Positions 1-64,000 of a DNA stretch of 64,000 nucleotides are shown in pieces; position 1 is the first letter of the stretch; each line of letters begins with the position of its first letter. The stretch lies in the NCBI GenBank assembly GCA_035771165.1, contig JAWNZC010000319.1, positions 1,004,501-1,068,500 on the forward strand, given 5' to 3'. Position numbers and translations under genes: made by a program. The notes below the pieces were generated by a model. The model did not search any database. It was not told the DNA's origin and saw only the letters and a program-made list of their open reading frames with translations. Origin of the DNA: Paragorgia papillata. Taxonomy: Eukaryota > Cnidaria > Anthozoa > Scleralcyonacea > Coralliidae.

Positions 1-612
1 AGGAAGGAAGGAAGGAAGGAAGAGAGGAAGGAGGCTAGGAAGGAAGGAAGGAAGGAAGCAAGCAAGCAAGCAAGCTAGGAAGGAAGGAAGGAAGGAAGGA
101 AGGGAGGAAGGAAGGAAGGAAGGAAGGAAGGAAGGAGGAAAAGGAGAGAGAGGAAGGAGGCTAGGAAGGAAGGAAGCAAGCAAGCAAGCAAGCAAGCTAG
201 GAAGGAAGGAAGGAAGGAAGGAAGGAAGGAAGGAAGGAAGGAAGGAAGGAAGGAAGGAAGGAAGGAAGGAGGAAAAGGAGAGAGAGGAAGGAGGCTAGGA
301 AGGAAGGAAGGAAGCAAGCAAGCAAGCAAGCTAGGAAGGAAGGAAGGAAGGAAGGAAGGAAGGAAGGAAGGAAGGAAGGAAGGAAGGAAGGAAGGAAGGA
401 AGGAAGGATGGAAGGAAGGAAGGAAGGAAGGAAGGAAGGAAGGAAGGAAGGAAGGAAGGAAGGAAGGAAGGAAGCTAGGAAGGAAGGAAGGAGGAAGGAA
501 GTTAGGAAGGAAGGAAGGATGGAAGGAAGGAGGAAAAGGAGAGAGAGGAAGGAGGGAAGGAAGGAAGGAAGGAAGGAAGGAAGGAAGAAAGGAAGGAAGG
601 AAGGAAGGAAGA
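1..612. repeat. AGGA/AGCA tetranucleotide microsatellite
   Basis: Almost pure (AGGA)n with interspersed AGCA blocks, short AGGAGGAAAAGGAGAGAG-type interruptions and recurring GCTAGG junctions. It sits in the intron upstream of the first visible peroxidasin exon. Open frames on both strands here (poly PSFL on one, KEGR on the other) are repeat artefacts. Confidence 0.97.
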
Positions 613-649
613 AGTTTACTATATGTATGATCTTCATTGTTTTTATTAG

Positions 650-3600
650 ATATATTTATAATAATAAGATAGAGGAAATATCACGTGACGCATTTCGAGA
701 ACTCAGAGCATTAGAAGAACTGTAAGTAACAATTACAAAACATTCTTTTATAATGTTTGTAGCAAGTATTCAAACATTTTTTATCTTCTCTTGTTTTAAG
801 GAAATTGCAGAACAACAGAATCCATAGCTTAGTCAAAGGAACGTTGTCTAATTTAAAATTCTTGGTTAGATTGTAAGTAATAGATACAGCATGAGCAGCC
901 GAGCTGTACCTGATTTACAAGGCGAGCTGCAAGCGTGCCGTAGTAAATCAGATACAGCTCGGCTGCGAATCTTTCTTAAAATACAAATGCATCTAAGTAA
1001 TCAAGTTCACCAACTATTTTGGGGATACGGTCTGTTTTAGCCGATAAAATTGAAGCTAAAGTTTATGTAAATCAGGACGATGCTGTATCCGATTTACAAC
1101 CACTGCTACGGTATTGATTTCTTTTATGTTTTCGTCATGAATTATTAATGAGTATTTTAAGTGAACTTGTCGCCGTTTAAGTAATAGATAAATCCCGAGA
1201 GCGAGGGATGCATGCTATATATTTTGAGGAGGTTTTCCAACAAAGTTTTGTCTATTTTTTCCACCTTGGACAAATATTTTCCTTGTTTTTTTCTTCATTT
1301 CGTATCTAATTATTATTCAAGGGCTTTATGCGATATAAAGACCTTGGAAGAACAAAGAACCCGACTCAATAATAAATTAATAATAATAATAACCAACCAA
1401 CCAACCAACCATCTTCATCATGATCACTTCATTGATCATTTATTAAACTTTAATATTTATATTTTGTAGACAACTCGATCATAATTTGTTGGTATGTGAA
1501 TGCAACATACTCTGGTTGTCTCGTTTTCTTCGTGAAGTCAGGACAAACAGTGAACAAGCTTTATGTTCTAGTCCTACCAATCTACGAGGAAAATCATTAA
1601 TTTCTTTAACTCTTGAAGATCTCAACTGCGTTCAACCTGAATTTATTAAAATCCCATTAGATATTGTCATTAGTTCCAGACCCCCTAGCCGAGCATACTT
1701 CTTCTGCCAAGCCAGTGGTCATCCCACCCCTACGATCACGTGGTTAAGGAATCGCGCACAGCTTCATCCAAATAAACATTACGTCATCTTAGAGGACGAT
1801 ACCTTGGAGATTCATAAACCTAGCAAAGATGACGTGGCTACATATCATTGTCTGGCGCGGAATTCTGCTGGTCAAAAAATAACGGGCGCACGTTTAATGT
1901 ACTACAAGGAAGAAGGTGAGGAAGACTGAGTACTAGAGTTGATAACACTCTCCTCCGCAGAGGCTTAGAGGGGGCTTAGGGAAGGGGGACCCCTGGGGAA
2001 CTTATTGGGCGTTAAGGCCTGGCCAAACGCTTTCAACATCGCATTCAATAATGTTGAAAGCACGAGTGGCCAAATGAATTCAACATCGTGTTCAACATTC
2101 ATGAATGACAATTAATTGAACGCGGGCTACCACAAAAGCTGGAATCGACAATATCCCGCATGGCGCATGTCTCTGTTCACAGTGCTGTGAGTAACTTCGT
2201 TACAAGTAACTAGTTACAGTAACTAGTTACATTTTTAAGTAACTGTAACTGAAACTAGTTACTTTTTCTGAAGAAGTAACTGTAACTATAACTAGTTACT
2301 TTTTGAAGAAGTAACTATAACTAGTTACTTTTTTAAAGAACTGTAACTAGTTACAATATTTGGTTCAAAAATGTGACTAGTATAGTTACTGATATTCAGT
2401 TGAGGATGTCATTACGTCTTGATTAAAATGGTTTTGATATAATAATAAAGGTACATTATGTACACATTTGACTATTTCTGCTTAGTGACAACTATATTTA
2501 GGCATTTAGCTGTAAAAACATAACTACGGTACTGGTATCTAAAAACTAGTAATTTCTTTGTTGATTCTAGTAACACAGACAATGGAATGTAACTTTGTAA
2601 CTAGTTACAAAATTTTTGAAGTAACTTTGTAACTGTAACTAGTTACTTTCTTTTCATTGTAACTTTCATCGGTAACTAGTTACTTTTCTAACGATGTAAC
2701 TGTAACTGTAACTAGTTACAAATATTATGTAACTTTTACAGCACTGTCTGTTCAACAAAGTTGAATGAAATGTGGCCAAATGCGTTCAACACCTTTCAAC
2801 ATTTTGAGAACAATAGAAATGTTGAACGCGTGTTGAACGAAAATTTGAACATGTTCAAATTTCGTTCAACATCATTTAACACCATTCAACAGCGTTCAAC
2901 ATCATTCAACAGGGGTGGCCAAACGCTTTCAACATGTTGAATTCAACAATGTTGAACGATGTTGAATGAAATGTTGAAAGCGTTTGGCCAGGCCTTTAAG
3001 TGAATTTACAAAGAGGCATTGATGTAGATCATATGTGTTGGGTTTTTTTATCCACAGTTGCTCCTAATTTCATTGATATCCCTGATGATACCCAGGTTGT
3101 CGAGGGTAATGCAGTTATGCTCAAGTGTTCTGCACAAGGCATACCTAACCCACAGATAATCTGGAGTAGGAATGGACATCGTCTTCTACCATCGGGGCGC
3201 ATTCGGATCTTGAGATCGGGAGATCTTCAAATCTCGGCAGCTCGTCGGCGTGATCACGGACAGTACACGTGTCGAGCTCAGAATAAAGTTGGCTACGCCA
3301 CAAGAAAAGCTACACTAGTTGTTAAAAGTAAGTTAAGGCTGCGTGCGTTCGGTGATCAAAGTTAGATTAACCATATTGTTAAGGAAGCCGCATCCACGCG
3401 CATTCTCGAGTCCCGTGTTTTTTTTTAGCTAGAAGGCTTTAGAAAGCGCGCGGTCAGAAAACGTGAGGCCCTATATGGAAAGCGCGCGGTCAAAAAACGT
3501 GATGCCCTATATGGAAAGCGCGTGATCAAAAAAACGCGAGGCCTTATATGGAAAGCGCGCGGCCCAGAAAACACGAGGTCCTATATGGAAAGCGCGCGGC

Positions 3601-5787
3601 CTCAGAAAGAGCGCGCCCCCGGAAAACGAGAGGTTTTGGCATAGAAAGCGTGAGGCTTCAGAAAATGTGCGGCCCTAGAAAGCGCTGACTTGTGGCCCGG
3701 AATGTGCGGGATTGAAAGTGACTTAATAGTAGTTATAATAGTGGCTTAGACAGACACATTTTTCTCTCACCATATCTAACATTAGATTTGATAGAGAACG
3801 TGTGTTTTACCATGTGTTTATCGTTGTTTCTTGTCATATTTCTTCTTCAGCTACTCCAGTGTTTAGTTTAAAGCCTGCGCCAATAACTGAAGTTTTAGAA
3901 GAAACTGAAGCCTCGCTTCTATGTCGTGCTGATGGTTACCCAACGCCTGCTATGACTTGGTTCAAAGATGGACAACGACTTCCTTCAGAAGACAGGCACG
4001 CTGTTTTGCCCAATGGAACCTTGAGGATTTCAATGGTGCGACCACGTGACGAGGGCGTGTATACATGCCAGGTTATTAACGTCATTGGAGTTCGCACAGC
4101 TCGAACTAGACTCGTTGTAAAAGGTAAGGTAAGGGGGGTATGGAGGTAAGGCGATATGCAATAATAATTAATGACGTCATAGTAGTGGCGTGATGACGTC
4201 ATAGTGACGTGTGACATCATTGTCGTGACGTAGGACGTCATGGTAACGTAGTAACGTCATGATCGTGACGTAATGACGTCATTGTGTTGACGTAGTGACG
4301 TTTAATTCTGACGTAGTGACGTCATCGTGATGACGCAGTGGCATCAATCATATATAGTGACATCATCATGGTGATATGGTGACGTCATCATTGTGACGTC
4401 ATTTGTATAGTGACATTATAGTGACAGTTTTCGACTTTGGTAACAATATAGCGTTTTGATATATTTAGCTAAGCCGCAGATTTTTTACATCTCTGAGAAT
4501 ATGGTTGTTAAAGTTGGAGATCCAGTCATGCTGAACTGTTCGGCTAAAGGCGATCCCAAACCACTGATCACGTGGATCAAGGATGGTATTCATGTAACCA
4601 ATGGCAACAGGTTTGTCGTCAGTCCATCCGGGGAACTTGTTATCCCGGATATTGGTAAAAATGATGAAGGAGAATACGACTGCGTTGCACGCAATGATAT
4701 TGGATCTGACACGAAGAGTGTGCGTGTTGCTGTGAGAGGTAAGTGCGTTGAATGAAACAGACCTTGTACCCATATTGTTTAGTTTAATAATACCTTATTT
4801 TATTATTATTTTTTCAACGCAGTTTTTACGAATGGTCCTGGAGACAAGTTTGTTAATTCGTCTATTTTGAGAGCAAAGGAAACAGTAAATCGCGCCATCA
4901 AAAATACCATTCAACGTCTCTTTGAAAGATCTCGACCCAGGTCTCCCAGCGACCTGCTCGCATTGTTCCGTTACCCAAGCAAGAAGGCGATCGAAATTGC
5001 TCGGGCAGCCGAGGTATAATATAATATTTACAACAACAATAATAGGAGCAGCAACAGCAGCGCCACCAACAACAATAACAACAACAACAACAACAATAGT
5101 AACAGCAACAACAACAACAACAGCAGTAACAACAACAACAGCAACAACAACAGCAGTAACAACAACAACAACAGCAGTAACAACAACAGCAAAACAGCAG
5201 CAGCAACAACAACAACAACAACAGCAAAATAACAGTGGCAGTAGCAACAACAACAACAACAACAGCAAAACAACAGCAGCAGTAGCAACAACAACCACAG
5301 CAGCAAAACAACAGTGGCAGTAGCAACAACAACAACAGCAAAACAACAACAGCAGTAGCAACAACAACACCAACGACAGCAACAACAATAACAACAACAC
5401 CCCTACTACTAACAACAACAACAACAGCAACGACAACAACAAAAACAGCAACGACAACAACAACAGCAACAACAACAACAACAACAACACCACCACCAAC
5501 AACAACACCAACAACAACAACAACAGTAGCCGTCGCCATCATTCTGATAACGTTAATCATTGTTTTGTTTTAGATCTTTGAGACAACGATTCAACTTATT
5601 CATGAGCATGTGGAGAAAAGCAAGATGTTGAACATCAGCGAGATTTCTTATAATTATTATGACCTGGTGTCCCCTAGTTACCTTGAAATGATTGCTGACC
5701 TTTCTGGATGCGCGCAACACAGAAGAATAGTGAACTGTTCAGCAAACCTGTGTTTTCACAAGAAATACCGCACCATTGATGGAACAT

Positions 5788-5837
<50 letters not shown>

Positions 5838-8800
5838 TATCATAATGTTCGCCATGATTATACACAACAGCAACAACAACAGCAGCAGCAACACAAACAG
5901 CAACAACAACGACACAACACCACAAACAACAACAACACACAACACCACAAACAACAACAACACACCACAAACAACAACACAACACCACAAACAACAAACA
6001 ACAACAGCAGCACAAACAACAACAACACAATACCACAAATATCAACACAAACAACAACAGCAACGCCAACATCAACACAAGCAACAGCAACAACGCCAAC
6101 ATCAACACAAACAACAACAACAGCAGCAGCAGCAACAACAACAACAACACAAACAACAACAACACAACACCACAACAACAGCAGCAACCACAACATCAAC
6201 ACAAACAACAGCAACGCCAACATCAACACAAACAACAGCAACAACGCCAACATCAGCACAAACAACAACAGCAACAACGCCAACATCAACACAAACAACA
6301 ACAACAGCAGCAACAACAACAACAACGCATTATTTTCCGTAACGACCGCACTTTGAGTTAAGCCTTTATTGGCCAGGTTTCTGGCAGCTCTCCCCTTGAC
6401 GAGTAAAATCGTCTGGCGTTAACCAGAGTAAAATTAATAAGTTGTCAAAAGGCAACTGTGGCCAGTAATTTAATTTCAAGGGTTAATAAGAAGTTAAAAT
6501 TTTTATTTCAGGTAATAATCTTGGCAAGCCGATGTGGGGTGCCTCGTTGACGGCATTTCGTCGACTGCTGAAACCTGTTTACGAGAATGGTTTTAATACC
6601 CCTATGGGATGGCAAAACAACGACACTCTCCCCAGTGCTCGTCTGGTTTCAACCGAGCTGATCTCGACTGCTAATAATAGCCCGGATGAGTTATTCACTC
6701 ATATGTTGATGCAATGGGGACAGTTTGTGGATCACGATCTTGATTTTACCGTCAACAGTCCTAGCAGTCAGCGGTTTACTGATGGAGTAGATTGTAATAT
6801 TACATGTGAAAATCAATCTCCTTGCTACCCAATCACTATCCCCCCTGGAGATAAACGCATCAAGCGTCTTAAGTGTATGCCGTTTACACGATCAAGCACG
6901 GCTTGTGGAACTGGTACGACATCCGTGTTCTTTAGCGTGGTGTCCACGCGTGAACAAATGAATCAGATTACATCATACATGGATGCATCGAACGTTTACG
7001 GTTCATCTGCGGAGGATGCCGAGGATCTACGAAATAGGTCTGGTAACCGAGGGTTACTGAGAACAGAAAAATGGAATGGGACAGCTTTACTACCATTTAA
7101 TAACGATACTCCTATAGACTGCCTCAAACCAGATAAAGAATGGCCTATCCCATGCTTCCTTGCGGGAGATCACCGCGCCAACGAGCAACTTGGTCTGCTG
7201 TCTATGCACACTATATGGATGCGCGAGCATAATAGAATTGCTAACCAATTACATGACTTGAATCCCACGTGGGACGGAGATAAGATTTATCAAGAAACAA
7301 GAAAGATTGTGGGCGCAGAAATGCAACATATAACTTACAAACATTATCTTCCAAAGATTCTTGGCAAAGACGGAATGGAAATTATGGGAGATTACCAAGG
7401 TTATAATCCAAATACGGACGCAACGATTTTCAATAGTTTCGCTACAGCAGCTTATAGATTTGGACATAGCTTGATCAATCCAGAATTGCGTCGACTTAAT
7501 GATTCATTTCAAACTATACCAGAAGGACATATTGCGCTACATAAAGCGTTTTTTGCGCCGTACAGAATCGTCAAAGAAGGCGGAATTGATCCAATTTTAA
7601 GAGGGTTATTTGCGACAGCTGCAAAAGATCGACGCGTTAAAGGTGGAGTCCTCAATACGGAACTCACCGAAAGATTATTTGAAATGGCGCACGCGGTTGC
7701 TTTGGATCTCGGTGCGTTGAACATCCAACGCTCACGTGATCACGGGTTGCCTGGATACAATGAATGGCGCGTGCTGTGTAATCTTTCAGCAATGAAGAAT
7801 TTTGATGATTTGCAAAGTGTGATTTCAAATGGAAATATTATCGAGAAGTTGAAAACACTTTATGATGATGTCAATAAAATTGATTTGTGGGTTGCTGGGA
7901 TTTTGGAAGATATCGTTCCCGGCAGTCTTTTAGGCCCAACGTTCCAATGTCTTATTGCAATGCAGTTTAAGAACTTACGTGACGGAGACAGGTAATAATG
8001 ATTTTTCCCACTTTAACCATACCGTGCGAAACGTCCTTCTCGCTCTTCTCATTCTCGCTCTTCTCATTCTAATTCTCGTTCTTCCCATTCTAATTCTCAT
8101 TCTCATTCTCGCTCTTCTCATTCGCGCTCTTCTCATTCTCGTTCTTCTCATTCTAATTCTCGTTCTTCTCATTCTCGTTCTTCTCATTCTCGCTCTTCTC
8201 ATTCTCGTTCTTCTCATTCTCGTTCTTCTCATTCTCGCTCTTCTCATTCTCGCTCTTCTCATTCTAATTCTCGTTCTTCTCATTCTAATTCTCGTTCTTC
8301 TCATTCTCGTTCTTCTCATTCTCGTTCTTCTCATTCTCGTTCTTCTCATTCTCGTTCTTCTAATTCTCGTTCTTCTCATTCTCGCTCTTCTCATTCTCGT
8401 TCTTCTCATTCTAATTATCGTTCTTCTCATTCGAATTCTCGTTCTTCCCATTCTAATTCTCGTTCTTCTCATTCTCGCTCTTCTCATTCTCGTTCTTCTC
8501 ATTCTAATTCTCGTTCTTCTCATTCTAATTCTCGTTCTTCTCATTCTAATTCTCGTTCTTCTCATTCTAATTCTCGTTCTTCTCATTCTAATTCTCGTTC
8601 TTCTCATTCTAATTCTCGTTCTCATTCTCATTCTTGTCCTTGTCATTCTTGTTCTTCTCATTCTTGTTTATTTTGTTCTTCTTGTTCTCGCTCCTCATAC
8701 TCTCACTTACACTCATATTTCTAGTTTTATTATTATATGAACGTAAAATTGAATAAATTCTTTCTTTTTCTCCTCATTCTTATTTTTCTTCCTGTTTGTC

Positions 8801-10095
8801 AAAAGGTTCTGGTATGAAAGTGCTGCTGTATTCGACAGTGCGCAAGTGACGCAGATTAAGCGTGTCAGTCTTGGCAGAGTTCTTTGTGATAATGGTGATG
8901 CTATTAAGAGAGTTCAATCTGACGTCTTTTTGCGCGTTCGTCATTTATCAGGTTATGGACATTGTTCTGCACTTCCAAGTCTTGATTTGCGTTTCTGGAA
9001 GGAATGTTGCGAAGGTAAAATAATAGAATTCATTTTATATCATGTTTTCACTTCACTTCACTTCACTTCACTTCACTTCACTTCACTTCACTTCACTTCA
9101 CTTCACTTCACTTCACTTCACTTCACTTCACTTCACTTCACCTCACCTCACCTCACCTCACCTCACCTCACCTCACCTCACCTCACCTCACTTCACTTCA
9201 CTTCACTTCACTTCACTTCACTTCACTTCACTTCACTTCACTTCACTTTACTTCACTTTACTTCAGGTAGCTGTCAAGACCCAGATCAAACGTATACGTT
9301 GTCGTCCAGTACAAACGATGTTAAAAGGAGAAAACGTTCTCTCAGTTTTTCCGAGAATGAACTAACTAAGAACGAACTTCAAAACCTTCACAAAAAGATC
9401 GACGAGCTTCAAGGACATGTTGCCACACAAAAAGAATCTCTCAAAAGTATTACTGAAAAGGTAAAGCTTTTTATTCCAAGACGAAATGCAACGAGTTTCA
9501 ACTCACCCACAATTTTGGCTTATAAACTTTTCTTTTTCCCGATGCTTTATTTAGGTTAATAAGTTAGAAGGAAAGAACAATAAACACGTGTGTTTTGATC
9601 AGCTTGGAAATGAACATGAGTTGGAAGAACAATGGCAAGTAAACGCTTGTAAAACATGCATCTGCAAGGTACTAGTACTACTCAACTAATTTCTGTTATG
9701 TGTGCGTTGTGTTCGTGTGTGCGTGTGTGTGTGTGTGTGGTTGTGCGCATTTGCGTTCGTGTGCGCGCGTTTGTGTTTGTGTGCGCGCGTTTTTGTTCGT
9801 GTGCGCGCGTTTTTGTGCGCGCGTTTGTGTTCGTGTGTGCGCGCATGTGTGTGTGTGATTGTGCGCGTGAGTGCGTGCGCGTTTGTGTTTGCAACATGCG
9901 TGCGCATGTGCGCATATGCGTGTGATTGTGCGTGCGCGTTTGTGTTAAATTAAATGCACAGTGCAATTACTAGAAGTGATCAAATGTTATTTTCCATTCT
10001 AGAAAACAACTACGGAATGTGAAACTCAAATATGTCCAGAAACAAATTGTATAAATCCACACAAGCCTCCTAAACATTGCTGTCCTGTTTGTTAG
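650..10095 (+). CDS. PXDN: Peroxidasin (LRR-Ig-haem peroxidase-VWC), 5'-partial
   Basis: Secreted extracellular-matrix haem peroxidase; in animals peroxidasin uses bromide and peroxide to form sulfilimine crosslinks in collagen IV. Exons: 650-721, 801-872, 1470-1915, 3058-3327, 3851-4123, 4469-4738, 4823-5013, 5574-5787, 6512-7991, 8806-9014, 9267-9460, 9555-9668, 10003-10095. They join in frame to about 1298 codons and stop at 10093-10095. The order is two 72-bp LRR exons, LRRCT fused to Ig1, three single-exon Ig domains, a linker, the peroxidase domain, a coiled-coil-like exon and a C-terminal VWC domain. Catalytic residues seen: distal His at 6733 with the preceding haem-ester Asp at 6730 (FVDHDLD), Arg 7174 and ester Glu 7183 (RANEQ), proximal His 7465 (RFGHS). 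Signal peptide and LRRNT lie outside the window. Architecture matches vertebrate PXDN; I am very sure of the family. Confidence 0.95.
2012..2999. mobile_element. TTAA-flanked palindromic MITE with TTCAAC-rich body
   Basis: Peroxidasin intron sequence bounded by inverted ends: left TTAAGGCCTGGCCAAACGC, right the reverse complement ending GGCCAGGCCTTTAA. The ends continue into GCTTTCAACAT on each side. The body is rich in TTCAACATC and its complement. TTAA at both edges suggests piggyBac-type target-site use (inference). A hAT-type MITE is nested inside at 2180-2746. Confidence 0.75.
2180..2746 (+). mobile_element. hAT-type MITE copy 1 (GTAACTAGTTAC family)
   Basis: Starts CAGTGCTGTGAGTAAC and ends GTAACTTTTACAGCACTG. 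It is flanked by an exact 8-bp duplication, TCTGTTCA at 2172-2179 and 2747-2754. The interior is dominated by GTAACTAGTTAC motifs around a unique AT-rich core. The 8-bp duplication and CAGTG ends are typical of hAT non-autonomous elements. No transposase ORF is present. Confidence 0.9.
3425..3715. repeat. Imperfect ~38-bp tandem repeat in peroxidasin intron
   Basis: Repeated units of the form CTATATGGAAAGCGCGCGG followed by AAAACGTGAGGC-like sequence, about six decaying copies, locally GC-richer than the rest of the intron. Confidence 0.8.
4150..4425. repeat. TGACGTCA-rich degenerate tandem array
   Basis: Intronic stretch built from GTGACGTCAT-like units. Exact TGACGTCA occurs about six times, with many one-base variants. 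TGACGTCA is the CREB/ATF consensus, but the context is a decaying tandem repeat in an intron, so regulatory function is only a possibility. Confidence 0.75.
5035..5530. repeat. CAA/CAG trinucleotide microsatellite
   Basis: Peroxidasin intron almost entirely (CAA)n with CAG and TAA interruptions. Poly-Q/N/T and poly-L/V/C open frames here are artefacts. Confidence 0.95.
5788..6335. repeat. ATT array followed by CAA/CAACAC array in peroxidasin intron
   Basis: (ATT)n at about 5790-5837 starts right after the GT of the splice donor at 5788. It is followed at 5863-6330 by (CAA)n with CAC, CAG and longer CAACGCCAACATCAACACAA-type units. Long open frames here are artefacts. Confidence 0.95.
6358..6486. 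mobile_element. Short TTAA-flanked MITE (TCGTCTGGCGTTA family)
   Basis: Bounded by TTAAGCCTT on the left and AAGGGTTAA on the right. It contains the shared internal motif GTAAAATCGTCTGGCGTTA followed by CCAGAGTAAAA. Related copies or fragments lie near 15864, 17328, 26072, 38530, 50995, 59480 and 61098. It ends 25 bp upstream of the peroxidase-domain exon. Confidence 0.7.
8028..8690. repeat. TTCTCATTCTCG/TTCTAATTCTCG minisatellite
   Basis: Long 12-bp-class tandem array in the peroxidasin intron between the peroxidase exon and its C-terminal continuation at 8806. Open frames reading ILVLL or RMRRT repeats are artefacts of the array. Confidence 0.95.
9043..9266. repeat. (CTTCA)n pentanucleotide array running into a splice acceptor
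   Basis: Roughly 40 tandem CTTCA/CCTCA units. The final unit reads CTTCAG and supplies the acceptor AG of the exon starting at 9267, so the polypyrimidine tract of this intron is the repeat itself. Confidence 0.93.
9703..9950. repeat. GTGTGC/GCGCGTTTGTG repeat
   Basis: Alternating purine-pyrimidine repeat (TGTGCGCGCGTTTGTGT-like) within the VWC-region intron of peroxidasin. It could form left-handed DNA in principle. ORFs here are artefacts. Confidence 0.92.
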
Positions 10096-10109
10096 TTCAA
10101 TGTTAGGGA

Positions 10110-10568
10110 CAATGGCGTAACGAGGCAGGGAGGGGGAGGCGACAACATGCAATACAGTGTCAGCCACCAGTGTGTCTAAAAAAACATGGACTTTACAACT
10201 TTATTAAAATATATAAATACATTTTAAGATCAAATGTTCCTTCGGAAATGTATGTTAATTCTTGGCATTGCCACGCATTGCCACGCATTTGCAAAGCCTC
10301 AATGCGTTTACAAGGTAATAATTTCACCGTGGCCGTGTCGAGGCATATCAAGGCGCTTTAAGCAGCCGCGATACGACACAGTTCAGACCACGGATCACAG
10401 CTAAGACCTGTATAGTGTGTAATGAAATGAAATGAAATGCCAAATATTACTTTATAAATATTTTGTACAGTTAACTATGCTTGTCTTTTTTAACACAGGA
10501 AAATCTCATTTGCAAGTGTGTACTTTTTTGAAAGAAGCCAATTTTCATTTTGCCTCGTTACGCCATTG
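10110..10568. mobile_element. Inverted-repeat element (CAATGGCGTAACGAGGCA ends)
   Basis: A perfect 18-bp inverted repeat lies at 10110-10127 and 10551-10568. The ATGGCGTAAC core resembles ends of hAT-like elements (CAGTGGCGTA type). No clear flanking duplication was found, so the class is uncertain. Confidence 0.6.
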
Positions 10569-11089
10569 ATTCTCAGAATAGTATTTGACAGAAATCTTGC
10601 ATGGAGGTATTTATGCTGTTTAGTAGAATAGCAGAGTTAGTTTACGGTTTAACCCGACGCAAAATATGGAAAATATAGCTAGATAGAGTAGTTGGAACAG
10701 CACGATATAGAAATTAGTTTATCTTTGCTTTGATTAGACGCCTGGCCTTATGGGTACAAAGTAGTTTTTAAAATATAAAAAGTTATACAAAATATTTGCA
10801 GCTTGCGATGTTGTATTTCTTATACAGCCACGCGTGAAAGGAGGATGGAAAGCAGAGAAAAGACCTTGGGTGCAAGGTTGGGTCAATGAACTCGATTTTA
10901 ACTCCGGCAAGTCAAATAACGTATTGGCAAGTTTCTCCGAAAAGATTGTCCTATAAGCACCTGGGCAATGTTGCGAATGGACAGTGGATTCTAGAAAATA
11001 TTTTGCTACCGTTGTTTCCGAAAACATAGAACAATGTTCTAAGCAGAGAAACATTTTCAAAACAACAAACTTTGTATAGACTTGTACAG

Positions 11090-11290
11090 CATTGGTCTTG
11101 TATAGCTAAGTCTCAGAAACTTCGGAAAGTCCTCAAAAACTTCGGAAAGTCTCAGAAACTTCGGAAAGTTGTCAGAAACTTTTTAGAAAGTCTCAAAAAC
11201 TTCGGAAACTCTCAGAAACTTTGGAAAGTCTCAGAAACTTCGGATAGTTTCAAAAACTTTTCAACATTTACTAAAAACTTTTGTTTCGGA
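11090..11290. repeat. Decayed 19-bp tandem repeat (AAACTTCGGAAAGTCTCAG)
   Basis: About nine imperfect copies of CAGAAACTTCGGAAAGTCT. The short ORF across it is an artefact. Confidence 0.8.
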
Positions 11291-12101
11291 AACCGCGAGC
11301 TTTGAATAATGGTGCTGCTTTGAGAACAGGAAACGGAACTCCTTATTAACTCATCAATAGTTGTACGTCAAAGGATGTTGATTGAAAAATGTTGGTTGGA
11401 AATCTAAAGAAAGTTCAAGAAGGATACATTTATATTTTATATTTCTATGAGAGTATGACGTCTGTGTGACGTCATGTGTAACGTCACGTTTACGTCAGAC
11501 CCCTAGCCCTAGCGGAAGCTCTTGTACTACTCTCTATTTTAGCCTGCGAGCCGGCTCTCTATTTCTATAAAGTTGTTGCAATTTTCTTTAATTATTATTC
11601 GGGGAATTAAATTGATTGTTTTGCTCTTTCATATAAATTATTCAAATTTGTGAAGACGGGAAATGGATTGTTCCTTTTAAAGTCTGTAAAATAAACAATG
11701 TTTTAATATTCAACGAAGGAGAATATGAAGAAGAGTGACCCAGAATCAATATTTTTTGACCTTTGGATCTTGGAGGTATTTATATAGATATAATAATATT
11801 TGGCGTTAATAAATCATGATATTCCAAAACTCATTAATAATTCATGAGGAAAACACAAAGGAAATCAGTACCATGTCCGTGGTTTTATACCTGATAAAAC
11901 GTCTTGACGTCAGAAAGAATACTAATGAACATAACATCCAATAACGAATCGTTTTTGAAGCCATTCTAAACACTCGCATCACGTGTTTTTTTAAAATCTG
12001 ATAAAACACTCCTGCTCGTGTTTTAAATATTACTTCACGCTCTTCAAATTATTAATTCAATGGTGTTTTGTCCATCTCATACAGTGGCCAGTTAAAGAAT
12101 A

Positions 12102-15100
12102 ATGTTTTTTAAACTTCTTCATTGCTTCATGGTATCTTTAGTGGCTGTCACTTTTACAAGTAAGTGGTTATTATTTCTTCCCATTTTCTGTATAATATTG
12201 TGGTCGGGCCTTGTGGTCTCACTCGCTGATTATTTTGTATTTTCTATCCACAGATGGTCTTCAGTGTCGACTCACAACAAATGTGGGCAATGTTTCCGAT
12301 TCTGTGGCAGATCTTGGGAAAAGATTGATCTTAAACTGTTCAAATATTGATAGAGATGACAGTGTTGTTGTTAAATGGAGGAAAGATGGGGACTTGATCA
12401 AGAACAAGTCATCTATCTTATTTATATACAATTTAACAAGAGAAGATGCTGGAAAATATGACTGTATTTTGACCAAAGAACGTCAGAAAAGTAAATGTAT
12501 GGTGTTTGTAAAGATCAATGGTATGAAACTTCAGTTTCATATGGGCTAATATTGTTTAATAATTATTATATAATAATTATTTTGAAAACATGTTTGATGA
12601 TTGGCTGAAAGCCATATTTCTATAACTCTACAAAACCTTATAATTTATACACAGTTCAATTGTGGCATATTGCTATATTGAATAGTGCAATAATGGTATA
12701 TAACTATATTGTAGAGATACATGGCACTACAGTATATAAGTATTTATTGATTGATTGATTGACTAGTAAAATATTCTGTATATAATAAAGCATTCTATTT
12801 TTTTTCAGCTCCTCCCATTATTGTGACTGTTAAGAGTTGTTGTGTATCAAATAATGGTAAGGAAATGAGACTGACTTGCCTTGTGAATGGCTTTCCAAAG
12901 CCCAATATTAAATGGCATAGCAAATTGTAGAACATCTGGTCAATGTAATATCCAGGACTTACGATTATCAGAAGTGAATGGTCAAAATTATTGGTGGATG
13001 GCTAATGTGACTGAATACCTTAAGCCTAACATAACTGAGAATAATAATACTTGTAGAACAAAGGATCATTGTTTTATCAAACCACCACTAGTGAATGGTC
13101 AAAATTATTGGTTGTCAGCTACGACAGTGACGTATATACAAAATGGAGCAAGCTTTACATGCAAGGCAGAAAATATATTTGGAAAAACCAATGCTTCGAC
13201 TGCTGTCGAAGTTTCTTGTCTAAATGGTATGGAGTTTTTGTTTGATATTGTGTATATATAGTTTTTAAAATTATTTTATAATACCCCCCTAAAGGAAGGC
13301 AATTGGTATAGTACCCCCCTGGCACTGGCAGTGGCGTAACGCTCATTAGGTAGAGTTAGGCCCTGAGGGGCCCCCAGCCCACCACAGCCCCACCCCATGT
13401 CAGTCAAATCAACTCAAATCAACTCAAATTTAACAACTAAACATTGTTTATCATGCTAAGATGGATTACATAAACAAGAACTTCATTCCTACCAAAGTTG
13501 ATTGTTTTAAAACCATATCTTTCAATAATTCTGTAAGAAACAATATTTACTGCACGCAAGGATTGTGGTTAAATGTACAAATTGCCATCTTTTACTGTAT
13601 GATCAATTATTATAAGTAATAATTTCATGAAAAGTCATGTTATTAGTTTGTAATATTTTGATCGCCGAGGAAAACTTTGAGAATCTTACCAACAGGAAAT
13701 TTACACGGTTGATCAGAGAAGTTGCATCTAATTTTCCCGTGCATGTTGATGAGGGAAAATATATGCAAGCAGGAAATTTAGAAGAAGACAAAAGATTTCT
13801 TTGTCTTCTAATTTTCCCTTATCAACATGCACGGGAAAATTAGAAGACAAAGGATAAATTTCCCTCTTGCATGAGCAATGAGGGAAATACGAGGTTTACA
13901 TTCCCTCGGAGAACAAAAGAATCCGAGGAGATCATGGTATTATTAAATTAATAAATTAATAGTGGTTGATAGTGCCTTATTCTGTTCTTATTGCTTTTTT
14001 TTTTTTAGAATTTCTAATAAATTTTACCAAACTCTTTATATTTCAAAATGTTTGAATTAAATTTTTATTATAGATAACTTTTGTGGAAATACATACCACC
14101 TTTAATATTTATTTGCTAAGCTTTCTGCCTGTTGACTCAGGCCTTCATCAGAGCAGTAACAACATTTTTATTGTTTTTGTTTGTTTTAGAATTTAAAGAG
14201 AAACATACTGTTTGTCCTAAGTTTGAAAATCTTGAAGAGAAGGATAATATTACTATAGACATTGGAGAGTCAATTACGATGCAATGTCGTGTGAAATTTC
14301 CCAGAGAAAATAAACGTTGTTACAAACATGAATTTCATCGAAGGCCTCGTGGTTATAATGAAAGTCATATGTCTGTGTGGAATATTTTATTTTTATCTGC
14401 AACTTATGCAAGACTTGTTATGAATTATACCATTGTTAATGCATCAAGAAATGACACTGGAAAATACACTTGCTTTCATCACTTTAAAATATCTAAAATA
14501 AGTCCACATTGTAAACCATTATCAAAGACATATCATCTGCTTGTAAGAGGTAATTGTTGTTACTACTACTATTATTATTATTATTATCATCATCATTATT
14601 ATTATTATTATTATCATCATTATTATTATCATCATTATCATTATTATCATCATCATCCTTATTATTATTATTATAATTATTATTATCATCATCATTATTA
14701 TTATCATCATCATCATCATTATTATCATTATTATCATCATCATCATCGTTATTATTATTATTATTATTATTATCATCATTGTCATCATCATCATCATTAT
14801 TATCATCATTATTATCATCATTATTATCATTATTATCATCATTGTCATCATCATTATTATCATCATCATCGTTGTCATCATCATTATTATTATTATTGTG
14901 TTTATCATCATTATTATTATTATCATATCATATTATTATCATCATCATTATTATCATCATCATCATTATTATCATCATCATCATCATATTATTATCATCA
15001 TCATCATTATTATCATCATCATCATCATCATCATTAGACATTATTATCATCATCATCATTATTATTATTATTATCATCATTATTATCATCATCATTATTA

Positions 15101-16970
15101 TCATCATCATCGTTATTATTATTATTATTATTATTATCATTGTCATCATCATCATTATTATCATCATTGTCATCATCATTATTATCATCATCATTGTCAT
15201 CATCATTATTATCATCATTGTCATCATCATTATTATCATCATTGTCATCATCATTATCATCATTGTCATCATCATTATTATCATCATTGTCATCATCATT
15301 ATCATCATTGTCATCATCATTATTATTATCATCATTGTCATCATCATTATCATCATTGTCATCATCATTATTATTATCATCATCATTGTCATCATCATCA
15401 TTATTATTATTATTGTGTTTATCATCATCATTATTATTATTATTATTGTGTTTATCATCATTATTATTATTATTATTATTAATTGTGTTTATCGAGGGTT
15501 TTTAGGGGCTGGGTCATATGGAGAGTTTTCAGCTTATAGCCTAGAATATTCTTTGCTGTCATCATTGTTACTGGTGGGTTTATTCTAATTTTTCACTAAT
15601 TATTAATTAGAACCATCAGTGATTTCTTCCAGAAGAAATAAGAATGTTTTAGCAGCTGTTGCAGTGAGTGTAACTGTACTAGTTATTATTGGCTTTGCTT
15701 TAATTTTGGTAATATGGTTTCTACGCAGAGGAAGATTAAAATCACAACAATTTTATGGTAAGACAATTTATTCTCCTTGCATGAATTTTCAATTGTAAAA
15801 ATTCTTTTATTAGCTTATTTATAACACACTAAATTACATGTCAAAGTTTCCAGTGTAACAATTTAACCCTTTAAATCCCACTATGTTAGAAGGTCTTCCC
15901 TTGATGAGTAAAATTGTCTGGTATTAGACACATGAGGTTAGACAGAGTAAAAAATAAAAAGTGCCAAATAGCCAGTGCTGTAAAAGTTACATAATTTTTG
16001 TAACTAGTTTCAGTTACAGTTACATCATTAGAAAAGTAACTACTTACCGATAAAAGTTACAATGAAAAGAAAGTAACTAGTTACAGTTACAAAGTAACTC
16101 CAAATATTTTGTAACTATGGTTACAAAGTTACATTTGTCCATATGTTACTAGAATCAACAAAGAAATTACTGGTTTTTAGATGCCAGGACCATAATTATG
16201 TTTTTACAGCTAAATATAGTTGTCAGTAAGCAGAAATAGTCTAATTGTATATAATGTATCTTGATGGGAATTAATGAAGGGGTTAAACTATTTTTTAAAC
16301 CCAAAATATTTTTAGTAAATAATTGTGCTGATTCAGCCTGAGAATTTAAAATATATGTTTTAGTTTGTTTCTACACTGTGGTAATTATATATATATATAT
16401 TTGTCTAATTTGAAACATTTAGATAGTCTTCCAGAATTACGTTGGGATGTGTTTGTCTCCTACAGTAGCAAAGATTTTACATGGGTACAAGAACTCTGTG
16501 AAACACTCGAACAACCTCCTTTTAATCTTATTGTGTGCTTGCATCAACGAGATTGGGAACTTGGTCGTACTGTCATTGACAATATGGCTGATTCTGTCTA
16601 CTGTAGTCAGAAAACATTATTAATTGTGTCGAAAAACTACTTGGAAAGCAGTTACTGTATGCAAGAGCTTCAGATTGCAATGAATAGTGAGATTGGGACA
16701 AAAAAGATTAACAAAGATAGAATTGTTTTAATCAAGATTGATGATGTTTCATTAAAGAAACTGCCAAAGAGCCTGAGACAAAAATCCTATCTTGATTTTT
16801 CCAATACTGAACAGCGCAAACATTTCAAGACTAAGTTAATGAAGGCATTGCCAAGACGCGAGGCTAACCATGACGATGATGATGATGATGATGACTGTCT
16901 TCATAATTCCAATGATGGTGATGTTCAGTTGGATAAAATGACTATCCTTGAAACAAGTCTTATAACTTAA
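12102..16970 (+). CDS. Ig-Ig-Ig-TM-TIR receptor A (IL-1R-like), disrupted in Ig2
   Basis: Type I membrane receptor with a cytoplasmic TIR domain; TIR receptors signal through MyD88-type adaptors to NF-kB in animals (family knowledge). Exons: 12102-12159 (signal peptide), 12254-12520 (Ig1), 12809-13226 (Ig2), 14190-14549 (Ig3), 15611-15757 (TM), 16423-16970 (TIR, stop 16968-16970). All introns are phase 1. TIR motifs: WDVFVSYS (box 1), QRDWELGRTV (box 2/BB loop). After the TIR comes an eight-Asp run. The Ig2 exon is 418 bp, not a multiple of three: its first frame holds the Ig Cys and Trp (LTC, IKW) but hits TAG at 12928-12930, while the later frame (YTC-like FTCKAEN) runs to the donor. Ig2 also contains an internal duplication (CRT...VNGQNYW twice). 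Either a frameshifted allele or pseudogene, or a one-base sequence error. Confidence 0.85.
13330..13600. repeat. Decayed dispersed repeat in receptor A intron
   Basis: Contains AACATTGTTTATCATGCTAA and GTGGTTAAATGTAC segments that recur in inverse orientation at 60,735-60,829, so both are copies of one dispersed element. A hAT-like GGCAGTGGCGTAACGC sequence lies at about 13,327. Confidence 0.55.
13612..13945 (+). repeat. Dispersed foldback repeat with a 68-codon ORF, copy 1
   Basis: Near-identical to 52376-52745. Starts AAAAGTCATGTTATTAGTTTGTAAT and ends around GAGATCATGGTATTA. It contains an inverted pair built on CTAATTTTCCCGTGCATG and its complement. Both copies keep the same 68-codon frame (here 13637-13843) with only a few residue differences. 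No recognised protein; it may be chance or a remnant. Confidence 0.7.
14103..14155 (-). ncRNA. Hammerhead-like core (degenerate)
   Basis: On the minus strand the segment reads CTGATGA, then a 5-bp stem GCCTG/CAGGC, then GAAA, which is the conserved core of a hammerhead ribozyme. Helix III and helix I are not convincingly paired here, so it is probably a relic within a receptor A intron rather than an active ribozyme. Confidence 0.5.
14560..15490. repeat. ATT/ATC trinucleotide microsatellite
   Basis: Over 900 bp of (ATT)n/(ATC)n with GTC interruptions and TGTGTTTATC islands, filling most of the intron between the Ig3 and TM exons of receptor A. Poly-Y/H, poly-I and poly-S frames are artefacts. 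Confidence 0.97.
15973..16262 (-). mobile_element. hAT-type MITE copy (truncated, reverse)
   Basis: Begins CAGTGCTGTAAAAGTTAC, the reverse-orientation end of the GTAACTAGTTAC family. It keeps the inner core as far as an ATAATGTATCTTGATGG segment, then loses the other half. It is inserted in a TTAA-type short repeat that starts at about 15864. Confidence 0.75.
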
Positions 16971-17004
16971 TTCTTTCATTACTGAATTGGCCCTTCAGTA
17001 TTGG

Positions 17005-17273
17005 TCACTGATCTCTACAGCTAAATCAATTAAGGTTGTCCTGGCCAAAGCCAAAAGGTCAAAGCCAAGCGTGAAAATGCTCGTTAATAATCCCCAGAGA
17101 GGCAAGTTTGGTTTATTTGTATGATTTTGGCCTATAAATATAGTAAATGTGTGCTTCGCTATTTAAATAATAATTCACATCGTACTTTTCGCACTTGGCT
17201 TTGACCTTTTGGCTTTGGCCAGGACAACCTTAATTGATTTAGCTGTATATAACAGTTGTATATAGAGATCAGT
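17005..17273. mobile_element. Long inverted repeat just 3' of receptor A
   Basis: Left arm about 17006-17072, right arm about 17195-17272: TCACTGATCTCT through GGTTGTCCTGGCCAAAGCC against its reverse complement. It is a palindromic MITE about 35 bp downstream of the receptor A stop and would form a hairpin in the 3' UTR if transcribed. Confidence 0.75.
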
Positions 17274-17574
17274 GGTGAAGGAATACCAGTGATAGGACTG
17301 GCTCATTCCTATAGCCAGTTTTTTCTTCTTCCAGAGGTGAATAAAATTGTCAGACATTTGCCAGAATAAAATACTAATTAGCACCTATGCCACCAGGAGA
17401 GAAGACTCTGATTTTTATTTTTACTACAAATTATATCATTTTATATTACTGTTTGCGTTGTTATACTGGTGCTGTATTTTAAGATAGTTGTAATTGTTAA
17501 TGTAATTACTGTAAGAGTTGTACTATATAGTTGTAAATATATTATATTGTATGGATAAATTACCTCTAATATGC

Positions 17575-18995
17575 CCCCTCCAAAATGTCTCCTTTCTCTA
17601 ATTAACCCCTCTCTTTAATTAACCCCTCTCTCTAATTATCCTCCATCTCTAATTATCCTCCTCTAATTATCCTCCCTCTCTCTAATTATCCTCCCTTTCT
17701 CTAATTATCCTCCCTCTCTCTAATTATCCTTCCTTTCTCTAATTATCCTCCCTCTCTCTAATTATCCTCCCTCTCTATAATAATCCTCCCTCTCTAATTA
17801 TCCTCCTCTAATTATCCTCTCTCTCTAATTATCCTCCCTCTCTCTAGTTATCCTCCCTCTCTAATTATCCTCCCTCTCTCTCTAATTATCCTCCCTCTCT
17901 CTAGTTATCTTCCCCCTCTAATTATCCTCCCTCTCTCTCTAATTATCCTCCCTCTCTCTAGTTATCTTCCCCATCTAATTATCCTCCCTCTCTCTCTAAT
18001 TATCCTCCCTCTCTCTAGTTATCCTCCCTTTCTCTAATTATCCTCCCTCTCTCTAATTATCCTCCCTTCCTCTAATTATCCTTCCTCTCTCTAATTATCC
18101 TCCCTCTCTAATTATCCTCCTCTAATTATCCTCCCTCCCTCTAATTATCCTCTCTCTCTAATTATCCTCCCTCTCTCTAATTATCCTCCCTCTCTCTCTC
18201 TAATTATCCTCCCTCTCTCTAATTATCCTCCCTCTCTCTAATGATCCTCCCTCTCTCTAATTATCCTCCCTCCCTCTAATTATCCTCTCTCTCTAATTAT
18301 CCTCCCTCTAATTATCCTCCCTCTCTCTCTAATTATCCTCCCTCTCTCTCTAATTATCCTCCCTCTCTAATTATCCTCCCTCTCTCTAAATAACCCCCTC
18401 TCTAGTTAACCCTCTCTCTCTAATTAACCCCCTCTAATTAACCTTCCTAAACCCCTCTCTCTCTAATTATCCTCCCTCTCTAATTAACCCCCTCTAATTA
18501 AGCCCCCTAATTAACCTTCCTAAACCCCTCTCTCTCTAATTATCCTCCCTCTCTAACCCCTTCTCTCTAATTATCCTCCCTAAACCCTCTTTCTAATTAG
18601 TCTCCCTCTCTCTAATTATGCTTCATTTCCCTAATTAGCCTCCCTCTCTCTAATTACGCTCCCTCTCTCTAATCAGTCCCCCTCTCTAATTAGCCTCTCT
18701 AATTAATTACCTCTCTAATTAGCCTTCCTCCCTCTAATTAGCCTCCTCTCTAATTAGCTTCCCGCTCTCTAATTAGCTTCCCTCTCATTTATCCTCCCTC
18801 TCTCTAATTTGCCTTCCTCCCTCTAATTAGCCTCCCTCTCTCTAATTAACCTCCCTCTCTCTCATTAGCCTCCATCTATAAATAACCCCCTCTCTCTAAT
18901 AAGGCCCCCTCTCTCTAATCCCTCCCTCGTCCTAATTAGCCCCTTCTCTCTAATAAGCTCTCCTTTCTCTAGCCCCCTTTCCTCTTCAAAAAGCC
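17575..18995. repeat. CTCTCTAATTATCCTCC minisatellite
   Basis: About 1.4 kb of 16-20-bp units of the form CCCTCTCTCTAATTATCCT with decayed AATTAACC and AATTAGCC variants at the right end. It separates receptor A from receptor B. There are no unique spacers, so it is not a CRISPR array. Confidence 0.95.
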
Positions 18996-19129
18996 CTCCC
19001 CCCGAGGATCTTGTGGAGGAAATACGGTAATTCCTGTTTGTATGTATATTCCTCCCTTCCTGAATAAATTAATTTATTAAAGTAATTACGTGATGTTGTC
19101 ATTCCAAACCGGATATGATATTGAAATAA

Positions 19130-19335
19130 AATTAGCGTGCTGCGTAGGCAGTGTAGAAACAACAATCGAAATATAGTAAGGTTAGATATACTGCCGAAAC
19201 AGAGAACGTAGGAATCTAACGTTTCGAGCGAAGGCCCTTCGTCATCCTCTGACGAAGGGCCTTCGCTCGAAACGTTAGATTCCTACGTTCTCTGTTTCGG
19301 CAGTATATCTAACCTTACTATATTTCGATTGTCGG
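19130..19335. mobile_element. Palindromic element with hammerhead-like core (family B), full copy
   Basis: Near-perfect ~85-bp arms meet at about 19,247. The arm carries CAATCGAAATATAGTAAGG, ACTGCCGAAACAGAGAACG and GACGAAGGGCCTTCGCTCG followed by AAACG. Entry GTGCTGCGTAGGCAGTGT is shared with other copies near 23403, 24930, 51107 and 61610. Confidence 0.85.
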
Positions 19336-19515
19336 ATATCGATATTGTTGCTGTTATCTTACAGACCGGAACTACGTAAATCAGCGAAATCGCCGAAATA
19401 TAAAACCCAGTCTCGAAGAATCTTTTCCTTTCACAGAATGAATAGTTTGTCACATTCTAGGACTTCCGAGATATTCTACTGTCTTACGTTTAACGACAGT
19501 ATCGATTGATGAATA

Positions 19516-22500
19516 ATGGTGTTCAGATTTCTTCATTGCTTGGTTTTAAGTGTCTTCATGTTGTCCATATCAGCCAGTGGTAAGTTCAGCTTGAATTTAA
19601 GTCGTGTTTCTTGAATATTTTCTAACATTTATTCCATTCTTTTCTATCCACAGATGGTCTTCAGTGTCGACTCACAACAAATGTGGGCAATGTTTCTGAT
19701 TCTGTGGCAGATCTTGGGAAAAGATTGATCTTAAATTGTTCAAATATTGATAAAAATGACAGTGTTGTTGTTGAATGGAAGAAACATGGGGACTTGATCA
19801 AGAACAAGTCTTCTTCCATCTTATTTATAAACAATTTAACAAGACAGGATGCTGGAAAATATCAATGTATTTTGACCAAAGAACATCAAAAAAGTGAATG
19901 TGAAGTGTTTGTAAAAATCAATGGTAATGCACCTATCCACACTGGGCACAAAAGTTCTTCATTTCCCCTCCCTCCCCAGGGGAAGCCTGCAAACAAATAG
20001 CCCCACCCCCCAGGGCAAGAATATATATTACTACAATAAAGTACTAGTTTAAATGTAACTTTATTAGAATATCATTGAAGTGCCTATATGACCTTTAAAT
20101 TGCAAATACAATGTTAGAAATATAGATTCTACGTGTATATAAACAGTGATATGAAGTACGTTGTCAAAATACTCTATGTTAATGTTAATAGGGGTTTTAT
20201 TTTCACATAGTAGAACATTATTTTATAGAATTGCGCTGTATTTTTTCTGCTTTTCATTTAATGAACTGCATCAAAATTTAAAAGAAAAAGACCAGCAAAA
20301 TTGAGATTTATCTAGAATCTATAACTGTACTATTGTACTTGCAAAGATTACACGCAGTTTAGCATTGAAACATTCAATTAAGATTTAAACCTCTTCTGAA
20401 ACACCGAAAATTTCTGAAGACAGTTAATTTTACAAAAGACTACAAGCTGAGAGAATGATCCTTGAACAATTGCGCATAGCTGAGCCCACGAAATTTGTTT
20501 GTAAAACATGAGAGAATAATGAAAATCACGAGGCTGCAAGCCAAATGTTTTTGTTGTTCTCGAGTGTTTGTAACCCCTGGTAAAACACGTTTCACAAGTT
20601 TATGAAATAGCTTCTCAATCGCCAATTATAGTAGAGGGACTTGGTGATATTGGTGCATATTAGATTAGACAATGGTTTCACATTGAATTTATAATTAAGA
20701 AATTAATGGTAATAAACAGTCCTTTGTGCTGTTTATATTATCTGATTTCTTAATTAGAAATTCAGTTAGCGCGACCTTTACCAGGTTTCAAAAGTCGTCC
20801 ACATGACCAAATATTTTTCTTTGATTGGCTAATTAGCTCATGAATTATTAATGAGTTTGAGAAATAATATATAATGAATTAATGAATGAGTGACCCACAA
20901 AATAATTATTTTTTGTAGTTCGTTTACATGTGACAATTGGCCTTTATTATGAATCTGAGAGAAAAATGGAGCTACCCTGCTTTGTGAATGGATATCCTAA
21001 ACCCAATGCTGTTGTTTGGTATAAAAATGGTAGAAAAATTTCTATCAACAAAGGCCAGAGTGGACATAACTATTTTGTGGAGAATACTGATATTAACGAA
21101 TGCTCATACCAATCAATCCTTGAAATACTTTATCCTGATATATCAATATCAAATACCATTGGAAACTATACGTGTGAAGCCAACAATAGATTTGGGACAG
21201 TGAGGTTTTCTTCCTATGTATCAAAGAAAATGATTGAAGGTATTCAGTGATATTATCTGTAAATAAGCAGGCCCCCCAAAGGCAAGTTGCCCTGGGCCAC
21301 CAACTTGATTATTAAAGGGTCCCCTAAAATTTTTGAGATTTCAGTTTTTGACATAAGAAAACATGAGGCCTAGAAAGCGTATCGATCAGCAGTGCTGTGA
21401 GTAACTTCCTTACAAGTAACTAGTTACATTTTTAAGTAACTGTAACTGATCAGACTTAAGTTACTTTTTCTGAAGAAGTAACTATAACTAGTTACTTTTT
21501 GAAGAAGTAATTACAGTATAAGTACCGGTAGTTACTTTTTTAAAGAACTGTAACTTAAGTTACAATATTTGGTTCAAAAATGTGACTCGATAGTTACTGA
21601 GTTTTAGTTGAGGATATAATAATAAAGGTACATTATGTACACATTTGACTATTTCTGCTTAGTGACAACTATATTTAGGCATTTAGCTGTAAAACATAAT
21701 TATGGTACTGGCATCTAAAAACCAGTAATTTATTTGTTGATTCTAGTAACATGGACAAAGGAATGTAACTTTGTAACTTAGCTACAAAATTTTTGTAACT
21801 TTGTAACTACGGTAGTTACTTTCTTTTCATTGTAACTTTTATCTGTAACTAGTTACTTTTCTAACGATGTAACTGTAACTAGTTACAAAAATTATGTAAC
21901 TTTTACAGCACTGACGATCAGTAACACTAACTTCATTTTTAGCCAACCCAGGGCCTATGACGTATGACATCATCAGGGGCCTGAAATCAACCCATGTGAT
22001 GTCATCAGGGACCCCAAATTGATAATTTGCCCCCAACCCCACAATTTCTCTTGGTGGCCTTGTAAATAAGTACAGTATCACAGAATCTAGGAAAAAGTGT
22101 GTTGGTCTGCAAATTCAGTCAAAACAACTTTCTTTTTATTTATTTTTAGGTTTTTATGGAAAATGTCCCATATTTAAAGATCCTTCACAGGAAAAGAATA
22201 TTACTGTTTATCTTGGGAAATCAAAAACATTATTATGTCATGTGATTTTTCATGATATTAATTTGCTTGCTGCGTATGATATCACCAACCGTACTAGCAA
22301 TGATCAAAACCATATATATACCAGCTATATAATTGACTCAGATAATATGAGAGTTATGAATTATACAATTGTTAATGCCACGAAGAGTGACACTGGAGTA
22401 TACCGTTGTCTATTTAACGGTCCTAAGCAGAGGTGTGGTGTAATATTGAAAACATTTTACATTACAGGTAGGATTTCTTTTTGTATTTCTGGCTTTTTGT

Positions 22501-24068
22501 GGTTGCAGTTTGCCATTGTTTTCATTTCATCACATTTAAGTTTTAACTCTGATTTCTTTTCATAGTAATTGAGCCTGAGGCAAAGAAGGAAAATGAAGCA
22601 AAGGAGAAAAAAAATAGTGCCATTGTTATTGCAGTGAGTATAACTGGAGCTCTGCTTGGCCTTGGGTTGGCTTTAGTTATATGGTATTTACGTGGAAAAA
22701 GATTAAAATCTCTTCGCTTTTATGGTAAGTCAAAATGATTCAATGTTTCGATCCTGTGATGTCTTTAAATATCAGGGGTGATTGTTGTGAAGAGATCATC
22801 TCTATGAAAACAACTGATAATAATATAGGCGTCTACAGTGGTGTGAGTAACTTCGTTACAGTAACTAGTTACAGTAACTAGTTACATTTTTAAGTAACTA
22901 ACTGAAACTAGTTACTTTTTCTGAAGAAGTAACTGTAACTATGACTAGTTACTTTTTGAAGAAGTAACTAGAACTTAAGTTACTTTTTTAAAGAACTGTA
23001 ACTACATGTAGTTACAATGTTTGGTTCAAAAATGTGACTAGTATAGTTACTGATATTCAGTTGAGGATGTCACTCTTTCTTGATAAAAATAGTTTTGATA
23101 TAATAATAAAGGTACATTTTGTACACATTTGACTATTTCTGCTATAGTGACAACTATATTTAGGCATTTAGCTGTAAAACATAATTATGGTACTGGCATC
23201 TAAAAACCAGTAATTTCTTTGTCGATTCTAGTAACACGGACAAAGGAATGTAACTTTGTAACTAGTTACAATATTTTTGAAGTAACTTTGTAACTGTAAC
23301 TAGTTACTTTCTTTTCATTGTAACTTTTATCGGTAACTAGTTACTTTTCTAACGATGTAACTGTAACTAGTTACAAAAATTATGTAACTTTTACAGCACT
23401 GCTCCTATGTTCTCTGTTTTGGCAGTATATCAAACCTTGCTATATTTCGATTGTTGTTTCAATACTGCCTACGCAGCACACTACTTTTATTTCACTGATA
23501 ATAATATAATTATGTATCTGCTTTTTATTTTCAATGTGTAGATAGCGTTCCAGAATTGCGTTGGGATGTGTTTGTTTCATACAGTAGTGAAGATTTCTTG
23601 TTTGTAAAGGAACTGTGTAAAACACTCGAACAACCTCCTTTTAATCTTATTATATGCTTGCATCAACGAGATTGGGAACTGGGTCGTACTGTCATTGACA
23701 ATATGGTTGACTCTGTCTACTGCAGTCAGAAAACATTAATAATATTATCAAAAAGCTACTTGGAAAGTCGCTATTGTATGCAGGAGCTGCAGATTGCAAT
23801 GCACAGTGAGATTGGTCCAGATAATTTACTGAGAGAAAAGATTGTATTGGTGAAGATTGATGATGTTTCACTGCAGAAATTACCAAGAGCTTTGAGACAG
23901 AAGTCATATCTTGATTATTCAAACCAAGAGCAAGTCAAGCATTTTAAGACAAAACTTTTAAGAGCATTGCCAAGAAGAGAGTTGACGTACGAGACAACTG
24001 AAGACTTGGTTGTTGATAGCTGTAACAATGATACTGATCTAAGATTGCAGGAAATTCCTCTCACTTAA
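19516..24068 (+). CDS. Ig-Ig-Ig-TM-TIR receptor B (IL-1R-like), intact
   Basis: Intact 552-residue paralogue of receptor A. Exons: 19516-19579 (signal peptide), 19654-19923 (Ig1), 20919-21239 (Ig2), 22150-22467 (Ig3), 22566-22724 (TM), 23542-24068 (TIR). All internal introns are phase 1 and the joined length is 553 codons including stop. A hydrophobic helix at about residues 342-364 is followed by basic residues (RGKRLK). The TIR shows WDVFVSYS and QRDWELGRTV. Ig1 and TIR are close to receptor A, whereas Ig2 and Ig3 share little beyond core Ig residues. Architecture (3 Ig, one TM, TIR) is that of IL-1 receptors and of Ig-TIR proteins reported in cnidarians and sponges. Ligand unknown. The first codon starts a clear signal peptide (MVFRFLHCLVLSVFMLS). 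Confidence 0.9.
21390..21913 (+). mobile_element. hAT-type MITE copy 2
   Basis: CAGTGCTGTGAGTAAC to TTTTACAGCACTG, in the receptor B Ig2-Ig3 intron. Flanks TCGATCAG and ACGATCAG match at 7 of 8 positions, consistent with an aged 8-bp target duplication. Confidence 0.85.
22836..23401 (+). mobile_element. hAT-type MITE copy 3
   Basis: Same family in the TM-TIR intron of receptor B. Flanking 8-mers do not match convincingly. The right side abuts half of a family-B palindromic repeat (23403-23495), suggesting nested insertion followed by loss of the left half. Confidence 0.8.
23403..23495. mobile_element. Half copy of family-B palindromic repeat
   Basis: Matches the right arm of the 19,130-19,335 element (GTTCTCTGTTTTGGCAGTAT ... 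CTGCCTACGCAGCACACTA), immediately after the hAT-type MITE and 46 bp before the receptor B TIR exon. Confidence 0.7.
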
Positions 24069-24094
24069 AGACGTCTGTTGTTAAAGCGCCTATG

Positions 24095-24414
24095 TCATCC
24101 TCAGGGACTTAGACGTCTGTTGTTAAAGCAGATATTTATACTAATTGGAACATTCTGAGAAGATTTGTAATATATCTTCTCAGGCGGAAATTTCATCTTC
24201 ATGGACTTTTTTGCCGTTAAAGTTGACGGAAGTGACGCCAAAAGAGGAATCTGTAAAGTGGTTTTCATATAGACAAACTCCTCTTTCGACGTCACTTCCG
24301 TCAACTTTAACGGGAAAAAAATCCATGAAGATGAAATTTCCGCCTGAGAAGATATATTACAAATCTTCTCAGAATGTTCTAATTAGTATAAATATGTAAA
24401 CTCCCTGAGGATGA
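24095..24414. mobile_element. Long palindromic MITE immediately 3' of receptor B
   Basis: Arms of about 140 bp, nearly perfect: TCATCCTCAGGGA at the left edge matches TCCCTGAGGATGA at the right, and CTTCTCAGGCGGAAATTTC recurs inverted. It starts 27 bp after the TIR stop codon, so the receptor B 3' UTR probably contains it as a long hairpin. A 19-bp direct repeat (GACGTCTGTTGTTAAAG) straddles its left edge. Confidence 0.88.
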
Positions 24415-24651
24415 CTAATCAGTTTTTGATGCCCACAGTTCCAATTATCGCTCACCTTATTTTTAAGGGCAGTGGTGTGGTGGCAGGGGGGGGGACGGAG
24501 GGCCAAGGCCCCCCCAGCTGCAGTTGCAGAAAGCTAATTCTGATTTATTCATACATTTGTTTATATTATATATCACTGAATTGTAAAATAAAAATCACTT
24601 TTATGAATTGTCTACCAGAATTGTGTTCAGTGGCTTATCCAAGTTACCACA

Positions 24652-27600
24652 ATGGAGAGAGGAGACTGGGGAGGAAAATATTTCAATTCTCGTAATTCCA
24701 ATATGGCGGCGAATGAAACGCGAACTCGTCGTTTATATCGTGAATTACAACAGCTAAGAACTAATCCTTTAACTGGCATTAATGTTAATGAAGACTCTTT
24801 ATCAGCTACTTTAGAAACGTAAGTATTTTAAACAAAAACTTTGGCAGCGTTGGACGTATTTAATGCCATATACTTGAGACTTTCGCTGGGACAGATATCT
24901 GATATTTTCAAATAGTGAAATAAAAGTAGCATGCTGCGTAGGCAGTGTTGAAACAACAATCGAAATAGAGTAAGGTTAGATATACTGCCGAAACAGAGAA
25001 CGTAGGAATCTAACGTTTCGAGCGAAGGCCCTTCGTCAGAGAGAAACGGCCTTCGCTCTAAACGTTAGATTCCTACGTTCTCTGTTTCGGCAGTATATCT
25101 AACCTTAATATATTGCGATATTTTATTCATTTCGTACTGTACAAGACTTCCTGTTACTGTTTTTATATTTAAAAACCTTTTCCATAACACTATTAGCTGT
25201 TGCTTTCTTCCTAAAATGGTTTTTATTGTCATATTTGAAGAACCAGTTCATGTAGCTCAGTTCAAACTTCAAATTATTAGCATTGTAAAAAAATGTATTT
25301 TGTTTATATTTTAGTTTGATAATTGATTTGGAAGGTGCCTCAGGTATTCATAATAATTAAAACATTTTTTCACTGCCCCCAAGGAAAACATTTGTGTTAA
25401 TGCAATTAAATAACTCGCTTTTGAAACTGTTATAATACAAATATGTCATTTTAGGTGTATTTTAAGAACTTATTCTGAGATTTCTGTTTCAGGAACTCTT
25501 TATGAAGAAGAGAAATTTCAACTGCAGTTCACATTTCCGCCTAAATATCCCTTTGAATCACCTCAGGTAAGAGCTAGCACTCCCAGAAACCAATGAACTA
25601 TGGTTAAAGGGCAATAGCACTAAAAATTAAGTTTGTCTAATTTGAAAGAACTCATAAAATTGTAATAGAACATCCTTTACAACTTTTTCGTATCTCTCTT
25701 CATTTTCAAGATATTTCAATTTGTTTGATATGTAAATGAGATGGTCTCTGACGTCAGGTGTGGGGTAAAATATTTTCACATGTAGCAAAACCAGTTATAT
25801 CTCTAAGTTTGTTCATTGAAATCATTTGAAACTGTACACATAAAAACTCCTTGCGACGCTGAACATTTCATGTTAGATATGTAAGTGATTTTGCTCTGTA
25901 TAAAAATATTTTACCCAACTCCTGTTGTCAGAGACCATCTCATTTACATATCAAACAAATTGAAATATCTTGAAAACGCAGAAAGATACGAAAAAGTTGT
26001 AAAGGATTTTCTATTACAATTTTACGAGTTCTTTCAAATTAGACAAACTTAATTTTTGTTGCCAATCCCCTTTAACACTTTGAAGCCTGATGACGAGTCT
26101 TTAAGGTTTATTCTGGCTAATACCAGGTGATTTTATTCAGCACAGGGAAAGGTCCAGGCCTCAAAGTGTTAAAGAAGTACATTGCTGTGTAGCTAGGGAG
26201 TGTTTTAGATAGAGCAGAGTGAAAAAGTGGTAAACTGTTGAGAATAGTTTTGATAACAAAATACTGACACATTTTACTTTGATGAAGGGCTCCACTTGGA
26301 ACGTCAGTATTTCATTACGGTAATATCAAAACTAATCTCAGCAGTTTACCACCTTTTCACTTTGCTGTATGGTTGATGAGAATTCCTATTATGAATTATT
26401 AATAAGTCTGAGAATTATATTACCTAATCTTTTTTTTAATGTGCAGGTGATCTTTGTTGGTTCCCATATCCCTGTTCATCCTCATATATACACCAATGGT
26501 CATATATGTCTGTCTATATTAACTGATGATTGGTCACCAGCATTGTCTGTACAGTCTGTTTGTTTAAGCGTTATTAGCATGATGAGCAGTTGCACAGAAA
26601 AGGTGAGTGAGAAGTCTAAAATCTAAGAACTGGTGAGCTGTGGTGGCCATTCATTAATCGCTATGACTATTTGACCAGTTTGACTATTATTTTTTTTCAG
26701 TGTGGTTGGGTTGGGTTTCCGGTTTTCACCATCTTGCTTTTGTGACTTAATTGTTTAATTTTCTTTTTCTGTGTTTCTTGTTATAATTATTTTTAGGGTT
26801 AGGATAAGGTTTAGGGGTGGGTAAAGATTAGATTTTAAACATAATACTGAACTCAGACATCTATTTGACTGACTGCTAGTCAAATAGCCACAGCGTTCAT
26901 TAGTATTATGAGAGGTTAAACCTAGGTTTGACCTCGGTTTTTGTTAGGTTATTTCTGAGCGGTACTGTATTTTATATTTTGGTTTATTTTCTAGAAACTT
27001 CCACCTGATAATGAATTTTATATTAGAACATGTTCAAAAAATCCCAAAAAGACAAAGTGGTGGTACCATGGTAAGAGGAAATTGATTTTAGTGTATATTC
27101 TCCCTCAAAAATTCAGGGATCAAATCACACCTAAAAAGGCGAGGAGGGTCTTTTCTCCACTCCTTTGTGACCTCCCCATCAACTCCCTGAAATATTTTAA
27201 AAACGAAGAAAATACGGAACAACATTTGCTGAATGATGGCACTGGTATTTTGAAATAATGTACAAGTATTAAGAAGTTAGAACAAAGCACCAGTGCCAGT
27301 CCCTTCACTGCAAACACACATTTGTGGACATTTAAAATCCACAAATACTTTTTCTCACACACAGCTGGGAGCTGCTGCAGCATCCGCTGCAAGCTTTAAC
27401 CTTTATTTAACCACAGATAGCTATCACAGCTTTACATCACATTACTGTTACCTATTACAGCTCAACTAGAAATAAACTAAATACAGGATGACTACGGTAA
27501 TAGCAGTTCATCACATTTCGCAAATAACCTAACAATTAAACTTCAACCCAGTCGAAGCATTACAAGGGGAAGGGTGGGTGGGATTAGAGGTCAAGCATGG

Positions 27601-27839
27601 CGAAGCAACAACAAAAAAACGTGCTGACATAACCCACACCCCCCTATACACCTGATTACCCATCATGCCCCCAGCAGTGTGAGAGAAAACATTTTCTGCT
27701 TCTTTTGTTCCTCAGCCAGCAGAAAATAACACTTGATGAGATTTCTTACAATATTGAAAACAAATAATAAAGGCTTGAGATGTTTTTTGACAATGCTAAA
27801 TATTGTTTCTCTCTTTTTCTTACAGATGATAAAGTATAG
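24652..27839 (+). CDS. UBE2W: Ubiquitin-conjugating enzyme E2 W
   Basis: E2 enzyme that transfers ubiquitin to protein N-termini (family knowledge). Exons: 24652-24818, 25315-25343 (29-bp microexon), 25493-25566, 26447-26602, 26995-27070, 27826-27839. They join in frame to 171 codons plus stop. The second ATG at 24703 (MAANETRTRRLYREL) gives 154 residues, close to the usual 151, so I prefer it; the 17-residue extension from 24652 is possible. The catalytic Cys lies in NGHICLSIL. The C-terminus KKTKWWYHDDKV retains the distinctive UBE2W tail (WWYHDD). The last exon encodes only five codons. It converges on the SRR1-like gene. Complete and ordinary. Confidence 0.95.
24915..25122. mobile_element. 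Family-B palindromic repeat in UBE2W intron 1
   Basis: Begins AGTAGCATGCTGCGTAGGCAG, has the ACTGCCGAAACAGAGAACG arm on both sides and a hammerhead-like CTGACGAAGGGCC/GCTCGAAACG core near 25,005-25,060. One arm is slightly degraded. Confidence 0.8.
25604..26075. mobile_element. TTAA-flanked long-palindrome MITE in UBE2W intron
   Basis: TTAA at both ends (25604-25607, 26072-26075), inverted arms of about 160 bp (TTAAGTTTGTCTAATTTGAA, CAAATTGAAATATCTTGAAA and CATCTCATTTACATATCAAA pair across the centre). TTAA use suggests a piggyBac-type mover; no ORF. Confidence 0.8.
26072..26172. mobile_element. Short TTAA-flanked MITE (TTAACACTTTGA ends)
   Basis: TTAACACTTTGAAGCCTGA at left, CAGGCCTCAAAGTGTTAA at right, about 100 bp. 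It shares its left TTAA with the preceding element. The centre carries ATTCTGGCTAATACCAGGTGA, the family core also seen at 38,530-38,621 and 61,098-61,198. Confidence 0.75.
26198..26366. mobile_element. Palindromic repeat of the TAGAGCAAAGTGAAAAG family
   Basis: Left arm GATAGAGCAGAGTGAAAAAGTGG with TAAACTGTTGAGAATAG, right arm its inverse, and a mutated hammerhead-like TGATGAAGGGCTCCACTTGGAACG centre. Related to the 120-bp tandem array at 54,976-55,520. Confidence 0.75.
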
Positions 27840-28064
27840 TGGATTTCAATTCTCAAGACTCAAATAATTTTACAGGTAAATCCCAAGTAAAGAATGGTTA
27901 TAATGGTAAAGATGAAAATTGTTTGGTTTGTACAGAATTCTGTGAACATTATATACAGTATACTGAATGCTGGCTGGCTCAAGGATATCTCAGCAGTGTT
28001 GCTGGACAGTATTCTACTATTACAATGACCATTAACTAACTAGTCTTTCAAATGTTACAAGCAA

Positions 28065-28926
28065 TCAAGCTGATGCATTCAACACAATTTCGGTGTTGTT
28101 GGCCTCATAAGCAGGTTCCTTGCAATCTTTCCAGAATGAACATGGTTGTCTTTGAAGTTCATTCTCCAAAAAGAAATGAATGGCTAGATCATTAAATATA
28201 TCTTCATGATGAAACAAAGTTGGAAACTTGACTTCATGTGTGATCGATAAAATTCGAGCAATATACTCAGCTTCTAGACATAACTGACTTGAAGGAATTC
28301 CGTTCATCGTAGCTATGGAAACTGTTGCCAACAACAACAATGTTGACTAGTGATGGTCCCCAGTTGGCCCATAAAATATTATTATATAAAGGTTTTCCAC
28401 CATGTGGAATAAAAAACAACGTCTTCTTCAAAACTTTTCTTTTGGCTTCCTCGTTCTTAGAAATCAAAACCATTCTAAAATATTTCACAATATCTTTATC
28501 CACAGTGCTAAACACAGGATCATATATGTAACAATTACCCGGAGGCTGAAAATGTTGCCATAGCAACAGAAGTAAAGCAAATTGATATCTTGCAACAGGA
28601 CTTTCAGATAACTGCCCAATACCATAACAGACAAAATCTGTGAATAATTCAGACGATTCTCCAGGCTTCAGGTTCCTAGATTTCACATCAGTGTTCTGTG
28701 AAATATTTTCTGGCATAGCTTGGATTAGTTCTTCATAAAATAAACTGCTTTTAATCTCAAGTTTGCAATTTTCAATGTACTTAATGACCATCTTAAGTTG
28801 TTTATCGTTGTTACCAGTTTGTGCTGGAGATGCAGTATTCGTAAATAACATTTTGCTTTGTTCTGTTGGTTTACTCTGCTTGGGGTGTTTATATTGAACC
28901 AATGTGAAGCCATCATTGTTAGACAT
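28065..28926 (-). CDS. SRRD: SRR1-domain protein (SRRD-like), single exon with one frameshift
   Basis: SRR1 domain proteins are conserved in eukaryotes; plant SRR1 affects light and clock signalling, and the animal role is poorly defined. Reads ATG at 28926-28924 down to the family C-terminus near 28065. Recognisable blocks: CYGIGQLSESPVARYQFALL, YDPVFS, LFFIPHGGKPLYNNILWANW, VVVGNSF and, in the other frame, EYIARIL with HHEDIFNDLAIHFF. The first frame stops at 28267-28269; the C-terminal frame takes over at about 28270-28277 with one base to remove. Upstream and downstream parts both match the family, so this is a single-base disruption or a sequence error. No intron signals are visible. It ends 226 bp from the UBE2W stop (tail-to-tail). 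Confidence 0.85.
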
Positions 28927-28954
28927 TATCTCTCTGCATAAAGTAAATAAATAA

Positions 28955-29950
28955 TCAGTGGATAATCAATTTATAATCAGTGGATAATTATTAGTATATA
29001 ATCAGTATAGAATCAGTGGATAATCAAGGTATAAATTAGTGGATAATCAATATATAGTCAGTGGATAATTATTGGTATATAATCAGTGGATAATCAAGGT
29101 ATAATTAGTGGATAATTAGTGCATAGTTATTAGTATATAATCAGTGGATAATCAAGGTATAATTAGTGGATAATTAGTGCATAGTTATTAGTATATAATC
29201 AGTGGATAATCAAGGTATAATTAGTGGATAGTTATTAGTATATAATCAGTGGATAATCAAGGTATAATTAGTGGATAATTAGTGGATAGTTATTAGTATA
29301 TAATCCGTGGATAATCAAGGTGTAATTAGTGGATAATTAGTGCATAGTTATTAGTATATAATCAGTGGATAATCAAGGTATAATTAGTGGATAGTTATTA
29401 GTATATAATCAGTGGATAATCAAGGTATAATTAGTGGAAAATTAGTGGATAGTTATTAGTATATAATCAGTGGATAATCAAGGTATAATTAGTGGATAAT
29501 TAGTGGATAGTTATTAGTATATAATCAGTGGATAATCGAGGTATAATTAGTAGATAATTATTAGTATATAATCAGTGGATAATCAAGGTATAATTAGTGG
29601 ATAATTATTAGTATATAATCAGTGGATAATCAAGGTATAATTAGTGGATAATTAGTGGATAGTTATTAGTATATAATCAGTGGATAATCAAGGTATAATT
29701 AGTGCATAGTTATTAGTGGATAATCAAGGTATAATTAGTGGATGATTAGTGCATAAGTATTAGTATATAATCAGTGGATAATTATTAGTATGTAATCAGT
29801 GGATAATCAAGGTATAATTAGTGGATAATTATTAGTATATAATCAGTGGATAATTATTAGTATGTAATCAGTGGATAATCAGTATATAATCAGTGGATAA
29901 TCATTAGTATGTAATCAGTTGATAATTAGTGTCTAATCAATATATAATTA
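28955..29950. repeat. AT-rich minisatellite (ATAATCAGTGGATAATCAAG)
   Basis: About 1 kb of mixed 10-13-bp submotifs (TATAATCAGTGG, ATAATCAAGG, TATAATTAGTGG, ATAGTTATTAG) combined into larger units of about 50-65 bp, directly upstream of the SRR1-like start codon. Confidence 0.93.
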
Positions 29951-30234
29951 TGTATAGACTATGGATGTTGTATCTTGTTCCAGCAATATAAAAAGTTGTT
30001 TTTTTTAAAGACGTAATTTAAAGCAAAGCAACTCCCCAAATCTATCTTAACCAAATGTAGACATAAACATTATTTCATACTCACCAAACAATAAAGAATC
30101 GTTTAAGAACGTAGCGAATATATGCTCGATTAGAAATAAATCATGACCTCTGAGAATTTTGTCGCCATCTTTGTGAGCCCGCAATCAATAGAGCACGCAG
30201 AGAATGAGAGGAAGACTGGGTACCAAGAGTGGAC

Positions 30235-31195
30235 CAGAATGGAATAGGGTAGAATAGAATGGGAAAGATGTGGAGTAAAATGGAATAGAGTGGAGTAAAA
30301 TGGAATGGAGTGGAGTGGGATGGGATGGAATGGAATGGAACGAAGTGGAATGGAGTGGAATGGGATGGAGTGGAATGGAGTGGAATGGAGTGGAATGGAG
30401 TGGAATGGAGTGGAATGGAGTGGAATGGGATGGAATGGAGTGGGATGGAATGGAGTGGAATGGGATGGAATGGGATGGAGTGGAATGGGATGGAATGGAG
30501 TGGAATGGGATGGATGGGATGGAATGGAGTGGAATGGGATTGAATGGAGTGGAATGGGATGGAGTGGAATGGAATGGAGTGGGATGGGATGGAATGGGCG
30601 GAGTGGAATGGGATGGAATGGAGTGGGATGGAGTGGAATGGGATGGAATGGAATGGGATGGAGTGGAATGGAGTGGAATGGGATGGAATGGAATGGAGTG
30701 GAATGGGATGGAATGGAGTGGAATGGGATGGAATGGGATGGAGTGGAATGGGATGGAATGGAGTGGAATGGGATGGAGTGGAATGGAATGGGATGGAGTG
30801 GGATGGGATGGAGTGGAATGGGATGGAATGGGATGGAGTGGAATGGAGTGGAATGGGATGGAATGGGATGGAATGGAATGGGATGGAGTGGAGTGGGATG
30901 GAATGGGATGGAGTGGAATGGAGTGGAATGGAATGGAGTGGAATGGGATGGAATGGAGTGGAATGGGATGGAGTGGGATGGAATGGAATGGGATGGAGTG
31001 GAATGGAATGGAATGGGATGGAGTGGAATGGAGTGGAATGGAATGGGATGGAGTGAATGGAATGGAGTGGAATGGGATGGAGTGGGATGGGATGGGATGG
31101 AATGGAATGGGATGGAGTGGGATGGGATGGAGTGGGATGGAATGGAGTGGGATGGGATGGAGTGGAATGGAGTAGACTGGAATGGAATGCAATGT
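30235..31195. repeat. GGAAT/GGAGT/GGGAT pentamer satellite
   Basis: Nearly 1 kb of pentanucleotides (TGGAATGGAGTGGAATGGGA pattern). All six frames stay largely open (EWNGMEWSG, SIPFHSIP), a direct result of the repeat; none is a gene. Compositionally it resembles the GGAAT satellites of other animals, which arise independently. Confidence 0.97.
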
Positions 31196-31310
31196 AATGT
31201 CCACACAAGTTCGTTAACTTTAAATTTATTCAGAACTATAATTACATTTTACAAGTATCATATTATCACAGAAGTACGTTTGAATTATTTTAAAATCATT
31301 AAATAATTTA

Positions 31311-31547
31311 TTATACATTGTAGTTGATATTGGACATCATATCTTCAACACTCGTGTCATCCTCGTCCTTAATATTGTACATTCTCCGAAATTTGTTGTT
31401 GTAAGTTGCAAAATTTCTGTCATTTCTTCGCAGAAATCTTGCTTTGGATCCTGCATCATTATCACACCACATGCCACCATGGCATTGACACGAACAAAAA
31501 GAACCAAGAACAGCAAGAACCATAATTGCAATGTAAATCTTCTCCAT
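31311..31547 (-). CDS. Small secreted Cys-containing peptide (hypothetical, 78 aa)
   Basis: A 78-codon ORF starts at 31547-31545, directly after a TTTCTATAACAG acceptor-like sequence, so the ATG may open a second exon. A strong signal-peptide-like N-terminus (MEKIYIAIMVLAVLGSFCSC) is followed by QCHGGMWCDND, two dibasic sites (RR in FLRRND and KFRRMY) and an acidic tail. The stop overlaps an AATAAA on the minus strand. The pattern suits a secreted peptide or prohormone, but I recognise no family and the ORF is short. Confidence 0.45.
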   Translation of the reverse strand: MEKIYIAIMVLAVLGSFCSCQCHGGMWCDNDAGSKARFLRRNDRNFATYNNKFRRMYNIKDEDDTSVEDMMSNINYNV

Positions 31548-31604
31548 CTGTTATAGAAATCCACAAAAAGACGAACTTCAGTTCAAAGTTGATGCAACTA
31601 TAAA

Positions 31605-32170
31605 AGTAGAGTGCTGTGTAGGCAGTGTTTTGGATAGAGCAAAGTGAAAAGATGGTAAACTGCTGAGAATAGTTTTGATAAAACGTCACTAGTACAGAAA
31701 ACACCCGCGTGTAAGAACCTAGTGATTTAAGAACCTGTAGGCAGAAATTTTGGATTTTAATACCCCAAAATATAAGAACCTGTTTAGCCAACTAAAGCCA
31801 CAAGGTTCTTATATGAAGAGTCACTCTGAATAATGAAACAGTGCTGTAGCCAAAAGGACTATAAAATATAAATTTGCTATATATTTGGCCCTTCCATAAA
31901 AATATCATTACAGAAATTACATACATACAGTATAATCTCTCTATAACAAAGTGGTTTATATATCTGGTCATATAACAATAGCATTTCCCTTAAAGAAATT
32001 TTAAGAACCTATTAAGAACCTATTTTACCTAAATTGTCAGTAATTACCCCAAAATATAAGAACCTATTTTGCCAGACTTGAAAAAATCTAGGTTCTTACA
32101 CGTGGGTGTTTACTGTATTTCGTTCTTAAAACTATTCTCGGCAGTTTACTGACCAGTTTTTCACCTTGCT
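31605..32170. mobile_element. Nested pair: TAGAGCAAAGTGAAAAG repeat split by a TA-flanked MITE
   Basis: Outer arms (AGAGTGCTGTGTAGGCAGTG and TGAGAATAGTTTTGATAA; inverse near 32,125-32,170) belong to the hammerhead-related family. Inserted at about 31,692-32,117 is an element with inverted ends ACACCCGCGTGTAAGAACCT and AGGTTCTTACACGTGGGTGT flanked by TA, as for Tc1/mariner-type movers. Confidence 0.75.
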
Positions 32171-32174
32171 GTTT

Positions 32175-34140
32175 CAACTATAGCTTTATCGCTTTATGAA
32201 CTATGGATACTAAGATGATAAAAGAACCCAGCTTTTGCGCGTCAAACTTCAAATTAAATCGATATGATTTGACTAGTTTAAAGTACTCAAAATAAAGAAA
32301 AAATCTTTTAGAAGACCATTTAGAATTAATTTTTAAAAAATTAGAACTGATACGAAATACATTAGAACAAGTTATGAATTGAGAAACGCTAACTGGGTAT
32401 TTCCCAACGGAGGAAAATGAAATTTTAGTGTTCTGATAGAAAAAATACGTAGTGAAGAATTCAATACGGTTTAACATTTTACAATACGTCAAAAGTTTAC
32501 AAATTTTCTGCGCTACGATACGACAAAAACTTATCGTATTTTATCCGTAGGTGCTTCAATATACGACGATATTCTTCGTTTTTGTTGAACAAGAGTGCGT
32601 GGAGTATTGTAGAGCAAAAAAAAAAAACCCAGCGCGCGAAATTAGCTTTAGTGTCACATACCTTAATAAATGTTTATCTTGTTCGAAACTACTTCTTGTT
32701 ATACTTGGCCACAAGTCAGCTTGAGATGATCGTGTCCGGTTCAGAGGAGTCAGTGTTCTTAAATAGTCGTGTCTTGAGGCTGAGTGGCGGAAATTTTTTA
32801 ATTTTTAATTATATACGAAGTCTGAAAGCTTTTTAAGCATCAAAGAACAATGTGGTTATAATATTATGACAAATTATCTATTGACTTAACACAACAGCAG
32901 GTGAATCAGATAAAACTGGAAAAAACCCACTTTGGTTATCAACAAAAAGAAATTCAAAGATATATATATACTTCACAGAGAAAACTCCTATATGAAAAAA
33001 AATAGAAATATTATAGCTTCATCTACCATTGTTTTTAATGATATCTCAGGACTAAATATAGCTTTATTAACGATGTGTTTTTCTGACAATGAGCATGAGT
33101 AAATATATGCTATAGAAATTGTATAGCTACCCATACTTAACATTTCTTTAAATAATGACATATATATATAATGTTATGATGCATGTCAAAACTTTGAGTC
33201 ATGAAAGTTAACTTTTAACCAACATTTTAAACTTTTTATAAACCAGCGTCAAACGTTTTCCGATATACAATACTATAAAAATATTTAGCTGTATCTCTCC
33301 ATATAGGGGTATAGCAGCTCAATTCTGCTTCAGGGCAAGGATTTTTATCGTAGTCATACAAATATTGATGTTGAAGTCGTATTTTTAGCATTAGTTCAAT
33401 CTATGAACTTTTCATGAACATTTCACAGCGATACATATTAAAATTATCCGACGAAAGATGCCCGATTTTATTTTTTTTCAATCGTTATTGGCAGGGTAAT
33501 TTCCCCCCCGCCTCCTACGCCTATATCTAGATCTCTCCCATATGCTACCTTTTCTTTCAAAAAATATTATGCATATGTAAATATAATACTCATAATTATA
33601 CTCTGCATGTTAAACAGTGTGTAAATATATAGTATAAAGAAGTGTCCGAATGAATATAAACTGTAGCATTTTTTAAAACAATATATGATTTGCAAATATA
33701 ACTTATAGATCTTGCTATTAGTACTTACCCAATCTTTTAACTTTTATGTGTGTCGTGTGTGTTTTAATATTCCATCAGGCATTTTTTTCAATATTAGTTT
33801 GAGATAACTTTACCGCTTTCTTTGATTATTAATATCAGTATAATATATATATATACATCATACATGAGTGAGTTGATATATTGTGATCATAAAATTAACG
33901 TGAATAAATTACGGTTTTATCTTTATATATTGTTCAAAGCTGCACCAATGAATGTATGCAATTTTAATAACTTTCTAATCTGAGATAATGCACGAAATTA
34001 AAAAGCGTTGTCAGTTCTGGCCAATTTTAGGATTAAAAAGCAACAATTGCTATATCATTTAAATATATAAAGCCGGTTTATAACAGAGGTAAGCTATTAT
34101 ATCCCAATATACGTAAGGGGTTCCCCATACTGTAATTAAG
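32175..34140. other. AT-rich intergenic DNA, no gene seen
   Basis: Very AT-rich sequence with short ORFs only. No splice-supported exons, RNA genes or clear repeats beyond short TA runs. Confidence 0.6.
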
Positions 34141-34142
34141 CA

Positions 34143-34147
<5 letters not shown>

Positions 34148-34188
<41 letters not shown>
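34148..34188. repeat. (TA)n run
   Basis: Dinucleotide TA run directly downstream (minus-strand sense) of the hammerhead ribozyme. A second run lies at 34480-34526. Confidence 0.95.
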
Positions 34189-34191
<3 letters not shown>

Positions 34192-34245
34192 CAATCTACA
34201 GACACGGTGTTTCGCTGTACAACAGCTCATCAGTGTAACTTGGAA
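34185..34245 (-). ncRNA. Type I hammerhead ribozyme
   Basis: Minus strand 5'-3': helix I strand CCAAGUUACA, core CUGAUGA, helix II GCUGU-UGU-ACAGC (5 perfect pairs), core GAA, helix III ACA-CCG-UGU closed by the A-U pair, then C as cleavage nucleotide (GUC triplet), then UGUAGAUUGAAC as the other helix I strand. Helix I pairs A-U, C-G, A-U, U-A, U-G, one mismatch, then A-U, A-U, C-G. All invariant core residues are present. The predicted cut is between minus-strand positions 34201 and 34200. A tiny helix III is typical of hammerheads in Penelope-like elements and animal retrozymes. No RT ORF is adjacent. Confidence 0.88.
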
Positions 34246-34479
34246 CAATCTGAATGAATTTCATCAATTACTTATACACATGCGATCGTCGGTGACAACC
34301 GCATGTGGGACAGCATCGGTGAAGTACATTCAGATAGCGTGAAGTGCGCATGGACCCAGAGTGCTCAAACTTCCACAAGGGTAGTGAGCGTTGCATTATC
34401 GCTAATAGGTACCCACGGCAACTTCACAGAGTGCTCAACAACACCGAAGTGAAGGAGCGTACATAGAAAGTGAAAGAGC

Positions 34480-34530
<51 letters not shown>
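34246..34530. other. Unique sequence between hammerhead and second TA run, possible retroelement remnant
   Basis: About 230 bp of mixed composition bounded by TA runs, with the hammerhead at one edge. It contains repeated ACAGAGTGCTCAA / CAGAGTGCTCAAC words (34,357 and 34,425). It could be the rest of a hammerhead-bearing retroelement terminal region (inference). Confidence 0.4.
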
Positions 34531-34532
<2 letters not shown>

Positions 34533-35012
34533 CTGGCTTAAACTGCTATAAGGAAAGGCATTTGCTCAAAACGTTAAAGACCTTTATAGATTTTTCGGTA
34601 CACCAATTTTTTAATATTTTCGATATGCTTTGTTATTTGTTCTCAGTATTTTTTTATTATTTCAAATCTCTTGCAATTCACCACATTTCCCGTTTTTCTA
34701 TACCTCGTAACTCACTGTCTATACACAACACTTCACTATTCTCATTAAGGGAAAAAAGGCGATGTGATATCATTGATAACATGTAGAAGAACCTTCACTT
34801 TTTTAAGGCTATAAAGGAGTAATTAATCTCTGTTATAAATTAGCCTTATATATTTGTACTATAATTTCAGGCTAAAATACTATAAAATTTCACAGAAATG
34901 ACAAGGCTTTAATTTCGTGCATTAGTTTTCTATTATATTATTGTTCTAGCCAGTTCTTTTGAGCATTTATATATAGCTGTTGTATAGATACAAGTGCATG
35001 AAACCTAACAGC

Positions 35013-35156
35013 CTTTGGCTACGTCCACACGTATACGTTTTCGTAGCGTTTTCATATTGTTCTCCGTCCTCAAGGGAATAGAAAACAATGGTCTACCTAC
35101 CTGAAACAATATGAAAACGCTACGAAAACGTATACGTGTGGACGTAGCCTTAGGCT
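35013..35156. mobile_element. Palindromic MITE (GGCTACGTCCACACGTATAC ends)
   Basis: About 45-bp near-perfect inverted arms, GGCTACGTCCACACGTATAC and AAACGCTACGAAAACGTATA, around a ~45-bp centre. The arms extend outward through AGCCT on both sides. Confidence 0.85.
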
Positions 35157-36022
35157 CAAGCTATTTTAAAATTGTACCGCAAGTTAAAAAAATGTTAAGT
35201 GCAGTTTAAAATAGACATGTATGAATAATGGTTGAAAAAACGGGGCGGTATAGCATTTAGGCCATCAACTGTAATGCGTCTTGTTCTGCCATGTACGATT
35301 ATTGCGTGACAACATCTTATCTTATCTTGAACGAAGGAGAAATCATGCATACATGCAGGCAATCAACAAGACCGCTGTTTCAAGCTGTGAATTGATTATG
35401 AGATCCCCTCGCACAATTAACAAAAACTCATCCGGCATTGATTGCAAGGTTGATCCCTGTTTGGGGCTCACAAACACTTTGATAGTCTTTGAGTTTTACG
35501 GTTAGAGAGAACGCTAACATATTTGACAACAGCGTAGAAACATCATTTTAGTTAACTAAGTAATAATTTCTAAGAGTTAAGTATTTCTCATTAATGTTTG
35601 AACGATTATTACAACAAGTGCCGCGGTGCCTTTGTCACTCAAATATACTGATGAGGGGGATAATGCAACTAGCGAGATAAATAAGGCGACAGACAGACAG
35701 GATCCAGGGGCGTGCTCCTCCAGAAAATGTTCAAATCTGATATTGTTTTTTGGGGGAACTGTTTACAGAATTACACTCACTCGTGGTAAACAACAAACCT
35801 ATATTCGAGAGATAAGTAACGTGGGGATTTTTGGTGAAGGAAACACTGTATATATATATATACAAACGAGCACGTGTGATTTTGTTCACGGAATGTCGTG
35901 AAGTGCTCAATACCATAAAGGTAGAGCGAATATAGTATAGTTTAAGTGGGCTTACCTCAAAATGTTGAGTGTCGCAACTGTCAGTTTCACGCGGGGCGAT
36001 CTTCAGGCGACGGAGTAGTTTA

Positions 36023-36054
<32 letters not shown>

Positions 36055-36393
36055 AATAACGACTTTATTTCAGTATATCCACAAAGGTGGCTCTTCACCT
36101 GAAATATCTATCTATACAATAAATAAAATAGCTATATAATTTCTATAGTGACAAGTAAAAAATAGAAAGTAAAAAGTAATATCAATTATAAAAAAGCAGT
36201 ATCTCTATATATTGTCAAAGCGAAATTTGGCTTCATGCAATAAATAGTTAAAAGTGTATTCGCGAAACACATTAAAATCGGAACAGTTACGCGTTTCTAA
36301 TGGTAATTAAGTTATTAAAAAAAAAAGCTTAGCAGCTTAGCAGCTTGATCTTGAAATGTATGTGAGATCATGGGAATCTCGAGGGAGATGCCC

Positions 36394-36440
<47 letters not shown>

Positions 36441-36487
36441 ACGAATAAAAAGTGAAAGAGACAGGCAACTTCGTACTGTGCCATTAA

Positions 36488-36530
36488 AATTTATTAAAAC
36501 GTTTGGACCATTAGGTCTTTATCAGGAAGC
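36488..36530 (-). ncRNA. Hammerhead-like relic
   Basis: On the minus strand CTGATAA, a perfect 4-bp stem GACC-TAAT-GGTC, then CAAACG: the hammerhead layout with two core substitutions (GA to AA, GAAA to CAAA). Probably inactive. It is flanked by TA runs as at 34.2 kb. Confidence 0.5.
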
Positions 36531-36679
36531 CCACGTTTGGTAAAACCAAGTTTGTATTCAACCTATATATATATATATATATATATAGTCAACATATATA
36601 GTCAATATATATATTTACAACCTTAACTCTCCATTTGAGCTTCGATCAATATATCAATAATTAAAATGCTTAACTGCAT

Positions 36680-36885
36680 GGTCAGACACTAGAGAAAATT
36701 TCCGAAACAAGTTGCCGAAACATGGTTTCAGGAACAAAAGTTTCCAGTGTATGTTGAAACGTTTCCGAAACTTTGTTTCAGAAACCAAGTTTCCCCGATT
36801 TGAGCACTGTTCTATTTTTGGAAACAAGTTTCGGAAACTTCTTCGAAAATGTGTTTTGGAAACTTGTTTCAGTGTATGCCGTCTG
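36680..36885. repeat. GTTTCCGAAAC-rich foldback repeat
   Basis: Many TTTCCGAAAC and GGAAACAAGTTTC words on both strands, bounded by GGTCAGACAC and GTATGCCGTCTGAG. It resembles the AAACTTCGGAAAG words at 11.1-11.3 kb. ORFs are artefacts. Confidence 0.65.
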
Positions 36886-37326
36886 AGATTGTATATCGAT
36901 TTGTGTTATCAAATGTTTGACGTTCAAAACATTCAAACTTTTTACCTTCAAATGGTTTATTGATAAAAACTCCTTATAGTACAAAATTCAAAAACTTTGT
37001 GAACTTTGCTAGCAGTTGTGAATTTGTCACAACATATTACAACACGGGCTTTTCAAGAAATCTGAACAACGAATGCGATGAACGGCATATGAACTGAAAC
37101 AAAACGACGAGTTACTACCGTTTGTCACCACGGGATGATCGCGTATTCTTGCTGTACGTATACATCTCAACCAAAATTATTGTTAATCTTCTAAACTCTG
37201 GATATATTTAATAATTCTATGGAATGATCGATACAAGACATCTTAATCAGTTAACGTCCAAAACTTTCGTCATGCATTCTAGTTCTGTACTTCACGAGCG
37301 GATATAATATTTTTTCATTAAATAGA

Positions 37327-37465
37327 GAATAATACATGGTTGTGCGGAAATATGAAATTTATTTCGAGTGTTGACCAGGATATCTCACGAGTAAGCGAAG
37401 TGAACGAGTGACATATCCTGGTCAACACGAGAAATAAATTTCATATTTCCAAGCATCCATGTATT
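37327..37465. mobile_element. Palindromic repeat
   Basis: Inverted arms of about 60 bp: AATAATACATGG, GGAAATATGAAATTTATTTC and GTTGACCAGGATAT pair with their complements around a centre at about 37,396. Confidence 0.8.
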
Positions 37466-38027
37466 ATTCTGTTTATTATATAAAAAAATTGTCCTATTGC
37501 CTTGCAAAAATTGCATTAAACTATAATGCTGATTCAGCGATAATCGTCAAATGTGCGATTATCATAAATAATCGTCACATGTGAGATTATCACTTTTATT
37601 AGTGGTGGAAAAATCAATAAAACACTCTATTTTATATAATAAAACTGATTATTCATCTCAAGTATTCGATTTTATTCAGGCAGTGTTCATAAATCAGTCA
37701 TTTCATGGCGAAAAGTTTGATTATTCTGGTCACAAAGCCGATTACAGATATTGACATACAATCCCAGCACGGTGACAATCTCAAACGCTATGAGCGCACA
37801 TGATTTTATGATTTTCCGACATTTTAGCTCTTCTTCCAAGCCTCAGTAGCTCATTCTAGTTAGAATATCTCACTGGTCATTAGAAGGTTTGATCTCCGTC
37901 TGGACCTCAGAAACATTTTCTGTGCTTGACGAATGTCTATCGAACGAGTCTACTCTGGCAAGAATCTCGCACGCGTGCACTGCATGTATAGACCGCGCCA
38001 CAGAACGCGGTGTACAGAACGCGGTGT

Positions 38028-38528
38028 ACTACACGCGTAAAAACGCAAAACTTGTTCACGGTTGTCAACATGCGTGAACAATGTTGTGCTGCTCGCCGTG
38101 AACAATGTTGTGCTGCTCGCCGTAAACAATGTTGTGCTGCTCGCCGTGAACAAGTTGTCAACAAGTTGTTCACTTATGGTTCGAACAACTTGTTCACGGA
38201 TAAATCAACAGTCATGAACAAGTTGTTCCAACAGCACATTTTTATAGCCAACAACGTTGTTCGCACATGATACAACATGTTGTAACAGCATGACGAAATA
38301 ACAACAATGGAACAACAATGGTGAACATGGTTGATGTATCAACAGGTTCTTCGGCTGTTACAACATGCGTGAACAACGGTTGTTGTTTCATCAAGCTGTA
38401 ACAACTTGTTGAAACAATGATGAACAATGTTGTTCATTTATCAATGTTGTTCACATATGTCAACAAGTTGTTACAGCATTGTTCAGGCAACAATGCTGTA
38501 ACAACTTGCGAGATGTTTACGCGTGTAC
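38028..38528. mobile_element. Inverted-repeat element, ACAACTTGTTCA family copy 1
   Basis: Ends TACACGCGTAAAAACGC and TTTACGCGTGTA in inverted orientation. The interior is rich in GTGAACAATGTTGTGCTGCTCG (three tandem units) and CAACAAGTTGTTCA. A second copy lies at 41,914-42,292 in an ENOSF1 intron. Confidence 0.75.
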
Positions 38529-38529
38529 T

Positions 38530-38621
38530 CTTACTTTGAGGCCTGGTCCTCTCCCTGTGCTGAATAAAATCGTCTGGCATTAGCCAGAATAAAGACTCGT
38601 CTTCAGGCTCCAAAGTGTTAA
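38530..38621. mobile_element. Short MITE of the CTGGCATTAGCCAGAATAAA family
   Basis: Contains GAATAAAATCGTCTGGCATT and ends CCAAAGTGTTAA. Related to the TTAA-flanked copies at 26,072 and 61,098. Confidence 0.6.
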
Positions 38622-38813
38622 ATGTCACTTCAATGTGTTAGCCAATTTAGCAAGCACATATAATTATGAATTAACAACTTTGCACTTCAGTGAAGTCAGA
38701 GGAGTCATGTGAAATTAAAAAATTATTTTTCTTTTTTAACAAACATACAAATCTCTTTCTTACAAAATTTAAAATTATTATTCTATCTAAATTAATTTTA
38801 TATGTCAATAAAT

Positions 38814-44244
<5,431 letters not shown>

Positions 44245-45139
44245 AGTAGTCAAAAACGTTGGAAATATATAATATTAAGCCAGTATAAAAACAACCTTTT
44301 TACATGAAGCTCTTGGAGTCCTGGGCTCGCAACAAGACAAGTTCACGCGAGTTTCACGATCCCCCCACGCAGTAATATTAATATTAAATTCGTATTTGAT
44401 CGTTTTAACAATATATTAATGGTCATTTGCGTAATTGGATTATAATATTAAATTCGGAGAAATATTTTTGAGAAATCTTAGAAGCCATCAACGTCATCAG
44501 ATTCCAGTGTTTTGATTGGTCGAGATTTTTCGCGCTTTTTTTCTCTCTTGGGGATCCTGCATATTTGAAATATTTTCAAAATGGCGACCGCGGAATCAAG
44601 ACGACAGCAATAAATGAGTGCAATATTATGTAATTTTAGCCATTTATTGATCAAATAAAGACAAGGAGAAGGCTTCTTAAAGGTAGGAAAGACTCTTAGC
44701 TTAGTTCTATTTTGTATTTGGGACTAAATTCGTGATTTACAAGCGGTTGTTTGCCGTTTTATAAATTTTTAAAGTTATGATGGTCTAGATCTCTCATTTA
44801 TATTTACGTAGTTTATGGCCATTTCAACAACAAGTTGACAAGTGAATGAACAATTGTGTGAAAGGTAAGCAACTATAAGCTACTAAAACGAAAGAAAAAC
44901 ATATAAAGGAAGAATATTTAGTTCAGCTTATCGGCTTTACAAGTTACATATTTGTACAGTATATTTAACGTATATATACGAAGTGTTTACATATAAAAAG
45001 TTGGTTTACTCAGTTGCTGGGTCGATACTAGTTACCAAGCAGTCAAGATTATATTAAATAATAAATCTATAACAGTTTAAAACAATATTTTGCCGGCCCT
45101 AATAGCTCAATTGAGCTTCAGCTTATTTTATAGTGTAGT

Positions 45140-45475
45140 GCCCCCCACGGGGGGGGGGGCTCTCGGGTGGCAGTTTTTGGGTGGGTTTGCGCCATCATGA
45201 CCTCGAAATCCTGACCCTATCCCATGCCTAAAAAGGTGATTTTTCATACCCTATCCCAGCCCTAAACTAAAAAAATCAGTACCCTATCCCAGCACTGGTC
45301 TCACATCAGCATCCATACTCTATCTCAGACCAAAATATGCACCCTATTCCACACCAAAGTAGACAATTTGTATACCCTATCCCAGACCCCGGATCTCGAA
45401 AACCATATCCTATAGGGTGGCACAAACCCATATCCCTTATAGACAAGGGTACCCCCCCCCCCCCAAGTAGTGCCG
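45140..45475. repeat. Imperfect TACCCTATCCCAG tandem repeat with poly-G/poly-C edges
   Basis: Eight or so decayed units around ACCCTATCCCAG-AC separated by 25-30 bp, bounded by a G run at 45,149-45,159 and a C run at 45,451-45,464. Confidence 0.75.
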
Positions 45476-45897
45476 TGTGCACTAGTTTATAATTAATATA
45501 CATTTAATATTGAAGTAAATATATAGTGTTTGCCATTTGTGCATAATCTGTCATTCCAAGCAAAGCAACAAGTATTTTTTTAAAGTTTAAAAGATCAATG
45601 CAAGAGTTAGTACTGGGGTTGCATAGCCAGGGTTGTATCCAGGGGGGTTGAGACCCTGGTATACCACTTTAGGTGCCTAAACTTGGCGTGTAAGAAAATT
45701 TCATTAAAGTGACATTATTCAAAAATCAAGTCAAAAATCATCCCTCAGAATACAGGAAAGGACCTTTCTGAGGCTCAACCTTTGGCTATTTTATAGAGGG
45801 TGCTTGTGCCTTCGATACTTAATTAATATCTATTACTACTACTACTCTACGATTTAAAGTCTTCTTTTCCCCAATCCTGGGGGTTGGACTTAAGCAG

Positions 45898-46113
45898 CTA
45901 CCTGCGGGCCGCGGCTGCACTAACACTACTCCGCCACTTGCATCTGTCACTAGCCATATCACTGGTCAGGTCCGAGGCTCGCAGATCTTCCTTAATGGTA
46001 TCTCGCCATGTCTTCCTTGGGTGCCCTCTGCTGGTTCTACCATCCAGCTCAAGTGTAGAGCACCTCTTGATCCAACCGTCACTGCATTCTACGTGCCCAA
46101 ACCATCTCAGACG
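45898..46113 (-). pseudogene. LINE reverse-transcriptase C-terminal fragment
   Basis: On the minus strand an uninterrupted 71-codon stretch ends in a stop: it begins RLRWFGHVECSD and continues with RTSRGHPRKTWRDTIKEDL and SDRCKWR. The RLRWFGHV...RGRPKKRW...D...L...DR..WR pattern is the well-known C-terminal tail of non-LTR retrotransposon polyproteins. Only this 3' tail is present, so it is a 5'-truncated remnant. The plus-strand ORF here is its shadow. Confidence 0.85.
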
Positions 46114-46250
46114 ATTGCTTCGTTACAAATAAACCTTGTTGTGTTTGCCTAAGTAGTTATTTTTGGATATATCATTGGGAGTATATGATATCAATGATTT
46201 TGCTACAAGTATATACGGTAACATTCTAGTATATCAAAAAAAAATCAGTA

Positions 46251-46895
46251 CCGGGTGGCGCAAAAAAAAGTACCCCTGTGTGATTCAGTATAACGTAAAA
46301 ACTAGAAAAGCTATTACACTATAACAACTTTCTTTGCATTCAATAATGGCTAACTTAAATTTTGATATACAAATTTTGCATTTTCATGCAATATTGACCG
46401 AGATACAAACGTTTGAATTTGCATGAACTTTTAAAAATTTGTTTAAAAACGACGAAAAAAGGGGTATTAAACTAATTCGAAAGCCATTACTATTTTATCA
46501 TAAGTATTAAGTATTGGGAATTTCAATGAAGTGAACTTCAAGTTGAGGATGTGTATCTGTAAAAGACTTATGATGTACTTTCTTTCCTTTAACTACAATA
46601 AATTAGTTATCAAGTTTTAACAAATTGTACGTACCAATATTACGGCTTTAACACAAGTTATTGCTGTATTAATATTTGATAGGCCGTTTTTAGCAAATTT
46701 TTACACTTCCAAAAATGTTTACTCAATTTTAAACATTAATATATCGGTCAATATTGCATGAAAATGCAAAAGTTGTACATCAAAATTTAAGTTAGCCATT
46801 ATTGAATGCAAAGAAAGTTGTTATAGTGTAATAGCTTTTCTAGTTTTTAAGTTATACTGAATCAAACAGGGGTACGTTTTTTTTGCGCCACCCGG
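46251..46895. mobile_element. TA-flanked long-palindrome element (CCGGGTGGCGCAAAAAA ends)
   Basis: Flanked by TA on both sides. Inverted arms of about 140 bp are nearly perfect (CCGGGTGGCGCAAAAAAAAG, ACTAGAAAAGCTATTACACT, TTTGCATTCAATAATGGCTA and partners). No transposase ORF; probably a non-autonomous Tc1/mariner-like element. Confidence 0.85.
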
Positions 46896-47396
46896 TATAA
46901 TATATCACTATCAGTAATCTTGGTATATCAGTGTGACTAAAAAAGACATACATGCACCATGGCCAGCACCAATATGCAGGCTTTCTGGCAGGTGTTGGTA
47001 AAAAAATAGGACAAAAGTAGGACTAAAATTTTCGAAAAAGTAGGAAGAAAGTAGGAAAACGTACAAAAAAGTAGGACAAAAGTAGGAATATTTTGTGATT
47101 AATTTCGAATGACAATACCACAAAAAAACAATTTTTACTAAAATGAAATATACAAAAGTGGCCTCCTCTTCCCCTACAGCCAACCGAGTTTTACTTCTGA
47201 GTTTTACTTCCTCTTGGCAGTATCAAGTCAAAACTTAATGACTCCACGAAACAGTTTTCAAAAAAAACCTAGGATTTTAAGTGAAAAAGTAGGAAAACCG
47301 AGCAATTTTGCATAAAAAGTAGGAGAGTGCAGAAAAACTAGGAAAAAGTAGGATCGCCTGAAAGCCTGAATATGTGATTTGATACCAGTATTGAGC

Positions 47397-50297
47397 TTAA
47401 CCACCCAACCATGTTTGAGTTGTTGAATTGTTATGCGTAACACAACGATGGTCTTCATTTTGGCAGCGGTAGTATCCAAAGTCGTCTTCTCCTCCAAGCT
47501 CACCACAGGATTTAGCCCCATGCGCTTTAAAATCACAAGCAATAAATCTTGCTTCACGTTTAAGGGAATTAAATGAATCAAAATGCAATGAAAGTGAAAT
47601 TGTTTGGTAAAGATAGGCTGAGCAGTTTGTGCAATTATTTCCTCGTACATTGATGTATTCCACATTCTTACACGCTTCTCCATTCAAAGTCAGAATATCA
47701 ACTTCTTGTAAAGATGCTCGGATATAATCTCTGTAGTCTACTCTCTTGTTCTGCTGAAATTCACAAGTAATTCGCCATTTAGTGCAATCCACTTTAATAG
47801 ATTCCATTTGGAGCCTGGAAAGGCGATATGAACTCCAGTTAGGATTAGACATATTGCTCGGCATATCGTTCTGAAATCGGTGTTTAAAATTAGCAACATT
47901 TTCCAGGCTAAATGATTGAATTAGTGTCCAGGCCATATTTGATTCTTTATCAAAATCACAATAAACTGTAAAAGTTTCAATTGCATTTTGAGCACCAAAT
48001 ATGGTGTAATAACCCCTGTTTCGTTTACCATCACTATAGTACCCTTTACATGATGTAATCTTATTCTGGCAGTGTGGACCAGTATAGCCTGGGGTGGAAC
48101 AAGTTTTACAGTATTTTCCTATGAATCCTGGTTTACATGTGCATTGGAAACGACTTTCGGTGCTAGTTGATGATGAGCATTTTCCACCATTTCCACATGG
48201 GTTAGATGTTAAACAGCAGTTCACCGTTGACATACAACTGCGGTCACATTGTTGATTATTTTTCTAAAAAAGATGAACATGCATGTTAGAGTAGACTACA
48301 TAAGAAATGCCTTAAAGCCACAGCGTCCGGTATTAAGTTACGGCTTAATTAATAGTTTTGCACGAGACAAAAATTATATTTGTGTGCAAAGGAAAGGAAT
48401 AATCTTAAAACGTTAAAAAAGTGCATTCGACTATTTAGTCCAGTTTTGACGTGTGTGATATTCACGATAATTTTAATCATGTAAATTTGAATTTGTCCAC
48501 GAAGTTTTTCAAGTTTGCGTCATGGTGACACTGTGCCTTTAATTCTTATCACTACCTGACCACATCATTTTTGAGACATGGGTGAACATATTTTTGTATT
48601 TTGTTATAAAGAATAAATTTACCATCTGACTAAGGATGTGAAGAAAGTTATTTTTTTTCAACTTGCAAGTTGAATAGCGTTGTCATTGCACGTATTATCA
48701 CCCACCTTAAACATTGTCACGCAGTAATGATTTTGTTGCAACTTGAAAAAATTTGTTGAAAAAAAGTAGACTCCAGTTCTACTTGCTGCAGCATGCTGAT
48801 TCAACTTGCAACAAAATCATTGTTGCGTGCGAATGTTTAAGGTGGGTGGCAATACGTGTAATAAACGCTATTCAACTTGCAACGCAACAATGTTGCAGCA
48901 ATTTGTTGCTCGTATTACTTCAATTAGACATTGTCCCAAATTCACATAGGAAACGCAATATCCTGTAGGGCTGATTGCTATCCTATAGAGCGTTTTCATC
49001 TGACGTCACGGCGGCCATATTGGTGTACCAAAACAATGAAATGGCGGCCATATTGGTGTACGGTATGGGAATTAGCTCTTTCTTATTCAAATATTTCGTA
49101 TTGTTTCACCACCCCAATGGGGCCACCGATCACGTGAGTGAAAACGCTCTACAGTGTGTATCAAAAAAATTCGAACCCTTAGAAAATGAATTAGCATTCT
49201 TTTCAAACAACCTATTGTAGTAGTTTGAAAGCCCTAAGCACTTCGCTGAACCCACAGATGCGTAAAACACACGGTCTTATACACCTGGGAAATTAAGATA
49301 ACTTGAAGTGTATGCATGGTGAAAGTATTTAAAAGCTTTTTCGCTTCGTTTAACTTATGTGCTGATTAATTTATAACGCAGCGCTTTTAGGGCTTTCAAA
49401 CTACTACAATAGGTTGTTTGAAAAGAATGCTAATTAAGAAATGGCTCAAAAATCTAGAGTTGGTCTCGGCTACGCCTCGACCAACTCTTACGATTTTTTC
49501 GTGCTCTTCCAATTTCCCAAGTGCATCCATAACTCGATTGAGCACGCTAAACCATGAGCCATTTCTTTTATAACATAGCATTAAATCCTTTCACAAGCCG
49601 GCGAATCGTTTTGGTTGTTGTGTGTTTCTACTTTCGTAGCCAAGTCTTTTTTGTTCACTAAAATCCAACCAAAAGGACAGTTTAAACTCGGTTACCCAGA
49701 CCCAGTTTATGTCTTCTGGGTCATTGTTCTTTATTACTCAATAAAATTAAATGACTCGGTATTTTGATAATATAAAAGGCCGTAAAAAGTCAATTTAAAA
49801 CTCAGTTTTGTTTTGAAATTTTTTCCCGCGCTTTTTCCCCGTGCTCCATCGAGTTACGGAGCACGCACGACAGCCAATCAAAAACGTTGCTATATCAAAG
49901 CTATGTCATAATTCATTTTCTAAGGGTTCGAATTTTTTTGATACACACTGTATATTATTTTTTCGTAAGGGTGTGGCCCAGGGCATTCCTTGTATACTGT
50001 ACCTCTTTGAATTCAAAGAAGCGGCAGCGATCAGATGGCTTTAGTTTCGATGGTGATAACTCACTGTTAGTCGGCTTGAGGTAACATTTATTACCATCAC
50101 AAATACCAAAAGACATGCACTGACAATCTGCGAGACAATGCTGTAGACATTCCGTCATTGTTGCACCATTTATATTACCCAAATTATTAACATCAAGTTC
50201 TCTGTTTTCTTGTACATTCAATAAGTACTGACCATGAGTCTGAGCCAAAACAAATACTTGAGAGATTATTAGTGGAAGCACGATTACGGAAACGATT
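47397..50297 (-). CDS. Secreted PAN/apple-EGF-fibrinogen-like protein, first exon not found
   Basis: Two exons on the minus strand: 50003-50297 then 47397-48263, joined in phase 0 (EFKE|KNNQQC), stop at 47399-47397. The upstream exon starts at a TTTCAG acceptor inside a hydrophobic signal sequence (IVSVIVLPLIISQVFVLAQT), so the initiator exon lies further upstream. Next comes a PAN/apple-type Cys block (CLQHCLADCQCMSFGICDGNKCYL), an EGF-like domain (NPCGNGGKC...FQCTCKPGFIGKYC), then a divergent fibrinogen-like region (SCKGYYSDGKRNRGYYTI, YCDFDKESNMAWTLIQ, YRLSRLQMESI). No TM helix follows. Such mosaics are common secreted or lectin-like proteins in cnidarians; ligand unknown. Confidence 0.8.
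48650..48920. mobile_element. Palindromic MITE (TTCAACTTGCAA arms)
   Basis: Arms carrying GAATAGCGTTGTCATTGCAC, CACCCACCTTAAACATTG and TTTTGTTGCAACTTG meet near 48,755, slightly asymmetric. In the intron of the PAN-EGF gene. Confidence 0.75.
48983..49157. mobile_element. Short inverted-end MITE (TAGAGCGTTTTCA ends) interrupted at its right end
   Basis: TATAGAGCGTTTTCATCTGACG at the left, GTGAGTGAAAACGCTCTA at the right, with an internal repeat of GGCGGCCATATTGGTGTAC. Its right TA is the insertion site of the next element. Confidence 0.75.
49152..49950. mobile_element. TA-flanked inverted-repeat element, with inner palindrome
   Basis: Ends CAGTGTGTATCAAAAAAATT and its exact inverse, about 47 bp of terminal repeat, flanked by TA at 49150-49151 and 49951-49952 (Tc1/mariner-like). 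Inside, 49,195-49,437 is a further palindrome with arms TTCAAACAACCTATTGTAGT / ACTACAATAGGTTGTTTGAA. Confidence 0.85.
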
Positions 50298-50395
50298 CTG
50301 AAATGACATGGAAAATAAGACGTATAAAATCGGCAGCATACAAATAAGTTTTCGTAATATAGATAAGTTTTGTGGGAACACCACGTATATTTTTT

Positions 50396-50485
50396 ATTAC
50401 CCTGTGAGCAGAGCCTTCTTTTCCTTATTTCTTGACAAGTCTCAGCGAAGAAATAAGGAAAAGAAGGCTCTGCTCGCAGGGTAAT
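50396..50485. repeat. Perfect-arm hairpin (CCTGTGAGCAGAGCCTTCTT)
   Basis: Arms of about 37 bp (TTACCCTGTGAGCAGAGCC, TTCTTTTCCTTATTTCTT) around a short ACAAGTCTCAGC loop. Small palindromic MITE or hairpin upstream of the PAN-EGF gene. Confidence 0.85.
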
Positions 50486-51106
50486 TTTTTATTTGCTAAG
50501 CTTTCAAAGAATTAATTTTCGTAACCTACCAAAAAATTTGTAGGTTCGGGGGTAGCCGCTGTTGGCAAAAAATATTTTTTGTACATTTGTCAGTGTGCCG
50601 TCTGTAGAAAATCTTTTTTCTACACTTGGCCGGCTGTCAAGTATACCAAAATAATTTTGTTTCCATGGCAGTGGCTGCAGAGCACTACAAAAGAACGTTT
50701 CATACGCATCTTTATATTAATTTATATCCCGTCTAGACACTAATGACTATTGGGTTAACAATTCAATTAAACAACTTTAGTTCGTTTACATAACAGTATT
50801 GATAAATTTCTTAAGTATTATTTATCTTGGTTACATATTCTAGCTTGCATATTGTTTTATCTATATCACCTAGATAGTTGGGTCAAAATAAGCACCGTAC
50901 ACGGCTCACTGGAAGTTGGGAAAACGCAAGTGCATGTGTAATATTTTTAGTGCTGAATGCTTTAAGCGTATGTTATGCGAAATAATTATCTTTTTTACCC
51001 TCTCGCCGAGACGTCTCCCGTTGGCGATTAAAATTATCTGGCGTCATGCAGATAGAGTAAAAAGATAAAGTTGTTCCATAATGAAAAAAATCATTAAAAA
51101 ATACAA

Positions 51107-51850
51107 ATCAAAATATAGTAAGGTTTGTGTATACTGCCGAAAATATTGAACGTAGTTCCTAACGTTTCGAGTGAAGGCCTTTCGTCAGAGGAAAACGGGT
51201 TTTTTTCTGACGAAGGGCCTTCGCTCGAAACGTTAGAAACTACCAGTGCTGTAAAAGTTGCATAATTTTTGTAACTAGTTACAGTTATAGTTACATCGTT
51301 AGAAAAGTAACTAGTTACCGATAAAAGTTACAATGAAAATAAAGTAACTAGTTACAGTTACAAAGTTACTTCAAAAATTTTGTAACTATAGTTACATTCC
51401 ATTGTCCGTGTTACTAGAATCAACAAAGAAATTACTGGGTTTTAGATACCAGTACCATAATTATGTTTTTACAGCTAAATGCCTAAATATAGTTGTCACT
51501 AAGCAGAAATAGTCAAATGTGTACATAATGTACCTTTATTATTATATCAAAACCATTTTTATCAAGAAAGAATGACATCCTCAACTGAAAATCAGTAACT
51601 ATAGTCACATTTTTAAACCAAATATTGTAACTAGTTACAGTTCTTTAAAAAAGTAACTAGTTATAGTTACTTCTTCAAAAAGTAACTAGTTATAGTTACA
51701 GTTACTTCTTCAGAAAAAGTAACTAGTTTCAGTTCCAGTTACTTAAAAATGTAACTAGTTACTTGTAACGAAGTTACTCACAGCACTGGAAACTACGTTC
51801 AATATTTTCGGTAGTATTCAAACCTCACTATAGATTTAGTGACTGTGAGA
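51107..51850. mobile_element. Family-B palindromic repeat split by a hAT MITE
   Basis: ATACTGCCGAAAATATTGAACGT on the left, its inverse at 51,797-51,820, and hammerhead-like CTGACGAAGGGCC/GCTCGAAACG in the centre (51,206-51,235). The right arm is interrupted at 51,244 by hAT MITE copy 5. Confidence 0.8.
51244..51788 (-). mobile_element. hAT-type MITE copy 5 (reverse), exact target duplication
   Basis: CAGTGCTGTAAAAGTTGC to GAAGTTACTCACAGCACTG, flanked by GAAACTAC at 51236-51243 and 51789-51796. Reverse orientation relative to copies 1-4. Confidence 0.92.
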
Positions 51851-52199
51851 TATTATAGATTCAGTACACTACTTTTATTTCACTTATTAAAAAATAGCTC
51901 CCCACTTAAGCAGCTGGCCTAGATCTTTTTTCGGTTTTAAATTAAAAAATACCTATTTTAATTACTTGAATATTATAAGAAAGCCAAATGCTGATTAAAA
52001 TGAGTATAGTCTCATTGTGATTTATATACAGCATTTGTAAATTTTTAATCTTTACATGATAATTTCCGAAATAGCTGTTTACGGAAACGAGCTAAATTAA
52101 TAGAAAATTCAGCTGCAAAACAAAATGCATGAATAACGCCTTTTATTCCTGAATATTATATGAAATACAATATTAAAAACGGAAATGAGAAAACAATTA

Positions 52200-52230
<31 letters not shown>

Positions 52231-52264
52231 CTTATTGAAACAAAACCAATATATATAAGTAATA

Positions 52265-52745
52265 ACATGACTTTTCGGGAAATTAGCGATTAAATTTCCC
52301 CGCCGCCGAGGGAAGATTTGTGAAAGTTCCAAATCTTCCCGAGGCAAAGGGGAAATTTAATCGCTAATTTCCCGAAAAGTCATGTTATTAGTTTGTAATG
52401 TTATGATCGCCGAGGAAAACTTTGAGAATCTTACCGACAGGAAATTTACACGGTTGATCAGAGAAGTTGCATCTAATTTTCCCGTGCATGTTGATGAGGG
52501 GAAATATATCCAAGCGGGAAATTTAGAAGAAGACAAAGGATTTCTTTGTCTTCTAATTTTCCCTCATCAACCTGCACGGGAAAATTAGAAAAAGACAAAG
52601 GATTTCTTCGTCTTCTAATTTTCCCTCATCAACATGCACGGGAAAATTAGAAGACAAAGGATAAATTTCCTTCTTGCATGAGCGATGAGGGAAATACGAG
52701 GTTTACATTCCCTCGGAGAACAAAAGAATCCGAGGCGATCATGGT
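52265..52745 (+). repeat. Dispersed foldback repeat with 68-codon ORF, copy 2
   Basis: Matches 13,612-13,945 from AAAAGTCATGTTATTAGTTT onward, with one extra internal duplication of the ATTTTCCCTCATCAACATGC block. It is preceded by its own palindrome (TTTCGGGAAATTAGCGATTA inverted at 52,265-52,378). The shared frame is 52382-52588. Confidence 0.75.
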
Positions 52746-54970
52746 ATTAATATATATATATATTATATGGAGAAGAGTATTTTACTAGCAACTAAAACAC
52801 TCGTAGAATCCATATTTCACTACCAGGAACCGAGTGGCGTATTTTCCATATGTAACGCTCGCGAGTGACATATCGACAAGTCATAATTTACGCCTTTTGC
52901 TTAAGTTTCGAATCAAGTAAATTTGAGCCAGTTAACTTCTCTTAATTCAGTTTTTCACGTAAAATGACGTATTCGAAGAAGCTGTTGTATTTTTCATTTG
53001 TATTTTCAAAAAGTTTTTGGTCAAGCGGTTGTAGTTTTTACATTAAACCCAGTTTATCAACATCACTTCCGCGCATAATTTCATGGTCCATATAATAAAT
53101 AGAACATTACACAGTTGCTCAAAGATATGGATTTTATGTTCTCGTGGCAAGAGCTGCCACTCGAACATAAAATCCATATCTTCTCGCCACCGTGTAATAT
53201 CCCCTTTATATGCTTTTTGATACAAGACCTGGATTAAACAGCAGACAACTTTTTTGAAACAATGGGGGTTGCAATTTTCGAGGCGTGTATGAGACCTTTC
53301 TACAGGATCGTATTGTGCTTTACAAACTGATAAACTATACACTTACCAGAAATAATTGGTTTAGTTTCGATGTAATCAATTCAAATTCTCCTCTGGTGGC
53401 TGAGGAAAGAATTTCGTGATACGAACTACAGTAAACCCTATAAGCTCATGTAAACATTAACCCTTTTCTTTATTTAGCTTTGGACGGGTTATAACAACCT
53501 CGTACCCAGGGTGGGTTATTATACATTCGTTTAAAAAATAAAATCTCACCTTAAGCTGTGCCGTCTGTACATTTCTCACGTCGCTGTGTAAGGTGATAGA
53601 GTTCTTCAAAATAATAGCGTTTTTGTAAGCATTTTCACCAGCTGATATAATATGTACTATGGATGATAAATTGCTTGTCAAACTGTCACTTCAATGAACA
53701 AGCCCACGCTTAAATAATTTATCCTTAATTATTTTTGTACTGTTTACAGGTGACGTACAGTCCGTTCTGCGCATGTACGAAACTAATGTTTACATCTTTA
53801 TTTACAAAAAAATACTGATACCTTATTCAAGATTGTAAGCTTTTCTTGCTTCCTCATTACTTGTACCCAAAACAAAACAGTTTCAGGAGAAATAGAAGAA
53901 ATCCAAGGAGATATCCTCGCCGAATCGCTTGGTTTTCTGCCATGTTGTTCTTAACGGTTTACTTTGAGCTGAGTACTTCATGTAATTATCTACGAATGTC
54001 ATGTTTTGGGGACCACATTGCGGTCATGCGCGGAACGGACTGTACATCACCTTTAATAAACAAGCAGGAGTGTTTTATCAGATAAAATCTTTATTTGTGA
54101 GTGTATAAAACGACAATTTATATCAAAGCTAAAGTTTATGTAGTTCTTTCCTCGGTCGCAAAAGGAGAATTTAAGATGCTAGGACGCGACGGCGGTTAAA
54201 ACGGCAAGTTAAGTTTTACAATTTAAAGAAGTCGCGGTTAACTGACTATTATATTTGATATTTGAAGCTAGTTAAATGACTTCCAAAACGCCCCAGCACT
54301 GCTAAAATGATTGTAGTGTCCGTATTGAAGTCAGTCTCAAGCAACAGTTCTCATCTTTTGGCGGTTGACGTCGTCCTGAAGACGTGAAAATGCTCGAAGT
54401 GGCGTTGTATGAAGAACGAGGACGGTGTTCAGATTACTCTTGGGACAAGAAATTATTCATTATCTTTGTTTTGCAAGAAGAATGCTTTTGTTTGAAGGAC
54501 GACGTCCTCGAAGTTGCCGTCGTAGATCTTAAGGTCCCTATATTAAATTAATGTTAAGATTTGTTTACATCTAAAGTAAACCAATTCTTCTTTGTAAATT
54601 TAGTTTGAGGTACTGTTTATAATAAACGAGTGTTTTATCAGATATAAAGAGAAAAGCCGAGGAAAAAAAGAATTGCGTGACACGAGTCAGCCCGGCTCAT
54701 GTAAACAGCCCCTGAGAAGACATGAATATACCCGAATTCAATTAATGACCTTTCCGCATGGATAAGGCGTTGAGAGATTTGATTGGCTCTTGGAAAACTT
54801 CGGACATTCAAAACTTTGTCAAAAAGAAAGATGACATGATCCATTTATTTCATGTGGAAAGGTCTACTACTTAATAATTTATAAGAATATTGTTTTGGGT
54901 TTTTTTGGCTTGCAGCTTGTAACGTTGCGTCAGTACCTGCTGCATGTCATTACATGTATATATATATATA
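52746..54970. other. Intergenic, small palindromes only
   Basis: Contains a hairpin at 53,126-53,191 (GATATGGATTTTATGTTC arms) and an inverted-end element at 53,748-54,056 (GTGACGTACAGTCCGTTC against GAACGGACTGTACATCAC, allowing one or two differences). No supported gene; short ORFs lack family signal. Confidence 0.6.
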
Positions 54971-54975
54971 TAAAG

Positions 54976-55520
54976 GTAGAGTGCTGTGTAGGCAGTGTTT
55001 TAGATAGAGCAAAGTGAAAAGATGGTAAACTGCTGAGAATAGTTTTGATAACGAAATACTGACGTTTCAAGCAGAGTCCTTCATCAGAGTAAAAAGTAGA
55101 GTGCTGTGTAGGCAGTGTTTTAGATAGAGCAAAGTGAAAAGATGGTAAACTGCTGAGAATAGTTTTGATAACGAAATACTGACGTTTCAAGCAGAGTCCT
55201 TCATCAGAGTAAAAAGTAGAGTGCTGTGTAGGCAGCGTTTTGGATAGAGCAAAGTGAAAAGATGGTAAACTGTTGAGAATAGTTTTGATAACGAAATACT
55301 GACGTTTCAAGCAGAGTCCTTCATCAGAGTAAAAAGTAGAGTGCTGTGTAGGCAGCGTTTTGGATAGAGCAAAGTGAAAAGATGGTAAACTGTTGAGAAT
55401 AGTTTTGATAACGAAATACTGACGTTTCAAGCAGAGCTCCATCAGAGTAAAATGTAGAGTGCTGTGTAGGCAGTGTTTTGGATAGAGCAAAGTGAAAAGA
55501 TGGTGAACTGCTGAGATTTT
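54976..55520 (-). repeat. 120-bp tandem array carrying hammerhead-like cores
   Basis: Unit starts GTAGAGTGCTGTGTAGGCAG at 54976, 55096, 55216, 55336 and 55454 (spacing 120, 120, 120, 118), about 4.5 units, very similar to one another. On the minus strand each unit reads CTCTGATGAAGGACTCTGCT followed by TGAAACGTCAGTATTTCGTT: the CUGAUGA ... GAAA hammerhead core with a short helix II and ACG/CGU helix III. The long minus-strand ORF across it is repeat-derived. Single relatives are scattered through the window. Confidence 0.85.
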
Positions 55521-55645
55521 TGGTAAAGGAGAACTGAAACCTGATTATCCGTGATGGAATGGTTTGTCGAAAACGTCTATACGTGTTAATGACCAGTTTT
55601 CCACAAAACCCTATTTTATTATATTCTTAAAAATAAATCCGATGA

Positions 55646-58282
55646 TCAAGCATTTATTTTGTCCAGAAATTGGACAAGGATCTTGAGAAATTTTCTTGGT
55701 CGATCTATAACCATTGCATGTCCACATCTTTCGACAAGATGAACTTCTGCATTTTTCACTCGTTCCTTTATAACATCACTTCCAGACACATGAAGTACCT
55801 GAAAAACAAATGTTAAGGTGGTCCTCTGATGAAAATACTGGTGTCAATGTTTTAATCGTAAGGCCAAAAATAGAAAGGAGATAGACTTTCGTCGGCGTGT
55901 GTCTAGTTCAAGCAATTTACCTTGTCATGTTTGCCCCAAACGCAAAGCAAAGGAACTTTAATATCTTCAAGAACACCATCCAACAAATGATGTTGATCAG
56001 GAATAAGAAGGTCGTTCATCACTGAAGGATTAAATTCGTTAAAAATTAATTCTTCACTCCTCTCAATCCTTCACTCCAGTCCTCATCTCAATTCTTCACT
56101 CCCCATCTTAATCCTTCACTCCTCATCTTAATCCTTCACTTCTCATCTCAATCCTTCACTCCTCATCTCAATCCTTCACTCCTCATCTCAATCCTTCACT
56201 CCTCTCAATCCTTCACTCCTCATCTCAATCCTTCACTCCTCCTCTCAATCCTTCACTCCTCATCTCAATCCTTCACTTCTCATCTCAATTCTTCACTCCT
56301 CTCAATCCTTCACTCCTCATCTCAATCCTTCACTCCTCATCTCAACCCTTCACTCCTCATCTCAACCCTTCACTCCTCATCTCAATCCTTCACTCCTCAT
56401 CTTAATCCTTCACTCCTCATCTCAATCCTTCACTCCTCATCTCAATCCTTCACTCCTCATCTCAATCCTTCACTCCTCATCTCAATCCTTCACTCCTCAT
56501 CTCAATCCTTCACTTCTCATTTCAATCCTTCACTTCTCATCTCAATCCTTCACTCCTCATCTCAATCCTTCACTTCTCATCTCAATTCTTCACTCCTCTC
56601 AATCCTTCACTCCTCATCTCAATCCTTCACTCCTCATCTCAACCCTTCACTCCTCCTCTCAATCCTTCACTCCTCATCTCAATCCTTCACTCCTCCTCTC
56701 AACCCTTCACTCCTCATCTCAATCCTTCACTCCTCATCTCAATCCTTCACTCCTCATCTTAATCCTTCACTCCTCATCTCAATCCTTCACTCCTTGTCTC
56801 AATCCTTCACTCCTCATCTCAATCCTTCAGTCCTCATCTCAATCCTTCACTCCTCATCTCAATCCTTCACTCCTCATCTCAATCCTTCACTCCTCATCTT
56901 AATCCTTCACTCCTCATCTCAATCCTTCACTCCTCATCTCAATCCTTCACTCCTCCTCTCAATCCTTCACTCCTCATCTCAATCCTTCACTCCTCTCAAT
57001 CCTTCACTCCTCATCTCAATCCTTCACTCCTCATCTCAATCCTTCACTCCTCATCTCAATCCTTCACTCCTCATCTCAATCCTTCACTCCTCATCTCAAT
57101 CCTTCACTCCTCATCTTAATCCTTCACTCCTCATCTCAATCCTTCACTCCTCATCTTAATCCTTCACTCCTCATCTTAATCCTTCACTTCTCATCTCAAT
57201 CCTTCACTCCTCATCTCAATCCTTCACTCCTCATCTCAATCCTTCACTCCTCTCAATCCTTCACTCCTCATCTCAATCCTTCACTCCTCCTCTCAATCCT
57301 TCACTCCTCATCTCAATCCTTCACTTCTCATCTCAATTCTTCACTCCTCTCAATCCTTCACTCCTCATCTCAATCCTTCACTCCTCATCTCAACCCTTCA
57401 CTCCTCATCTCAACCCTTCACTCCTCATCTCAATCCTTCACTCCTCATCTTAATCCTTCACTCCTCATCTCAATCCTTCACTCCTCATCTCAATCCTTCA
57501 CTCCTCATCTCAATCCTTCACTTCTCATTTCAATCCTTCACTTCTCATCTCAATCCTTCACTCCTCATCTCAATCCTTCACTTCTCATCTCAATTCTTCA
57601 CTCCTCTCAATCCTTCACTCCTCATCTCAATCCTTCACTCCTCATCTCAACCCTTCACTCCTCCTCTCAATCCTTCACTCCTCATCTCAATCCTTCACTC
57701 CTCCTCTCAACCCTTCACTCCTCATCTCAATCCTTCACTCCTCATCTTAATCCTTCACTCCTCATCTCAATCCTTCACTCCTTGTCTCAATCCTTCACTC
57801 CTCATCTCAATCCTTCAGTCCTCATCTCAATCCTTCACTCCTCATCTCAATCCTTCAACTTCTTCTCACCTTTTTTGTAGGCCACCATTTTTTCTTCTTT
57901 TAATTTTACAAATGCGCCTGCAAGATGGAGTGGCAACTTTACATCATGATAGAGCACCAACTTAAGAAGCTCTTGCATTTGTTCTCCATTCTGTGGCAAC
58001 AACACATTGCTATCCACATTGTTGTCGCGGTTTTTCTTTGTATCAATGAAAAACTGACTAACTTCTGGTGAATTTATACCAGCAGGATAAAGCAGCACAA
58101 CTGATGACAAGGTTTCCCCATATCTTGCTGCATAAACACCAGCTATATGACCACCCATTGAAGCACCAATTAGATTGAATTTTCTTTCATTTAATCCAAT
58201 AGCTTCGACAAACTAAATATATAAATAATTAACCAAAATGTAAAAATTATTGTCTATTTGGCAACCATGGACAGCTGTTTCG

Positions 58283-58319
<37 letters not shown>

Positions 58320-58329
58320 AGACAGACAG

Positions 58330-58365
<36 letters not shown>

Positions 58366-59707
58366 ACGGATGGATGGATGGATGAAGAGCGAGAGAGAGA
58401 GAAAAATTATATAGATATATAATATAGATAAATACTGACCTTGTGCACACTATCCACTTGATTGTCAATACGGTAATCACTTTGACCATCATTTGGTTTT
58501 GATTCTCCATGACCAGGAAGGTCAACCAGAATGACATGAATATTCTTCGGCATTAGACGTACTAAATCAGAATAAATTTCTTTTTCTCCAGTAAAACCAT
58601 GAAGAAACAACAAAATTTGACCATCTTTTTTTCCCTTTCTTTCCAGATATGAAATTTCTAATTCATCGTTGACTTTGATGTAGTGCTTGGATAGCCCAGC
58701 TCGGAGAACTCGGATTCTAAAATATAAGGTGAGCTAATTATGTAGTGAGCCAAGGCTGTACACAGGATCTATGCTTGGGGGTAAGGGGGGGGGGGTATAG
58801 TAGGGCAGAATTTTTCATTTACCCCAGAAATTTTACAAACATATTTTTCTATGTGGGAGTTGCCCCTGCTATGTACAGCCATGCAGTGAGCCTTTCTCTA
58901 ACCTGTGTCATTACCGTACTACTTTTAACCCACAATGAAGCGAGTCTTCTTTTCCATTTTCTCACAAAAATAATACAGTTGTTCAATATGTTCATTGTTC
59001 TACACTCAAAGAAACAAAATCTCGTGACTCATGAGAAAATGCTAATACTTGCACAATAGAAACATCTCATGTGCAGTAAAAATATAAACGCATGCGCAAA
59101 AGTCACAAAAGATGAGACCTTCTAAATTCTCAACATAGTCTCTCGTTATGTATGATATGATATGATATATGACATACAACCAAATGTAGTTCTATGATGT
59201 ATTTCATCATACGCGTGCAACGACTGTCCCACATGTGGGATGTTAAACTAAAAAACATATAAGGAAAAAACCAGTGTGTTGTGGTCGGGGTCTGAGAGGT
59301 GGAGGGTTGTGGTTAGGTTTAGGGTTTCCGGGGGACTTGTCGGTTGGTTAGAACTGTGTTTGGTTGTATGTCATATATCATCATACATAACGAGACTATG
59401 CTGAAATTCTAAACTGGAAATATGAAACTCATTTCCGCGGTTTTCGATATTATGTAAACACTGAGTAATAAAATCCTAGTGACTGAGAGTTGTCCCTCAT
59501 CAAGTAGAATCTTCTGGCGTTAGCCAGAGTAAAATACTAAAACGCTGCAGTCACAATAAAGGCGTACTGTATGTTTATTTCTTACCGTTTCCATATTTTG
59601 AGAAGCCATGTCGGTCGAAATTGATACACAAGGAAGGACACAGAAAATATTTTAATGATAACTGCTGTGAATACCAACACTGCAGAACCCCAGTTAAACG
59701 CAGCCAT
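55646..59707 (-). CDS. ABHD6: ABHD6-like monoacylglycerol lipase
   Basis: Membrane-anchored alpha/beta-hydrolase; mammalian ABHD6 hydrolyses 2-arachidonoylglycerol and other monoacylglycerols. Five exons on the minus strand (plus coordinates, 5' to 3'): 59586-59707, 58440-58716, 57870-58212, 55921-56021, 55646-55798. Total 331 codons plus stop in frame, against about 337 in human. An N-terminal hydrophobic anchor ([20 protein letters not shown]) precedes the oxyanion HGFTG motif, [10 protein letters not shown], the nucleophile elbow GASMGG (Ser), the acid in WGKHDK (Asp) and [12 protein letters not shown] (His). The catalytic triad is complete. The intron between exons 3 and 4 contains a 1.8-kb minisatellite; the next upstream intron carries TA and GGAT repeats. 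Confidence 0.95.
56045..57862. repeat. 20-bp minisatellite (CTCATCTCAATCCTTCACTC) in ABHD6 intron
   Basis: About 90 units, with 14-bp short variants (CTCTCAATCCTTCA) and CTTAATCC, CTCAACCC and CACTTCTC substitutions. The order of variants in about 56,195-56,830 recurs at about 57,243-57,845, so part of the array was duplicated as a block. Not CRISPR. Confidence 0.95.
58284..58390. repeat. TA run plus GGAT/GGAC tetranucleotide repeat
   Basis: (AT)n at 58,289-58,316 followed by CAGACAGA and (GGAT)n to 58,384, in an ABHD6 intron just 3' of the donor-side exon. Confidence 0.92.
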
Positions 59708-60529
59708 GTTTCAACAATTTTATATTTACAACACAATACATGTACGGTATATAATTTTAGTATGTTCCAACTTGTTGTTTTGTTTAATCGCAATTAGCCG
59801 GAAGTCCGTTGGGAGAAGTAGGTGAAGTACTTCAAGTTACCGAATTATTATGTATTTAGTCATTCTCGTTCCCGGCCCAGAACCCGCGCGACATCCGAGC
59901 TCGTATCTCAAAAAAAAGCGGGAAAACACTGAAATATTTGAGTCCCACACAAAAGTTAAAATTAACCACTTTTCAAATCAGGTATTAATAGTCTATTTTC
60001 TAATTACAGACCACCATGTTGTGCATGACTTCTGTCAATATTGTAACATATTCTGAAATTACCCCTTCGTAATTTTCATGCCCCTTTTTTAAAACACAAA
60101 TGAATAGTCGAGTCTTACTTAGTCTTTACTGTCGGGTTGTTGTTGCCACAGCTAGTTCCCACTTCTCTTGCAATGTTTACTCTAGCAAATTCACGCATGC
60201 ACAAACGTTTGACAGCGGTGTTAGTCACACATGAAGTGGGTATTTCCCCAAAATTATAATTATAGCCGAAAAATCGGGTCACCGCTCAATATACAGTCGT
60301 TGGCACCTAAGCGTGTACACCGCCCGTCGAAACATGTTCTAAATTTAAGCCAAAGTTAACCGTTTTGAAATCAACACCGTGGGATTGGCGAGACGTGATT
60401 GGCTAAGGGCACATTCATGTGACAATAATGCATTGGTTCAATGAAAACCTAATACGTTTGCAAGGTAAACAGTTAACTTTGACGTTGACATAAAACATGT
60501 TCATCAAAGCTCATCAATTGACCGTACCG

Positions 60530-60829
60530 AAAAAGATGGCGTCTTGTACATTTAACCACAATCCCTCTTTGACTTTATAAACTTCAAACTAGGTGGCATC
60601 GGAAAGGTTTTGATGCTTCGGGAACCTAAACTCCATCGTCGGTTTGATAATTTCCCATTGTTTCTTGTAGAATACTCGAAAGATGGGGTTCTAAAACGAT
60701 CAACTGTCGTAGGAATAAAGTTCTTGCTTGTTTAATCCATTTTAGCATGATAAACAATGTTTAGTTGTTGTTTGAGCTGATTTGAGGTCACAAAGCATTG
60801 TGGTTAAATGTACCGCCGCCATCTTTTCA
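60530..60829. mobile_element. Inverted-end element (AAAAGATGGCG ... CGCCATCTTTT)
   Basis: AAAAAGATGGCGTCTTGTAC with ATTTAACCACAAT on the left; ATTGTGGTTAAATGTACCGC with CGCCATCTTTT on the right. It shares interior with 13,400-13,590 in inverse orientation. Confidence 0.65.
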
Positions 60830-60985
60830 CCGTCAATTTTGATTGGATAATTAATAACCTTATATGGACAACGTATCGTTGCTAAGTTCTCAACAAACTT
60901 CGCAACAAACTTTCCGACCGATTCTCTGGTTTTCCTCCCTCCGCAAAATTAAAGATCATAGTTTCCTCAGTTAATTCTACAAACT

Positions 60986-61609
60986 CAGTGGCAGATTACC
61001 TATGGGGCAAACGGGGCATTTGCCCCCGGCCCCAGATTCAGACCGGCCCCAAAAAATGAGTGAATAGAAAATTATGCAGTTTCTTTTTGAAAGTCTTTTA
61101 ACTCTTTCCTGTCCGAATTGGTCTTTAGTATTTTATTCTGGCTAACGCAAGACGATTTTATTCACCTCTGGGGAAGCCCTCGGACAGGAATGAGTTAATC
61201 CGAAAATTTAACCCATCGCTTGATGCAAACCTTTGTGTTTCCTTCGTACATCCTCTCACGCACCAATATCCTGTGCATGAATAGCCTGTAAGATTATCCA
61301 CTAAATTTTGTCACATCCTTGTCAATAAATGAATAAAATAATCATTCCTTCTCTGATGATGTTACGCGAAACAACGAAATATTAGATCTTAAGTTTCGGC
61401 ATTTTAGCAGCGGTATGACTTTTGTTTTGAAATGGGTCCGTGACCGTGAGAATGGCCAAACGTAATTGACTTAAACTACAGTCGTTGCCATCTAAGCGTA
61501 AACACCGTTGATGAAAACATGTTTTGTCCCAACGTCAAATTTAAACGGTTTTTGTGACCGGCCCTAAAATATTTTTGCCCCCGACCCTGGGAAGGTCAAT
61601 CCGGCACTG
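60986..61609. mobile_element. hAT-like element (CAGTGGCAGATTACC ends)
   Basis: Left end CAGTGGCAGATTACC; right end GGTCAATCCGGCACTG, its inverse with few changes. Flanking 8-mers TACAAACT and TAGAAACA match at 6 of 8. A TTAA-flanked short MITE (61,098-61,198) sits inside. Internal Gly/Pro-coding-like GGGGCATTTGCCCCC at the left is palindromic. Confidence 0.6.
61098..61198. mobile_element. Short TTAA-flanked MITE, best-preserved copy
   Basis: TTAACTCTTTCCTGTCCGA at left and TCGGACAGGAATGAGTTAA at right, 101 bp with both TTAA sites. The core ATTTTATTCTGGCTAACGC-AAGACGATTTTATTC is the family signature. Confidence 0.85.
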
Positions 61610-61800
61610 TAGAAACAACAATCGAAATATAGTAACTTAGGTTAGATATACTGCCGAAACAGAGAACGTAGGAATCTAACGTTTCGAGCGAAGGCCCTTC
61701 GTCAGAGAGAAACGTTTCTGTTTCGGCAGTTATCTAACCTAAGTTACTATATTTCGATTGTTGTTTCTACACTGCCCACGCAGCACGCTACTTTTATTTC
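61610..61800. mobile_element. Family-B palindromic repeat, right copy
   Basis: GAAACAACAATCGAAATATAG on the left and its inverse on the right, with a shortened centre (CCCTTCGTCAGAGAGAAACG). It ends CTGCCCACGCAGCACGCTAC. The left edge directly abuts the hAT-like element end at 61,609. Confidence 0.8.
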
Positions 61801-62437
61801 ACTGTACAAACTAGTTCATTGCTATTGAACGCAATAGACGGCACGACAACAACTGTTGGAGAAACCTAATTGCTGTGGTCCAGTGTAGTACACGACAGCT
61901 CTTTATTGTAACTATCGACAATTCCGAATCGTATTTACAATCGTTAGTTATAAATTGAGTAGCAAGAAATGTCCTTTCGACTATCAGGATTGCTGAAAGT
62001 TCACAATTAGTGTTAATTCGCTTCAGTCCTAGTCAATGCGCCACTCCGATCTGCGCCATAGCTGGTATCAGGGAGGCCAGAAAAAACCTTCCACCGGGGT
62101 GGCCAGGAAATCTGGCGGGACCAAGATAACCAGCTCACTGCCCGCTCAGCAAATAGTAAATCAAAACGTTGTGATTCCTAGTTTCAATGTTCAAATTTGA
62201 GCTGCCTACTGACTGGCCGAGATGCTTCATCTGGAAAAACGACTTATTTTATACACTTGTTTGGCAAGTATGAGCAACTTTCGATATTTAGCTACCTTAT
62301 TGTCGTTTAATTATTCAAATTAAAGACGACCGAATGCTTATTTATATATGTATGATCGTTGCCTGGGAAATTATTTTTTTGTGGAGAGAATATTAAAGAC
62401 ACGGTGCAGAACTGTTAATCCAGTGAACGCCTAGCTT

Positions 62438-62527
62438 CAATGAAGAAATCACGCTAGTTTCAGTGAAGAAATCGCGCTAGTTTCAGTGAAGAAATCGCGC
62501 TTTCAGTGAAGAAATCACGCTTTCAGT
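62438..62527. repeat. TTTCAGTGAAGAAATCGCGC tandem repeat, four copies
   Basis: Four consecutive units of about 20-25 bp (TCAGTGAAGAAATCGCGCTA) with minor changes. Confidence 0.88.
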
Positions 62528-62929
62528 TTAAAAGAAGAAAATATTGAAAATGACGAATTATTTCAGGTACGTGGTTTCTTTTGTCAATTCACTAAACCAT
62601 TAAGAATTCTCGTCTTGACGGTAGTTTTAAAATTGTCTGTAGTTGTGAAAAGTATGCTGTTATTCAGTTAAGAAATAGAAAACATTTTCCATGTTTCTGT
62701 AGAGTTATAGAAAAAACACACAAGGGGAAGTTTGGGAGAAATTACAGTGGGAACCACACTATTTCGAGTTCTTCCAAATCTCCCCAACTGTTTCTATATC
62801 TAAACTCTATAGGAATACGGGAAAATGTTTTCTATTTATTTTATAAAATAACCCGTCAAACAAATTAAGATTAAATGTCAATATTAATCCGAACAAAACT
62901 AGCGCAAATTCTCGGTCTACTGTTTACAT

Positions 62930-63597
62930 ACATGAATCCGGAATGAGTTTCAATCGGCGGGATTGAACTCATTCCGCTTCTGATCAAATTCCTTTGTCTG
63001 TTTACATGAATCCTGATTGAGATTAGCTCATTCCAGACTGAGTTCAATCCGGTTCTCATTCCGGATTGAAATTTCGTTCCGGAATCATGTAAAGGCGGTG
63101 CAAGTTTCATTCCGGAATGAAAAACGTGACAGAGAGGACTAGAACAAACCATGCATGCGTGTTTTCTAATATTTACAGATTTCATTTCAATCCAGAAACC
63201 CAATTCCCATGTAAACACGGATTTAAACTCAATCTGGATTCATGTAAACGGCCCCTTAGTTTAAATCCAGATTGAAAAGCGAAGTCAATCCGTGTTTACA
63301 TGGGAATTGGGTTTCTGGATTGAAATCCGCCTGAAATCTGAAATCCGTAAATATTTGAAAACACGCATGCATTGTTTGTTCTAGTCCTCTCTGTCACGTT
63401 TTTCATTCCGGAATGAAACTCGCACCGCCTTTACATGATTCCGGAACGAAATTTCAATCCGGAATGAGATTTCATTCGGGAATGACAACTGGATTGAACT
63501 CAATCCGGAATGAGCTAAATCTCAATCCCGATTGATGTAAACAGATAAAGGGGTTTGATCGGAAGCGGAATGAGTTCAATCTGGATTGAAACTCAAT
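62930..63597. mobile_element. Large palindromic MITE (AATCCGGAATGAG/CATTCCGGATT)
   Basis: Arms of about 300 bp pair around 63,255 (CCCAATTCCCATGTAAACAC / GTGTTTACATGGGAATTGGG; CTAGAACAAACCATGCATGC and partner). The arms are rich in nested ATTCCGGAATG palindromes and GTTTACATGA words. No ORF of note. Confidence 0.85.
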
Positions 63598-64000
63598 GCG
63601 TCACTAGTGGATGGCGTAGTGGATGGCGTATAATGGTGTTTATGTACAAATTTATGAAATTTTAATTAGAATGATGGCTAGAATAGATAGAATTTTCTCC
63701 CTAGATTTTGGAATTTGACTGACTATGAAATAGTTTGCATGAATTGAATTTGATACTAAACTTTTCTTCCAAGTGTTTCTTGTCTTCTCCAGACTACGCA
63801 ATTAACTTAAATAATAGATATGCATGTAGTGTCGGCAAAAATATTCAATTTGTTTTAGGAATAAAATTGTTTAAATATTTTATATAAATATTTTATATAT
63901 GCATGTTTTCGTTGTATTTTTCATTACGGCGATGTAATTTTATCATAACATTTGTGTTTTATTTCTATTTTTTAATTAGGACTGGGGTTTTTACAATTTT

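Follow-up and report, generated by a model that had tools for sequence, protein, structure and literature searches.

A tandem pair of Ig-TIR receptor genes in Paragorgia papillata is a mosaic in which one exon is far younger than its neighbors: among the exons that could be measured, only the first immunoglobulin exon (Ig1) is young, with about one-sixth of the synonymous divergence of the TIR, Ig3 and transmembrane (TM) exons, and the likeness of the two TIR domains reflects purifying selection, not copying. The explanation we prefer, at a probability of roughly 60%, is that this is an old tandem octocoral pair whose Ig1 was overwritten after duplication by ectopic gene conversion and whose TIR was kept by purifying selection.

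The gene pair

The two genes span exactly 12102–24068 of the window (the whole 64-kb stretch of DNA that was analysed), from the ATG of gene 1 to the end of the gene 2 stop codon. As the first-pass annotation had described, they are adjacent and share one architecture, each with six exons in the order signal, Ig1, Ig2, Ig3, TM and TIR, and with ag/gt borders and phase 1 at all introns (Table 1); the sample is one haplotype of one genome, as assembly sequence. Pfam searches of the ORFs around the exons identified TIR domains in both TIR exons and Ig domains in all but one of the six Ig exons. Gene 2 is one open frame of 552 aa and appears from its sequence to be an intact receptor, and the nearest named proteins are from octocorals. 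A relative's transcript-like contig, P0001, covers 68% of gene 2 at 84% identity and follows the predicted exon joins (by eye); a single membrane segment between the Ig part and the TIR is indicated by the hydrophobic exon 5 (by eye) and by helix 327–364 in the structure model of P0001.

Table 1. Exons of the two Ig-TIR genes and the homogenised block they share (window coordinates).
Feature	Position	Strand	Evidence
Gene 1 exon 1: start codon and signal-like peptide	12102..12159	+	signal peptide judged by eye
Gene 1, homogenised block: 14 nt acceptor tract, Ig1 exon, 3 nt intron	12240..12523	+	blastn; 264/284 identical
Gene 1 exon 2: Ig1	12254..12520	+	Pfam Ig_2 1.3e-9
Gene 1 exon 3: Ig2, frameshifted, degenerate internal duplication	12809..13226	+	418 nt, in-frame TAG
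Gene 1 exon 4: Ig3	14190..14549	+	Pfam ig 1e-5
Gene 1 exon 5: transmembrane segment	15611..15757	+	TM judged by eye
Gene 1 exon 6: TIR and stop	16423..16970	+	Pfam TIR_2 5.7e-21
Gene 2 exon 1: start codon and signal-like peptide	19516..19579	+	signal peptide judged by eye
Gene 2, homogenised block, partner of 12240-12523	19640..19926	+	blastn, alignment
Gene 2 exon 2: Ig1	19654..19923	+	Pfam Ig_2 1.4e-9
Gene 2 exon 3: Ig2	20919..21239	+	Pfam Ig_3 8.4e-9
Gene 2 exon 4: Ig3	22150..22467	+	Pfam ig 7e-5
Gene 2 exon 5: transmembrane segment	22566..22724	+	hydrophobic by eye; helix 327-364 in model of relative P0001
Gene 2 exon 6: TIR and stop	23542..24068	+	Pfam TIR_2 1.5e-18

A tblastn search of the 64-kb window with nine exon queries identified no further Ig-TIR genes; it returned the two genes and Ig stretches of a peroxidasin-like gene, every other match having an E-value of 0.13 or worse, so that the suggested larger cluster of innate receptors has no support within the window.

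Divergence exon by exon

Between gene 1 and gene 2, dS was 0.16 in Ig1 as against 1.04 in the TIR core, 1.25 in Ig3 and 0.89 in TM. The corresponding pS values (NG86, per exon) were 0.143 for Ig1 (95% interval 0.055–0.248, from only 53.5 synonymous sites), 0.563, 0.608 and 0.520, and the gap between Ig1 and the TIR core was reached in 0 of 10,000 permutations. The signal exon (pS 0.486) is short and does not speak against the high divergence of TIR, Ig3 and TM; Ig2 stood outside the per-exon dS comparison because gene 1 is frameshifted there. Codon identity at residues on which the two genes agree gave the same picture: the codons were identical at 71/77 such residues in Ig1, 88/124 in TIR, 25/35 in Ig3 and 13/21 in TM, the fractions for Ig1 and TIR being different (p=0.0003) and those for TIR and Ig3 equal (p=1.0). 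Uniform synonymous divergence had been named beforehand as a result that would speak against the mosaic; the divergence is non-uniform, and Ig1 stands apart.

At the protein level, Ig1, put by eye at about 85% identity in the first-pass annotation, is identical at 77/88 residues and at 264/284 bases of the whole alike block, plus one 3-nt gap, and the TIR is indeed highly similar, with 124/172 residues identical and 79% DNA identity. The near-complete difference claimed for Ig2 and Ig3 holds as low identity (27/102, with the two parts of the gene 1 Ig2 exon each read in its own frame, and 35/105, respectively), but the exons are still related, Ig2 by a short tblastn match (E=7.6e-4) and Ig3 by a stronger one (E=1.6e-10). 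dN/dS was 0.13 in the TIR core, 0.42 in Ig1 and 0.51 in Ig3, where synonymous sites are near saturation. Since synonymous divergence in the TIR is that of Ig3, the TIR has been constrained and not copied, and its homogenisation is ruled out by an identical-codon fraction equal to that of Ig3. Thus, where Ig1 and TIR had together been proposed to be constrained or homogenised, homogenisation is borne out for Ig1 by its synonymous sites and fails for the TIR.

Borders and inner structure of the Ig1 block

The low dS of Ig1 together with the high dS elsewhere argues that Ig1 was homogenised after the genes had diverged, most likely by gene conversion. Two marks of conversion were found: synonymous divergence is lower in the tract than in the rest of the pair, and the tract has sharp borders, which coincide with splice sites. 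The alike block ends 14 nt upstream and 3 nt downstream of the Ig1 exon, with 14/14 and 3/3 of these intron bases identical, and identity in the flanks beyond is 28/100 and 20/60. Before the other exons, 9 (Ig2), 10 (Ig3), 6 (TM) and 9 (TIR) of the last 14 intron bases are identical. The TIR blastn match extends 44 nt into the intron, with 31/44 aligned bases identical; compared ungapped, the last 44 intron bases are identical at 24/44 for TIR, 25/44 for Ig1 and 14 to 20 of 44 for TM, Ig2 and Ig3. The remaining intron blastn matches between the genes fall in copies of a repeat family (15973–16265, 21390–21913 and 22836–23403), which has more copies at 2179–2746, 39570–40114 and 51241–51789.

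Within Ig1, the first 96 nt hold one difference and the rest 19 (shuffle p 0.027). At informative sites (those where two of the three sequences agree), gene 1 = gene 2 was favored over P0001 at 3/3 sites in codons 1–32 and at 2/13 sites after codon 32, with one more site differing in all three; the contrast has a p of 0.018, or 0.057 when a two-residue gap is taken as one event. Against this, the longest identical run in Ig1, 57 nt, is of ordinary length (p 0.19). There is thus no more than a hint that the first third of Ig1 carries another and younger conversion tract, and changes on the P0001 side may explain it.

Relatives and trees

Scoring in the first two protein searches was limited to the 7998 and 7995 candidates with the most words in common, so further relatives may exist; the first TIR tree took in 10 of 29 protein-search matches (12 rows including the two genes) and the second had 10 rows, P0009 and P0015 being left out. 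For the TIR, gene 2 groups with Dendronephthya P0002 and Paramuricea P0003 (94/95), and genes 1 and 2 as sisters were rejected with a p-AU of 0.019, a value weakened by the groups having been picked after the first TIR tree. The best TIR tree places gene 1 beside the gene 2 group (97/99) and leaves P0010 and the Dendronephthya model P0004 outside; with that placement, neither is established as an orthologue of gene 1. The Ig1 of gene 2 is much closer to that of gene 1 than to that of Paramuricea (29/89 identical). In the Ig1 tree (7 rows with long branches, omitting P0002 and P0004, which have no full Ig1, and P0013 and P0015) a TIR-like grouping was not rejected, its p-AU of 0.076 being above 0.05. 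Identical residues between gene 2 and P0001 number 81/87 in Ig1, 85/103 in Ig2, 88/104 in Ig3 and 42/46 in TM.

P0002 and P0004 are the isoform X1 and X2 models of one Dendronephthya gigantea locus name, LOC114528769, and their TIRs are identical at only 88/143 residues, the X2 TIR matching gene 1 at 111/143 and gene 2 at 99/143. With two different TIRs under one locus name, these are probably a neighboring gene pair like ours, and the gene 2 TIR groups with that of X1. They are unlike ours in that X2 runs from its signal peptide to Ig2 without Ig1 and X1 starts inside Ig1 (by eye; both are gene models).

Gene 1 Ig2 and competing explanations

The Ig2 exon of gene 1 is 418 nt long, which is no multiple of three, and has an in-frame TAG at residue 149; inside it lies a degenerate internal duplication, with two repeat pairs spaced 117 and 126 nt apart. 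Both features had been overlooked in the earlier annotation. As assembled, gene 1 could make a three-Ig form only if the broken part of Ig2 were spliced out. As all exons are phase 1, skipping Ig2 preserves the frame, and without exon 3 gene 1 is an open frame of 459 residues; the partial Paramuricea model P0003 likewise joins Ig1 directly to Ig3 (by eye). Removal of a 64-nt GTAAGG...AG stretch in exon 3 (12857–12920) also leaves an open frame. Loss of that stretch would cut out the Ig B-C core.

Gene 1 could alternatively be a recent pseudogene, the mosaic being partly the remains of a dying copy that served as a conversion partner, a tentative reading that we doubt. It draws on the broken Ig2 exon and on an ectodomain search in which 4736 scored candidates yielded P0001 and four fish MCAM entries and no gene 1 orthologue. 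However, reading frame and splice borders are intact in the remaining five exons, and the TIR of gene 1 has a short branch (0.051 vs 0.14 for gene 2), so that any loss must have happened recently; the frameshift may stem from an indel error in the assembly, and exon 3 skipping or removal of the 64-nt stretch would restore an open frame.

The proposal that Ig2 and Ig3 are under diversifying selection for recognition is one that we consider rather unlikely. Ig3 has a dN of 0.63 against 0.13 in the TIR core, and gene 2 and P0001 are less alike in Ig2 and Ig3 than in Ig1, but the dN/dS of Ig3 averages only 0.51 with synonymous sites near saturation, which relaxed constraint fits equally, and the DNA comparison is that of the two genes with each other, in which Ig2 is unmeasurable.

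Exon gain is an unlikely explanation: a gene 1 lineage without Ig1 would have received the exon in a single copying from gene 2. This one event would account for the low dS without repeated conversion, an added exon would preserve the frame with all introns in phase 1, and P0004, with a TIR nearer to gene 1 by identity, lacks Ig1. Against this, a copied segment should carry intron flanks, alignable at a dS of 0.16, yet outside the exon identity persists for just 14 nt upstream and 3 nt downstream; moreover, P0004 is a single gene model whose missing Ig1 is perhaps a prediction gap, and it is not the sister of gene 1 in the best TIR tree.

IL-1R1 and IL-1R2 form an activator/decoy arrangement. 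A similar arrangement is conceivable here but very unlikely: gene 2 would also make a TIR-less decoy by retention of intron 5, with Ig1 kept common by recurrent exon-limited conversion, which would let the two receptors recognize one and the same partner. P0001 does end in FYGKSK, which equals the gene 2 read-through into intron 5 ahead of a TGA, and, if true, the arrangement would have evolved separately in octocorals.

That selection alone produced the pattern, with Ig1 the most constrained domain and no copying, is scarcely credible: Ig1 is slow between gene 2 and P0001, but constraint on the protein does not make synonymous divergence sixfold lower in one exon than in its neighbors, the TIR core combines a lower dN/dS than Ig1 with a dS of 1.04, a Paramuricea Ig1 only 33% identical argues against strong long-term constraint, and the per-exon dS and codon identity at agreeing residues rule out such selection with a uniform exon age.

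Receptor class and known systems

Vertebrate IL-1 receptors run in the order signal, three Ig, membrane segment and TIR. The P. papillata genes have the same order, and the best solved matches of the TIR are TLR2, TLR1 and TLR6: TLR2 came first among PDB sequences (3.8e-16), then TLR1/6 and others, and IL-1RAcP was last of 24 (9.2e-4). The label "IL-1R-like" fits the architecture, and the TIR is matched better by Toll-like receptors. An LRR ectodomain, the criterion for a TLR, is absent among the Pfam families listed for the ectodomain ORFs, which match Ig families. The P0001 structure model is of middling confidence (pLDDT 70.8, pTM 0.42), and its Foldseek matches were many Ig chains, with IL1RAPL1 at rank 21 and IL-18R alpha at rank 28; by sequence, the best 60 of 110 PDB matches to P0001 were to titin, DSCAM, contactins and other Ig proteins. 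The modeled structure thus suggests little past three Ig domains, vertebrate IL-1R chains not ranking above other Ig chains. The alr1 and alr2 genes of the Hydractinia allorecognition complex have hypervariable V-set-like domains with positively selected residues, whereas in our pair the most similar domain is the one exchanged; we know of no described Hydractinia alr gene with a TIR.

By its sequence, the architecture places the pair among the "IL-1R-like" receptors known from cnidarians, with a TIR whose best matches are Toll-like receptors. PMC5094078 counts as such a receptor any protein that combines a TIR with one or more Ig domains, and gene 2 has both, by Pfam hits above cut-off in the ORFs around its exons and an open frame of 552 aa. 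Nematostella NvIL-1R1 to 3 are described as such receptors in PMC1896004, and sea anemones are credited with 3 to 7 copies each, complete and partial (PMC5094078). PMC7075850 assigns the cnidarian TIR to the Toll/TLR type instead of that of vertebrate IL-1R, and describes the likeness to vertebrate IL-1 receptors as convergent. Our genes resemble these in carrying Ig domains, two or three of them, ahead of a C-terminal TIR (the anemone genes also have a membrane segment), in occurring in several copies per genome and, by its matches, in a TIR unlike that of vertebrate IL-1R; they differ in forming an octocoral tandem pair with one homogenised exon and a frameshifted gene 1 Ig2.

Proposed history and meaning

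On the preferred reading, Ig1 would have been overwritten from one gene to the other in one or more events of ectopic gene conversion that followed the duplication, probably for the most part before the split from the relative carrying P0001, and the tracts would end at splice sites since matching between the introns has been lost. Purifying selection would have preserved the likeness of the TIR, as a common adaptor (presumably MyD88, as in TLR signaling) has to be engaged by both receptors, and protein change would have been faster in Ig3 and, by its look, Ig2. Most likely the two proteins work as receptors at the cell surface that share their outer Ig1 module, perhaps for the same partner or ligand surface, and differ in Ig2 and Ig3. 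In Exaiptasia under Vibrio, PMC7654579 describes a response without TLR or IL-1R homologues. The TIR exons, with 79% DNA identity and likeness reaching 44 nt into the intron, should also be a good substrate for conversion, yet give no synonymous signal of it.

A counterpoint to conversion is that it is very rare in stony-coral tandem genes in the account of Noel et al. (PMC10236652), which has such families evolving through birth and death, with almost no conversion; the same rarity makes exon-limited homogenisation of interest. The pair separates three forces within one set of receptors: an Ig1 that is young by copying, a TIR that is alike by selection, and an Ig3 (by its look also an Ig2) that is diverging. 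It would be an exon-limited exception in an immune-type receptor, checkable in any octocoral genome with both genes.

Gene models and domain composition

The first-pass annotation had claimed 12102..24068 for a pair of Ig-TIR receptor genes of one architecture, all in phase 1. These limits proved exact, being the ATG of gene 1 and the end of gene 2, and the architecture was borne out by ag/gt at every internal border of the six exons of each gene (signal, Ig1, Ig2, Ig3, TM and TIR) and by introns in phase 1. Pfam searches of the ORFs around the exons identified Ig families in five of the six Ig exons and TIR/TIR_2 in the last exon of both genes; no Pfam Ig family was found for the Ig2 exon of gene 1, where the ORF scanned was only the second part of the exon, in its own frame. 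Gene 2 has a single open frame of 552 residues. The frame of gene 1 is broken, with an Ig2 exon of 418 nt and then a TAG at residue 149, and the gene itself may be broken. This exon also has two direct-repeat pairs (32 nt, 88%, spacing 117; and 28 nt, 75%, spacing 126), which read as an old internal duplication. Without exon 3 the gene 1 frame is open over 459 residues. By eye, the partial Paramuricea model (P0003) passes from Ig1 directly to Ig3, and the Dendronephthya isoform model X2 (P0004, LOC114528769) is without Ig1; with exons of symmetric phase 1, a single domain can drop out, be added or be exchanged and the frame is kept.

A sequence search identified as nearest proteins P0001 (a relative's transcript-like contig with the source label 'lgn', which we take to mean the Logan assemblies), two Dendronephthya gigantea models and a Paramuricea clavata model; both named species are octocorals, which makes an octocoral the most likely source of the window. 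P0001 is 84% identical to gene 2 over 68% of the latter and spans signal, Ig1, Ig2, Ig3 and TM without introns; as its joins match the prediction by eye, it supports the exon model of gene 2. Its C-terminal end, FYGKSK, matches what gene 2 encodes when exon 5 is read on into intron 5 as far as a TGA, as would be expected of an intron-retaining, TIR-less form.

Features of the window (window positions)
Feature	Position	Remarks
Gene 1	12102-16970	ATG to stop; 6 exons
Gene 2	19516-24068	6 exons
Alike block	12240-12523 (gene 1), 19640-19926 (gene 2)	blastn
Gene 1 Ig2 exon	12809-13226	frame break; degenerate internal duplication, which adds cysteines
Gene 1 intron 4	14555-15490	TTA/TCA trinucleotide repeat, ~0.9 kb (by eye)
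Minisatellite between genes 1 and 2	17600-18990	long, CT-rich, TCTCTAATTATCCTCC-type units (by eye)
Gene 2 reading into intron 5	22725-22740	GKSK and stop; P0001 ends with the same letters
Element just past gene 2	24132-24395	264 nt, 89% match to own reverse complement; candidate hairpin-like mobile element
Interspersed repeat copies	2179-2746, 15973-16265, 21390-21913, 22836-23403, 39570-40114, 51241-51789	blastn; ~300 to 570 nt, GTAACTAGTTAC-rich by eye; copies lie within introns of the two receptor genes as well
Peroxidasin-like gene	1447-7992	LRRCT, at least 2 I-set Ig exons, animal haem peroxidase (three ORFs scanned)
Tandem repeat array	56046-57868	~1.8 kb

Synonymous divergence and the borders of the Ig1 block

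By NG86, Ig1 of the two genes has a pS of 0.143, a dS of 0.159 and a dN of 0.066, against 0.563, 1.04 and 0.131 for the TIR core (146 codons), a gap matched in size by 0 of 10000 permutations. The remaining dS values are 1.25 for Ig3 (dN 0.634), 0.885 for TM (dN 0.469) and 0.78 for the 19 codons of the signal exon; Ig2, frameshifted in gene 1, was left out. Among residues common to both genes, codons are identical at 71 of 77 in Ig1, 88 of 124 in TIR, 25 of 35 in Ig3 and 13 of 21 in TM (Ig1 vs TIR, p=0.0003; Ig3 vs TIR, p=1.0). Judged by both measures, TIR, Ig3 and TM look to be of one age and Ig1 much younger. Of the first-pass view that Ig1 and TIR are constrained or homogenised, homogenisation is supported for Ig1, which is young at synonymous sites; copying of the TIR is not, its synonymous age being that of Ig3, and the alikeness of the TIR is best read as restrained protein change.

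The alike block consists of a 14 nt acceptor tract, the Ig1 exon and 3 nt of intron, with 264 of 284 bases identical and one 3-nt gap besides; outside it, identity is 28/100 downstream and 20/60 upstream. The last 14 intron bases agree at 9 positions before Ig2, 10 before Ig3, 6 before TM and 9 before TIR. The TIR match extends 44 nt into its intron (31/44 aligned bases identical), so weak intron likeness is not limited to Ig1. Conversion between paralogues with introns no longer alike would leave a block shaped like the one at Ig1, whereas intron flanks would be expected to come along with a moved segment, which counts against such a move. Gene conversion of Ig1 after duplication is our best explanation of the pair, with a probability of about 0.60, slightly reduced by the unsettled orthology of gene 1 and by the TIR match that enters its intron.

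Timing

The TIR tree joins gene 2 to Dendronephthya X1 (P0002) and Paramuricea (94/95), and a constraint that makes genes 1 and 2 sisters was rejected (p-AU 0.019, the groups having been picked after a first tree). Gene 1 adjoins this group in the best tree (97/99), with Dendronephthya X2 and a further protein, P0010, outside; grouping gene 1 with X2 and P0010 in one clade, which the best tree does not do, was not rejected (p-AU 0.065). By this tree the duplication seems to predate the divergence of these octocorals. Ig1 of gene 2 shares 81 of 87 residues with P0001, 77 of 88 with gene 1 and 29 of 89 with Paramuricea; being closer to P0001 than to gene 1, it suggests that the copying mostly predates the split from P0001's species. 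The TIR-like grouping, tested on Ig1, gave a p-AU of 0.076, which does not reach significance. Of a younger conversion tract in the first third of Ig1 there is only a hint, one test being for it and one against.

Proposed function and significance

The closest solved relatives of the TIR are TLR2 and other TLRs, then MyD88. The order of parts, together with this TIR, suggests a receptor of the cell surface; by analogy with TLR biology it would signal via a TIR adaptor. With Ig1 in common and Ig2 and Ig3 different, the two receptors may have the same outer partner and differ in their other contacts.

IL-1R-like Ig-TIR proteins were described from Nematostella in 2007 (PMC1896004), a 2016 study counted them in sea anemones (PMC5094078), and a TIR survey placed cnidarian TIR domains in the Toll/TLR group, with convergent IL-1R likeness (PMC7075850). 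Stony corals have tandemly amplified TIR genes, Porites lobata has many IL-1R-like proteins, and gene conversion in stony-coral tandem genes is very rare in the authors' view (PMC10236652); this paper alone was found in the open-licence literature on gene conversion in cnidarian IL-1R-like genes or on tandem IL-1R genes in octocorals. For Exaiptasia under Vibrio, a study reports a response that includes no homologues of TLR or IL-1R (PMC7654579); an immune role can therefore not be taken for granted in genes of this type. The receptor type is known and the tandem pair ordinary; the homogenisation of a single exon is real at synonymous sites, we infer its mechanism and function, and it is the part of the receptor pair worth following.
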